Positions 1 through 46,442 of a stretch of 46,442 bases of DNA are shown one piece after another. A program made the position numbers and the translations under genes. The notes beneath the pieces were generated by a model, which had not been told where the DNA came from, made no database searches, and saw only the letters and a program-made list of their open reading frames with translations. Each line of letters begins with the position of its first letter. Within the stretch, counting starts at the first letter, position 1. Source of the stretch: a virus; the IMG/VR virus record IMGVR_UViG_3300025892_000038, positions 1 through 46,442 of that record; one strand, given 5' to 3'.

Positions 1-181
1 AGAATACCCTACTGATTGGCTCAAAGAGCAAGGTTGGGGTAAAAAAGCTAAAGCTGAGAAAAAAGCTCCAGCTAAAAAAGCTGAGAAAAAAGCTCCAGCT
101 AAAAAGGCTCCAGCTGAAAAAGCAGTTAAAAAATCAGACGTAGAAGATAAAGCAGTTAAAAAAGACGTCGAAGACAAGTAG
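1..181 (+). CDS. C-terminus of a Lys/Ala-rich protein (partial)
   Basis: The reading frame is open from base 2 to a TAG at 179-181 and gives the last 59 residues of a protein that starts outside the window. After a short ordinary stretch (EYPTDWLKEQGWG) it becomes a low-complexity tail of Lys, Ala, Pro and Glu with KKAPAKKAEKK-type repeats, ending in two AVKK / DVEDK units. Such tails resemble histone H1-like sequences and would be disordered and able to touch nucleic acid. It lies directly upstream of the head-tail connector, so a capsid or head protein is likely by position, but the family cannot be told from this fragment. Confidence 0.7.
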   Translation, partial: EYPTDWLKEQGWGKKAKAEKKAPAKKAEKKAPAKKAPAEKAVKKSDVEDKAVKKDVEDK

Positions 182-190
182 GAGGTCTAA

Positions 191-847
191 ATGGCTTTCT
201 CAACGGCAGCTGACGTAGAGTCTTATACCCAAATAGACTTTGACTCTAGCTTAGAGACTCATTTAACTAACAATCTCATACCTTTCGTAGATGCCGCTAT
301 TAATCAATATGTCGGTTACAACCTTTCACATGGTACTAAGACCGAGACATTTACTGGCGACCAAACACACGAAATATTTTTAAGACATCTACCTATACAT
401 TCCATTACATCTGTAGTGGAAGATGATACAACATTAACAGAAGGTAATTCTGCTGATTTTGTTTTTTATGATAGTGGTAGGTTAAGAAGATTAGGTAAGA
501 GATGGTCTTATGCTAAAGAACAAAACATTGTAGTAACTTATGTATCTGGGTACACAGCATTTGATGGTGGATTAGACACCGATTTACCAATACAAATAAA
601 AATGGTTTCTGCAAGAGCTGCTGCAAGAATACTAGAAAACACTTTATCAGTATCATCACAACAAGAACCTGGAGAAATATCTGCACAAGGTTCATCTGAT
701 GCTGGTAACTTTAATCTAGCAATGTCAGAAAGAATAGGTGATTATTCAGCTGATTACGGAGTAGGTGTTGATGCACTATCGACAGCACCATTAACTCAAT
801 CAGATATGAATCTATTGTCACCTTATAGAAAGTCTTACTTTGTGTAA
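191..847 (+). CDS. Phage head-tail connector protein (HK97 gp6-like adaptor)
   Basis: This 218-residue protein has the pattern of gp6-like adaptor proteins that bind the portal ring and form the first connector layer. The N-terminus (MAFSTAADVESYTQIDF) gives way to an all-helical start with an early PFVDAAINQYVGYNL helix, then a beta segment (HEIFLRHLPIHSITSVVEDD) and a helical part with KMVSARAAARILEN. The start is supported by AGGAGG at 181-186 just ahead of the ATG. It is the first gene of the head-completion block and is followed through a TAATG overlap by a zinc-knuckle protein. The fold call rests on motif shape and gene order (adaptor, head closure, terminator, tube), which is the usual siphovirus order. 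Confidence 0.8.
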   Translation: MAFSTAADVESYTQIDFDSSLETHLTNNLIPFVDAAINQYVGYNLSHGTKTETFTGDQTHEIFLRHLPIHSITSVVEDDTTLTEGNSADFVFYDSGRLRRLGKRWSYAKEQNIVVTYVSGYTAFDGGLDTDLPIQIKMVSARAAARILENTLSVSSQQEPGEISAQGSSDAGNFNLAMSERIGDYSADYGVGVDALSTAPLTQSDMNLLSPYRKSYFV

Positions 848-1476
848 TGCCTAATAAGCAGACTCCATCAATAGAAGAGGCAAAAGAATTATTCAAAGCT
901 AACCCTCATTACAAGTTAAAAGATTTTGCTAATGATTGGGGCGTCTCTATAGAACGTGTAAGGCAAATCAAAAAAGAAGCAGGCATAGTTCCAATGTCAG
1001 AAATAGACACGAGTATTGTTGAAATAATTTTAGAGAGAATAAGAAACGGTGAAGCAACTTTGACTAATCGTGAACTATATAAAGGATTACCAGTAGGTTA
1101 CGACAGATTTAGAACATGGATGATGAAAGATTCTAGTATTAAAGAACAATGTGATTTAGCTAGAGAGGAATACTTATCTACTGATAAAGTAGAAAAGAAA
1201 TGCTATAAATGTGAAATTATAAAACCTATAGATACATTTAATAGAAGTCAAAAGTATCAAGATGGATTCAATAGATATTGTATAATTTGTCAGGAACAGA
1301 TTATAGAGGAAAAAGATGATGTTAAAAGAAAGACTTGTTTTATGTGTAAGCAATCTCTATCAGTTAAATCTTTTAACAAAAATAGAACTATGAAAGATGG
1401 ATATTCTTTATTTTGTAAGAATTGTCAAAGAAAAGAACGTAGGTCTAAGAGAAGACTAAATAACTTAACTTCCTAA
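847..1476 (+). CDS. Helix-turn-helix protein with two tandem zinc-knuckle units
   Basis: This 209-residue protein starts in a TAATG overlap with the connector gene and has no clear Shine-Dalgarno sequence. Residues about 15-45 look like a helix-turn-helix (LKDFANDWGVSIERVRQIKK). The C-terminal half holds two repeats with the same spacing: C119-x2-C122 with C145-x2-C148, and C164-x2-C167 with C190-x2-C193. Each unit has the K-x(4)-F ... DG pattern between its Cys pairs. This Cys pattern is known next to HNH or endonuclease VII domains and in phage DNA-binding proteins, but no HNH motif is visible here. The end is strongly basic (KERRSKRR). DNA binding is a fair inference. Its place between two structural connector genes is unusual and suggests a cargo gene. 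Confidence 0.65.
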   Translation: MPNKQTPSIEEAKELFKANPHYKLKDFANDWGVSIERVRQIKKEAGIVPMSEIDTSIVEIILERIRNGEATLTNRELYKGLPVGYDRFRTWMMKDSSIKEQCDLAREEYLSTDKVEKKCYKCEIIKPIDTFNRSQKYQDGFNRYCIICQEQIIEEKDDVKRKTCFMCKQSLSVKSFNKNRTMKDGYSLFCKNCQRKERRSKRRLNNLTS

Positions 1477-1497
1477 TCTAACTGCTAGATTTATAGT

Positions 1498-1845
1498 ATG
1501 GCAGGCTCATATCCCGAACGTTTATTAATACATAGAATATCTATTCAAAGAACTGTTGGTGCTAATTATGACACTCGTGGTTTAGATTCAGATGTATGGA
1601 CTAATGTAGCTACTAATGTACCCACTCGTATGGTCTTTGGTAGTGAAACAGAAAGTAGAGATGGTAGAAATACTGTCGTGCAAAACTGGTCAGCATACTT
1701 TACTGGTACAGTAGATTTAAAGTCATCTGATAGAATTTACTGGGATGATGAAGACCAATATTTTGAAATTAGTAGTGTAAGGAAGAGTCACAATCGAGTA
1801 GGCAGATTATTCTCAGTACAAGCTGAACTTATTTATTTCGAGTAA
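1498..1845 (+). CDS. Head-closure / head-tail joining protein
   Basis: This 115-residue protein matches the length and layout of the phage head-tail joining family (SPP1 gp16 / HK97-type stopper), a small beta-barrel that sits under the connector and closes the filled head. It starts with a basic MAGSYPERLLIHRISIQR strand, has a central D-V-W-T-N-V segment and T-R-M loop, and ends with the usual strand pair (SSDRIYWDDEDQYFEISSVRKSH ... FSVQAELIYFE shortened here). Position after the connector and before the tail terminator agrees. No strong ribosome site precedes the ATG. Its stop overlaps the next start as TAATG, so translation of the next, very large gene is probably coupled to it. Confidence 0.7.
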   Translation: MAGSYPERLLIHRISIQRTVGANYDTRGLDSDVWTNVATNVPTRMVFGSETESRDGRNTVVQNWSAYFTGTVDLKSSDRIYWDDEDQYFEISSVRKSHNRVGRLFSVQAELIYFE

Positions 1846-4800
1846 TGCCTAATATATCAACAAAAAGTGTTGCTGGTCAGTTTGGTGAAGAAACTAAGGT
1901 AATAACAAAAAAGACCTACGTATCTGAAGGTCGTAAAGATGTCCTTCTATCCAGAAAACAAGAAGCTTCAGCCTTTCGTATTCTAAGATATTATAACTGG
2001 TCAAAGTCATTTGGAATGAAAACTCAGTTTCTTAGTAACATGTCCAATGCATCATATGGTATATTACAAACTCTAAATACAGTTTCTGCTTTCGCAACTT
2101 CTGATAGTTTAGTTCGTTCTATTGCTGCTCGTTATGGTTGGGTTGTTGCTGGTAGAGCTTTTGGTAGAGTTCAAGGTAAAGTTTTACCACAGGGTGGAGG
2201 ACCTTTTGGTAGGTTCGCACGTGTTAAAGGTGGTCAGTTTTCAAGAAAAGTATTAGGTAATTTTATGAACTACTTTACTACAACGACTATGGAATTTGAA
2301 AATGTAGCTGGTACTCAAAGAAAAATAATGAAACAATTACAAACTGCTGGAAGTATAGGACCAACTTGGGCTGGTATGGCACTAGCTGAAGCTATAACTG
2401 GAGCACCTGACCCTTATGCTACACAGGCTAGAAAAGTTATGAAAGGTGGTAGGGAAAGAACAATGAAAAGAGATGCGGGTTTTGCCTCAGATGCAGAAGC
2501 AGGTAAGACAGATTCGTATTTAAGTAAAAGAGCAGACATATTACAAAGAATGGGTAGTGCTGGTATGAGTGCTCCTGAAATGACATATTTAATAAAAGCA
2601 ATGGAACAAGGTGGCGACCCTGACGACATAATGAAAAAATATAATGCCCTTAGTTCAGACATAATGAATACTTTGAATAAACACGCAAAACTAGGAACTG
2701 GTGGAACTACAGGTCACATGGGACAACGTGCAAGGTTTATTCAGCAAGATATGACCGACAACATGGGTAGACCTGTCATGGAAACAGCTTCCAATATTAC
2801 TGGATATGATGATACAGGCACTCTTGGATTTGGAAGTCATTATCTACAAAATCAGTTTAACGATGGTACTGGTGGAGGTCCTAGTTTTTATCCTAAAGCA
2901 AATAAAGAAGAATCTATAGTCCGAGGTGGTAAAGCTTCTGTAATTGAATATTCCACTACAGATGATACATTTGGTAGTTATACACAATTTAATGAAGATG
3001 CTACTCAAGTACAACAACAAAGAGTAAATGAGATACTTTCTGAAGCATTAGGTGTAGATTTATACAAAGGACCTCAACAAATATTTGAAAGTTATTTTGG
3101 TGGCTCTGGCACTCAAATGGGTCCTACTGAAATGAAGTACGGTAAAGATTCTAAGCGAACAAGTTACGAAAAAATTATTGACCCCAAAACTGGTAAGTAT
3201 GCAGGAAGTAAAGAAAAAATTACTGGTGGTACTTTAAAAGATATGACTGGAGAATACAGTGAAGTAAGTAATCAGATAGACCAGACTAATTATAGACTTG
3301 TTCGTTCTTCTAGTAATCCTAAAGAGCATAACTATATTGCTTCAAGACCTGATATTATCAAAGGTTTAAGAATGATAGATGCTAAAAATCTTCATAAGAA
3401 AAATCCAAAAGGTGGCTTCTTAGCTTACGGTATAGAACTTTATCAACATAAAGGTCTTAGAGATGTTGAACAAATAGAATATGGTGGTCCAGCTACTGAC
3501 TTGTCAAGAAGTTTAAGAAACAGAACAGATAGATATGTATATGCTAGAAGTATGTTTGTTCATCAAGCAGCACAAAAAGCAGCTAATAAATTAGGTTTAG
3601 ACGCAAACTTAAAATTCTCAAACCGTAAAGCAGATGTTATGGGAACTTTAAGGAAACGTCAGACTAAAGCTATTTCTCAATATCAAAAAGATAAAAATCA
3701 ACATACTTCTACGAAAGGTGGGTATACATTATTAGTAGATAAGAGAGTAAGGGAAATACTTAAAGAAGATTTAAAACGAGCCAGAAGTCCAAGGATTGTA
3801 GATGGCAACAAGCTTCAATTTAATGATATGAAAGTTTCGGATAATTTAATTCAAGCTGGAGAATACAATAGCCTGAGAAAAGGTGCTAACACTGTTTACT
3901 TTACTGACGATGCAGGAAATAGATTATCACATACTTTAAGCCCTAAAGATTACCCACCAGAATTTTTAAATGAATTTGATAAGTTAGAAAAGGATTTAAA
4001 AAAGAACTTAACAAGTATATCTGGGGATATGCCTTTATCTGATGAATATTACTTATCAGGTGCTTTTGCTAGGTCTGATGCCCGAAGAAGACAAGCAGGA
4101 GTTTTAAGTGATGACTTACCTAGAAATGAATATGGAAACAGAAGACAACTTACACCTAGTCAATTAAGAAGACAAAATTTTAGAGTTAGGGGTGGTGTTT
4201 ATACTGAAGATGACATTCTTAGCCAAGCCCTTGCTGAAACAGCAGAAGAATTGTTTCCAGAATATTTGAACGAACTTTCTACTATACAAAAAGGAATTGA
4301 AGATGAAATAAAGATTAAAGTTGAACAAGGTCAAGCTGCAATCAAGAAACAAAAACTTAAAGGCGAAGCAAAACGTAAGGCATTTAGCGATTTAGAATTT
4401 GAAGCAGACCAAATGTACGAGAAAGGATATCAAGATGCTGTTACACGAGCAACTGATAAAGTTCTTGGTAATTTAAATGCTACTCATCCTGTAGTAAGAG
4501 AAAAACTAGATAGTATAAACAAGCAGATTGAAGGTGTTATTAGAGGTTCTGGTAACAGAAGTATAAGTCAATTTAAAATGGCACCTGTCATGATTCAATC
4601 TAAATACACCCAATACCACAATGCATTAATGAAAGGTGAAGGAGCAGCAGCAAAAGATATACTTAATGAGTTGACCGACGATGGAAAAATTAAATTAAAA
4701 GCAGTTGAAAATCATTTAGGATACAAAATGGAATTAATTGGTAGCCAGGCAAATGGTAATCCTATTTATAGAAGAGTTACATTATCAGAGAGTAATGATT

Positions 4801-5624
4801 ATAAAACTGAAGAAATAGTTTTTAAGGGTACCCCTTATAGAGAGGCAACTGCGATTGTCAATGGTAAGGAAGTTAAATATAAAATTAGAGTAGATGAGGG
4901 CGACCAAGGTATCAAAAATTATAGAGATTTAGAAAGAAACCAGAAAAAAGGTAACGCTGGTTTAAATGATATAGGTGGTGTTGGTTCAAACATAAACAAA
5001 AGCAAATCAAATAAATTTGGCGACCCAACAGGACAACAAGCTTTAAAGGATTTAAAAAAAGGTGATTATAGATTGTTTGGTGGTCTTGGTAATGCATCTG
5101 ACATATCTGCTAATAAACTTCTTGAAGGAGTAGATAGTATGTTAGACAGTCCTCAATCTAAAGACCTTATGCGTGCTTATAAGGATGTACGAAGTCATGT
5201 TATAGTAAACGGAGCAGGAACAGTAATAGGAGGTTTATATGGTGGTGAAGGTCAATTTGAATCTATTGCAGGTGGTCAAACTGGAAAAGCGACTCCTAAG
5301 TTAAAAAAAGCTTTAACAAGAATTACTTCACTTAGTTACAGTAATGAAGAAATGTTTACCCTTCTACACCTATTTCTAGCAGTAGAGGAAAATCAAGAAG
5401 TTAAAAAAGAATTACTTGCCGTATTTGACCCAACAACTGATTATGGAAAATTAGCTACAGGTCAAAGTACTAAAAGAAAAGGACATTCATTAGGAGAGAG
5501 ATTTGGTGGTGGGTCTAGGATTTTAGATTCATTTATGATAGAACAAATGAAAGCAATACTAAGAACTAATTCAAATAGAAGTAAGATAGATTTATTCTCT
5601 CTTGTAAGAGTTAGATTAAGGTAA
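1845..5624 (+). CDS. Large (1259 aa) virion-associated protein of unknown function
   Basis: I do not recognise this protein. It occupies the slot between head closure and tail terminator where most siphophages carry a neck protein of about 120-180 residues (HK97 gp10 type). I see no gp10 motif. The first 200 residues are Gly/Ala/aromatic-rich with amphipathic helices (SYGILQTLNTVSAFATSD, AARYGWVVAGRAFGR). The middle is hydrophilic, rich in Lys, Gln, Asn and Tyr. Residues about 800-870 look helical and charged. The end is basic (RVRLR). There is no signal peptide and no enzyme motif that I can identify. Start is a TAATG overlap. It could be a fused neck protein, an internal head protein ejected with DNA, or cargo; location inside the structural operon makes a virion protein most likely. 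Confidence 0.6.
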   Translation: MPNISTKSVAGQFGEETKVITKKTYVSEGRKDVLLSRKQEASAFRILRYYNWSKSFGMKTQFLSNMSNASYGILQTLNTVSAFATSDSLVRSIAARYGWVVAGRAFGRVQGKVLPQGGGPFGRFARVKGGQFSRKVLGNFMNYFTTTTMEFENVAGTQRKIMKQLQTAGSIGPTWAGMALAEAITGAPDPYATQARKVMKGGRERTMKRDAGFASDAEAGKTDSYLSKRADILQRMGSAGMSAPEMTYLIKAMEQGGDPDDIMKKYNALSSDIMNTLNKHAKLGTGGTTGHMGQRARFIQQDMTDNMGRPVMETASNITGYDDTGTLGFGSHYLQNQFNDGTGGGPSFYPKANKEESIVRGGKASVIEYSTTDDTFGSYTQFNEDATQVQQQRVNEILSEALGVDLYKGPQQIFESYFGGSGTQMGPTEMKYGKDSKRTSYEKIIDPKTGKYAGSKEKITGGTLKDMTGEYSEVSNQIDQTNYRLVRSSSNPKEHNYIASRPDIIKGLRMIDAKNLHKKNPKGGFLAYGIELYQHKGLRDVEQIEYGGPATDLSRSLRNRTDRYVYARSMFVHQAAQKAANKLGLDANLKFSNRKADVMGTLRKRQTKAISQYQKDKNQHTSTKGGYTLLVDKRVREILKEDLKRARSPRIVDGNKLQFNDMKVSDNLIQAGEYNSLRKGANTVYFTDDAGNRLSHTLSPKDYPPEFLNEFDKLEKDLKKNLTSISGDMPLSDEYYLSGAFARSDARRRQAGVLSDDLPRNEYGNRRQLTPSQLRRQNFRVRGGVYTEDDILSQALAETAEELFPEYLNELSTIQKGIEDEIKIKVEQGQAAIKKQKLKGEAKRKAFSDLEFEADQMYEKGYQDAVTRATDKVLGNLNATHPVVREKLDSINKQIEGVIRGSGNRSISQFKMAPVMIQSKYTQYHNALMKGEGAAAKDILNELTDDGKIKLKAVENHLGYKMELIGSQANGNPIYRRVTLSESNDYKTEEIVFKGTPYREATAIVNGKEVKYKIRVDEGDQGIKNYRDLERNQKKGNAGLNDIGGVGSNINKSKSNKFGDPTGQQALKDLKKGDYRLFGGLGNASDISANKLLEGVDSMLDSPQSKDLMRAYKDVRSHVIVNGAGTVIGGLYGGEGQFESIAGGQTGKATPKLKKALTRITSLSYSNEEMFTLLHLFLAVEENQEVKKELLAVFDPTTDYGKLATGQSTKRKGHSLGERFGGGSRILDSFMIEQMKAILRTNSNRSKIDLFSLVRVRLR

Positions 5625-5661
5625 TAACCTAAACTTTCTTTAAATAAGTTAGTATGAAAAT

Positions 5662-6144
5662 ATGCCAAATACATTAGATACAGGTCAAAAAGCACCACCT
5701 GACGCAGAAATTATATTACGTAAGTGGGCTCTAGCTCAAACAGCAATAACTGACATTGTTGGACAAAACATAGCTACTAGACTACCTAGAGAAGCAGCAC
5801 TACCTTTTTTAACTTTATATAGAGCAGGTGGACAATTAGTAAATCCTATGTCAGAAGTACACATGCAAGCAGCTTTAATGCCTATGGATTGTTTTGCTGG
5901 TAAATGGGGAGGGTCAGCTAACACTGGTACTCCTGATTATGGAAAAGCATATGAACTTTCAAATGCCGTGATTCAGTCAGCTTTCAACTATAGTAATGGG
6001 TATATAACATCTGATGATGATACTCCGTTAAGAGCGAAGATTTACGGGTTTCAAATAATGCAGATGCCTACCAGAGTAGAAGAAACTGCAACTGGACTAG
6101 GTAGGTACTCAATAGCATTGAGTATGATGTACAGAGCAGTATAG
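5662..6144 (+). CDS. Tail terminator / tail completion-like protein
   Basis: At 160 residues this has the layout of the tail completion family (DUF3168 / gp17-like), which caps the tail tube and joins it to the head. The N-terminal helix contains a typical ILRKWALAQTAITDIVGQ segment followed by R-L-P-R-E-A-ALPFLTLYRAGG, where the family has a conserved PFVTY-like strand. The C-terminus carries the final strand pair (GRYSIALSMMYRAV). It lies just before the tail tube module, which fits. The ATG at 5662 is preceded by a 37-base gap without a convincing Shine-Dalgarno sequence. Confidence 0.65.
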   Translation: MPNTLDTGQKAPPDAEIILRKWALAQTAITDIVGQNIATRLPREAALPFLTLYRAGGQLVNPMSEVHMQAALMPMDCFAGKWGGSANTGTPDYGKAYELSNAVIQSAFNYSNGYITSDDDTPLRAKIYGFQIMQMPTRVEETATGLGRYSIALSMMYRAV

Positions 6145-6152
6145 GAGATTTT

Positions 6153-6464
6153 ATGTTTGGAAAAGAACACAAAGTTAAAGTAAAGATTCATCCTTTGTTC
6201 TCACAGAACAAAGCTAAAGATGTTGTGACTGGCATTATGTTCAGTCAAAACGAATGGGTAGAGATAGAGTCCAAAGACTGGGATAGATTAAAGGAAAAAA
6301 ACTGGACACTTAAGGGTGACAGTTATCCTTTATTAATTATTGCAGACGAGGAAGTCGCTGAAGAAGAAGACAATGATGCTTCAGATGACTATGTGGGTAA
6401 AGATATTGAAGACTTTGCCTTAGATGGCAGTGTCTTGCAAGATACTGAAGTAGAAGAAGAGTAA
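6153..6464 (+). CDS. Small acidic-tailed tail-module protein, unknown function
   Basis: A 103-residue protein with a basic first third (KEHKVKVKIHPLF) and a strongly acidic end (AEEEDNDASDDY ... DTEVEEE). It starts 8 bases after the tail terminator stop with AGGAG at 6143-6147 upstream, and ends shortly before the tail tube gene. The split charge suggests a small adaptor that holds a partner, perhaps an assembly factor for the tail tube. No family recognised. Confidence 0.7.
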   Translation: MFGKEHKVKVKIHPLFSQNKAKDVVTGIMFSQNEWVEIESKDWDRLKEKNWTLKGDSYPLLIIADEEVAEEEDNDASDDYVGKDIEDFALDGSVLQDTEVEEE

Positions 6465-6477
6465 TTAGGAGATAATT

Positions 6478-7125
6478 ATGCCAAGCACAAATGGTACAAT
6501 ATCCGAAGTTATTGTTGGTACTGGTGTACTTTATGTTGCAGCAATCGCTAATGATGGTAATGCATCAGGTGATTACGTAGCATTTCCAACAGATGACGGT
6601 GCATCCGCATGGTCTGACCCTGCGTCTAGCTGGGTTGACGTTGGATATTCTGAAGACGGTTGGACTCTTGAAATGGATAAAACATTTGAAGATATCATGG
6701 TCGCAGAAGAAATAGACCCAATTGCTACCTTCAAGACTGCTCAAGAAGTTAGATTAACTGGTGAACTTGCACAAGCTTCACAAGCTAACTTACAAGTAGC
6801 TCTTGGTGGTGGAACAATCACAACTGGTGATGGTTCAAACGGATACCAATCTGGTTATAACGCTGTTATGCCTCCAGCAACAGATGACTTTGATGAGAAA
6901 TCATTATTGTTAATTGTTGATGGACCTGCTGGTGCAGATAGACATGTAGAAATTCCACGTGCAGTAAACGTGGGAGCTTTCTCAATGGCTCATCAAAAAG
7001 CACCTCAGAAGGTTGTTATTGCAACTGAGTTTAAAGTACTTAAACCAAAATCCGTAGCACAGTACACAGAATTATTCAGAATCATTGATAATACAAATGA
7101 CTCTGACGTATTCGACATTAACTAA
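6478..7125 (+). CDS. Major tail (tube) protein
   Basis: This 215-residue beta-rich protein has the size and place of a siphovirus tail tube subunit: after the terminator and before the chaperones and tape measure. Features that fit tube proteins are the N-terminal strand SEVIVGTGVLYVA, a Trp-containing VDVGYSEDGWTLEMDKTFEDI stretch shortened here, a GELAQASQANLQVALG segment that resembles the self-association helix, and a long C-terminal strand ending in DVFDIN. Codon use is more GC-tolerant and regular than its neighbours, as expected for an abundant protein. AGGAG at 6467-6471 fixes the ATG start. Confidence 0.75.
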   Translation: MPSTNGTISEVIVGTGVLYVAAIANDGNASGDYVAFPTDDGASAWSDPASSWVDVGYSEDGWTLEMDKTFEDIMVAEEIDPIATFKTAQEVRLTGELAQASQANLQVALGGGTITTGDGSNGYQSGYNAVMPPATDDFDEKSLLLIVDGPAGADRHVEIPRAVNVGAFSMAHQKAPQKVVIATEFKVLKPKSVAQYTELFRIIDNTNDSDVFDIN

Positions 7126-7169
7126 AGATAGTTAAAATTAAATAATAATGATAATGATTGGAGGTCGGC

Positions 7170-7529
7170 GTGGCTGACAAAAGATACAAAGACTTCGACG
7201 AAGCGTCGAAGGAAGAAGCAAAAGAACCTATTCAGGTTAAATTAAACGGTAATATATATACCTTTCCCCCAGCACTACCTGCTAGAACTGTTTTAGCACA
7301 AATGCGTTGGATGGACGAAACAGGAGCAATGCCTACAGCAGCTGTTCCAGAATGGCTTTCATCTATTGTAGGTGAAGAAGTTATGGAAGACATACTTGAT
7401 GAAGGTGCTACATGGGAACAATTAGAAGAGTTACTTCAATACCTATTAGCAGAATATCAAGTAGTTCAAGAAACCGATGCTGAAGTAGACGTTGAACCAG
7501 AAGAGGGTGACGAAGACAGCCCAAAATAA
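7170..7529 (+). CDS. Tail assembly chaperone, short product (gpG-like)
   Basis: This 119-residue acidic protein is the short tail assembly chaperone. The start is set at the GTG of 7170 because GGAGG lies at 7160-7164, five bases upstream; the TTG at 7158 would put that ribosome site inside the gene. The body (IQVKLNGNIYTFPPALPARTV ... WLSSIVGEEVMEDILDEG) resembles the gp4/gpG-type chaperones of actinobacteriophages, and the end is highly acidic. A slippery heptamer directly before its TAA stop lets some ribosomes enter the next frame. In lambda-type systems the short and fused products together guide tape measure and tube assembly. Confidence 0.75.
   Translation: MADKRYKDFDEASKEEAKEPIQVKLNGNIYTFPPALPARTVLAQMRWMDETGAMPTAAVPEWLSSIVGEEVMEDILDEGATWEQLEELLQYLLAEYQVVQETDAEVDVEPEEGDEDSPK
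7520..7526 (+). promoter_or_regulatory. Programmed -1 ribosomal frameshift site (CCCAAAA)
   Basis: The heptamer C-CCA-AAA sits in the correct phase of the 7170 gene (codons CCA at 7521 and AAA at 7524), immediately before its TAA at 7527-7529. A -1 slip lets both tRNAs re-pair (CCC, AAA), and reading continues ATA ACT TTC GAG TCC into the ATG at 7541 without a stop. The -1 frame is closed by TGA at 7508-7510, so the shift must happen in the short window 7511-7529, and this is the site in it. The downstream ORF lacks a ribosome site. This is the classical G / GT arrangement of long-tailed phages. Confidence 0.85.
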
Positions 7530-7540
7530 CTTTCGAGTCC

Positions 7541-7858
7541 ATGGAGATAATCTATCGGTGGGCTCAAGTTGAAGCAGATTTTCAAAGACACTATCTTGTA
7601 GAAGACCCAGGTATACTGACATGGAGAAGATTCATGTTGTTACTTGTTAATTTACCTGTAGATTCTTCATCTTTTTACGCACCATTTTTAAATGCTGCAC
7701 AAGAAGGAACTAAATATAAATCAGAGTCAGGTCTTACACCACCTAAGGGATGGTACAAAGCAGAACTTGATAGAATCAAAGGACGTAATAGACCAAGGAA
7801 GCAATTATCAATTGACCAATTTGTAAAGGAGAGCAAAGGACAAGGTAAAAGTAGATAG
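7541..7858 (+). CDS. Tail assembly chaperone, frameshift extension (gpT-like)
   Basis: From its first ATG this ORF encodes 105 residues, but it is probably made as the C-terminal part of a fusion: 119 residues of the upstream chaperone, five linker residues (ITFES) from 7526, then this segment, giving about 229 residues. There is no Shine-Dalgarno sequence ahead of 7541, which argues against independent expression. The sequence begins with MEIIYRWAQVEADFQRHY and contains LTWRRFMLLLVNLP, similar to the T domains of other phages, and ends basic (ESKGQGKSR), opposite in charge to the acidic end of the short form. Confidence 0.75.
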   Translation: MEIIYRWAQVEADFQRHYLVEDPGILTWRRFMLLLVNLPVDSSSFYAPFLNAAQEGTKYKSESGLTPPKGWYKAELDRIKGRNRPRKQLSIDQFVKESKGQGKSR

Positions 7859-7861
7859 GAT

Positions 7862-10800
7862 ATGGCTAAAGACGCATCGATAAAGGTGATGCTTGAATTT
7901 CAAGCAAACAACGCATCACTATCAAAAGCAACTAAAGGTATAGCTAATGAGCTTAGTACCCTTCAGCGTAAAACCGCAACAGTAGCGTCATCCATGACTT
8001 CTTTCGTACCAGCATTCGCTGCAGTTGGTGCAGCAGCCTTTTCAGCTTTTTCATTCGCAGGTAGAGCAGCAGTACAATTTCAAGACTCATTTGCAGGTGT
8101 TAGAAAAACATTAAATTTCTCAGGTACTGCAGCAAAAAATCAAGAAGAAAACTTTAGAGCTTTAGCTGATTCCTTAGTTGACATATCAAGAACAACACCT
8201 ATGGCTGCAAATGAACTTGCAAGAATAGGTGAAATTGGTGGTCAGTTAGGTATATCAGCTGGTGCTATTACAAAATTTACAAAAACTATATCACAACTTA
8301 CTGTAGCAACAACAATGTCAGCAGAGGAAGCTTCCTTTGCTTTGTCAAGACTTGCAGCTATCACTAGACTACCTGAAAGAAATTTAGGTAACTTAGCTTC
8401 TGTACTTGTTAGATTAGGTAACGAGTTTGCAGCTACTGAAGGTGAAATAGTGAATACTGCAATGAAGATTGCTTCAGCTTTAGAGCTACTTGAATCACCT
8501 ACTTCAAATGCAGCAGCAGACTCATTAGCTTTAGCAGCAGCATTAAAACAAGTTGGTCAGCAAACACAAGCTGGTTCTACTGCGGTTGCTAGGTCATTAG
8601 ACATTATGGCTACTGCTGTACTACAAGGTGGTAGGGAGCTTTCATTATTTGCAAAAGTAGCAGGAATGACATCAGACACGTTTAGGAACCTCGCGGAAGC
8701 ATCTCCAGCACAAGCTTTCGTAGCTTTCTTAGAAGGATTACAAGCAGTTGGTAATGCTGGTGCAGATACAGTTCAATTATTAGAAGAATTAGGATTAGGT
8801 CAGCAAAGAACATTAAGAGCTTTACGTTCTATGGCTTTAGCTTCAGATGATGTTAAAGATGCTTTAAGTTCAGCTAACGAAGAGTTTGCTTTAAATAATG
8901 CTTTACAAACAGAAGCAGAAAAAAGATATGAAACAGTTGTTTCTCAATTAGGAATGCTGAGAAATAATATTACAGCTTTAGGTATAGAGACTGGTAATCA
9001 ATTACTAGAACCACTTAATGAAGTTATTGATGGATTGACAACAATTGCTGGTGGTACAACATCTGATGAGTTAAAAAGAATAGTTGCAGGATTTGCACTT
9101 ATGGCAACTACCTTAAATGGAGTAATGGTTGCCAGAAAAAAAATGTTACAACTTAATCAAGTTGCACAAGGTAGTGGACTTATGGGAACTGGTGTCGATG
9201 GAAGTATTAGTTTTCTTGGTGATGCTTTACCTGGTCCAAAAGAATTACTACATAGAAGAAGAGCTAGAAAAATTCAAGGTAGAGGTGGTTCAACATTTAA
9301 TAGAAAAGATTTTCTTGCTCAACAAGCAGGAATGGGAAGACAAACTAGAGGTTTTGAAAACATATTAAAAAATGCAGACGTAATGGATGTTGATGTATTT
9401 GATGCTCAAGCTAATCAAGCTTTGTTGGATAAAACAGGTGGATTTACAGACCAAGCACCTGAAGATGTTAGATTTTTAGGAGCTGATGGTACAGAAAAAT
9501 CATTAAGTGGTGCAGAGCAAAATAGATTGGGATTGTTGCAGGCTATGAATCAAGAAACTGTAAAACAATCTAGTGAATTAATTAAAATACAAGATTTAGA
9601 GTCTTCAATAGCAGAATTAAAACAAGAAGCACTAGGTTTTGCTGAAGAAGCAAATGTATTATCAAAAGATGAAGCTGCTACTAAGAAAAAAGACCCAGAT
9701 AAAATTAAAAACATAAGTGATGGTATTAGTGACACACTAAAGGAATCAAGCAAAGTAGATTTTGGTGACGATGAGCAGAGCTTTAAAAGAATACAAAAAT
9801 CTGCTGTGGACTACAATGTTGCATTACAAAGCCTTGCTGAAGCTGAAAATAGATTAATTACAGCTGAAACTGAGTTAAAAGGTGTAAAAGAAATAGGAAC
9901 TGCTGACTATACCAAACAATCACAGGCTGTACAAAATGCCAAAAATGATGTTGATGAGTTTACAAATTCAGTTGAAAAAACAGGTGAAACATTAAAAGAT
10001 AATATTAAGGAAATAGATGGAAATGGTGTTGAAATAGATGCTTTAGCAAAAGATTTAAACGGTTTAGTCGATGAATATGAGGGTGTTGAAAATGCATCAA
10101 GTAAAGTAACAGCACAACAAAGAGCTGATGCTGAAAAAGCTCAAGCTTCTCTTACTGAAACAACTGCAAAAATTAATGAACAAGAACGAGAATTAAGAGA
10201 ACTTCAAGCAACTTCAGCACAGGGTGGCTTCGTAACACAAAGTGTTGGTGCAAGTTCTGGAATATTGGGACCAGACCCTGCAAAAACAGATACTGCATTT
10301 AGAAGCGTAGGAAATAGCATAAAAGTCCTTGGTGGAAATATGACTGTATTTGGTAATGAAACCCAAAAAACAGCAGGAGTATTTAAATCTTTCTTAAGAA
10401 CATTATTTATGAGTAGGAAACAACTTTTAGCTAACAGTCAAGCTGTTGTAGCATCTGCTAATTCAACAACTGCTATGAAAGTTGCTACTCAAGGTTTAAC
10501 AAATGCCATGATTGGTCTAAAAGCAGCAACAGTATCCTTGCTTGCTTCTCTTGGAGCAATGGTTGCATTTGGTGCAATTATGGGTTATCTAATGAAGTTG
10601 TGGGAAAATGCCAAAAAAACATCTGCAGCTATTAGAGAAATTGGTGATGAGATTAAAGGTGTTATAGACCTACAAGATGAATTAGTATTTAGCAATCTGC
10701 AAAGAGGTTTAATAGAAGATGCTTTAGCAAATGAAATGAAAAAGAGAAGTCCAGACCAAACATTAATTAAAACATTTCAACAACAATTATCTGATATGGA

Positions 10801-13800
10801 TGAAGGTATTAATCAAGCTAAATTTAATATAGAAGAAAATATGGCAGAAATTGGTAAAGCCTTATTACTTGAAACAACAGAAGATGGTGTAAACGTTGAA
10901 GCAAGATTAGAAGGTATAAATAGAGCATTAGGTGATACATTTGATTTGAATGAATTCTTTGTCGAAGTAGGAAAACAGATAACTGATTTTGAATATGCAA
11001 CTACTAGAACATTATTAAGAACATTACAAAATTTAGAAGAAACCCAAGATGAAATAGATAGTTTAAGAGCTGGTGGAGCTACAGCTGCAACTAGCCCAAG
11101 GTTAAAAGAATTAGAACAAGAGATTGCAGTATTTGATGTACTTAGAGAAATACAAAGACAAACAGGAGATGAATTTGAAGATTTCTTAAAAGGTACTGGA
11201 GATGTATTCGGTAAGAACTTTCAGGATACTTTCTCAGGTTCAATACTAGGTGGTGAGGGTGCATTATCTGACAATATTTCTGGTAGTTTAACTGAGAGAT
11301 TTGGGTTAAGTTTTAAAGAATTGGAAGATGGAAGTGTTGGAGTATTTCAAGCAATAGAAGAAGGCTACACAGATATGTATGGAAATATTGCAAGTGTAGC
11401 ACAGGAACCAATAGCTGTACTAGCGGCTGATACTTTCCTAGATGCAGATAAAAACCCAGTAGATATGGATAAAGTGTTAAATGACTTATCTGCATACATA
11501 ATTCTTGCAGAAACTCTAAGGTCTCAAGCAACTGGTAAAAAAGCTGCAAGCTTGGCTTCACAAAATTCTACTTTTATACAAATGCAAAATGAAGGCTTAA
11601 TTAAACAAATGCAATTCTTAAAAGCTAATGGTGTAATTATGCAAGATGTTGACCCTCATAAAAATAGGGCAAGAGCTATTCAAATGGTGAGTAATGCTAC
11701 TAGAGTTTATCAAAATCAACAAATACAGAAAGCTCAACAAAGTGCTAATTCATTAGGAATACTTGAGTTCCAAATGAGCAAATTTGAAAAAGCTCTTAAT
11801 GAAAGTCTTCAAAGGTCAGCAGGTACTTTAGCAAGTGTATTTTCAGAAATACCTATAACAGTTAGAAAAGGTGTTGATGAAATGTTAAACGAAATGGTTA
11901 TAAAAGAAGCTAGACTTAAAAACTTCCAAAATGATATAAAAAGACTTTCAAGTATTGCTCCTATGTTAGCTAAAAACTTAGCTGACCAAGGATTAGCTGC
12001 TAGACAAATGTTAACTGACTTATTATCAGACCCAGTTGCAGCATTCTCAATGGAAGCCTCAATGAATAGAATTGCACCTTTCCAAGCTGAAAAATTAGGT
12101 TTAAGTGAAGAAGAAATCGAGAGAATGCAAGATGCTGGTCTTAGATTAGGTGACTCAGCTTCTGAAGGTATTATTGTAGGTATTCAAAATAGACAAGCTG
12201 AATTAGAAAAAGTATTAATTAGTTCAGTTAAAGGTGCAATTGACGCAACAGCATATTACATAAAAGAAGGTTCTCCATCTAAATTAACTATGGAAAAGCT
12301 TGGTGAACCTATTGGTCAAGGTATTGCATTAGGTATTTCAAATGAAGAAGACGGAATTGCAGGAGAACTTGTTCGTGTTGTAGAGAATGCAATCGAAGAA
12401 ACAGAATTACTTTTAATGGAAACAAGTGAAGGTATTTCTGAACTTACAAGAGCACTTACAACCATGTTTGCAGTTACAGCTGGTAAAAGAGCATTAACTG
12501 CTGCTAATTATACTGTTCAAAAATCTGAACAAGCTCTTATGGCTACTAGAAGAAAGAATGCAACCTTACAGGAAAGAATCACAAAGAATCAAATAGCTCT
12601 TCAAAAAGCAGAACTTGAAGGTAGAAAAAATAATATAACTATGTCTGAAGAAATGAACATTCTTCAACAAAAAGTTGCAATAGATGAAATGAAGAGAACT
12701 ATGAGTGGTAAGAAAACTGCTTCTGAAAGAAAAGCTATTGCAAATGCTGAAAAAGAATTGGAAGAGTTAAGACTTGCTGCAGAGGCAGGAATTGTAGATA
12801 CTTTAGATGTAGAAGTTGCTGAAGAAAAACTTGCTGACTTAAAAGGTACTAACAAATCTATTGAAGAGCAACGTATTGAAATATTACAACTTGCTGAAGC
12901 TGAAAAGAAATTACAAGAAACAGAAAAAGAAGCTAGAGAGGTTGACGAACAACTAATTTCTTTAAGAGAAGAAAATATTAAGTTACTTGATGAAGCTGCT
13001 AATAAATCATTTGAATTACAAACTGCTTATGATAATTTAGAAGCATCAACTGAAGGTGTATTTAATGCAGAAATGAAGTATGCAGAAGCTAGAGATAAAT
13101 TTGATAAATTTGTTAAAGCTTCACCTGACTTATTCGCTGCACTAGTCGAAGGATATGGTGGTGTAGGAAGCACTATAGATGCTATTACAACTAAAACTCT
13201 TAACTTAGTAAATAAAACTGAAACTGGTGCTGATAGAGCAGTTCTTGCACTACAAACAATAGTCACTGAGGCTAATAAAACTGCTGCACATTTGACATCA
13301 TTAGATTTATTAGCAGATACACGTTTTGAAAGTGCACCACAAGAAGCAATGGATATGAGAAACACAGTTGGTACTGCAAAAGAATTTTTAGAAATATTTA
13401 GAGGAACTCCTTTGGAAGGATTAATAAATAATTTCAAAGGTATGTCAGCTACAGGTTCTGGTAGAACATCGGCTATGGATAGGTCAGTATTCAAAGATAT
13501 AGATGACTTTATGGCTTCAGAGCAAGCACTTTCAGATGCAAGAGCAGGTAAAGATATTACTTTTAGTGATTTTTCAAGAGCTCTTCAATCTTATTTAGGT
13601 GTTGCAACAAATGTTGATACAGCAGGTAATATAAACTTCGCTGAAGACCAATTAGAAGGACTAGGTATTGCTGATACAGCTGGAGTTGCTCAGGCTAAAG
13701 GAACAATAGGTAATCAAAACTTTGGAACAGCTGTATTGGGAGCCAGTGGTGATTATTTGACTGGCGAAATGAATGACTTATCAAGATTGGCACCTAATGA

Positions 13801-14434
13801 AAGAATAGAATACAACTACTCTATGTCTCAGGCTCAACAAAAGAAATTAGGTTTTACTCCTACTACATATGACGTAACAAATATAAATGATTTAGTAAAA
13901 TTGTTTAATAGAGCTACTGGAACTAGTGGAAACAGTGAAGAAAAAGTATTGGAAGCATTAGGCATGAAAGGTCTTCCAGGAAAACTTGGAGACCCTAGTA
14001 AAACAATAACAGAAACTGGTAGGGAAATGTCAACTTCCCTTGACCACTTACATGTATTTCAAAGAGATAGAAATAAGCAAAATTACAAAGATACACTTTT
14101 AGGTAATGTTTCCAAATTATTAGATACATTAGGAGAGGGTAGATACGAATATCTATTAAAGAGAAAATATGGTGGTGGTATGAAGCCATTTCAAAGAGCA
14201 CTTGTTGGTGAGTACGGACCAGAAATGGTAACTGCTTTACCTCAAGGTGGATTAAGAGTAACACCTCAAGGTTCTGAAAGAGGTGGTAGTATTAGTATCA
14301 ATAGTTTGAATGTAAACGTAACGGGAGTACCTACTGACCCTGTACAAGCAAGAAAAGCTGCTGTACAAATACAAAAGGCTTTAGTCAAATTAGATAAAGA
14401 AGGTGTTTCTGGTACAGGATTGTCGAGGAGATAA
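7862..14434 (+). CDS. Tape measure protein
   Basis: The 2190-residue product is the longest ORF after the tail chaperones and sets tail length. The N-terminus is typical: Ala/Ser-rich hydrophobic stretch at about residues 43-70, then FQDSFAGVRKTLNFSGT and the TTPMAANELARIGEIGGQLG motif of the TP901-type core. Long coiled-coil regions follow, with charged helices near residues 560-800 and 1540-1720. A hydrophobic membrane-like segment (VSLLASLGAMVAFGAIMGYL) lies near residue 890, as in tape measures that insert into the host membrane. A compact end with KYGGGMKPFQRALVGEYGPE is typical of the C-terminus. No lytic or peptidase motif was seen. AGGA at 7857-7860 lies only one base before the ATG, so translation is probably coupled to the frameshift product ending at 7858. 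Confidence 0.93.
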   Translation: MAKDASIKVMLEFQANNASLSKATKGIANELSTLQRKTATVASSMTSFVPAFAAVGAAAFSAFSFAGRAAVQFQDSFAGVRKTLNFSGTAAKNQEENFRALADSLVDISRTTPMAANELARIGEIGGQLGISAGAITKFTKTISQLTVATTMSAEEASFALSRLAAITRLPERNLGNLASVLVRLGNEFAATEGEIVNTAMKIASALELLESPTSNAAADSLALAAALKQVGQQTQAGSTAVARSLDIMATAVLQGGRELSLFAKVAGMTSDTFRNLAEASPAQAFVAFLEGLQAVGNAGADTVQLLEELGLGQQRTLRALRSMALASDDVKDALSSANEEFALNNALQTEAEKRYETVVSQLGMLRNNITALGIETGNQLLEPLNEVIDGLTTIAGGTTSDELKRIVAGFALMATTLNGVMVARKKMLQLNQVAQGSGLMGTGVDGSISFLGDALPGPKELLHRRRARKIQGRGGSTFNRKDFLAQQAGMGRQTRGFENILKNADVMDVDVFDAQANQALLDKTGGFTDQAPEDVRFLGADGTEKSLSGAEQNRLGLLQAMNQETVKQSSELIKIQDLESSIAELKQEALGFAEEANVLSKDEAATKKKDPDKIKNISDGISDTLKESSKVDFGDDEQSFKRIQKSAVDYNVALQSLAEAENRLITAETELKGVKEIGTADYTKQSQAVQNAKNDVDEFTNSVEKTGETLKDNIKEIDGNGVEIDALAKDLNGLVDEYEGVENASSKVTAQQRADAEKAQASLTETTAKINEQERELRELQATSAQGGFVTQSVGASSGILGPDPAKTDTAFRSVGNSIKVLGGNMTVFGNETQKTAGVFKSFLRTLFMSRKQLLANSQAVVASANSTTAMKVATQGLTNAMIGLKAATVSLLASLGAMVAFGAIMGYLMKLWENAKKTSAAIREIGDEIKGVIDLQDELVFSNLQRGLIEDALANEMKKRSPDQTLIKTFQQQLSDMDEGINQAKFNIEENMAEIGKALLLETTEDGVNVEARLEGINRALGDTFDLNEFFVEVGKQITDFEYATTRTLLRTLQNLEETQDEIDSLRAGGATAATSPRLKELEQEIAVFDVLREIQRQTGDEFEDFLKGTGDVFGKNFQDTFSGSILGGEGALSDNISGSLTERFGLSFKELEDGSVGVFQAIEEGYTDMYGNIASVAQEPIAVLAADTFLDADKNPVDMDKVLNDLSAYIILAETLRSQATGKKAASLASQNSTFIQMQNEGLIKQMQFLKANGVIMQDVDPHKNRARAIQMVSNATRVYQNQQIQKAQQSANSLGILEFQMSKFEKALNESLQRSAGTLASVFSEIPITVRKGVDEMLNEMVIKEARLKNFQNDIKRLSSIAPMLAKNLADQGLAARQMLTDLLSDPVAAFSMEASMNRIAPFQAEKLGLSEEEIERMQDAGLRLGDSASEGIIVGIQNRQAELEKVLISSVKGAIDATAYYIKEGSPSKLTMEKLGEPIGQGIALGISNEEDGIAGELVRVVENAIEETELLLMETSEGISELTRALTTMFAVTAGKRALTAANYTVQKSEQALMATRRKNATLQERITKNQIALQKAELEGRKNNITMSEEMNILQQKVAIDEMKRTMSGKKTASERKAIANAEKELEELRLAAEAGIVDTLDVEVAEEKLADLKGTNKSIEEQRIEILQLAEAEKKLQETEKEAREVDEQLISLREENIKLLDEAANKSFELQTAYDNLEASTEGVFNAEMKYAEARDKFDKFVKASPDLFAALVEGYGGVGSTIDAITTKTLNLVNKTETGADRAVLALQTIVTEANKTAAHLTSLDLLADTRFESAPQEAMDMRNTVGTAKEFLEIFRGTPLEGLINNFKGMSATGSGRTSAMDRSVFKDIDDFMASEQALSDARAGKDITFSDFSRALQSYLGVATNVDTAGNINFAEDQLEGLGIADTAGVAQAKGTIGNQNFGTAVLGASGDYLTGEMNDLSRLAPNERIEYNYSMSQAQQKKLGFTPTTYDVTNINDLVKLFNRATGTSGNSEEKVLEALGMKGLPGKLGDPSKTITETGREMSTSLDHLHVFQRDRNKQNYKDTLLGNVSKLLDTLGEGRYEYLLKRKYGGGMKPFQRALVGEYGPEMVTALPQGGLRVTPQGSERGGSISINSLNVNVTGVPTDPVQARKAAVQIQKALVKLDKEGVSGTGLSRR

Positions 14435-15780
14435 TGGCACATAAAGTACATATTGGTAGATTATCATTTACATCACCTGGTTCTATAAATTTTGATTCAT
14501 CTGATGGTGGAAGAAATTTAAGTTTTAGAGGTAAAATTGGTGGTGTAGAAATAACGCTTGACCATATTAAATATATTAGAGATGAATTGGTTTCTATTGC
14601 TGCTTATGGATTAACTGTACCATTTAGATACGACGGCGATTCAAGTTATGATGGATATGTTAAAGTTAACTCTAGTTCTGTCAGTACTCAAAGATATCAA
14701 CGTGGAGGTTTCAGCTATAGTGTAGATTTAGAATACTTAGGTCGCTCAGGCGAAGTAGTATTTGAATCAAGGTTTACTGGTGCTTTGCTAGATAATGACC
14801 ATAGTGTTACAGCTACTACAAATCAATTTCATGCAAGTCCAGGTAATCATTATAACTACTATCATCCTTCAGAACCTACTGATGGTACTAGATTAGCTAA
14901 TGATGAAACAAGTACTGCTATTGGTGCTTCAACAACTTTAAGATTAAAAACTGATAATAATTTAAGAAACTCTAATGCAACATTTCATGTTGAACCTGAA
15001 GATTTTTATAAAGGTGCTTGTCTAATTAAAACAGGTACATACGATAGTGGATTTACTTCTAGCAATAATGTACAAACAATGAGTGACACTGCTAATGAAG
15101 TCAGGTGTGGTTTATTCTCATCAAACAAACCAACAGCTCTTACTTTAGAAAATGGTTTAATAAAAATACAATTTAGTGCTTCGACTACCCAAGCATTATT
15201 TACAAGCTATATCTATGATGTATCAGATTATCAATCTAGTAAAGATTGGGTTTTCTCTAAAGGTACACCAACAGGCTCTGAACAATTAGGAGATAATTGG
15301 TTAGGCTGGAGAACTATGCAAATATTAAAAAATCACCCAGAATGTGCAACAGTAAGATGTACTACCTATCTTAATGCTGATAGTAAAGATGGAAGATTAG
15401 TAGTAGATTTTACATTGCGTAGAGGTTCTCATCATGTTTCTATTGTTGCGAATCAATATACATCTAGTAGATTTAATTTATCTTTAGCAACAGCTTCAGG
15501 AACAAATGCTTCAACAGGTACGGGATATATTTATGACGGTACTTCTAGTCCAGAAGATGGTAATAAATGGTTATTAGGAAGTCCTGATAGTGCAGCTTCA
15601 TCTGCACAATTTGATTTAGCTAGAGAAATGTTATATAAAACAGGAGCACAAATGAAAGCATACATAGGTTATGAACTTGCACAAGAAAATGGAAGTATAA
15701 ACACTGCTGATACAAGAGACTCTGTAAGAGACCAGTATTTAGATAATGTTTACGAATATCAAAAATTAGTTAAGTCATAA
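14434..15780 (+). CDS. Minor tail protein, possible distal tail protein
   Basis: A 448-residue beta-rich protein placed right after the tape measure, where siphophages carry the distal tail protein that forms the ring at the tube end. The first 125 residues are the most conserved-looking part (HIGRLSFTSPGSINF ... KIGGVEITLDHIKYIRDEL) and resemble the N-terminal domain of such proteins. The rest is Ser/Thr/Asn-rich with alternating strands, possibly a carbohydrate-binding or decoration domain. It begins and ends in TAATG overlaps. Distal tail identity is by position and shape only. Confidence 0.65.
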   Translation: MAHKVHIGRLSFTSPGSINFDSSDGGRNLSFRGKIGGVEITLDHIKYIRDELVSIAAYGLTVPFRYDGDSSYDGYVKVNSSSVSTQRYQRGGFSYSVDLEYLGRSGEVVFESRFTGALLDNDHSVTATTNQFHASPGNHYNYYHPSEPTDGTRLANDETSTAIGASTTLRLKTDNNLRNSNATFHVEPEDFYKGACLIKTGTYDSGFTSSNNVQTMSDTANEVRCGLFSSNKPTALTLENGLIKIQFSASTTQALFTSYIYDVSDYQSSKDWVFSKGTPTGSEQLGDNWLGWRTMQILKNHPECATVRCTTYLNADSKDGRLVVDFTLRRGSHHVSIVANQYTSSRFNLSLATASGTNASTGTGYIYDGTSSPEDGNKWLLGSPDSAASSAQFDLAREMLYKTGAQMKAYIGYELAQENGSINTADTRDSVRDQYLDNVYEYQKLVKS

Positions 15781-16469
15781 TGGCAGTAACAGAAAAATTA
15801 ATGGCTCAGGGTTCATTTAATTTACAATTAGATTATAACAAATTACCCAACTCAGTTTTAAACTCAATAGATGCTTGGGACCAAATAGTAATAACACCTT
15901 CAAGAGTTACAGAAGATGAACTTAATGATGCAGCTATGCTTACATCTTCTGAATATGTTGGTGTAGTAAAATCACTTGGTCTTGGAGATGATGCAGTAGA
16001 TATAGAAGGTGCTGGATTAGGAACTTATTTAGGAGACGGTGGTAGTCGTGGTATGCCTATTTCTGACCAAGGTGACATATCAAATATGAGAAGTTTTGAA
16101 AATAAATCTTTACAATTTGTTTTAGATAATAAAGATGGAACACCTTATGGAATATTGAGAGATGGTAGAGACGGTGGTCTTAGAAGTATAAGACCTGGCA
16201 CAATAACAAATCCAACACAAGAAAGCACTGATTTACTTTTAAATTTTGAAGGCATAGATGACAGCGTAACAACTACTGACGCAACCTCAAAAAAACATGA
16301 TATAAATTTTTATGGTAACGCTCACATAAGTACAGACCAAAGTAAATTTGGTTCTACATCTTTAGAATTAGACGGAGATAGAGACTATTTAGAAGTAGAC
16401 TACTCTTATCACTTTCAATTTGAAGCTGAAGACTTTACTGTTGAGTGGTGGGAGTATAGGGTTGCGTGA
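15780..16469 (+). CDS. Tail hub N-terminal part with first half of a split LamG-like domain
   Basis: This 229-residue ORF starts as a tail hub protein (residues 1-145, VTEKLMAQGSFNLQLDYN ... SLQFVLDNKDG) and from about residue 150 becomes the first half of a concanavalin/LamG-like domain: TDLLLNFEG, then SKFGSTSLELDGDRDYLEV and FTVEWWEYR. It stops abruptly at TGA followed at once by TAA (16467-16472). The second half of the same domain is found about 1.3 kb downstream inside the next ORF, which is in the same reading frame. The pair therefore looks like one ancestral hub gene interrupted by an insertion. The two products may assemble together in the tail tip. Confidence 0.75.
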   Translation: MAVTEKLMAQGSFNLQLDYNKLPNSVLNSIDAWDQIVITPSRVTEDELNDAAMLTSSEYVGVVKSLGLGDDAVDIEGAGLGTYLGDGGSRGMPISDQGDISNMRSFENKSLQFVLDNKDGTPYGILRDGRDGGLRSIRPGTITNPTQESTDLLLNFEGIDDSVTTTDATSKKHDINFYGNAHISTDQSKFGSTSLELDGDRDYLEVDYSYHFQFEAEDFTVEWWEYRVA

Positions 16470-16475
16470 TAAGTT

Positions 16476-19400
16476 ATGCCACAATTTGATTTAGCAAATG
16501 CAAATGTAAGCTCTAGTGGTTTTACAAAAATTAAAAACAGAATAGGTTTTGTTCCCTTTGTTTATGACACAGGATATCCAAATTTAGGTAGCTACATTGA
16601 TAACGACCCCATACCTTCTGGTTCATCAATATATGCAGAAAGTGTAGGTGGTAGAGTACCATTTGACCCTGACTTTCATAATGGTGTTAGAGGTAATTTA
16701 GTTGTAGGATATGGACACACATATAGAAATGAAGGAGCACAATGGAGAGGTTCTGATGCTCTTTTTTATGATTTTTATTCAGTAAAAGAAAACGCTAACG
16801 ATTCAAATTCGACATCATTTACTATAAACAGTGTAGATTATGCGTTTCCAATACAAAAAGGAGATGTATTTGCTACAACTGATGATGGTGGTAAATACTT
16901 AGATGCTTCTAATACTGTAATAACAAAAGGTATAAGAATCAAATATATTGGTGATGATACTTCAACTACTAATCAAAGGTTCTCAGAATCAATAGCAAGT
17001 ACTCTACTAAGCGAAGATTTAATTGGTTATAAGAATAAAGTTATTTCAGTTTTTACAGGTTATGAAGATTCTTTCCCCTATGACAACACATTAGCTCAAG
17101 AACATTTTGATATGATGGTGGGTTTGTGTTTTGCTATAGGAAAAAGTGCTTTTGAAAATACATTTTTTGTAAATAGATATAAATTAGTTGATGGAACATC
17201 AGTAACTCAAACAAGTCACTTAACTGCTTATAATGATGCTGGTTACGCTCTAATGTTTTTAGGTGGTAAAGCAAAACCAAGTGATTATCCAAATGGTGAC
17301 GCTAGTTCAGCAAATAATTTAATATTGGAACACTATGAACCAATTTTAGTAAATGGTGTAAAACTTACTTGGGAAAATGTATTCCTTTGGGACCCTGCGT
17401 TAATAAAACAAAGACAAGGTGATATTGATGAATTATTAGGTTCTAACAGCTCTGTTAATCCAACAGCAACTCCTTTGAATCCAGTAACTAATTCACAATG
17501 GTATCAAGGTCCTCCAATACCAGAAGATTTTTTTATGGCTAGACCAAATGCACCTGCTTGGTCTGATGTCGTAACATCTACATTACCTTCTGGTTCTGTT
17601 AGTAATACAATATTAGAACTACTAACTCAAGGCAGAGAAGATGAAATACCACTCTATTACACTGGAGACGCATCTATTTATGACACAGACCCAGGAAATG
17701 AAAACTATTGGGAAGAAGACCCATTTTATCAAAAAGCTTATTCTGCCTTTTGGCAAATAAATAATAGATGGTACAAAGGAAATCAAACTTTTATCGCACC
17801 TAGAGCTAAGTCAACAAATGGACCTGCAATTGCTGCACAAGGAGATGGTTCAGTTCCACCTTATATTTTTGGTTTAAATAATGGTTCTGGAGAGCTAGGA
17901 GTATATATAACTAGTACTAGAGCTGAAAGCACTATTGATGGCATTACAGGAATAGATAGCACAATTTGGGATATTGCTGACGGTGTAAAACTAGGTGATG
18001 TTTCTAATGGTCAATGGGTACATAGAGCAATAACTAGAAAAGGTAATAAATTTACAACATGGGAGAACGGTACTTTAGTTTCTCAATGGACCTCTGATAA
18101 GACTATTAAGAGAGTCACTAGAGATGCAAAATCTAGTGGTAGCGATGAAAAAGCATCTATGAATCTTTCTATAGGAAGGAGTCAACATGCGGATTACTTT
18201 AAAGGTTATATCGATTCATTAAAAGTTACTAAAGGTGAAGCTTTATATGATGCTAATTTTACACCTTCTACATCTGCTCCTACAATCGACAACACTTCAA
18301 ATAGTTATACAGGACTACACAATGTTGAATCTGTATACAATGCTTTGAAAAAGATAATGTCTCAGATGGATACAGAATATAAAGTTACTAATGAAGGCAA
18401 AATAGATGCAGGACCTAGAGAAAATTTATTTGTCGGTCATGGAACTAATGACCCTCTTGCTATTATTGTAAGAGATTCTTCAGGTGAAGACCCAGGTATT
18501 ATTGGTTTAAATCCTGATGCTTTGACTACACAGTTTGAGGCTGAAGATTGGGTATCTGGTGTCGAATATCTAAAGAATGTCGGTTCTGATGGTCAAAACA
18601 TAGACTTAGTAGAAAGATTTTTAACAGATGTACCTTATTATGATTTATTTGGTAACCCTTTAGAAAGAGTTGCATATGTCAACGAACAAGATACAAATGC
18701 TCTAATGGCACCAAAGAGAGCAGAAGCTTATTTAGATGAGTTTACAAGAGTTAAAAAATCATTGTCATTATCACTTGAATACTATGACATAAAAGGAGAC
18801 TTTGAGGTTGGAGATAATATATTTGTTTACGACCCTGAAGTTGGTTTTGTAGATGACTTAACAAAAGCTATTGCTGATGGTAGAACAGCACCTTATGAAG
18901 CTATATGGCAGGGTCAATATATAAATCCTGAAAAAATAAGAATTATTGGTATTACTTATCCTATTGAAGATAGCTTTGGAGTTTATTTAAGAAAAGTAGT
19001 TAACAGAAATCCTTATACAGTCAGATATATAGATTTATCAGATTATGTAATATTTGAATCAGGTAATACTTCGCTTGATGTAGGAGATTTAGGAAAGCAA
19101 ATAGGAGATGACTTAAGATTTTCTAATCAGTTATCTGGTACTACTACTGGTAGAACAGAATATAAACCTGGAAAAGTTATCGACCCTGATGATTTGAGTT
19201 CAGAAGGTATTAGAACTACAACTAGTTTTTACACAGATGCTTTAGGTACTCAGCAATCTATTATATTTATAGAATGGAGAACTCCTAGAAATACAAGCGG
19301 TACTGTTATTGAGAATGGTCTACATTATGAAATATCTGTAGAGCCTGTAAACCCTGCTTTAGGTGATGCTACTAAATACTTTGTACAATGGGGTAACGAA

Positions 19401-20507
19401 ACATTTACTGTTGAAGGTTTACAAAAGGCTACTGATTACAAGGTTGGTGTTCAAGCAGTAACTACAGGTGCAGCTTCTGGATTTGTATACGAAACAATTA
19501 CAACAGCAGTTGACTCAGTACAGCCTAATAAACCTGCACAAGCTACAACTATTGCAACTATACAGGGTGCAGTACAGATAATACATCATTTAGGTGCAGC
19601 AACAGATGATTCAGGTAATCCAGTAGGTACAGTAGTAAACTTTACGTTACCTTCTGATTTATCTTACTTAAATGTTTATGGTTCTACTACTTCTGGTTTT
19701 ACAGTTGCTGAATCAACTAAATTAGGAAATATACCGTGTGACGCTTCTTTTCTTAGATTAAGTATTCCAGCAGTAGCAACACTAAAAGGAGAGTCTTTAG
19801 ATAGTTCAGCAACTATGTTCTTTAGATTTACTGCAGTAGATAATGCTGGTAATGAATCAGACCCTTCTGATGAGCAACAAGGAAATGCAGACCTAGTCAA
19901 AACTGCAAACATAGACGATGCAGCTATAACAAGTGCAAAGATACAAAACTTATCAGTAGGAACAGCAAAGATTGCTGATGCAGCTATATCAAATGTCAAG
20001 ATTGGAAATTTAATTGAATCTGATAATTATTCAACTGGTACTTCAGGTTGGTCAATACAAAAATCAAATGCTACATATCCTGATGGTTTTATAGAAATAA
20101 ATGATGCTTTAATAAGAGGTAACATAACTGCTACAACAGGAAACATTGGTGGTTGGTCAATAGCTAGTAACAAACTAACTGCTGGTAACTTAGAACTAGA
20201 TGCTGGTAATACAACTATTAAAGGTAATTACTCTGCTGGTTCTTCTGGATTTAGTTTAAATAATGATGGTTCTGTTGAATTTAACAGTGGTACTTTTAGG
20301 TCAGATGTTGTTGGTGGAACATTGACTATAGGTGCTAGTGATAAATACGATAATACAACTGATACAGATATTTTTGTAGTTGATGAAAACGGTAACTTAT
20401 ACCTTGGACATCATACTCTTGGTAACGCACCATTTTCTGTAACTAATAGCGGTGACCTCGTAGCAACTTCTGTTACAATTACTGGAGGAGAATTACACAT
20501 AGGATAA
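16476..20507 (+). CDS. Tail hub/tip protein with lysozyme-like insertion, LamG half and FN3 domains
   Basis: The 1343-residue product has clear sections. Residues about 16-325 look like a GH24 (T4-type) lysozyme: FVPFVYD, GYGHT at 78-82, a FDMMVGLCFAIGKSAF helix, and LIKQRQGDIDELLG. The position of the catalytic Glu (F-E-G motif) is Ile23. Residues 325-435 are unassigned. From N436 (QTFIAPRA) to about 600 lies the second half of the LamG-like domain that begins in the previous ORF. Residues 600-850 resemble a tail hub core, about 945-1120 two fibronectin-III-like domains, and 1143-1180 the NIDDAAITSAKI / AKIADAAISNVKI shaft motif found in lambda J-type tips. No good ribosome site precedes the ATG; reinitiation after the TGA-TAA stops is likely. 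Confidence 0.8.
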   Translation: MPQFDLANANVSSSGFTKIKNRIGFVPFVYDTGYPNLGSYIDNDPIPSGSSIYAESVGGRVPFDPDFHNGVRGNLVVGYGHTYRNEGAQWRGSDALFYDFYSVKENANDSNSTSFTINSVDYAFPIQKGDVFATTDDGGKYLDASNTVITKGIRIKYIGDDTSTTNQRFSESIASTLLSEDLIGYKNKVISVFTGYEDSFPYDNTLAQEHFDMMVGLCFAIGKSAFENTFFVNRYKLVDGTSVTQTSHLTAYNDAGYALMFLGGKAKPSDYPNGDASSANNLILEHYEPILVNGVKLTWENVFLWDPALIKQRQGDIDELLGSNSSVNPTATPLNPVTNSQWYQGPPIPEDFFMARPNAPAWSDVVTSTLPSGSVSNTILELLTQGREDEIPLYYTGDASIYDTDPGNENYWEEDPFYQKAYSAFWQINNRWYKGNQTFIAPRAKSTNGPAIAAQGDGSVPPYIFGLNNGSGELGVYITSTRAESTIDGITGIDSTIWDIADGVKLGDVSNGQWVHRAITRKGNKFTTWENGTLVSQWTSDKTIKRVTRDAKSSGSDEKASMNLSIGRSQHADYFKGYIDSLKVTKGEALYDANFTPSTSAPTIDNTSNSYTGLHNVESVYNALKKIMSQMDTEYKVTNEGKIDAGPRENLFVGHGTNDPLAIIVRDSSGEDPGIIGLNPDALTTQFEAEDWVSGVEYLKNVGSDGQNIDLVERFLTDVPYYDLFGNPLERVAYVNEQDTNALMAPKRAEAYLDEFTRVKKSLSLSLEYYDIKGDFEVGDNIFVYDPEVGFVDDLTKAIADGRTAPYEAIWQGQYINPEKIRIIGITYPIEDSFGVYLRKVVNRNPYTVRYIDLSDYVIFESGNTSLDVGDLGKQIGDDLRFSNQLSGTTTGRTEYKPGKVIDPDDLSSEGIRTTTSFYTDALGTQQSIIFIEWRTPRNTSGTVIENGLHYEISVEPVNPALGDATKYFVQWGNETFTVEGLQKATDYKVGVQAVTTGAASGFVYETITTAVDSVQPNKPAQATTIATIQGAVQIIHHLGAATDDSGNPVGTVVNFTLPSDLSYLNVYGSTTSGFTVAESTKLGNIPCDASFLRLSIPAVATLKGESLDSSATMFFRFTAVDNAGNESDPSDEQQGNADLVKTANIDDAAITSAKIQNLSVGTAKIADAAISNVKIGNLIESDNYSTGTSGWSIQKSNATYPDGFIEINDALIRGNITATTGNIGGWSIASNKLTAGNLELDAGNTTIKGNYSAGSSGFSLNNDGSVEFNSGTFRSDVVGGTLTIGASDKYDNTTDTDIFVVDENGNLYLGHHTLGNAPFSVTNSGDLVATSVTITGGELHIG

Positions 20508-20508
20508 T

Positions 20509-22155
20509 ATGGGATTTCATTTAGATACAACAGGTAACGTTTGGTTGGGTAGTGGTAGTTCAGGAACTACTCTTGCTCAAGCTATTACAAATGGTCCTCC
20601 TAATTTTTATGTAACAAGTTTAGGTAGCATATATGCTGCTGCAGGAACAGTAGGTGGTATAACAATTGATTCAACTGGTATTTTTGCAAACTACGATGCT
20701 GGTAATACAGGTTTTAAAATATTTTCATCTGATGGTTCGGCTGAATTTGATGATGTAACTATTAGAGCAGAGATACAAGGTAGTAGCGTCACAGGTAGTG
20801 TGGTTATGGGTTCTGGTGGTGAAATAAAAACTTCATCAGGAACCAGTAGAATAGAAATTGGTAATACTAACGAAACTTATATTAGCTTTATACAAGGAAG
20901 TGCAACAACTGGAAGAATCGAGACTATAGCTGGTTCTGGTGGTGCAGATACTTTTAGAATATCATCATTTTTGAATGATGACTTAGAACTATATGCTGGT
21001 GGAGGTAGCGGTAAATTAGAAATAACAGCTGGAGAAATTTATATACCTGTAGGTGCAGCTTTATCTTTTTCTGGTGATGATGGCTCACCAGGTGAAGTAC
21101 TAACTAGAAATAATTCAGGTGGTGCAAACTGGGCAGCAACTTCAGGTCATAGCCACACTGGATATAGTTTCCCTAACTCAGGAACATTATTATCAAACGA
21201 TAATCATAACCACTCAAATTTATTAGATGGTTCTCACTTACTTGCTAATAATCCACATAGTGTGTATGTACAAAATGCTAATCACTCTCATTCTAACTTT
21301 TTAGAAAATGCAGATTTATCAGACTATGTAACAAATAGCAATACAAACTTCTTAAGTGCAGTAGGTCATGTGGCTATGGCAGCAGGTAACGCAGGTGTAG
21401 CTCATGGATTGACTTTAGGAGATGTTTTAACAAATAGTAATCACTCTCATGGAAATGTTCATAATCACTCAGGTACAGTCTTAACAACATCTGGAGCTGA
21501 CAATCTTTATTCAACTCCACACAATCACCCTTATGGAACTGGTAATGGTAACGGTAATGGAAATGGTAATTCTAACTTATCAAATGCAAATGTTGACACT
21601 TCTCACGGACCTCACGGTAATGGTAATCATAATCACTCAGGAACAGTATTGACTACTGCTGGGTCTGGTAACCTATATTCAGCACCTCACAATAGCCATA
21701 GTCATAACCATAGTAGTTATGTAACAAATACTACTTATAACAATCACTTGAATAACTTACACTTTTCTGACTCAAGGTTAAAGACAAATATTGTAAATAC
21801 TTCTTTTGGTCTTTCTTACATAAACTCACTAAGACCTGTTGACTATGAATATACTTCAGATACTCTTGATGCATACTTTACTGATGAAAATACACCTTTT
21901 TTAAGAGACATGTATACAGGAGTTAAACATGGTTTTATCGCACAAGAAGTAAGAACTTCTACTTTTGATAATCACGCCTCTAATACTGCTTTCGGTGGAC
22001 TTGGGTATAAAGCTGAATCAGAACAAGACAATTTTGAAGACATACAAACAGTTGACCTAGAACAATTTATAGGTCCTGTTATTAAATCTATACAAGAATT
22101 ATCTGCTAAGATAGACTTGTTAACAGCTAGAGTTGAAGAACTCGAAGGAGTATAA
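20509..22155 (+). CDS. Tail fibre with His/Asn-rich shaft and S74 intramolecular chaperone
   Basis: A 548-residue fibre. Residues 1-210 are Gly/Ser/Thr-rich beta repeats that continue the style of the preceding tip protein. Residues about 214-404 are full of His, Asn and Gly with many HxH pairs (HSHTGYSF, DNHNHSN, HNHSGTVL twice, NSHSHNHSS); in other phage fibres such pairs coordinate iron or other metals along the trimer axis. From S420 it carries the S74 chaperone: SDSRLK gives the Ser420-Lys425 dyad, followed by YINSLRPVDYEY and HGFIAQEV. The domain should trimerise, help folding, and cleave itself off before S420. A coiled coil (about 525-547) ends the protein. Its stop forms TAATG with the next start. 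Confidence 0.88.
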   Translation: MGFHLDTTGNVWLGSGSSGTTLAQAITNGPPNFYVTSLGSIYAAAGTVGGITIDSTGIFANYDAGNTGFKIFSSDGSAEFDDVTIRAEIQGSSVTGSVVMGSGGEIKTSSGTSRIEIGNTNETYISFIQGSATTGRIETIAGSGGADTFRISSFLNDDLELYAGGGSGKLEITAGEIYIPVGAALSFSGDDGSPGEVLTRNNSGGANWAATSGHSHTGYSFPNSGTLLSNDNHNHSNLLDGSHLLANNPHSVYVQNANHSHSNFLENADLSDYVTNSNTNFLSAVGHVAMAAGNAGVAHGLTLGDVLTNSNHSHGNVHNHSGTVLTTSGADNLYSTPHNHPYGTGNGNGNGNGNSNLSNANVDTSHGPHGNGNHNHSGTVLTTAGSGNLYSAPHNSHSHNHSSYVTNTTYNNHLNNLHFSDSRLKTNIVNTSFGLSYINSLRPVDYEYTSDTLDAYFTDENTPFLRDMYTGVKHGFIAQEVRTSTFDNHASNTAFGGLGYKAESEQDNFEDIQTVDLEQFIGPVIKSIQELSAKIDLLTARVEELEGV

Positions 22156-22376
22156 TGACACACGAATATAAGATAGTCGACCCATTAGAGACTGAAAGTA
22201 CAGAAGAAAAGTTGGACAAACTTTATATACAAATTCATGCACTAGAAAAGCATCACTTAGTTTTAGATGCAATTGAGTCACCTAATGAAGAAGAGACAAC
22301 TGAAATTGAGGCTATCGAATCTCAATTAACTTCACTTATCAGTGAATACGAAGGACTAGGTGGAACTTTCGATTGA
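22155..22376 (+). CDS. Small acidic coiled-coil protein
   Basis: A 73-residue protein that begins in a TAATG overlap with the S74 fibre. It is acidic, with two helices suited to coiled coil (TEEKLDKLYIQIHALEKH and TTEIEAIESQLTSLISEY). It may assist fibre folding or be a minor fibre component, in line with similar small coiled-coil genes at 23158 and 23352. No family recognised. Confidence 0.65.
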   Translation: MTHEYKIVDPLETESTEEKLDKLYIQIHALEKHHLVLDAIESPNEEETTEIEAIESQLTSLISEYEGLGGTFD

Positions 22377-23131
22377 AATTTTCTTTGGGAGGCAAACAAT
22401 CTATAGAGTTTAAGACCGATGTTGTAGGTCTTGAATCAATTTCTCCTGTTCAAAAATCTAATCATTTTGTACCTCAGTGGTTTAAAAATATGGATGATTA
22501 TATTGTAAGACAACCAAATCCAGAGGGAAGAGTACCTAATGCTTTTGGTAAGAAAAAGAAAACTGCTAAAAAGTTTAGTGGTGGAACTGTAAAAAGATGT
22601 CCTGCAATAATAGACTTGATAACTGAGGGGTTTATCATACCAATGTGGTCTGATTTTCTAATCCAAAGAAATGATACTCTTCTTGAATGGGATAACAAAA
22701 ACTTTCCATACGGTATTGAATTTCATAGTAAAGAACAAATAAGTCACTGGAAACTTAAAAAAACAGATTTTCCTGAAGGTGTTAAGTTTGTAAATCCATG
22801 GCGTATATATACTCCACCAGGTTATTCAGTTTTATTTGTAGCACCATTTTACGAATTTGAAAAAAGATTTACTGTACTACCTGGGATAGTTGAAACTGAC
22901 TCATATCACCATGTAAACTTTCCAAGCATAATACACACAAATCAAGATTTAATAATAGAAAGAGGAACTCCCTTTATACAAGTAATTCCTTTTAAAAGAG
23001 AAAATTGGGACTTCGATGTATCACGAATGACTGAAAAAGACATTGATGATGATACAACTCATAAAAATCATTTAAATACTAAATTTAAGAACGCATACCG
23101 TTCAATTACCTCTAGTTTCAATAACTCATAG
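22373..23131 (+). CDS. Unknown protein, family copy 1 of 3 (possible DUF6065)
   Basis: This 252-residue protein starts at a TTG that overlaps the upstream TGA; AGGTGGA at 22358-22364 supports it. It shares four blocks with the products at 38699 and 40825: a Cys-Pro block followed by an aliphatic-Trp run (KRCPAIIDL, FIIPMWSDF), NPWRIYTPPGYSVLF, LPGIVETDSYHHVNFPS, and GTPFIQVIPFKR. The conserved His, Asp, Cys and aromatic residues suggest an enzyme or ligand-binding fold with beta strands. I think it may belong to Pfam DUF6065 but could not check. It is the only copy among the fibre genes; the other two lie in the enzyme island 16-18 kb away. Confidence 0.7.
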   Translation: MKFSLGGKQSIEFKTDVVGLESISPVQKSNHFVPQWFKNMDDYIVRQPNPEGRVPNAFGKKKKTAKKFSGGTVKRCPAIIDLITEGFIIPMWSDFLIQRNDTLLEWDNKNFPYGIEFHSKEQISHWKLKKTDFPEGVKFVNPWRIYTPPGYSVLFVAPFYEFEKRFTVLPGIVETDSYHHVNFPSIIHTNQDLIIERGTPFIQVIPFKRENWDFDVSRMTEKDIDDDTTHKNHLNTKFKNAYRSITSSFNNS

Positions 23132-23135
23132 TATT

Positions 23136-23156
23136 ATTTACACGAGGAGTGTAAAT
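23136..23156 (+). promoter_or_regulatory. Hairpin presenting the Shine-Dalgarno sequence in its loop
   Basis: ATTTACAC at 23136-23143 pairs perfectly with GTGTAAAT at 23149-23156, with the loop GAGGA between. The stem ends one base before the ATG of the 23158 gene. The Shine-Dalgarno GAGGAG is thus formed by the loop plus the first base of the 3' stem. Depending on stability this would expose, or gate, the ribosome site. No U-run follows, so it is not a terminator. Confidence 0.6.
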
Positions 23157-23157
23157 C

Positions 23158-23352
23158 ATGCCATACGATTACGAATATCTATCTGTTGATAAACAAATAA
23201 ATTATTTAGAAAAACAAATAGAGAACAAAGAACTTAGAATATTTGAATTAGAACTTGCAGACCAAGAAGATGTGCAGATAATTCAAGATTTAGCTGACGC
23301 AAGTGCAGATATAACTGCATTAAAAGCTAAGCTATCGGAACTAGAGGAATAA
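23158..23352 (+). CDS. Small coiled-coil protein
   Basis: A 64-residue protein that is almost entirely predicted coiled coil: VDKQINYLEKQIENKELRIF and the end ITALKAKLSELEE show regular Leu/Ile spacing. It follows the loop-presented ribosome site at 23144-23149 and ends in a TAATG overlap with the next gene. It lies between fibre genes, so an oligomerisation helper for fibres is plausible; no family is recognised. Confidence 0.7.
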   Translation: MPYDYEYLSVDKQINYLEKQIENKELRIFELELADQEDVQIIQDLADASADITALKAKLSELEE

Positions 23353-23618
23353 TGTCAGAGGAACAACCAAAAAATGATTGGGATACCGATTATTACTTTT
23401 TCGACCATAATGCTAAAAGACAGCATATATTACAAAGAATGTTTGAAGCTGAAGAATTACATTTTCAGATGATTGTCGATAAATTAGATGAATCACATAC
23501 TGAATATGATAGTTGGAAGCAGACAACTGTACAATTGAAAGAAGAGTTAGATAGATTACGTTATTTATTCAAACTATACGGAGGCACATTAGGTAGCGAG
23601 TTTCCAGTAGATGAATAA
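23352..23618 (+). CDS. Small coiled-coil protein
   Basis: An 88-residue acidic protein with an aromatic N-terminus (DWDTDYYFFDHNAKRQHIL) and a long helix (VDKLDESHTEYDSWKQTTVQL ... RLRYLFKLYGG shortened here). It is joined by TAATG overlaps to the coiled-coil gene upstream and to the fibre gene downstream. The helix could trimerise. I infer a fibre-associated or fibre-folding role from position. Confidence 0.7.
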   Translation: MSEEQPKNDWDTDYYFFDHNAKRQHILQRMFEAEELHFQMIVDKLDESHTEYDSWKQTTVQLKEELDRLRYLFKLYGGTLGSEFPVDE

Positions 23619-24814
23619 TGGCTATACAAACAACACATAATGGTGCACAGCGAATTGCTGGTTCTACTGATTATAATGACCATGTATTTAGTCTTGATTC
23701 AAATGGAGACCCTTATGGCTATCAAGTTTCAAATGCAATAGTTCATATTGACGACACCACTGTTGATGGTAATGGTGACGAAATTGGATACAATCTTTAT
23801 TTAGACGCACAAACAATGGTTACTGACGGCTCGTTAGTAATGGGTACAATAGCTTCAAAAGAATTATATTTCGCTACAGACGGTACTATACATGCAAAGT
23901 TTACTACTGATGGTTACTTTGATTTATTAAGTTCAAAACTTAAATTAAATGGTAACTCTGGTGCAGCTAACCAAGTAATGAAATCTGATGGTTACGGAAA
24001 TTTAAGTTGGACAGATTTACCGAATCAACAACAAGCTTTTGGAAATATCGTTGTAACAGGTGAAGATACCATACAAGCAGATGCTACTGGAGATACCCTT
24101 AATTTAGTAGCTGGTTCAGGTATAAGTCTTTCTACTAATGGAGGTACTGATACCTTGACTATAAGTGCTTCTGGTGGTGGAGCAGCTGAAGCATTTAAGA
24201 ACATTATTGCTGGTGGTAGCACAATGATTGCTGATAGTAGTTCAGATACACTTACTTTAGTTGCTGGTTCAAATGTTACAATAACTTCAGACTCTACAAC
24301 TGACACCATAACAATTGCTGCAAGTACAAGTGGTGATGTTAACCAAAGTGCTTTTACTCAAGTAGCTTCTACAAATCAAAATACTATACAAGCAAATGCT
24401 GAAAGTGATACCTTGACAATTGATTCTGACGATGAAAGCACTTTAGATACTAGGTATAAAGCTGACCGTGACCAGATAGATATAATAACCGATACTTCAA
24501 CAAAAACTGTTAAAGTGAACAGTAAAGTACCTAAGACTTTATCAATGGTTGGTAAAGCACCCGTAGTTACCAAACTAGGAGAAAATTCTGGAGTGCCTTT
24601 AAGAAATAAATTTTTTAATGTTGCTACCTCAGATGCTGTTTCTGGAAATGGTGGATACGTAGGTGTCAGTACCAGAAGTCTACCTTTATTACAAAGCTCA
24701 GGTTCTGTAGTAGACATACTTATGCCAGCAAAAAGTGATAATTCAACTTTACAACTTACATACTTAGATAGCTCAGGTACAGAAGACATAATAGACATGG
24801 AAGTAGCTGAATAA
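23618..24814 (+). CDS. Tail fibre protein with three internal beta repeats
   Basis: The 398-residue product has an N-terminal domain (residues 1-135) similar to attachment regions of marine phage fibres, followed by three copies of a roughly 50-residue unit that begin at F141, F193 and F246. Each runs F-x-N/Q-I/V ... T-I-x-A-D/N ... DTL-x(1-4)-AGS-x-I/V-x(3-4)-T/S-x(4)-D-T-L/I-T-I, which fits a triple-stranded beta shaft. The last 90 residues are different and may be a tip or assembly domain. Joined to neighbours by TAATG overlaps on both sides, so likely translated together with the giant fibre that follows. Confidence 0.8.
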   Translation: MAIQTTHNGAQRIAGSTDYNDHVFSLDSNGDPYGYQVSNAIVHIDDTTVDGNGDEIGYNLYLDAQTMVTDGSLVMGTIASKELYFATDGTIHAKFTTDGYFDLLSSKLKLNGNSGAANQVMKSDGYGNLSWTDLPNQQQAFGNIVVTGEDTIQADATGDTLNLVAGSGISLSTNGGTDTLTISASGGGAAEAFKNIIAGGSTMIADSSSDTLTLVAGSNVTITSDSTTDTITIAASTSGDVNQSAFTQVASTNQNTIQANAESDTLTIDSDDESTLDTRYKADRDQIDIITDTSTKTVKVNSKVPKTLSMVGKAPVVTKLGENSGVPLRNKFFNVATSDAVSGNGGYVGVSTRSLPLLQSSGSVVDILMPAKSDNSTLQLTYLDSSGTEDIIDMEVAE

Positions 24815-27800
24815 TGGCAGAAAAAACGCCAGTAAGAGTTAATTATGACGGTAGTAATAACGCTATCGGTTTTGCTGAATTTCAAGCAGCAGATTTTATA
24901 GGTATAGATGATGGTGGTACTGGTGCGGTTACTGCATCTGGTGCAAGGACTGCACTAGGTATAGAAATTGGCGTAAACGTACAAGGTTACGACCAAGACT
25001 TAGCAACAATAGCAGGACTATCTCACGCAGATGGTGCTTTTATTGTTTCAAATGGTTCTGCATGGACTGTCGAAAGCGGTGCAACAGCTAGAACTTCTTT
25101 AGGATTAGGCACATCTGATACAGTCACATTTAGTGGTTTATCTGTTACCAATAATGTAACAATCTCAGGTAATTTAACTGTTGATGGTACACAAACAATT
25201 CTTAATACTGAAACATTAACAGTAGACGATAACACAATAGTCCTAAATAATAATGTAACTGGAAGTCCAACTGAAAATAGTGGAATTGAAATCGAGAGAG
25301 GAACATCAGCTAATAAATCATTACTATGGGACGAAACAAATGATTACTGGACAGTAGGAACAGATACCTTTGTTGCTGCAACATTTGAAGGAAATTTAAC
25401 TGGTAATGTTACTGGTACAGTATCTGACGTAAGTAATCATGATACAGATGACATTGCTGAAGGCTCATCAAATCTGTATTACACAACTTCTCGTTTTGAC
25501 ACAGCTTTTAGCGGTAAAGACACAGATGATTTAACCGAGGGTTCAACTAATTTATATTACACCGATACAAGGGTCGGAACTTATCTGACAACAAATAGTT
25601 ATGCTACACAAACCTATGTAGATAGTGCAGTAGCTTCTGAGAATGAATTAAGTGAGATGAACGATGTTACACTTACTAACTCTCAAAATGGTGATTTTTT
25701 AAGATATGACGGTAGTGTTTGGATTAATGATGCTGTCAATTTATCTACAGATACTATAGGTGACTACATAGAAAGTATAACTGGTGGAACTGGAATCTCT
25801 ATTGATGTCACTTCAGGAGAAGCTCAAACACCTACATTAGCAATTGACTTTAGTGAGTTTGATACTGGAAGTATTACAGAGGGAAGTAACCTCTACTATA
25901 CAAGTGCAAGAGCAGATGCTCGTATAGCAGCAGCTAGTGTTGGAGATTTATCAGATGTAACTTTAACTTCTACTGCTACAGGTGATATTCTTAGATACAA
26001 CGGTTCAGCATTCATAAATGAACCACTTAATCTAGGAACAGATACTGAGGGTGCATACGTTGCAAGCCTTGTTGCTGGAACAGGTATAGACCTTAGTAAC
26101 AACACTGGAGAAACAGCAACACCAACTATTACAGTTGACTTAGGTGACTTTAGTACTACTGACTTAGCAGAGGGAACAAACCTTTATTACACAGATGCTA
26201 GGTGGGATACCAAAATGGCAGCAGCAGACACTGGAGATTTGTCTGAAGGTTCTAATCTTTATTACACTACTGCAAGATTTGACACAGCTTTTACAGGTAA
26301 ATCTACAACAGATTTATCAGAAGGAACAAACCTCTACTACACAACAGCAAGATTTGATACTGCGTTTAGTGGTAAAGATACGGATGACTTAACAGAAGGT
26401 AGTACAAACCTTTATTTCACCTCAGAAAGAGTAGATGATAGAGTTGCTGCATTATTAGTAGATTCTACATCAAGTGGAATAGACATTAGCTATGACGACA
26501 CAAACAATCAATTAACTTTAACTGTAGACCTACCAGAAGTAGAAGATGCTTTAGAAGACATCGTAAATGGACTTGTAGTTGGAGGAACAGGAATAACATC
26601 TACTTATGATGACACTGCTGGAACATTAACTTTAACCATACCTCAAGAAGTAGGAACATCAAGCGATGTAACTTTTAATCAAGTTACTGCTGACTTAGTT
26701 GGTAATGTTACAGGAAACGTCACAGGAAACGTTACAGGTGACTTGACTGGAGATGTTACAGGAGATGTTACAGGTAATGTAACTGGTAACACAGCTGGTA
26801 CACATACAGGTGCAGTCACAGGAGATGTCACAGGAAATGTAACTGGTAATCTTACTGGTAATGTAACAGGTGATATTACTGGAAACGTTACAGGTGATTT
26901 AACAGGTGATGTTACTGGAGATGTAACAGGAAACTTAACAGGAAACGTAACTGGCAATGTAACAGGGAACGTAACTGGTACTGTTTCATCTATAACAAAT
27001 CATGATACAGACTCTCTCACAGAGGGTTCTACTAATCTTTATTATACCGATACAAGAGCTAGAGCTTCTGTTTCTGTTACTGATTCTGGAGGAGATGGTT
27101 CACTTTCATATGACAACTCGACAGGAGTTATAACATATACTGGACCATCTGCTTCAGAAGTCAGAGCACACATATCTGGTGGTACTGGTGTAACAATTAC
27201 ATCAGGTGAGATTGCAATAGGTCAGTCTGTAGGTACAACTGACAATGTAACATTTAACAATATAGATGCAGACGGAAACGTAGTTATCGATGGTAACTTA
27301 ACTGTATCAGGAACAACAACATCTGTTAACACAGAGACAATAGAATTAGCAGATAATGTTATCCTTCTTAACTCAAATGCTACAGGTAATGCTTCTCAGA
27401 ATGCAGGTATTGAGATTGAAAGAGGCGATGATAGTAATAAGACATTAGTTTGGAATGAGAGCACAGACAAGTGGTCTGTAGGTAGTGAGACATTTGTAGC
27501 AGGGACTCTTGAAGGAGCTTTGACTGGAAATGTTACAGGTACTGTTTCAGATATATCTAATCATTCGACTTCAGACTTATCTGAGGGAACAAACCTCTAT
27601 TATACAGATGCTAGAGTTTCAGCTTACCACACAGGTGGAACTGGAATAACATATAGCTCTGGAACGATAAGCATAGATTTCTCTGAGTTTGATACAGATA
27701 GTATGAACGAAGGTTCTACAAACCTTTACCACACTGCTGCAAGAGCTAGAACATCATTATCTGGTAGTACAGGTATAACTTACGACAACAGCACTGGTGC

Positions 27801-30800
27801 TATAAGTATTGATGGTACTGTAGCTACATTAACTGACACACAAACCTTAACTAATAAGACAATAAATTTTGAAGATAACACAGCAATTATTGAATATGCT
27901 GTAACAGTATCTAATGCTTCTGGTAGTAATAAATATTACTTAGACGGACAATTAGCAAGTACTGTACAACTAATTCCAGGAGTAACTTACAGATTTGATA
28001 CATCAGACTCATCAACATCTGGTCATCCATTTGCTTTATCAGAGACTAAAGATGGTTCACACAATAGTGGTTCTAGTTACACACAAGGTGTTACAACTAA
28101 TGGCTCACAAGGTTCATCGGGCTCTTATTTACAAATTGTTATAGATGGAATGACACCTAACTTGTATTACTACTGTACAGCACACTCTGGTATGGGTAAT
28201 GATGGAATGCTTAGAACTAAGATACAAGATACTGATGATGTATCAGAAGGTTCTAATAACTTATACTACACAGACGCTAGAGCTCAAGCTGCAATTACAG
28301 GTAGCACAGGAATAAATGTTTCATCTGGTGCAGTATCTATAGATAGCACAGTAGTAACAGAAAGCTCTACCGATACACTTACAAATAAAACAATAAACTT
28401 TGAAAACAATACTGCAATTATAGAATTCGCAGTCACTGTTGCTAACTCTGGTAGTGGAAATAAATACTACTTTGATGGCGAAGAATCAGCAAGTATCCAA
28501 TTAATACCTGGAATTACATATAGATTTGATTTATCAGATGGCTCTACATCAGGACATCCACTTGCACTATCTACAACAAAAGATGGTACACACGCTAGTG
28601 GTAGTTCTTATACAACTGGAGTTACATCAAATGGTTCACAAGGTTCATCAGGTGCTTATCTACAGATAGTTGTAGATGCTGCTACTGCTGACTCACTTTA
28701 TTATTACTGTACTGCTCACTCAGGAATGGGTGGAAATGGTGTTATATCTGTACAAGGACTTTCTTTAGCAGACAGTACTACTGATGATTTATCAGAAGGT
28801 TCAACTAATTTATACTACACCACAGCTAGATGGGATACTAAGATGGCTTCTGCTGACACAGATGATTTGTCAGAGGGCTCAACCAACCTTTATTATACAG
28901 ATACAAGAGTTGGTTCATACTTAACAACTAATACATACGCGACACAAAGCTATGTAAACACACAAGTTTCAAACTTAGTAGATTCAGCACCAGGTACTTT
29001 AGATACACTTAATGAATTGGCAGCTGCTTTAGGAGATGACGCAGACTTCTCTACTACAGTAACAAATAGTATTGCAACTAAATTAGCCAGTGCTGACTTT
29101 AACTCAACCTTTGATACACAATTAGCTACAAAAGATACAGATGATATTAGCGAAGGTTCTACAAATCTTTATTACACAAATGCTAGATTTGACACACAAC
29201 TTGGAACTAAAGACACCGATGACCTAACAGAAGGTAGCACTAATCTTTATTATACTGACGCAAGAGCTGATGCAAGAATAGCTGCTGCAAGTTTAGGTGA
29301 CTTATCAGATGTAACAGATAACGCAAGTTCTTTTGGAGAGATACTAAGATATACTGGTTCTTCTTGGTCAACTTCTGACCAATTAACTGGAATTAGTAAA
29401 CTCAATTTATTAAGCACCGATGCAATGCTTTCATCTACCAATAAAGATGTTGTCTTTAGAGTTAACCCTACATCTGCTACAACAGGTGACTTCGTAGACC
29501 TTACTTTTGAAAGTGATGGTAACTCAACTGGAATAGTAGAGTTTGCACAGATTACAGTAGACGCTGTAAACATAGATGACAATGGTGGTAATGCAGAAGG
29601 TGCAATAAAGTTCAAAGTAGCTAAAGATGCTGCACTTGACGAAATCGCACAAATTACAAAAGACGGAATACTTTTACGAGATGGTAAGACACTTACATTT
29701 GAAGGTGCTACTGATGATGCTTTTGAGACTACATTAACTGTTACTGACCCTACAGCAGATAGAACAATTACATTTAAAGATGCTACAGGAACAGTAGCAT
29801 TAACATCTGATATTCCTAGTGATACAGACGGACTAACAGAAGGTTCATCAAATCTTTACTATACAGATGCAAGAGCAGACGCAAGAATAGCTTTAGCTGA
29901 CTTACAAGACTTAGCTAATGTTGGATTCTCTACACCAGGAGCAAATGAAAATCAAAAGGTTGTTTCATGGGATAACAGTGCAGGAACATTTGTTTTGTCT
30001 TCAGTATCTGGTTTATCAGGTTCTGGTGAAACTAACACAGCTTCCAATGTTGGAACTGCTGGTGTTGGAGTATTCAAACAAAAAGCTGGAGAAGACTTAG
30101 AGTTTAAGAAAATAAATGCAGGTTCTGCAAAAATTACAGTTACAGATGATACTTCTAATAATGAAGTAGATATAGATTTTGGAACAGTATCTATAGATGA
30201 CTTAAGTGATGTTGATACTACAAGTTCAGCACCTTCAAGTGGTCAAGCTCTTAAATGGTCTGGTTCTACATGGGAACCTGGAGATGCTAGTTCACAAGTA
30301 GCACAATTAACAGATGTTACTCTAACTTCATTAGCTTCAGGAGAATTCCTTCAATATAATGGTAGTGCTTGGGTTAATGTTGTTCCTGATACAGACGATA
30401 TAACAGAAGGTACTGGACAATTATTTTTTACTAACGCAAGAGTTGATGCAAGACTTTCTGGTGGAACTGGTGTTACATATAACGCTGGAGCAATATCTAT
30501 TGGACAGGAAGTAGCTACAACATCTGATGTAACCTTTAATGACTTAGTAGTATCTGGTGACTTAACAGTTTCTGGTACTACAACTTCTGTAAATACAGAA
30601 ACAATTAACTTAGCTGATAATCAAATCGTTCTTAATTCCAATGCAACTGGCTCTGCTTCAGAGAATGGTGGTATTGAAATTGAGAGAGGTGATGACACTA
30701 ACAAGACACTTATTTGGAATGAAAGTACAGACAAGTGGACAGTTGGCTCAGAGACTTTTGTAGCTGGAACATTTGAAGGTAATGCTACAGGTATTACAAC

Positions 30801-31701
30801 AGCAGCTATAACTGCTTTAACAGAAGATACCTCTCCAGCAGAAGATGACTTTTTAGTAACATTTGATACAAGTGCTTCTTCATTAAAGAAAGTTGCAAAA
30901 TCAAATATTGCAGCTGCAGTTAGTTTCAGTGTTAATGATGAAATGCCTCTTACACTTGCAGATGCAAGTTCAGACCCAATAGAATTTACAAACGTTGGAA
31001 CCTCAGCTACAGATATTGACTTAGTTCTTGCTGATGGTTCTAGCGACCCAATAAACATTACAGGCACATCAAACTCCGCAACATCATTTAGAGATAGTGA
31101 TAACGATACAAAGATTGTAGTAGAAGCTACTACTGATGATGACACAATAACAATGACTACTGCTGGGACAGACAGACTTGTTATTGAAAGCACAGGTGAA
31201 GTCAAAGCAAATGGTAAAGACTTAGCTGGTTATTCAGATGGTGTAGAATTTAGCGTTCAACAATTTAGATTAACTGCAAATCAAACTACTACTGGTGCTG
31301 GTACAGATATAACTTCTGGTTGGGAAGTACCAGACAATACATTACAAGCAAACTTTGGTAGTAATGTAAGTGAAAGTTCAGGTATATTTACATTTAGTAA
31401 AACAGGTTTTTATAAAGTAGAAGCAGTAGTTAAAGGTCAAGGTGGAACTGCTGGCTCTGCACATCATATATTGTACATTGTTACTTCAGATGATGACTTC
31501 AGCACACAAGCACCAATAGCACGAGCTATAACTCAAGAAGGTGGTAATGGAGATACTGCATACACAGCAGCAGTAATTGATATAACAGATTTAACAAACC
31601 ACAAGGTCAAATTTCAATATTTCAATTCCAGTGGTGAAATAGAAGGAGATACAGACCAGAACAGAACTTTTGTTACATTTACAAGACTAGGAGATACATA
31701 A
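24814..31701 (+). CDS. Giant tail fibre (2295 aa) with repeats, two cupredoxin-like domains and a C1q-like tip
   Basis: This is a modular fibre. About seventeen units of the type EGS-T-NLYYT-x-AR are spread over the length. A longer module (NTETL-x(2)-DN-x-I-x-LN ... GIEIERG ... W-x-VG-x-ETFVA) occurs three times, near 25190, 27300 and 30560. A 24-unit VTGN-type stretch lies at 26701-26988. Two cupredoxin-like domains lie near 27890-28215 and 28420-28760: GHPF then CTAHSGM (H1071, C1121, H1124, M1127) and GHPL then CTAHSGM (H1248, C1299, H1302, M1305). The last 150 residues (from about 2145) resemble a C1q/TNF-like jelly roll. Trimeric fibre and receptor binding are inferred. Starts in a TAATG overlap. 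Confidence 0.88.
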   Translation: MAEKTPVRVNYDGSNNAIGFAEFQAADFIGIDDGGTGAVTASGARTALGIEIGVNVQGYDQDLATIAGLSHADGAFIVSNGSAWTVESGATARTSLGLGTSDTVTFSGLSVTNNVTISGNLTVDGTQTILNTETLTVDDNTIVLNNNVTGSPTENSGIEIERGTSANKSLLWDETNDYWTVGTDTFVAATFEGNLTGNVTGTVSDVSNHDTDDIAEGSSNLYYTTSRFDTAFSGKDTDDLTEGSTNLYYTDTRVGTYLTTNSYATQTYVDSAVASENELSEMNDVTLTNSQNGDFLRYDGSVWINDAVNLSTDTIGDYIESITGGTGISIDVTSGEAQTPTLAIDFSEFDTGSITEGSNLYYTSARADARIAAASVGDLSDVTLTSTATGDILRYNGSAFINEPLNLGTDTEGAYVASLVAGTGIDLSNNTGETATPTITVDLGDFSTTDLAEGTNLYYTDARWDTKMAAADTGDLSEGSNLYYTTARFDTAFTGKSTTDLSEGTNLYYTTARFDTAFSGKDTDDLTEGSTNLYFTSERVDDRVAALLVDSTSSGIDISYDDTNNQLTLTVDLPEVEDALEDIVNGLVVGGTGITSTYDDTAGTLTLTIPQEVGTSSDVTFNQVTADLVGNVTGNVTGNVTGDLTGDVTGDVTGNVTGNTAGTHTGAVTGDVTGNVTGNLTGNVTGDITGNVTGDLTGDVTGDVTGNLTGNVTGNVTGNVTGTVSSITNHDTDSLTEGSTNLYYTDTRARASVSVTDSGGDGSLSYDNSTGVITYTGPSASEVRAHISGGTGVTITSGEIAIGQSVGTTDNVTFNNIDADGNVVIDGNLTVSGTTTSVNTETIELADNVILLNSNATGNASQNAGIEIERGDDSNKTLVWNESTDKWSVGSETFVAGTLEGALTGNVTGTVSDISNHSTSDLSEGTNLYYTDARVSAYHTGGTGITYSSGTISIDFSEFDTDSMNEGSTNLYHTAARARTSLSGSTGITYDNSTGAISIDGTVATLTDTQTLTNKTINFEDNTAIIEYAVTVSNASGSNKYYLDGQLASTVQLIPGVTYRFDTSDSSTSGHPFALSETKDGSHNSGSSYTQGVTTNGSQGSSGSYLQIVIDGMTPNLYYYCTAHSGMGNDGMLRTKIQDTDDVSEGSNNLYYTDARAQAAITGSTGINVSSGAVSIDSTVVTESSTDTLTNKTINFENNTAIIEFAVTVANSGSGNKYYFDGEESASIQLIPGITYRFDLSDGSTSGHPLALSTTKDGTHASGSSYTTGVTSNGSQGSSGAYLQIVVDAATADSLYYYCTAHSGMGGNGVISVQGLSLADSTTDDLSEGSTNLYYTTARWDTKMASADTDDLSEGSTNLYYTDTRVGSYLTTNTYATQSYVNTQVSNLVDSAPGTLDTLNELAAALGDDADFSTTVTNSIATKLASADFNSTFDTQLATKDTDDISEGSTNLYYTNARFDTQLGTKDTDDLTEGSTNLYYTDARADARIAAASLGDLSDVTDNASSFGEILRYTGSSWSTSDQLTGISKLNLLSTDAMLSSTNKDVVFRVNPTSATTGDFVDLTFESDGNSTGIVEFAQITVDAVNIDDNGGNAEGAIKFKVAKDAALDEIAQITKDGILLRDGKTLTFEGATDDAFETTLTVTDPTADRTITFKDATGTVALTSDIPSDTDGLTEGSSNLYYTDARADARIALADLQDLANVGFSTPGANENQKVVSWDNSAGTFVLSSVSGLSGSGETNTASNVGTAGVGVFKQKAGEDLEFKKINAGSAKITVTDDTSNNEVDIDFGTVSIDDLSDVDTTSSAPSSGQALKWSGSTWEPGDASSQVAQLTDVTLTSLASGEFLQYNGSAWVNVVPDTDDITEGTGQLFFTNARVDARLSGGTGVTYNAGAISIGQEVATTSDVTFNDLVVSGDLTVSGTTTSVNTETINLADNQIVLNSNATGSASENGGIEIERGDDTNKTLIWNESTDKWTVGSETFVAGTFEGNATGITTAAITALTEDTSPAEDDFLVTFDTSASSLKKVAKSNIAAAVSFSVNDEMPLTLADASSDPIEFTNVGTSATDIDLVLADGSSDPINITGTSNSATSFRDSDNDTKIVVEATTDDDTITMTTAGTDRLVIESTGEVKANGKDLAGYSDGVEFSVQQFRLTANQTTTGAGTDITSGWEVPDNTLQANFGSNVSESSGIFTFSKTGFYKVEAVVKGQGGTAGSAHHILYIVTSDDDFSTQAPIARAITQEGGNGDTAYTAAVIDITDLTNHKVKFQYFNSSGEIEGDTDQNRTFVTFTRLGDT
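26701..26988 (+). repeat. 24 tandem 12-bp units encoding VTGN-type tetrapeptides
   Basis: Exactly 24 units of 12 bases, in frame with the giant fibre, encode G-N/D-V/L/I-T; three central units are degenerate (GNTA, GTHT, GAVT). Synonymous codons vary from unit to unit, so the repeat is kept at the protein level more than at the DNA level. It would form a regular beta-helical shaft. Confidence 0.9.
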
Positions 31702-31898
31702 TGGAAGTATTTATAACATTCTTAGCAGGTTTTTCAGTAGGTTGGGGTAGTGCTTGGATTGCTAGAACCTTACCCTTTTTAAAAGACACAGCCGAAGAAG
31801 AGTTAGATTATAATATGATTGAAAAGTCCGTGGGAGAATTTGTAAATAGCAAGTACGACCCTGAGAACTATTTTAGTCATGGAGAAGGAACTAAATAA
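31701..31898 (+). CDS. Small single-span membrane protein
   Basis: A 65-residue protein with one clear membrane segment at about residues 4-22 (FITFLAGFSVGWGSAWIA) and an acidic soluble tail (TAEEELDYNMIEKSVGEF). AGGAG at 31689-31693 precedes the TAATG start. It lies between two fibre genes, an odd place for a membrane protein. A tail-tip membrane-active peptide or a small lysis accessory protein are both possible; the sequence does not decide. Confidence 0.7.
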   Translation: MEVFITFLAGFSVGWGSAWIARTLPFLKDTAEEELDYNMIEKSVGEFVNSKYDPENYFSHGEGTK

Positions 31899-32356
31899 TG
31901 GCAACAAGACAACATCTTATTAGAGTAGCTACCACAGCAGGTGGAGATACAAATGGTTTATCTGAATTTATAGCTGGTTCTGTTGATGGCGGACCATTAA
32001 TTCCTTCATATACAGATACAGAAAGAGACGCAATTACAACTGCTACCGAGGGTATGCTTATATACAACAGTACTGATGACCGTCTTCAAGTTAGAACTGC
32101 AAGCTCATGGTTATCAATGGACATTGGTGACATTGTTGGTGTTACAACTGATGCATTATCAGGTATATCTGGAGGTGCAGGTTCTGGTGCAGTAGATTTA
32201 AACATAGATGCAACAAGACTTACAGACGGAACATCAATTGATGTGGACGAAGACAACGATTTAGTAATGTTATACGACAATTCCGCTAGTGCTATGGTTA
32301 AAGTGAAAGCTCAACAGCTACACACAACAGAAGCACTTCAGTGGATGGGACTATAA
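31898..32356 (+). CDS. Fibre-like structural protein
   Basis: The 152-residue product carries the motif TEGMLIYNSTDDRLQVRTASSW near residue 50, which is common in phage fibre and adhesin proteins, followed by a Gly-rich linker (GISGGAGSGA) and a DLVMLYDNSASAMVKV strand that resembles the TFDTSASSLKKV segment near the end of the giant fibre. It is joined to the upstream gene by TAATG. Likely a fibre accessory subunit or a separated fibre module. Confidence 0.65.
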   Translation: MATRQHLIRVATTAGGDTNGLSEFIAGSVDGGPLIPSYTDTERDAITTATEGMLIYNSTDDRLQVRTASSWLSMDIGDIVGVTTDALSGISGGAGSGAVDLNIDATRLTDGTSIDVDEDNDLVMLYDNSASAMVKVKAQQLHTTEALQWMGL

Positions 32357-32365
32357 GGAGAATAA

Positions 32366-32695
32366 ATGGCAATATATACAGCAGCAGAACTTGCAGAAGT
32401 AACTGCACTTACAGCAACTGAAGCAGAAGTTTTCAGTAATAGTAATAAGTGTATTATTAAGCAAATCTTGCTAGCGAACTATACAGCGACTGATAGAACA
32501 GTAGAAATCAAAGTTATTCCTACAGGGGATACAACTGGTGACGAACATATCATTTTTGGTGATACAACTGTTCAAGCAAACACAACTACAGTTATTGACT
32601 TAGCTATGGTTGTACCTGCTTCAGCATCAATAGCTGCAAAATGTTCAGCAGCAACATCTGTTAATATACATGTTTCTGGCGTAGAGGTCACCTAA
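32366..32695 (+). CDS. Small beta-sandwich virion protein
   Basis: A 109-residue protein with regular alternating strands (KCIIKQILLANYTATDRTVEI, TTVIDLAMVVPASASIAAKC, VNIHVSGVEVT). This shape is known from small phage decoration or baseplate-associated proteins. AAGGAG at 32356-32361 precedes its ATG and its stop overlaps the next start as TAATG. The exact role is unknown; position between fibre genes suggests a structural part. Confidence 0.6.
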   Translation: MAIYTAAELAEVTALTATEAEVFSNSNKCIIKQILLANYTATDRTVEIKVIPTGDTTGDEHIIFGDTTVQANTTTVIDLAMVVPASASIAAKCSAATSVNIHVSGVEVT

Positions 32696-34047
32696 TGCCA
32701 ATCATCGAACCAGACCCAATCTTTTTAGATAGGCTTGGTGGAGACGAAATCTACGGATTTGGTCAAGATGGTAATGTTACAATTACTGCCGACACCACTC
32801 TTGCTAGAGATATGTTCTACAATGACCTATCAATTAATTCAAGTTGTACTTTAGATACAAATGGATATCGTGTGTTCGTTAGGGGTACTTTAACATTTAC
32901 AGACTCTACTTCCCGTATTGGAAGATTTACTAACAAAACTACAGTAGGAACTCTAAAAGGTGGTTTTACTAAAGGTACAGCAGCAACTGATACACTAGGT
33001 GGTAAATCTGGCTCACAAACTCAAGAAACACATGATGCTAATCAATTCTTTGCTGGAGAAAATGAGATGTTTAACTTATCAGCAGCAATTGTTGGAAGAA
33101 TGTTTGATGCAGCAGCTGAAGCATATAAATTCGTAGGTGGTGGTTCAGGTGGAGCAGGAGGTGCTGTCAATAATAATGCTAATGCAGGAACAGATGGTTC
33201 AGATACTAACTGGGCTAATTATGCAGTTGTAGGTTCTCCAGGTGGTAGAGGTGCAGATGGTAATGCAGCTTCTGCTGGTTCTGGAGCAGAAGGTGGTGGA
33301 GTTGTAATAGTTGTAGCTAAAACTGTTGTTGGTGATGGAACAATAAGAGCTGACGGAGATGATTCAAGTGCTTCGGTACAAGGTTCAGATGGTGCAGCTG
33401 CACCAGACGCACAAACACCAGGTAATAACTATTCATATGGTTATAGCTATGGGTATTCATACGGATACTCTTATGGCTATTCATATGGATATTCTTACGG
33501 TTATAGTTATTCAGGTAATAACTACTCATATTCAGGTAATAACTATTCGTACACAAGTAACTATTCTTATAGTGGTTCTAATCCTCATACACATTATCAC
33601 TGGCATCCAGTAAGAATAAATAACTACTCAACAGGTAGTTACCATTATCACTACGCACACTCACATCCTTATACTAACTATGGTTCAAATACTAACTACG
33701 GTTCTAACCCTACAAACTACGGTTCCAACCCTACAAACTATGGTGCAAACTATGGTGCAAACTATGGTGCAAACTATGGAAATAATAATGCTAATAACAC
33801 TGAAAACAATAATGAGTCAAACCCTACTAACTATCACCCAGGTGGTGCTGGTGGTTCAGGTGGTGCCTCTTCAGAAGCTTATAACGCAGGTGGAGGAACA
33901 GTCCTTTTTGTAACTGGTACAAAACCGTTACCTTCAGGATTTACAACCTCAGCCGCAGCTGGAACTGGTGGAGCTGGAACGTCTGGCTCAGGAACAGTAG
34001 TAACAGTATTTAATATAGACGCAGACGACACAGACCCAGGAGCTTAA
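32695..34047 (+). CDS. Glycine-rich adhesin with Tyr/Asn/His-rich insertion
   Basis: A 450-residue protein. Residues 1-100 share a clear pattern with the next gene (DGN-x-TI, TTL-x-RDM, LDT-x-GYRVFVR, IGR, GTLKGG). A Gly-rich region with GGGVVIVVAK follows. Residues 242-382 are a low-complexity insert: YGYS units (246-275), a His-rich patch (HTHYHWHP, from H298), NYGSN and NYGAN units (from N328) and an Asn-rich end. After it comes the Gly-rich closing part (GGAGGSGGASSEAYNAGGG). Gly-rich adhesins of phages bind host receptors through polyglycine loops; the same is inferred here. The insert is absent from the shorter paralogue at 34049. Confidence 0.75.
   Translation: MPIIEPDPIFLDRLGGDEIYGFGQDGNVTITADTTLARDMFYNDLSINSSCTLDTNGYRVFVRGTLTFTDSTSRIGRFTNKTTVGTLKGGFTKGTAATDTLGGKSGSQTQETHDANQFFAGENEMFNLSAAIVGRMFDAAAEAYKFVGGGSGGAGGAVNNNANAGTDGSDTNWANYAVVGSPGGRGADGNAASAGSGAEGGGVVIVVAKTVVGDGTIRADGDDSSASVQGSDGAAAPDAQTPGNNYSYGYSYGYSYGYSYGYSYGYSYGYSYSGNNYSYSGNNYSYTSNYSYSGSNPHTHYHWHPVRINNYSTGSYHYHYAHSHPYTNYGSNTNYGSNPTNYGSNPTNYGANYGANYGANYGNNNANNTENNNESNPTNYHPGGAGGSGGASSEAYNAGGGTVLFVTGTKPLPSGFTTSAAAGTGGAGTSGSGTVVTVFNIDADDTDPGA
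33418..33840 (+). repeat. Tandem repeats coding YGYS, NYGSN and NYGAN units
   Basis: In-frame short tandem repeats of 12-15 bases inside the adhesin gene. The first block spells YGYS about seven times, the second NYSYSG-type units, the third NYGS(N/NPT) and NYGA. Codons vary between units. Composition (Tyr, Ser, Asn, Gly, His) is that of prion-like or sticky low-complexity regions. Confidence 0.85.
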
Positions 34048-34048
34048 T

Positions 34049-34714
34049 ATGCCAATAACAGAATACGGTGACGGTGCAGTACCTTCAGACTTTGAAACAT
34101 TCGATGTAATACCTGACAGTATTTATGGTTCGGGGATGGATGGTAATATAACTATCTCAACTAATACAACTCTCACTAGAGATATGTACTATAACAATTT
34201 AACAATAAACCCTGGAATAGTTTTAGATACAGCAGGATATAGAGTATTTGTTAGAAATAATCTAGCTATGGCTGCAACATCAACTAATCAAGGTGATACA
34301 AAGATTGGGCGAGTTGGTGGCGTTAGTACTACTGGTACTCTAAAAGGTGGAGGTTTATCATCAGTGACTGATTCTCTTGGAGGAAATGGTAACGGTCAAA
34401 CTGCTACTGCTCCAACAGAAGGTGCAGATTATTTTAATCATCCTGATATTGCAGTAGATGGCGTTATACAACATGGTGGTTCAACTACACCTACAGCTTT
34501 AAATGGTGGTGCAGGAGATAGTGTCAATTATGGTGGAGGAATAGTAGTTTTATGTGCTAGAAAAATACAAGGTTATGGGACAATAGAAGCTAGTGGTGAA
34601 ACAACTACTGGTGGTGGAGTTATATTTATAGTTTCACAAGATATTCCATTAACAGGAGTATTAACAGACGTAACAGGATACGCTTCAGGTACCGTCAAGA
34701 CATTTAAGGTTTAA
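34049..34714 (+). CDS. Short paralogue of the glycine-rich adhesin
   Basis: This 221-residue protein begins one base after the stop of the previous gene and repeats its N-terminal plan (DSIYGSGMDGNITISTNTTL, LTRDMYYNNLTI, LDTAGYRVFVRNNL, KIGRVGG, GTLKGGG). It keeps a GGGIVVLCARKIQGYGTIEASG strand pair and a C-terminal GGGVIFIVSQ strand but lacks the 140-residue Tyr/Asn/His-rich insert. A tandem duplication followed by gain or loss of the insert explains the pair. Confidence 0.75.
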   Translation: MPITEYGDGAVPSDFETFDVIPDSIYGSGMDGNITISTNTTLTRDMYYNNLTINPGIVLDTAGYRVFVRNNLAMAATSTNQGDTKIGRVGGVSTTGTLKGGGLSSVTDSLGGNGNGQTATAPTEGADYFNHPDIAVDGVIQHGGSTTPTALNGGAGDSVNYGGGIVVLCARKIQGYGTIEASGETTTGGGVIFIVSQDIPLTGVLTDVTGYASGTVKTFKV

Positions 34715-34715
34715 C

Positions 34716-35594
34716 ATGGCTATTGTAAGAGTCTATTACGATAGAGAAGATGAAAATCAGTCTGAATACGACTTGTGGTATTTCAAAGGCTACTTTAATC
34801 CAGAAGAATCTCATGATGATTTATCAACACCTTTTTTCCCAAGAACTAAAGTATCTTTTGGAAGTAATGACTACGTAGACGTAGATACAGGTTCAGATTA
34901 TAAATTTTCATTTTTCATAAAAAGAAAAGATGGAGATTTCGATTATAACCAAGAACACTGTGAGTATGGAGAACTCACTTGTGGTTCAACATGTACTTTT
35001 TGTTATGAAATTGGATATCAGTGGAGTATTGATACAAATATAGCTCCTCATACCAATTTCTATATAAAAAACACTTCACCATATGTATACACATCTAGTG
35101 AATACACAGATATTTATGCAACAGGTACTGCATTTATAGGTGAAGAAGATGAGGGAGATGGTGGAGATGGTGTTGGAGTGGAGGATGATTATATAAGAAT
35201 ATTCTTTAGTTTGTCAGAATATAAAGATGTTTATATACCAGAATCCGAAAGATGGGCAGAAAAGTATTTGCCTTGGAGTGAGTTTTGGAAAAACGACATA
35301 CCTAGAGTTCAAATGCTATACTTATTAAATAAATCTTATACCGTAGGAGAAAATGATATGAACTTATCAATAGATGCTGATGCATTAGCTATTGAAAAAG
35401 CAGACGCTAAGCAAACTTTAGAAAAAGCTATTGCTAACTGCTTATTTAAATTAGGCGAAGATGTAGCTGCTTTTGATGAAGACGCTTTTCTTGCTGATGT
35501 AGATGCTTATAAAGCTACTAAAAATGAAGTCCATGAAGTTGTCATAGACTATCTAAAAGAGTCGCTTGATGCACACGCAGCAGTTAGTGCTTAA
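34716..35594 (+). CDS. Unknown protein with a Cys cluster and helical C-terminus
   Basis: A 292-residue protein I do not recognise. The N-terminal 150 residues look beta-rich and aromatic, with a Cys cluster (HCEYGELTCGSTCTFCYE: four Cys within 14 residues) that may bind metal or form disulfides. A flexible acidic Gly linker (EEDEGDGGDGVGVEDD) divides it from a helical end (ADALAIEKADAKQTLEKAIANC ... shortened). It is the last gene before the enzyme island and may be the end of the fibre module. Confidence 0.65.
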   Translation: MAIVRVYYDREDENQSEYDLWYFKGYFNPEESHDDLSTPFFPRTKVSFGSNDYVDVDTGSDYKFSFFIKRKDGDFDYNQEHCEYGELTCGSTCTFCYEIGYQWSIDTNIAPHTNFYIKNTSPYVYTSSEYTDIYATGTAFIGEEDEGDGGDGVGVEDDYIRIFFSLSEYKDVYIPESERWAEKYLPWSEFWKNDIPRVQMLYLLNKSYTVGENDMNLSIDADALAIEKADAKQTLEKAIANCLFKLGEDVAAFDEDAFLADVDAYKATKNEVHEVVIDYLKESLDAHAAVSA

Positions 35595-35613
35595 ATAAAT
35601 TTGGGAGGAATAG

Positions 35614-36087
35614 ATGAGGAGAGTATACTACGTACCCGAAAGTCTTGATATTGAAGACTTTAAATCAGAATGGGAACATAATACTAACGAAGTCCATCAT
35701 GGGATATTTCCTAATATAGAGAAATACGTAGAAAATCCAAATGAAGCTGGTTGGTTATTTATACCTGAGTTTCAAGAGCTGCATGCTCCTGCAAATGAAA
35801 GCGATGCTGCCTATTTTCAAGTTGCTTATGTAGATGACTTTGCTGATAGAAAAAACTTACCTCAATATGTATTAGAAGTTTGGACTAAAAACTTAGATAA
35901 ACCCTCAGAATCCCAAAATAAATATGCAACTCACATACTTCAATATGATGTAGGAGCAGGTTTCTTTCATACTGAGCATATAAGATTACCTATTGGTTGG
36001 TATGACTTAGTTTTAAAATTAGAAGATACAGAAATACAAACAAAAGAAATATCTATATATGAGGCACCACCGAGTGAAGAAGAATAA
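35614..36087 (+). CDS. Unknown protein opening the enzyme island
   Basis: The 157-residue product has no motif I recognise. It is mixed alpha/beta and acidic, with a final strand-rich part (THILQYDVGAGFFHTEHI, GWYDLVLKLEDTEIQTKEIS). GGGAGGA at 35602-35608 precedes its ATG and is among the strongest ribosome sites in the window, which suggests this is the first well-translated gene of the operon that follows. Its end overlaps the start of the first oxygenase by 14 bases. Confidence 0.65.
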   Translation: MRRVYYVPESLDIEDFKSEWEHNTNEVHHGIFPNIEKYVENPNEAGWLFIPEFQELHAPANESDAAYFQVAYVDDFADRKNLPQYVLEVWTKNLDKPSESQNKYATHILQYDVGAGFFHTEHIRLPIGWYDLVLKLEDTEIQTKEISIYEAPPSEEE

Positions 36088-36790
36088 TCTTTGGCGTAGA
36101 GTAAAACCAATAGAGGTAGTTAAAGGCGTTTGGTCGTGGGAAAACTGCTTAGATGTACCAGAAGGTGTCATCGATACAATGAATAAAGAAGTTGACGCTT
36201 GGGTGCCTACTGTTACTGAAGAAGACATTAAACAAAAAAATGCAAAATCTTCTGTAGCTTTAGCTAATGGACCTATTAGATTTTCACCTGAACATGATTT
36301 TAAACATGAAGACTCACAAACTTTTTTAAAATACTGTCAAAAAAACGTTTTAGATAAAATTGCAGATTATTTTGCTATGTTTGAAGAAGTATCAAGGGAA
36401 GTAAATTGGATGGAAAATTGGCAGTATATAACATACAGACCACCTAAACACATGACTTATCATAGTGACAATCACTCTGTAAGAAATCCTAATACAAATC
36501 AAAACTATCCTGCACCGTACTTTAGAAGAATAACTGCTTTAACTTACTTGAATGATGATTTTGATGGAGGAGCTTTGAGTTTTAGATATTTTCCTGAAGT
36601 AGACCCTTACAAACCACCAGCTGGTAGTGTAGTTATTATGCCAAGCTCATATATGTGGTCACATGCAACTACGCCTCTTCTAAATGGTAGGAAAGCAGCT
36701 TTTCTTGTGTCATGTGCTTCACATTACGATATTGCAAGTTTAGAAGAAGGTGCAGACATAGAAGATTTAAAGAAGAGGGAAATACGATGA
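36074..36790 (+). CDS. 2OG-Fe(II) oxygenase-like protein 1
   Basis: The protein has the facial triad of 2-oxoglutarate/iron(II) dioxygenases: H130-x-D132 (TYHSDNHSV), H197 (WSHATTPL) and R206 for the co-substrate, in a double-stranded beta-helix context (RRITALTYLNDDFDGG, AGSVVIMPSS). These are typical of prolyl-4-hydroxylase-like enzymes of phages and cyanobacteria. I place the start at GTG 36074 because GAGG lies at 36061-36064; the ATG at 36059 has no ribosome site and would lengthen the overlap. Length is 238 residues. Substrate unknown. First of four oxygenase-like genes in the island. Confidence 0.8.
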   Translation: MKKNNLWRRVKPIEVVKGVWSWENCLDVPEGVIDTMNKEVDAWVPTVTEEDIKQKNAKSSVALANGPIRFSPEHDFKHEDSQTFLKYCQKNVLDKIADYFAMFEEVSREVNWMENWQYITYRPPKHMTYHSDNHSVRNPNTNQNYPAPYFRRITALTYLNDDFDGGALSFRYFPEVDPYKPPAGSVVIMPSSYMWSHATTPLLNGRKAAFLVSCASHYDIASLEEGADIEDLKKREIR

Positions 36791-37470
36791 GTAATATGGG
36801 TGTAGTAGAAATTTATGAAGATTTCTTTTCAGGAACACAAGCAGAAGAAGTAATAAAAGCCGCAGAAGCTTTAGAGAACAGTCAAATACCTTTAGGTTAT
36901 GAGAATGCATCTATTGGTAAAGGTCATAAAGGTGGAGATGTTAGAAGTAATCTATTAATGAATTTATCAGGCATAGCTACCTTACCTGCTGAGTCAAGAG
37001 AAATGAGAGAGGCTGTAAAAGCTGGTAATGATGTCTTAATACGAGATATACAGCAAGTATGCACAATGGTTCAATCTAAACTAGAAGCAGCTGTAAATGA
37101 ATATACTAAAAAATATGAATTTCCAATATTGTTTGATGAAGGTTTTCAATTACTTAAATATGGTGGTGGACAAGAATATAAACCACACGCTGATTACGCA
37201 CCACATATACCTAGATACCTATCAGCATTAATACTTTTAAACCCATCTGAATATGAAGGTGGAGGTACATACTTTGTACATTTTGATGAAATGATAAAAC
37301 CAGACAAACCAGCTTTAGTATTATTTCCTAGTAACTACGCATATGTACACCAAGCAATGCCTGTGGTTCAAGGAACTAAATATGCAATAGTAACATGGCT
37401 AGGTCACCCTATGGATTGGGATGGCATGCCTCTGCAATACAGGGAAGGTGTAGATAATGAACGCAGTTAA
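36787..37470 (+). CDS. 2OG-Fe(II) oxygenase-like protein 2 (prolyl hydroxylase type)
   Basis: The start is the ATG at 36787, overlapping the previous TGA and preceded by AGAGGGA at 36774-36780. The 227-residue product carries the triad H134-x-D136 (KPHADYAPH), H188 (YVHQAMPV) and K198 (QGTKYAI) with the strands LSALILLNPSEYEGGGTYF between them. This is the classical P4H-like layout, so iron and 2-oxoglutarate binding is well supported; substrate is not. It is not closely similar to oxygenase 1. Confidence 0.83.
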   Translation: MSNMGVVEIYEDFFSGTQAEEVIKAAEALENSQIPLGYENASIGKGHKGGDVRSNLLMNLSGIATLPAESREMREAVKAGNDVLIRDIQQVCTMVQSKLEAAVNEYTKKYEFPILFDEGFQLLKYGGGQEYKPHADYAPHIPRYLSALILLNPSEYEGGGTYFVHFDEMIKPDKPALVLFPSNYAYVHQAMPVVQGTKYAIVTWLGHPMDWDGMPLQYREGVDNERS

Positions 37471-38011
37471 ATTAAACGATATCTTCAAAGGTAACAAATT
37501 AGAAGAAATGAAATACTGGTTGGATAATGAATCTCCATACTATGAAGACAGTAAGTGGCTAGAAAGTCCAGATGGCTCACACATGGTAAAGCAATGTAAT
37601 GAATTAAACATGTATCACAATTCTCTTATTGATGTAGCTAGAGAAACTTTTGCAATACATGACTTGCTACCTACATTTGCAACTCTTAGCTGGTATGAAG
37701 ATAGGAAAACAAATAGTCATCATGACACTGGTCCTGTTGAACACACCATACTTTATAATTACTTCTCCGAAAATGAACTTGTGTTAGAATACCAAGGACA
37801 AGAAATTGTTGTCCAAAATGAAGAGGCAATTGCTTACAACGGACAAGAATTTGAACATTATGTTAAAAATAACACAGGTCTAAGTTTGTGTTTATATTTT
37901 AACTTTGCAAGACCTGATAATTATCACTTTGTTTTAGGACAACATACAAAACAAGGATATCAATTTCCATCAGGCAGAAGTGAATCAGAGGTGATTAAAG
38001 ATTGGCTATAG
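37457..38011 (+). CDS. 2OG-Fe(II) oxygenase-like protein 3
   Basis: A 184-residue protein with the short version of the fold: H88-x-D90 (SHHDTG), a strand block LVLEYQGQEIVVQNEEAIAY, and H134 (EFEHYVK). The product of the 40338 gene has its triad at exactly the same residue numbers (H88, D90, H134), and both share the openings VKL and ARE-F, so the two are paralogues. The gene overlaps its predecessor by 14 bases. It probably acts on a small or peptide substrate but none can be named. Confidence 0.72.
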   Translation: MNAVKLNDIFKGNKLEEMKYWLDNESPYYEDSKWLESPDGSHMVKQCNELNMYHNSLIDVARETFAIHDLLPTFATLSWYEDRKTNSHHDTGPVEHTILYNYFSENELVLEYQGQEIVVQNEEAIAYNGQEFEHYVKNNTGLSLCLYFNFARPDNYHFVLGQHTKQGYQFPSGRSESEVIKDWL

Positions 38012-38697
38012 TTAGAAAAGGTTTTAGATGCGGGATTACTGCTGATTATAATAACTCAGACAAATTTGAATCAAGAGTAGAAGAACTAGGACATATCAAT
38101 TCTTCTTTAGAGTTTTGGATATTCAATAATGCAAATACATTAGACGACGCATTGGTTATAGGAGCTGGATTCGGATTAAATACTAAACAATTAATTGAGA
38201 ATGACGTAACGGTAACTTCATTAGAACCTAATGATTCTAGGTTTAGTTTACTTGAAGCAAATGCTCCAACTGGTACAAATATTAATAAAGCTGCTGGTAG
38301 TAGTTCTGGTACTAGCGATTTAGTTTACTTTGAAAACAACCAGTCAAGAGGTGCATTAGACAAAACTATGGGTAACGCAAGCGAATCAGTAGAAGTAGTA
38401 ACAGTTGACAGCTTAGGATTATCACCAGATATTTTATTTATAAATACAAATGGAACTGAAGTAGATGTTTTAAGAGGTGCTACTGACACTATCGCTAATA
38501 ATCCCGATATGAAAATATGGATTAGATGGGACACAGATTTACTTGAAGACGTAACTTCCGATATAGAATATTTAAATTCATTAGGAAAAACAATCAAATT
38601 AGTACACTGGGAGAAAGTAGGAGATGCTATTTCTTACAAGGAAACAAGTGATACAATATTAGAAGCAGTAATTACTGCAGATTTACTACTGGAGTAA
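38002..38697 (+). CDS. FkbM-like methyltransferase, degenerate
   Basis: The 231-residue protein shows a Rossmann methyltransferase start: ALVIGAGFGLNTKQLI (motif I), VTSLEPNDSRF (acid at the end of strand 2), then VEVVTVDSLGLSPDILFINTNGTEVDVLRGA, the place where FkbM proteins have D-x-IKIDVEG-x-E. Here the second acid is replaced by NTNGTE, so cofactor or substrate binding may be changed. The start is TTG 38002, 8 bases after GAGGTG at 37988-37993. It overlaps the preceding oxygenase by 10 bases. FkbM enzymes usually O-methylate sugars or small molecules. Confidence 0.7.
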   Translation: MAIVRKGFRCGITADYNNSDKFESRVEELGHINSSLEFWIFNNANTLDDALVIGAGFGLNTKQLIENDVTVTSLEPNDSRFSLLEANAPTGTNINKAAGSSSGTSDLVYFENNQSRGALDKTMGNASESVEVVTVDSLGLSPDILFINTNGTEVDVLRGATDTIANNPDMKIWIRWDTDLLEDVTSDIEYLNSLGKTIKLVHWEKVGDAISYKETSDTILEAVITADLLLE

Positions 38698-38698
38698 C

Positions 38699-39511
38699 AT
38701 GAAAAAATGGTGGGAGAAAAAAGAATATAGTAGACTTCTCGAAGTAAAGAAACATAAAGTAGGCGACGAAAAAATACTTTTCTTAACTTCAAGTCCCGAA
38801 TATGTAGACTTAGCACCCCCTCAAAGAGCTACTGAGTTCATGCCAGCTTATTACAAGCATTTACAAAGAGAATGGTCAGAAATGAGAGAGCATGATGACA
38901 GTTGGAATACTGTTCCATATAAAGACCACTCAATGAAGAAATGTCCTACTGTAAAAGACATAATGTTTAGTGGTTATATAATACCTCTGTGGTTAGACTT
39001 GAAAATCAATCATGATGATAAAACAGGTTTTAATTGGTACAACAAACATGCTAATGAAGAAACTATTACTTATCATAAACCACAATCTATTGGTAACTTA
39101 CCTATACAGCCAGGTTCTTTCAATACAGCTTTAAAGTTTGCTAATCCTTGGGATATAGTAACACCACCAGGTTGGTCTGTGCTAATTACACAACCTTGGT
39201 ATCACAGACATTGGGAAATAGAAATATTCCCTAGTGTTGTTGAAACTGATAGTTATCATCAAATGAATATACCTTTTCTTTATCATGGAAAAGACGAAAG
39301 AATCTTTAGACAAGGAATGCCTTTAATCCAAGTAATACCTTTTAAGAGAGACGGTTGGGATTTAGGTGAATTTGAATCTCGCAAAATGGACGAAGAAGAA
39401 AGAGAGTATTACGCAAAAAGTAGAGCTGGCGAAAGAACTAGACAAAATGGTTGGTATCGTTGGTTAACTCAGCAAAATAAAAAAAGATGGAAAAAGGATG
39501 GAATATTATGA
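38699..39511 (+). CDS. Unknown protein, family copy 2 of 3 (possible DUF6065)
   Basis: A 270-residue relative of the products at 22373 and 40825. Shared blocks are KKCPTVKDIMFSGYIIPLW, FANPWDIVTPPGWSVLI, FPSVVETDSYHQMNIPF and GMPLIQVIPFKRDGW. It differs by a longer basic C-terminus (ESRKMDEEERE ... WLTQQNKKRWKK). The family's fixed points (CP, PLW, PPG-W/Y-S, ETDS-Y/F-H, PFKR) suggest a common catalytic or binding pocket, but its reaction is unknown to me. It lies between the methyltransferase and another unknown protein in one overlapping operon. Confidence 0.75.
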   Translation: MKKWWEKKEYSRLLEVKKHKVGDEKILFLTSSPEYVDLAPPQRATEFMPAYYKHLQREWSEMREHDDSWNTVPYKDHSMKKCPTVKDIMFSGYIIPLWLDLKINHDDKTGFNWYNKHANEETITYHKPQSIGNLPIQPGSFNTALKFANPWDIVTPPGWSVLITQPWYHRHWEIEIFPSVVETDSYHQMNIPFLYHGKDERIFRQGMPLIQVIPFKRDGWDLGEFESRKMDEEEREYYAKSRAGERTRQNGWYRWLTQQNKKRWKKDGIL

Positions 39512-40350
39512 GTAAATGCCCTGTACCACATGGTAAACAAAAAATACCTAGACTAACAGATATATGGTCTAAGAAGTTAAGCACTATTCATAAGGGAATG
39601 CCTGAAGTAGCATGGACTTTACCTAGACCTAATATGGTCTGGGGTGGTTTAGAGAACCAAGAGACAACTACTTATGAGACACCACCAATAAACTTTGAAA
39701 CACCAAATAAATTTATTAAAGCACCTAATGGATGTGTATCTACACAGTTTATGCGTAACAGAATGTATGAAGTAAAGTTTCCATGGTCTTATGTAAAGAT
39801 TAAATTAGAAGATAATCAGTTTAGTGACGAAATAGATAGATTTGGCGGATATAAGCATAGTGCTAGTTTTTATGGTGCTGTTAAGCATCATGGACCTTTT
39901 AATGATGTAATTATGGAAGAGAAAGAAGCTTGGGGTCATCCAGACAAACCAGTAATGCAAATATCTTTACCAATTATGTTATTTACTGATGATGAAGAAG
40001 TTTGGATGGACGTAATACCTAGTGATAGGAATACAGGGCAAAACTTACCTGTATCTACTATCCCAGGGTTTATGCCTATATATGCATGGTCAAGAGGACT
40101 TTCATGGGCTTTTGAATGGACTGACCTAGAAAACCGAGAACTAAATTTAAATCACGATACTGTAATGTTTAACCTTTTATTCAGTAAGCCTGTAAAAATT
40201 AAATATGTTGAATGGAATGAAACGTTTAGTAAAACTTGGAATCAGATTACACAATCTAGTAAGAACAGACGTGAGACAAATATGCTCTATCCATTAGCTA
40301 AAGAGAGAAGAGCTAAGAAAGTTATGCCAAAGAAAAAATGGATATTGTAA
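39508..40350 (+). CDS. Unknown island protein, beta-rich, Trp-rich
   Basis: The start is the ATG at 39508, which overlaps the upstream TGA and has AAAGGATGG at 39491-39499 ahead of it; an in-frame ATG at 39487 lies before that ribosome site. The 280-residue product has many Trp and Pro residues (GMPEVAWTLPRPNMVWGG, WMDVIPSD, YAWSRGLSWAFEW) and a basic end. It has some resemblance in style to the CP/PPGWS family (strands, P-I-M-L, late KPVKIKYVEW), but I cannot align its key motifs, so I keep it as a separate unknown. Confidence 0.65.
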   Translation: MSKCPVPHGKQKIPRLTDIWSKKLSTIHKGMPEVAWTLPRPNMVWGGLENQETTTYETPPINFETPNKFIKAPNGCVSTQFMRNRMYEVKFPWSYVKIKLEDNQFSDEIDRFGGYKHSASFYGAVKHHGPFNDVIMEEKEAWGHPDKPVMQISLPIMLFTDDEEVWMDVIPSDRNTGQNLPVSTIPGFMPIYAWSRGLSWAFEWTDLENRELNLNHDTVMFNLLFSKPVKIKYVEWNETFSKTWNQITQSSKNRRETNMLYPLAKERRAKKVMPKKKWIL

Positions 40351-40832
40351 AACTATCTCCGTTATTCCCTGAGTCTGTCTTTAATAGATTAAAAGATACT
40401 TGTTATAGACAAAAGTATAAATTTCCTTTTACCGAAGAGTTCGGTAGATATGGAGCTATTAACCATGACTGGAAAACTTTAGATGTTTATAATGAAATGC
40501 TTGTACCAGTAGCTAGAGAAATCTTTAAATCAGAAACACTACTACCAAGTTATTCTATGTTTGTTCACTATGAAGGTGAGCATGCAAAGTTACAATCTCA
40601 TAAAGATAACAATGCCTGCACATACACTATTGACCTATGCTTATATCAAAAAGATAATTGGTCTTTATTTGTAGAAGGTAATAAATATGACTTAGAACCT
40701 AATGAAGCACTTTGTTTTTATGGAGAAGACCAAGAGCATTGGCGTGAAGATTTTCCTAATCCAGAAACAAACGAAGTAGGTCAAATGTTTTTTCATTTCG
40801 TAGAACCTGACCATTGGTTTTTCAATGAATAG
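40338..40832 (+). CDS. 2OG-Fe(II) oxygenase-like protein 4 (paralogue of protein 3)
   Basis: A 164-residue protein with H88-x-D90 (QSHKDNN), the strand block WSLFVEGNKYDLEPNEALCFY and H134 (DQEHWRE), identical in residue numbering to the 37457 gene product. Pairwise pattern: VKL near the start, then ARE-IF/TF, LLPS/T, Y-E, S-H-x-D. This makes a strong case for duplication inside the island. The gene overlaps the previous one by 13 bases. Function beyond a likely iron/2OG site is unknown. Confidence 0.72.
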   Translation: MDIVKLSPLFPESVFNRLKDTCYRQKYKFPFTEEFGRYGAINHDWKTLDVYNEMLVPVAREIFKSETLLPSYSMFVHYEGEHAKLQSHKDNNACTYTIDLCLYQKDNWSLFVEGNKYDLEPNEALCFYGEDQEHWREDFPNPETNEVGQMFFHFVEPDHWFFNE

Positions 40833-41565
40833 TTTTAAAGGAAATAATATAACATTTAAAACGCAGATACCTGCTTTAGTGGAGTTAGAACCACCAGTAC
40901 CTGCAAGTCAAATGATACCTGAATGGTTTAGAAAACTACCTATGGACTTACCTAGACCAGACCATAAGCCATTTCCTGTTCTTGGTCCAATACTTAAAAA
41001 ATGGTCTTCACATACTCTTAAAAAATGTCCTGCTGTTGTTGACTACTTTGCAGAAGGATACATAATACCACTATGGTCTGACATCTTTATACAAAGACAA
41101 GGTGATGAGTTTCATTTTGATACTAATCATGGAGACAATGGTATAGGTAGTACTATAGAGTTTCACAATGAAGCACAATTTGCAACATACCCGTTTAAGA
41201 GGGGTGATTTAAGAAGAGCTGTTAAATTTACAAGTCCTTGGTTTTTCTATACACCACCAGGTTGGTCAATGTTGTTTATACCTCCTCTATTAGAAAGAAA
41301 TGATGACTTTACCTTACTACCAGGAATTGTTGAAACAGATAGTTTTCATCAAGTAAACTTTCCAAGCATATGGCATAGTGAAGGAGACAGAGTTCTACAA
41401 AGAGGTACACCTTTCTTACATGTAATACCATTCAAGAGAAGTAAACATAAAATAAAAGTTGAAGAGTTTTCAAAACAAGATTACGAATCTAATAGCAAAG
41501 AATCTTGGAACTTACGTAGTAAGATGACTAATGGGTATAGAGAGATTACAAGGAAGAACAGATGA
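40825..41565 (+). CDS. Unknown protein, family copy 3 of 3 (possible DUF6065)
   Basis: A 246-residue protein closest in pattern to the copy at 22373: LKKCPAVVDYFAEGYIIPLW, FTSPWFFYTPPGWSMLF, LPGIVETDSFHQVNFPS and GTPFLHVIPFKR, with the same NGYREIT-type end (AYRSITS in the 22373 product). It overlaps the oxygenase upstream by 8 bases and the ferredoxin downstream by 4 (ATGA), so the three are likely translated as a unit. The reaction is unknown. Confidence 0.75.
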   Translation: MNSFKGNNITFKTQIPALVELEPPVPASQMIPEWFRKLPMDLPRPDHKPFPVLGPILKKWSSHTLKKCPAVVDYFAEGYIIPLWSDIFIQRQGDEFHFDTNHGDNGIGSTIEFHNEAQFATYPFKRGDLRRAVKFTSPWFFYTPPGWSMLFIPPLLERNDDFTLLPGIVETDSFHQVNFPSIWHSEGDRVLQRGTPFLHVIPFKRSKHKIKVEEFSKQDYESNSKESWNLRSKMTNGYREITRKNR

Positions 41566-41825
41566 AAGTTTGGATAGACCAAGACTTATGTACAGGTGAT
41601 GGACTGTGTGCAGAAATAGCACCAGACGTATTTACTATGAAAAATGATGGTCTAGCATATGTTCAAGAAGTTGTAGGCAACTTTGGTGAGTTAAAAATAT
41701 TTAGTGCTATTGATGGAAACGACCAAGGTGCAGATGGTTTAGCTCGTGTTCCTGAAGGACAAGAAGATATAGTGATGGAATCAGCTGAAGAATGCCCTGG
41801 AGAATGTATTTTTATAGTACCCTAA
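41562..41825 (+). CDS. Single-cluster ferredoxin, actinobacterial type
   Basis: This 87-residue protein has the ferredoxin pattern C10-TGDGL-C16 with EECPGECIF at the end (C78, C82) and the MKVWIDQDLC ... EIAPDVF opening that is characteristic of small [3Fe-4S]/[4Fe-4S] ferredoxins of Actinobacteria, which serve cytochromes P450 and other oxygenases. The second Cys of a normal four-Cys motif is replaced (Asp13), as in 3Fe-4S members. It overlaps the upstream gene (ATGA). A redox job for the island is likely, although 2OG oxygenases do not normally need a ferredoxin. It is also the best host clue. Confidence 0.85.
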   Translation: MKVWIDQDLCTGDGLCAEIAPDVFTMKNDGLAYVQEVVGNFGELKIFSAIDGNDQGADGLARVPEGQEDIVMESAEECPGECIFIVP

Positions 41826-41829
41826 AAGT

Positions 41830-41970
41830 ATGGTAAATAGATACAACTTAGAATGGGAATTACTTAAGAAAAGTCAAGTAACAGATAGAGCACCCAAATC
41901 AACAGAACTTAAAGGTCATATTTATGACTATAGTGACTGTGAATGTGGTTGTAAAAAGTTTGACAAATAA
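41830..41970 (+). CDS. Small ORF with CECGC motif
   Basis: A 46-residue reading frame starts with ATG 4 bases after the ferredoxin stop and ends at TAA 41968-41970. It is hydrophilic and closes with DCECGCKKFDK, a compact Cys cluster able to bind metal. The ribosome site is weak. Its last 43 bases overlap the end of the convergent minus-strand gene. Translation is plausible because of close spacing and codon pattern but not certain. Confidence 0.45.
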   Translation: MVNRYNLEWELLKKSQVTDRAPKSTELKGHIYDYSDCECGCKKFDK

Positions 41971-42782
41971 ATTTCTTTATCTACAACATTAATTAAATAC
42001 TCTTTTTCTTTATCAGTAATAAGAGCCCCTATGTCAGAACGTTTTCCCCCCTCACCTTCTATATCTCTTTCATATAAATGACATATAAGTGGATAATCTA
42101 CGTTAGGTAATTTCATTTCAAAACCTCTATTTTTTAGATTTTTAGTTTGCAAAGGTTCTTCACTCCAAAATATAGATTCTTTATTTAGTCCAGAGTATTT
42201 ACCCCATTCACTTGTACCAAAAGCAAAGTTTGCACAGAATTTAGTAGGTATAAAAGGTAGCGAACTAGGTGGTGTGATAGCGTGCCAATTAAGTAACCAA
42301 TCAACTGGTTCTTGTTTTTTATTGTAAATAGGTAGTAAGAAGCCTTTACCTTTAGGTTCTCTAATTCCATTCTTAGATACATAAGCAGGAGCATAACCAG
42401 TTAATATAGTCTTTTCTGTTTGAGTTGTTAATAGTCCTATTAAGAGTTCATCCCAATCTTGACAAAACCAAGAATGTGCATCTACTTGTAGTACATAATC
42501 TTCCCCATCATACATAGATTCTGCCTTATATCTTGCTCTACCTACACCTAAATGAGCTTTATTGAAGGTTTCGAGCTCTAATCTAAAGGATGAGCGTGAA
42601 CTAAGTCTATCAGTGTAGTCCAATAGTTCTTGTTTAGCTACGTTAGTTGAGTAATGTAAGTAAACACCAAATACTAATCTTTCTGGATACTTTGCAGACT
42701 CTACTGCATTTTCTATAGTGTGAGATAGTTCTGAATCATCTAAAGAAGCTAATTTTATAAATACCGTTGGATGTGATGTCAT
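41928..42782 (-). CDS. Glycosyltransferase (GlcNAc-transferase-like)
   Basis: The only minus-strand gene, 284 residues. It starts MTSHPTVFIKLASLDDSELSH shortened to its gist: a strand with a D-D-S-E loop typical of GT-A enzymes. The diagnostic block is GVGRARYKAESMYDGEDYVL then QVDAHSWF and WDELL, which matches the eukaryote-like GlcNAc glycosyltransferase family (GxGxAR ... DxHxxF ... WD); D101-x-H103 is the metal-binding DxD equivalent. There is no membrane segment. It likely transfers a sugar to a phage or host target. Orientation, a convergent overlap with 41830-41970 and a 16-base divergent gap to 42799 point to a separately acquired gene with its own promoter. Confidence 0.75.
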   Translation of the reverse strand: MTSHPTVFIKLASLDDSELSHTIENAVESAKYPERLVFGVYLHYSTNVAKQELLDYTDRLSSRSSFRLELETFNKAHLGVGRARYKAESMYDGEDYVLQVDAHSWFCQDWDELLIGLLTTQTEKTILTGYAPAYVSKNGIREPKGKGFLLPIYNKKQEPVDWLLNWHAITPPSSLPFIPTKFCANFAFGTSEWGKYSGLNKESIFWSEEPLQTKNLKNRGFEMKLPNVDYPLICHLYERDIEGEGGKRSDIGALITDKEKEYLINVVDKEIYLSNFLQPHSQSL

Positions 42783-42798
42783 ATACTAGCATTGTAAT

Positions 42799-42996
42799 AT
42801 GGATGAAAAATTAAATAACTTTGCAGAAGGTACTAAAAGGGAACAAGTTATTGATGAATTAATTGACCATGATGACGTACGTGAAATAGTACTTAAACAA
42901 TTTAATTATATGCGTATTAATGGAATCAATTTAGTTCAAGATGCAGATGACTTAGTAAATTTATATCTTAAAATAGCTAAAAAGTTCCCTGAATAA
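42799..42996 (+). CDS. Small unknown helical protein
   Basis: A 65-residue acidic protein of two helices (KREQVIDELIDHDDVREIVLKQF and DADDLVNLYLKIAKKF, first one cut here). It is divergent to the glycosyltransferase with only 16 bases between starts, and no ribosome site precedes the ATG. It restarts the + strand run. The next 58 bases (42997-43054) hold no gene; a TGTAAAAT at 43031-43038 could be an extended -10 box for the following gene but no good -35 is seen. Confidence 0.6.
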   Translation: MDEKLNNFAEGTKREQVIDELIDHDDVREIVLKQFNYMRINGINLVQDADDLVNLYLKIAKKFPE

Positions 42997-43054
42997 ACAG
43001 CCTTAAATACTTCCATTTTTACTGAACTAATGTAAAATACTAATGGAGGTGATA

Positions 43055-43273
43055 ATGCAAGAATCACAAGACGCAGAAAAAGTGCAATTAAGTACTGAAC
43101 AGTTAGTACAAATAGCTAATAGCTTACAAGCACAAAACAACCAAATGAACGCTATGGTCAAAGACTTAGGTTCAAAGATTGCCAAGATTGAAGTTGAAAA
43201 CTCTCAATTAAAAGCAATAGTACAATCACTGGCTCCAAAACCAGCTGATGATGGAAATCAAGAGGAAGAATAA
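43055..43273 (+). CDS. Small coiled-coil protein
   Basis: A 72-residue protein. GGAGGTGA at 43045-43052 puts the start at ATG 43055, not at the in-frame ATG at 43043. The central helix (LSTEQLVQIANSLQAQ, MVKDLGSKIAKIEVE, NSQLKAIVQSL) is a clear coiled coil, and the end is acidic. The strong ribosome site implies good expression. Role unknown; a scaffold or assembly factor is possible. Confidence 0.7.
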   Translation: MQESQDAEKVQLSTEQLVQIANSLQAQNNQMNAMVKDLGSKIAKIEVENSQLKAIVQSLAPKPADDGNQEEE

Positions 43274-43287
43274 CACAGGGAGGCGTT

Positions 43288-43509
43288 ATGTCACTATCAG
43301 AATATGCAAAAACAGATTCTGTTAAAACAGGCTACACAGCTTGGAAAGACCTTAACAGCGATAATAAAAAAGCTTGGGAAGAAGCTTTGTCTGGATACAA
43401 AAGTGGAATACCAGCATCAGTTGTTTATAGGTGGCTACAAGAGGAAAAGAACTGTCCTCTAACAGACTCAACAGTTCGTAATCAACTTATTAACGATAGC
43501 AAGTTATGA
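43288..43509 (+). CDS. Small putative helix-turn-helix protein
   Basis: A 73-residue protein with GGGAGG at 43278-43283 before the ATG. The second half (IPASVVYRWLQEEKNCPL then TDSTVRNQLI) could form a winged or simple helix-turn-helix. It overlaps the phosphoesterase start by 4 bases (ATGA) and may act with it, for example as a DNA-binding partner; this is inference. Confidence 0.6.
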   Translation: MSLSEYAKTDSVKTGYTAWKDLNSDNKKAWEEALSGYKSGIPASVVYRWLQEEKNCPLTDSTVRNQLINDSKL

Positions 43510-44720
43510 GTTTGGACGATTATGCTTCTAATTTTCGCAACATAGAAAATGCGAAAAGACAGAGGCAAGAACATCCTAAAGGTTGGGAACCAGGTCTAAA
43601 TACTGCTAAAAAAGAAATAATTTCTAAGCCTATGGCTAAAGCAGAAAAACCTGAAGACCATAGATGGGATGCTTATCTAACTGAGTTAGGTTTTAATCCA
43701 AATGACTTTGAAATAATAGAGCCATTTGAAATTAGAACATGGACTGCAAATATGGGTGGTGGCGAAACCCAACAGTTCTATTACTACAAAGCAAAGATAA
43801 TATCTAAAAACCTTGAAAACGAAAAAGACTTTGATTACAAAGCACTACTTAAAGAAATAAAAACCTCCAAACCTAAATCAGCAGCTAAAACATCAGGACC
43901 ATCTAGTTTTGTTGTTTGCTTATCTGACTGGCAAATGGGAAAAAGAGATGGAGATGGTACAGCAGGTATAGTTGAAAGAGTTGAAACAATGATACCTAGT
44001 GTAGAGGAGAGATATAAGACACTTAGAAAACAAGGTGTTGAATTAGGTACTCTCTACATCTATTCACTTGGTGACATGATAGAAAACTGTGATGGCTTCT
44101 ATGCAATGCAAACTGCTACTGTCGAATACGATTTAAGAAGACAGCTTATGATTACAAGAAGACTATTAGCTAAAGCTATAAAAAGATGGTCAAAAGATTT
44201 TGACAATGTAGTTGTTGCATGTGTTCCAGGTAATCATGGTGAAAATAGAAAAAATGGTAAAGCTTACACAACATTTGGAGACAACTTTGATGTTACGTTA
44301 TTCGATAACCTACAAGAGATGTTTTCAGAGAATAAAGCTTATGACCATGTAAACTTCATAATCCCAGATAATGATTTATGGTTAACATTAAATGTTTCTG
44401 GTAAGATTATAGGTCTTGCACATGGTCATCAGTTTAGGACTGGTGGTAAGTATTCACATCAAAAAGCTATAAATTGGTTAAGCAATCAAGCATTTGGTAT
44501 GACAGACATGGGAGATGTTGATATTTTAATATCTGGTCACTTCCATCATTTGTTTGTTATCAATGAAGGTAAGAGAGTTCTTATGCAATGTTTATCAATG
44601 GATGGTGGTTCTGAGTGGTTTGAAAACCTTTCTGGTAAAAAAAGTTTCTCTGGAACCCTTACTTTCAGCGTTTCTGAGACCGAAGAAAGAATACCTTTTC
44701 AGAATCTTGAGGTATTATAG
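43506..44720 (+). CDS. Mre11/SbcD-like metallophosphoesterase
   Basis: The 404-residue protein has the full calcineurin-like phosphoesterase signature: D141-x-Q143 (CLSDWQMG; Gln in place of His), GDMIEN (D190, N194), PGNHGE (N243, H244), AHGHQF (H306, H308) and SGHFHH (H345, H347). This set is typical of Mre11/SbcD nucleases and of the Mre11-like proteins of actinobacteriophages. Residues 1-130 are a separate N-terminal region (low complexity, then a beta-rich part with FEIRTWTANMGGGETQQFYY) that may bind DNA or a partner. It may act in DNA processing, repair or packaging. Confidence 0.85.
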   Translation: MSLDDYASNFRNIENAKRQRQEHPKGWEPGLNTAKKEIISKPMAKAEKPEDHRWDAYLTELGFNPNDFEIIEPFEIRTWTANMGGGETQQFYYYKAKIISKNLENEKDFDYKALLKEIKTSKPKSAAKTSGPSSFVVCLSDWQMGKRDGDGTAGIVERVETMIPSVEERYKTLRKQGVELGTLYIYSLGDMIENCDGFYAMQTATVEYDLRRQLMITRRLLAKAIKRWSKDFDNVVVACVPGNHGENRKNGKAYTTFGDNFDVTLFDNLQEMFSENKAYDHVNFIIPDNDLWLTLNVSGKIIGLAHGHQFRTGGKYSHQKAINWLSNQAFGMTDMGDVDILISGHFHHLFVINEGKRVLMQCLSMDGGSEWFENLSGKKSFSGTLTFSVSETEERIPFQNLEVL

Positions 44721-44725
44721 ATACT

Positions 44726-45277
44726 ATGAAGTTAGATGTAATTCGATTTCAATTCGGTGCAGATGCAACAAATTCCCTACTATTTATTGATGGAGAGTTT
44801 GAATGTTATGGACTCGAAGATGAATATAGAGATGTAAAGGTCATGCATGAGACCTGTATTCCCGAAGGTGAATACGAAATCAAGCTAAGAACAGAAGGTG
44901 GCTTTCATTCTAAGTATGTAGCAAAATATGGTGCCTTTCATAAAGGTATGCTTTGGTTACAAGATGTTCCTGGATTTACTTATATATTAATCCATACGGG
45001 AAATACCGACCAGCACACCAGTGGTTGTTACATTGTAGGTGAAACACAAACAGATTTAGATAAAGGCAAAGATGGATTTGTCGGTAACAGTGGAGTTGCA
45101 TATAAAAAATTGTACCCTAAAGTTGCTGACGCTATTTTAGCTGGTGAAGAAGTCACTATAAAATATTCCAACGTCAAAGACATGTTGAATGTAGATGAAT
45201 TATTATTACAAGTTTCTGACTTACGAGGACAAGTAAAAATTCTCGAAGCAGAAAAACAAGGCAGAAGAATACTGTAA
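44726..45277 (+). CDS. DUF5675-like protein, possible cell-wall/lysis enzyme
   Basis: The 183-residue protein matches DUF5675 in layout: an early IPEGEYEIKLR strand, WLQDVPGFTYILIHTGNT and then HTSGCYIVG, with H90, S99, G100 and C101 arranged like the catalytic H-x(n)-SxGC of L,D-transpeptidases. A C-terminal coiled coil (LLLQVSDLRGQVKILEAE) may oligomerise it. It stands just before the holin-like gene, which supports a role in lysis or peptidoglycan remodelling, as seen for this family in other phages. Confidence 0.7.
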   Translation: MKLDVIRFQFGADATNSLLFIDGEFECYGLEDEYRDVKVMHETCIPEGEYEIKLRTEGGFHSKYVAKYGAFHKGMLWLQDVPGFTYILIHTGNTDQHTSGCYIVGETQTDLDKGKDGFVGNSGVAYKKLYPKVADAILAGEEVTIKYSNVKDMLNVDELLLQVSDLRGQVKILEAEKQGRRIL

Positions 45278-45287
45278 GGAGTTAAAT

Positions 45288-45500
45288 ATGCCAGATTATA
45301 TAAGAACATCAATGATTAGAGCGTTCAGAACAGGTGCACAAGCATTTGTTGCTGTTCTAGTTGCAAATCAAGCAGGAATGTTTGAAGCAGACGTGCTTTT
45401 AGCAGGTCTAGTAGCTGGAGCTGCAGCTTTAGTCAGCGTAGTTCAAAATGCGTTAGAAGACGCACCCTTTCCATTTATGTCAAAGATTCCGAAAGGTTAA
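45288..45500 (+). CDS. Holin-like membrane protein
   Basis: A 70-residue protein with two hydrophobic stretches (residues about 15-32, GAQAFVAVLVANQAGMF, and 36-53, VLLAGLVAGAAALVSVVQ) and a basic N-terminus (RTSMIRAFRTG). The layout with FRTGAQAF ... VQNALED is common among actinobacteriophage holins. AAGGAG at 45276-45281 precedes the ATG. It lies next to the DUF5675-like gene, making a probable lysis cassette. Confidence 0.72.
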   Translation: MPDYIRTSMIRAFRTGAQAFVAVLVANQAGMFEADVLLAGLVAGAAALVSVVQNALEDAPFPFMSKIPKG

Positions 45501-45502
45501 GG

Positions 45503-45567
45503 TTCCCAACAGGGAAGTCGTAGAGATACGACAGGTGCATAGGCTCTGGGGGGTTTATACCCCCTAG
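45503..45567 (+). ncRNA. Three-hairpin structured RNA element (unclassified)
   Basis: Three hairpins follow the holin-like gene. TTCCC-AACA-GGGAA (45503-45516) abuts GTCGTA-GAGA-TACGAC (45517-45532), a perfect stem with a GNRA tetraloop; the two can stack coaxially. After 13 bases comes an 8-bp stem 45546-45553 / 45560-45567 with a TTTATA loop and a core of five G-C pairs. No U-run follows, so it is a poor terminator. In addition, 45569-45578 is complementary to 45722-45731 over 10 bp. It could be a small RNA, an mRNA stabiliser or a control element for the next genes. Confidence 0.5.
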
Positions 45568-45602
45568 GACCATTCTTAAAATCCGCTATCAAGGAAGTTT
45601 AT

Positions 45603-45749
45603 TTGAGATATGACAATAACAGTTTCATCTTTTGCAATTACTGTGCAAAATCTATAAATACTGAAAAATCACCAATGGTGTGCGATAATAATATCTGTAC
45701 ACACTTCAACGAAGAAGTTGATAAGAATGGTGATTTAAAAAATGTATGA
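45603..45749 (+). CDS. Small zinc-ribbon-like protein (TTG start)
   Basis: A 48-residue reading frame that starts with TTG at 45603, seven bases after AAGGA at 45591-45595, and ends at TGA 45747-45749, overlapping the thermonuclease start by 8 bases. It contains FCNYCAK and VCDNNICTHF, that is two Cys pairs (C-x2-C and C-x4-C-x-H) suited to one zinc ion. Because it lacks an ATG near its start it is easily missed. It may cooperate with the nuclease encoded next. Confidence 0.6.
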   Translation: MRYDNNSFIFCNYCAKSINTEKSPMVCDNNICTHFNEEVDKNGDLKNV

Positions 45750-46110
45750 GTATAATATTCGAGTTGACAGAGTTGTCGATGGGGATACTATTGACTGCTG
45801 GATTGATTTGGGTTATAATCTCCAAATTCACAAGCGTATCAGATTCGCTGGAATCAATGCTCCAGAAACTCGTACACGAGATAAAGAAGAAAAAAAACGT
45901 GGACTGATAGCTAAAGAATGGCTTATAAATAAAATAGACCCTAAAGCTGCAGGCTCTGCAAAAAACATCATTTTAAAGTCATATGAATATGGGAAGTATG
46001 GTCGTGTAATCGGTGAATTATTTATCGTTAGTGGAAGTCGCAAACAATCAATCAACAAAATGATGTTAGCAGAAGGTTTAGTAACCGAATATGATGGAGG
46101 TGCTCGCTAA
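45742..46110 (+). CDS. Thermonuclease (SNase-like)
   Basis: This 122-residue protein is a staphylococcal-nuclease-like enzyme: VVDGDTID (D15), RIRFAGINAPETR (R34 and E42) and KYGRVIGE (R88) match the catalytic set Arg35, Glu43, Arg87 of the model enzyme. The calcium ligand Asp40 is Asn39, as in many phage members. There is no signal peptide, so it should act inside the cell, degrading or processing DNA. It overlaps the small zinc-ribbon gene upstream. Confidence 0.88.
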   Translation: MYEYNIRVDRVVDGDTIDCWIDLGYNLQIHKRIRFAGINAPETRTRDKEEKKRGLIAKEWLINKIDPKAAGSAKNIILKSYEYGKYGRVIGELFIVSGSRKQSINKMMLAEGLVTEYDGGAR

Positions 46111-46128
46111 CTCTAGCAGGAGCACAAA

Positions 46129-46442
46129 ATTTTAAATAGAATACAAACAGCACTACGCTTATTAGTAGTAGGTTTATTAATATATCCTTTACCTATTGCT
46201 ATGGCTAACCATGTTCCAACACAAGCACCCTATGGACAAAATGCTAGTAATGATGTTAACGCAGGAACTTTTACTATTGGTATATTAGGTTCTGATGGAT
46301 TTGAAGATAGTCCACCAGAAAACTACACAATATTCTTTAGTCAATCTAGTGGTATAACTGAAACAAATAGTTTTTGTGTAACTACTTCTTTTGGACATTC
46401 TGCAAACACTTGGCAGTATCACACATTTAGTCTCGACAATTT
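46129..46442 (+). CDS. Secreted or envelope protein, partial, probable ATT start
   Basis: An open frame runs from after TAG 46114-46116 to the window end. AGGAG at 46118-46122 and a 6-base spacer point to the ATT at 46129 as start, a rare initiation codon. The resulting N-terminus is a signal peptide: positive residues (R4, R10), a hydrophobic core (LLVVGLLIYPLPIA) and a possible AMA cleavage site before NHV. The only ATG in frame (46199) lies inside this signal and would destroy it. The mature part is Ser/Thr/Gly-rich. Family unknown; continues beyond the window. Confidence 0.55.
   Translation, partial: MLNRIQTALRLLVVGLLIYPLPIAMANHVPTQAPYGQNASNDVNAGTFTIGILGSDGFEDSPPENYTIFFSQSSGITETNSFCVTTSFGHSANTWQYHTFSLDN

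Follow-up and report, generated by a model that had tools for sequence, protein, structure and literature searches.

The hub proteins of known siphophages are trimers. In phage lambda the hub is divided between two chains, with domain HDI in gpL, domains HDII to HDIV in gpJ and the HDII-insertion domain spread over both; RcGTA divides its hub likewise between gp13 and gp15, and the order of the genes is similar in the two, L-K-I-J and 13-14-15 (PMC10721106). RcGTA g14 is a peptidoglycan peptidase (PMC7296036), and lambda gene K, which lies between L and J, carries the annotation of a C40 peptidase. Roseophage R4C has the order distal tail, hub (attachment domain at residues 1-141, then an oligosaccharide-binding domain), peptidase and megatron (PMC10276861). 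A two-chain hub is predicted for phage Jersey, and the hubs of LSH1 and T5 are single-chain (PMC13243795). Two-chain hubs whose genes flank a peptidoglycan hydrolase gene are already known from lambda L/K/J and RcGTA 13/14/15.

Here we describe a family of uncultured marine bacterial viruses in which a tail-tip protein is encoded as two chains, with one sugar-binding-type domain common to both. The window, that is, the whole stretch of DNA analyzed, is the 46,442-nucleotide IMG/VR record IMGVR_UViG_3300025892_000038, and the features of ORFs A and B described below lie on its plus strand. A tape measure gene (7862-14434) and a 448-residue gene at the distal-tail position (14434-15780) are followed by ORF A (15780-16469, 229 residues) and ORF B (16476-20507, 1343 residues, with its ATG at 16476 and an invariant MPQF start). 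This place after the tape measure and the distal-tail slot is that of a siphophage baseplate hub. Chain A ends in FTVEWWEYRVA, its TGA stop (16467-16469) is followed by an in-frame TAA (16470-16472), and the junction reads TGA-TAA-GTT-ATG with both ORFs in the same frame. The ORF coordinates, the paired stops with a new ATG, the FTVEWWEYR end and the resumption of a LamG-like domain at B residue 436 are all as the original prediction had them.

The N-terminal hub part, A residues 1-144 (15780-16211), is comparable in size to the R4C and RcGTA hub attachment domain (1-141/142), and its size and synteny indicate that it is probably an HDI-type tail-attachment domain. The hub continues in B residues 611-905 (18306-19190), as aligned to single-chain relatives, and Pfam places a fibronectin type III domain (fn3) at B 926-998 (19251-19469) and a Phage_Tail_Tip match (PF09327) at B 1163-1223 (19962-20144). 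Profile comparison of the hub parts with lambda gpL/gpJ yielded no match, nor did comparison of the hub with PDB sequences. Position, the PF09327 and fn3 domains, and the relatives are the grounds on which A 1-144 and B 611-905 are putatively assigned to the hub.

The LamG-like domain extends across the junction. Its first part spans A residues 145-229 (16212-16466), ending FTVEWWEYR-VA, and its second spans B 436-610 (17781-18305), where the sequence resumes with NQTFIAPRA; the assignments draw on Synechococcus phage S-SKS1 and PHROG alignments for both parts, and on Pfam for the second. When joined, A136-229 and B433-612 align as a single 98-bit segment to residues 23-227 of S-SKS1 AGH31521. 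On the contiguous first LamG of that protein, the A part alone scores 75 bits and the B part alone 50 bits, and the two matches are consecutive and do not overlap. On phrog_24074 the A part covers profile positions 412-492 and the B part 542-629; joined, they form one stretch from 412 to 629 (104.7 bits), and two stretches are required if their order is reversed. Four PHROG profiles agree that the parts are consecutive. With Pfam Laminin_G_3 the joined parts score 33.1 bits against a cut-off of 27.6, a value not above that of the B part alone (35.6 bits excised, 25.2 within the whole ORF, match at B 439-585), although the joined match begins earlier in the profile. The A part alone has no Pfam match. 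At the level of sequence, these alignments identify the A and B parts as parts of one domain. The claim that one LamG is divided by a lysozyme-like insertion is supported by the match to uninterrupted LamGs and by the conservation of the junction described below, and the consecutive alignment of both parts to one LamG contradicts the view that they are unrelated domains.

The lysozyme-like domain (B 1-325; 16476-17450), assigned from Pfam and from alignment to the T4-lysozyme pattern, sits in the LamG hairpin after EWWEYR and starts at B's own start codon. A linker (B 326-435; 17451-17780) with the conserved motif YYTGDASIYDTDPG..YWEEDPFYQ..YS.FWQ..NRWYKG, for which no family match was found, leads from it to the second LamG part. 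In the window, Phage_lysozyme (PF00959) matches B 148-254 with E = 0.0066 and 17.2 bits, below the curated cut-off of 22.3, whereas the relative L027 reaches 24.7 bits, above that cut-off. Foldseek matches the endolysin AbLys1 with E = 3e-3. The sites equivalent to E11, D20 and T26 of T4L, aligned by motif and MAFFT rather than by structure, are I23 (16542-16544), T32 (16569-16571) and V76 (16701-16703) in the window. The E-D-T triad is kept in half of the loci (11/22); the ten loci of the window's clade (support 100/100) have I/V-T/S-V instead, and L037 has V-D-R. Judged by these sites, the window copy is lysozyme-like and not a canonical active lysozyme. The lysozyme-like character named in the original prediction is consistent with the match in the relative L027, with the qualification that the window's own Pfam match is subthreshold and its triad is lost. 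Within the window's clade the domain evolves with dN/dS of 0.10-0.26, indicating purifying selection, and the persistence of this selection after loss of the triad argues that the domain has another role. In the account given in the T5 paper, T4 gp5 likewise carries a T4L-type lysozyme on a tail-tip protein whose chain is cut beside the lysozyme. However, gp5 is one gene, and its maturation cut falls between the lysozyme and the beta-helix, whereas here the break is genetic and precedes the lysozyme. Elsewhere in the window, a DUF5675 gene (44726-45277) is a candidate lysis gene and may be that of this phage.

The original prediction had proposed seeking relatives with an uninterrupted hub and aligning them, and such relatives exist. 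Twenty-eight sister contigs (L039-L068 minus the fragment L061 and minus L067) have one unbroken ORF with neither LamG nor lysozyme at the insertion place. Their sequence runs from the equivalent of A residue ~145 (TITEP) within a few residues into YTGKHYTES, which corresponds to B 611. Because the sister chain is continuous from A ~145 to B ~611, it is the hub itself that is split, not the LamG only. From this comparison, LamG and lysozyme together form a nested insertion, with the lysozyme-like domain inside LamG and LamG inside a hub that is divided across the LamG. The original prediction saw correctly that LamG extends over two chains, but missed that the whole block is an insertion and that the hub is divided with it; it also made no mention of the two-chain hubs of lambda gpL/gpJ and RcGTA gp13/gp15, in which an insertion domain is likewise shared. 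The sisters represent the unbroken form of the A/B protein and resemble T5 pb3, a single continuous hub from HDI to HDIV; unlike the window, neither T5 pb3 nor the sisters have a chain break, LamG or lysozyme. A lysozyme profile run against twelve loci and the window's reading frames matched nothing other than B itself. Four further viral contig scans with different alignments returned the same two states and no intermediates, whether a LamG lacking the lysozyme or an unbroken form of the block. Because the structure is nested, we prefer gain of the block over its loss, on a tree whose root is unfixed and in which long branches meet.

The opposite direction, in which the split was inherited from a lambda- or RcGTA-type hub and the single-chain sisters arose by fusion, draws on a real similarity of layout: an HDI-type half plus a carbohydrate-binding-type domain, a peptidoglycan hydrolase, and the remaining hub. 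In lambda gpL/gpK/gpI/gpJ, the hub and an insertion domain are spread over two chains with a hydrolase gene between them; judged by size and order, the split here falls at the corresponding place. As in RcGTA gp13/gp14/gp15 and R4C 014/015/016, where a peptidase gene lies between the chains, the hub has two chains; in those systems the first chain comprises an attachment domain of 141-142 residues and an oligosaccharide-binding domain. There are differences, however. Lambda K is a separate gene annotated as a C40 peptidase, a family other than the T4L-type lysozyme, and the domain shared in lambda is an iron-sulfur insertion domain where here it is LamG. In the present family the nearest relatives are single-chain, and the hydrolase-like domain has no gene of its own but forms the N-terminal end of the second chain. 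In RcGTA and R4C, the peptidase is not fused to the second chain, and the first chain contains the entire oligosaccharide-binding domain. Furthermore, in the sister chain the two flanks of the insertion point run smoothly into each other and retain no trace of LamG or lysozyme, and the profile comparison with gpL/gpJ gave no sign of a sequence relationship. We therefore regard an inherited split as quite unlikely.

Searches of IMG/VR that started from four alignments and a single protein supplied the relatives. The junction is kept in 27 contigs including the window; the 26 others end A 2-5 residues past EWWEYR and restart B at MPQF, and no locus was found in which EWWEYR continues unbroken. 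Where measured, chain A of the split relatives is 229-232 residues long, and its identity to the window's A ranges from 45 to 97%. Two scans of GTDB genomes found no relative, and matches in cultured phages are limited to the LamG parts or to C-terminal tail-tip regions. When the hub parts are placed in a maximum-likelihood tree, the split loci group as a single clade with 100/100 support, which places one origin of the split within this sample. Stop codons within a domain usually point to decay, and a broken gene, a decaying protein or a sequencing or assembly error would each produce them. Against this, the identical break recurs in 27 contigs from independent assemblies, and its exact recurrence in 26 contigs besides the window is far beyond chance; the TGA-TAA is not an assembly error. 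Pairwise dN/dS against eight relatives is 0.03-0.32, well under 1, across the hub, the linker, the lysozyme-like region and the two LamG segments, and by this measure purifying selection acts on every segment. Decay or error is hardly credible on this evidence, and the break is ancient, of single origin and selected.

The shared frame in the window, with only TGA TAA GTT between the ORFs, could be taken as a sign of recoding, such that read-through or frameshifting yields some A-B fusion with the lysozyme-LamG region as an optional extension. The description of the two ORFs as lying in one frame is correct for the window but does not generalize. Among 22 loci (L076 included), B is in the same frame as A in only four, 12 have a shift by 1 and six a shift by 2, and the A-B spacing takes values of -1, 1, 4, 6 and 8 nucleotides. 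With B out of frame in 18 of 22 loci and its frame relative to A not constant, a read-through fusion is not a conserved option. The window also has two stops in succession, and several loci of one subgroup have a TAATG stop-start overlap, with AGGGAGG within the last codons of A. B retains its invariant ATG-MPQF start together with a Shine-Dalgarno-like sequence, seen as AGGGAGG ahead of B in L001, L002, L004 and L006. The candidate ribosome-binding region of the window, ATAGGGTTGCGTGATAAGTT (16456-16475), lies within the end of A; its predicted anti-Shine-Dalgarno pairing of -9.1 kcal/mol is among the strongest of 30 window starts compared. An Rfam search of the window found no recoding element. 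Taken together, these observations make recoding highly improbable. An intron was also considered and rejected: there is no Rfam match, and in every relative the inserted block is a conserved protein in frame into the second LamG part. No family match in the insertion indicates an intein or trans-splicing.

Structure models bear on whether the two chains come together. AlphaFold2, run with a 61-row alignment on A read through into B as far as residue 905, gave a mean pLDDT of 65 and a pTM of 0.41, with the three-residue link being artificial. In this fused model, stretches of A mostly have pLDDT of 75-90 and the FTVEWWEYR strand is formed. Modeled alone (34-row alignment), A has a mean pLDDT of 51.5, with 55-68 in the LamG part, and the last EWWEYR strand (pLDDT 25-35) is not formed. 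The higher confidence for A in the presence of B suggests a dependence of the first chain on the second; the contact itself is outside the reach of the model. Foldseek retrieves concanavalin A-type lectins and a phage endolysin; alignments of the fused model that run across very long gaps have an rmsd of 30-35 Å. With chain A alone, whose model is weak, nothing is significant, and the R4C and GTA baseplate entries appear at E of at least 1 and are not evidence. The original prediction that two chains rebuild one domain is partly supported by the order of the LamG parts and by the gain in confidence of A with B, and their physical pairing is to be read as likely.

The partner in that pairing could also be another molecule, in that the A part pairs with B of a neighboring protomer, as in a swapped trimer, or with another tail protein. 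Neighbors lie close in the hub trimers of known siphophages, and pairing within one A-B pair goes beyond what the fused model shows. Against this, the LamG parts are consecutive in sequence and are conserved jointly, and the A part is poorly modeled without B; these observations fit same-pair and neighbor pairing alike. We consider pairing outside one A-B pair unlikely.

Our preferred reading, which we hold to be probable, is that A and B make up one siphophage tail-tip hub as separate chains that co-assemble, with LamG rebuilt as a clamp. Translation of B would begin from a ribosome-binding site of its own and be coupled to the end of A, with both chains produced in similar amounts. The chains would co-assemble, probably as three A and three B, below the distal tail ring, and the paired LamG parts would act as an inter-chain clamp and glycan-binding module. 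The lysozyme-like domain would hang from the free N-terminus of B at the hub surface. In the 11 E-D-T loci this domain may cleave peptidoglycan during entry; the window's clade has lost all three triad residues and may retain it for binding or structure. The arrangement may have originated by capture into a LamG of a lysozyme gene that brought its start codon along.

More tentatively, and with some doubt, we propose that the lambda/GTA-type two-chain hub was independently re-evolved here, when a LamG in the hub was cut by a captured lysozyme gene that brought its own start. The rebuilt lectin would then clamp the chains together, keeping the hub closed or triggering it when a glycan is bound, and the lysozyme domain would be part of this clamp even without its catalytic residues.

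What sets this family apart is the fusion of a hydrolase-like domain to the second chain, LamG as the shared domain, and the existence of unsplit close relatives. A lectin-type domain is apparently assembled from two chains, and the conversion of a tail lysozyme into a non-catalytic component took place at least once, probably twice. Lambda and the GTAs present only the end state of a divided hub. The unsplit and split forms of one hub in closely related phages bear on why and how hubs become two-chain.

The lysozyme-like domain of ORF B, the longer chain of the split tail-tip hub, spans 16476-17450 in the window, and its E-D-T catalytic triad is gone throughout the window's clade of 10 loci. 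The related locus L037 lost the triad separately from this clade (domain at L037:7701-8750), and purifying selection persists on the domain despite the loss. The linker leading from this domain to the second LamG part (17451-17780) carries a strongly conserved motif, YYTGDASIYDTDPG..YWEEDPFYQ; no family match was found for it.

Elsewhere in the phage record, the 2295-residue structural protein at 24814-31701 contains seven phrog_697 stretches and several matches to tail-fibre profiles; it is a giant repetitive virion protein. The DUF5675 protein (44726-45277), which also has a weak Tlde1-like match, is a candidate lysis enzyme. Three genes with weak DUF6065 matches (22373-23131, 38699-39511, and 40825-41565) are possibly paralogues, and two adjacent 2OG-Fe(II) oxygenase genes (36059-36790 and 36712-37470) overlap by 79 bases.

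In some relatives ORF B is far longer, at 1592-1797 residues (L025:7695-12470 and L028:7698-13088). These proteins end in a predicted-looking coiled coil, TQNSDLTARIEALEG, indicating that the C-terminus of the tip varies widely.
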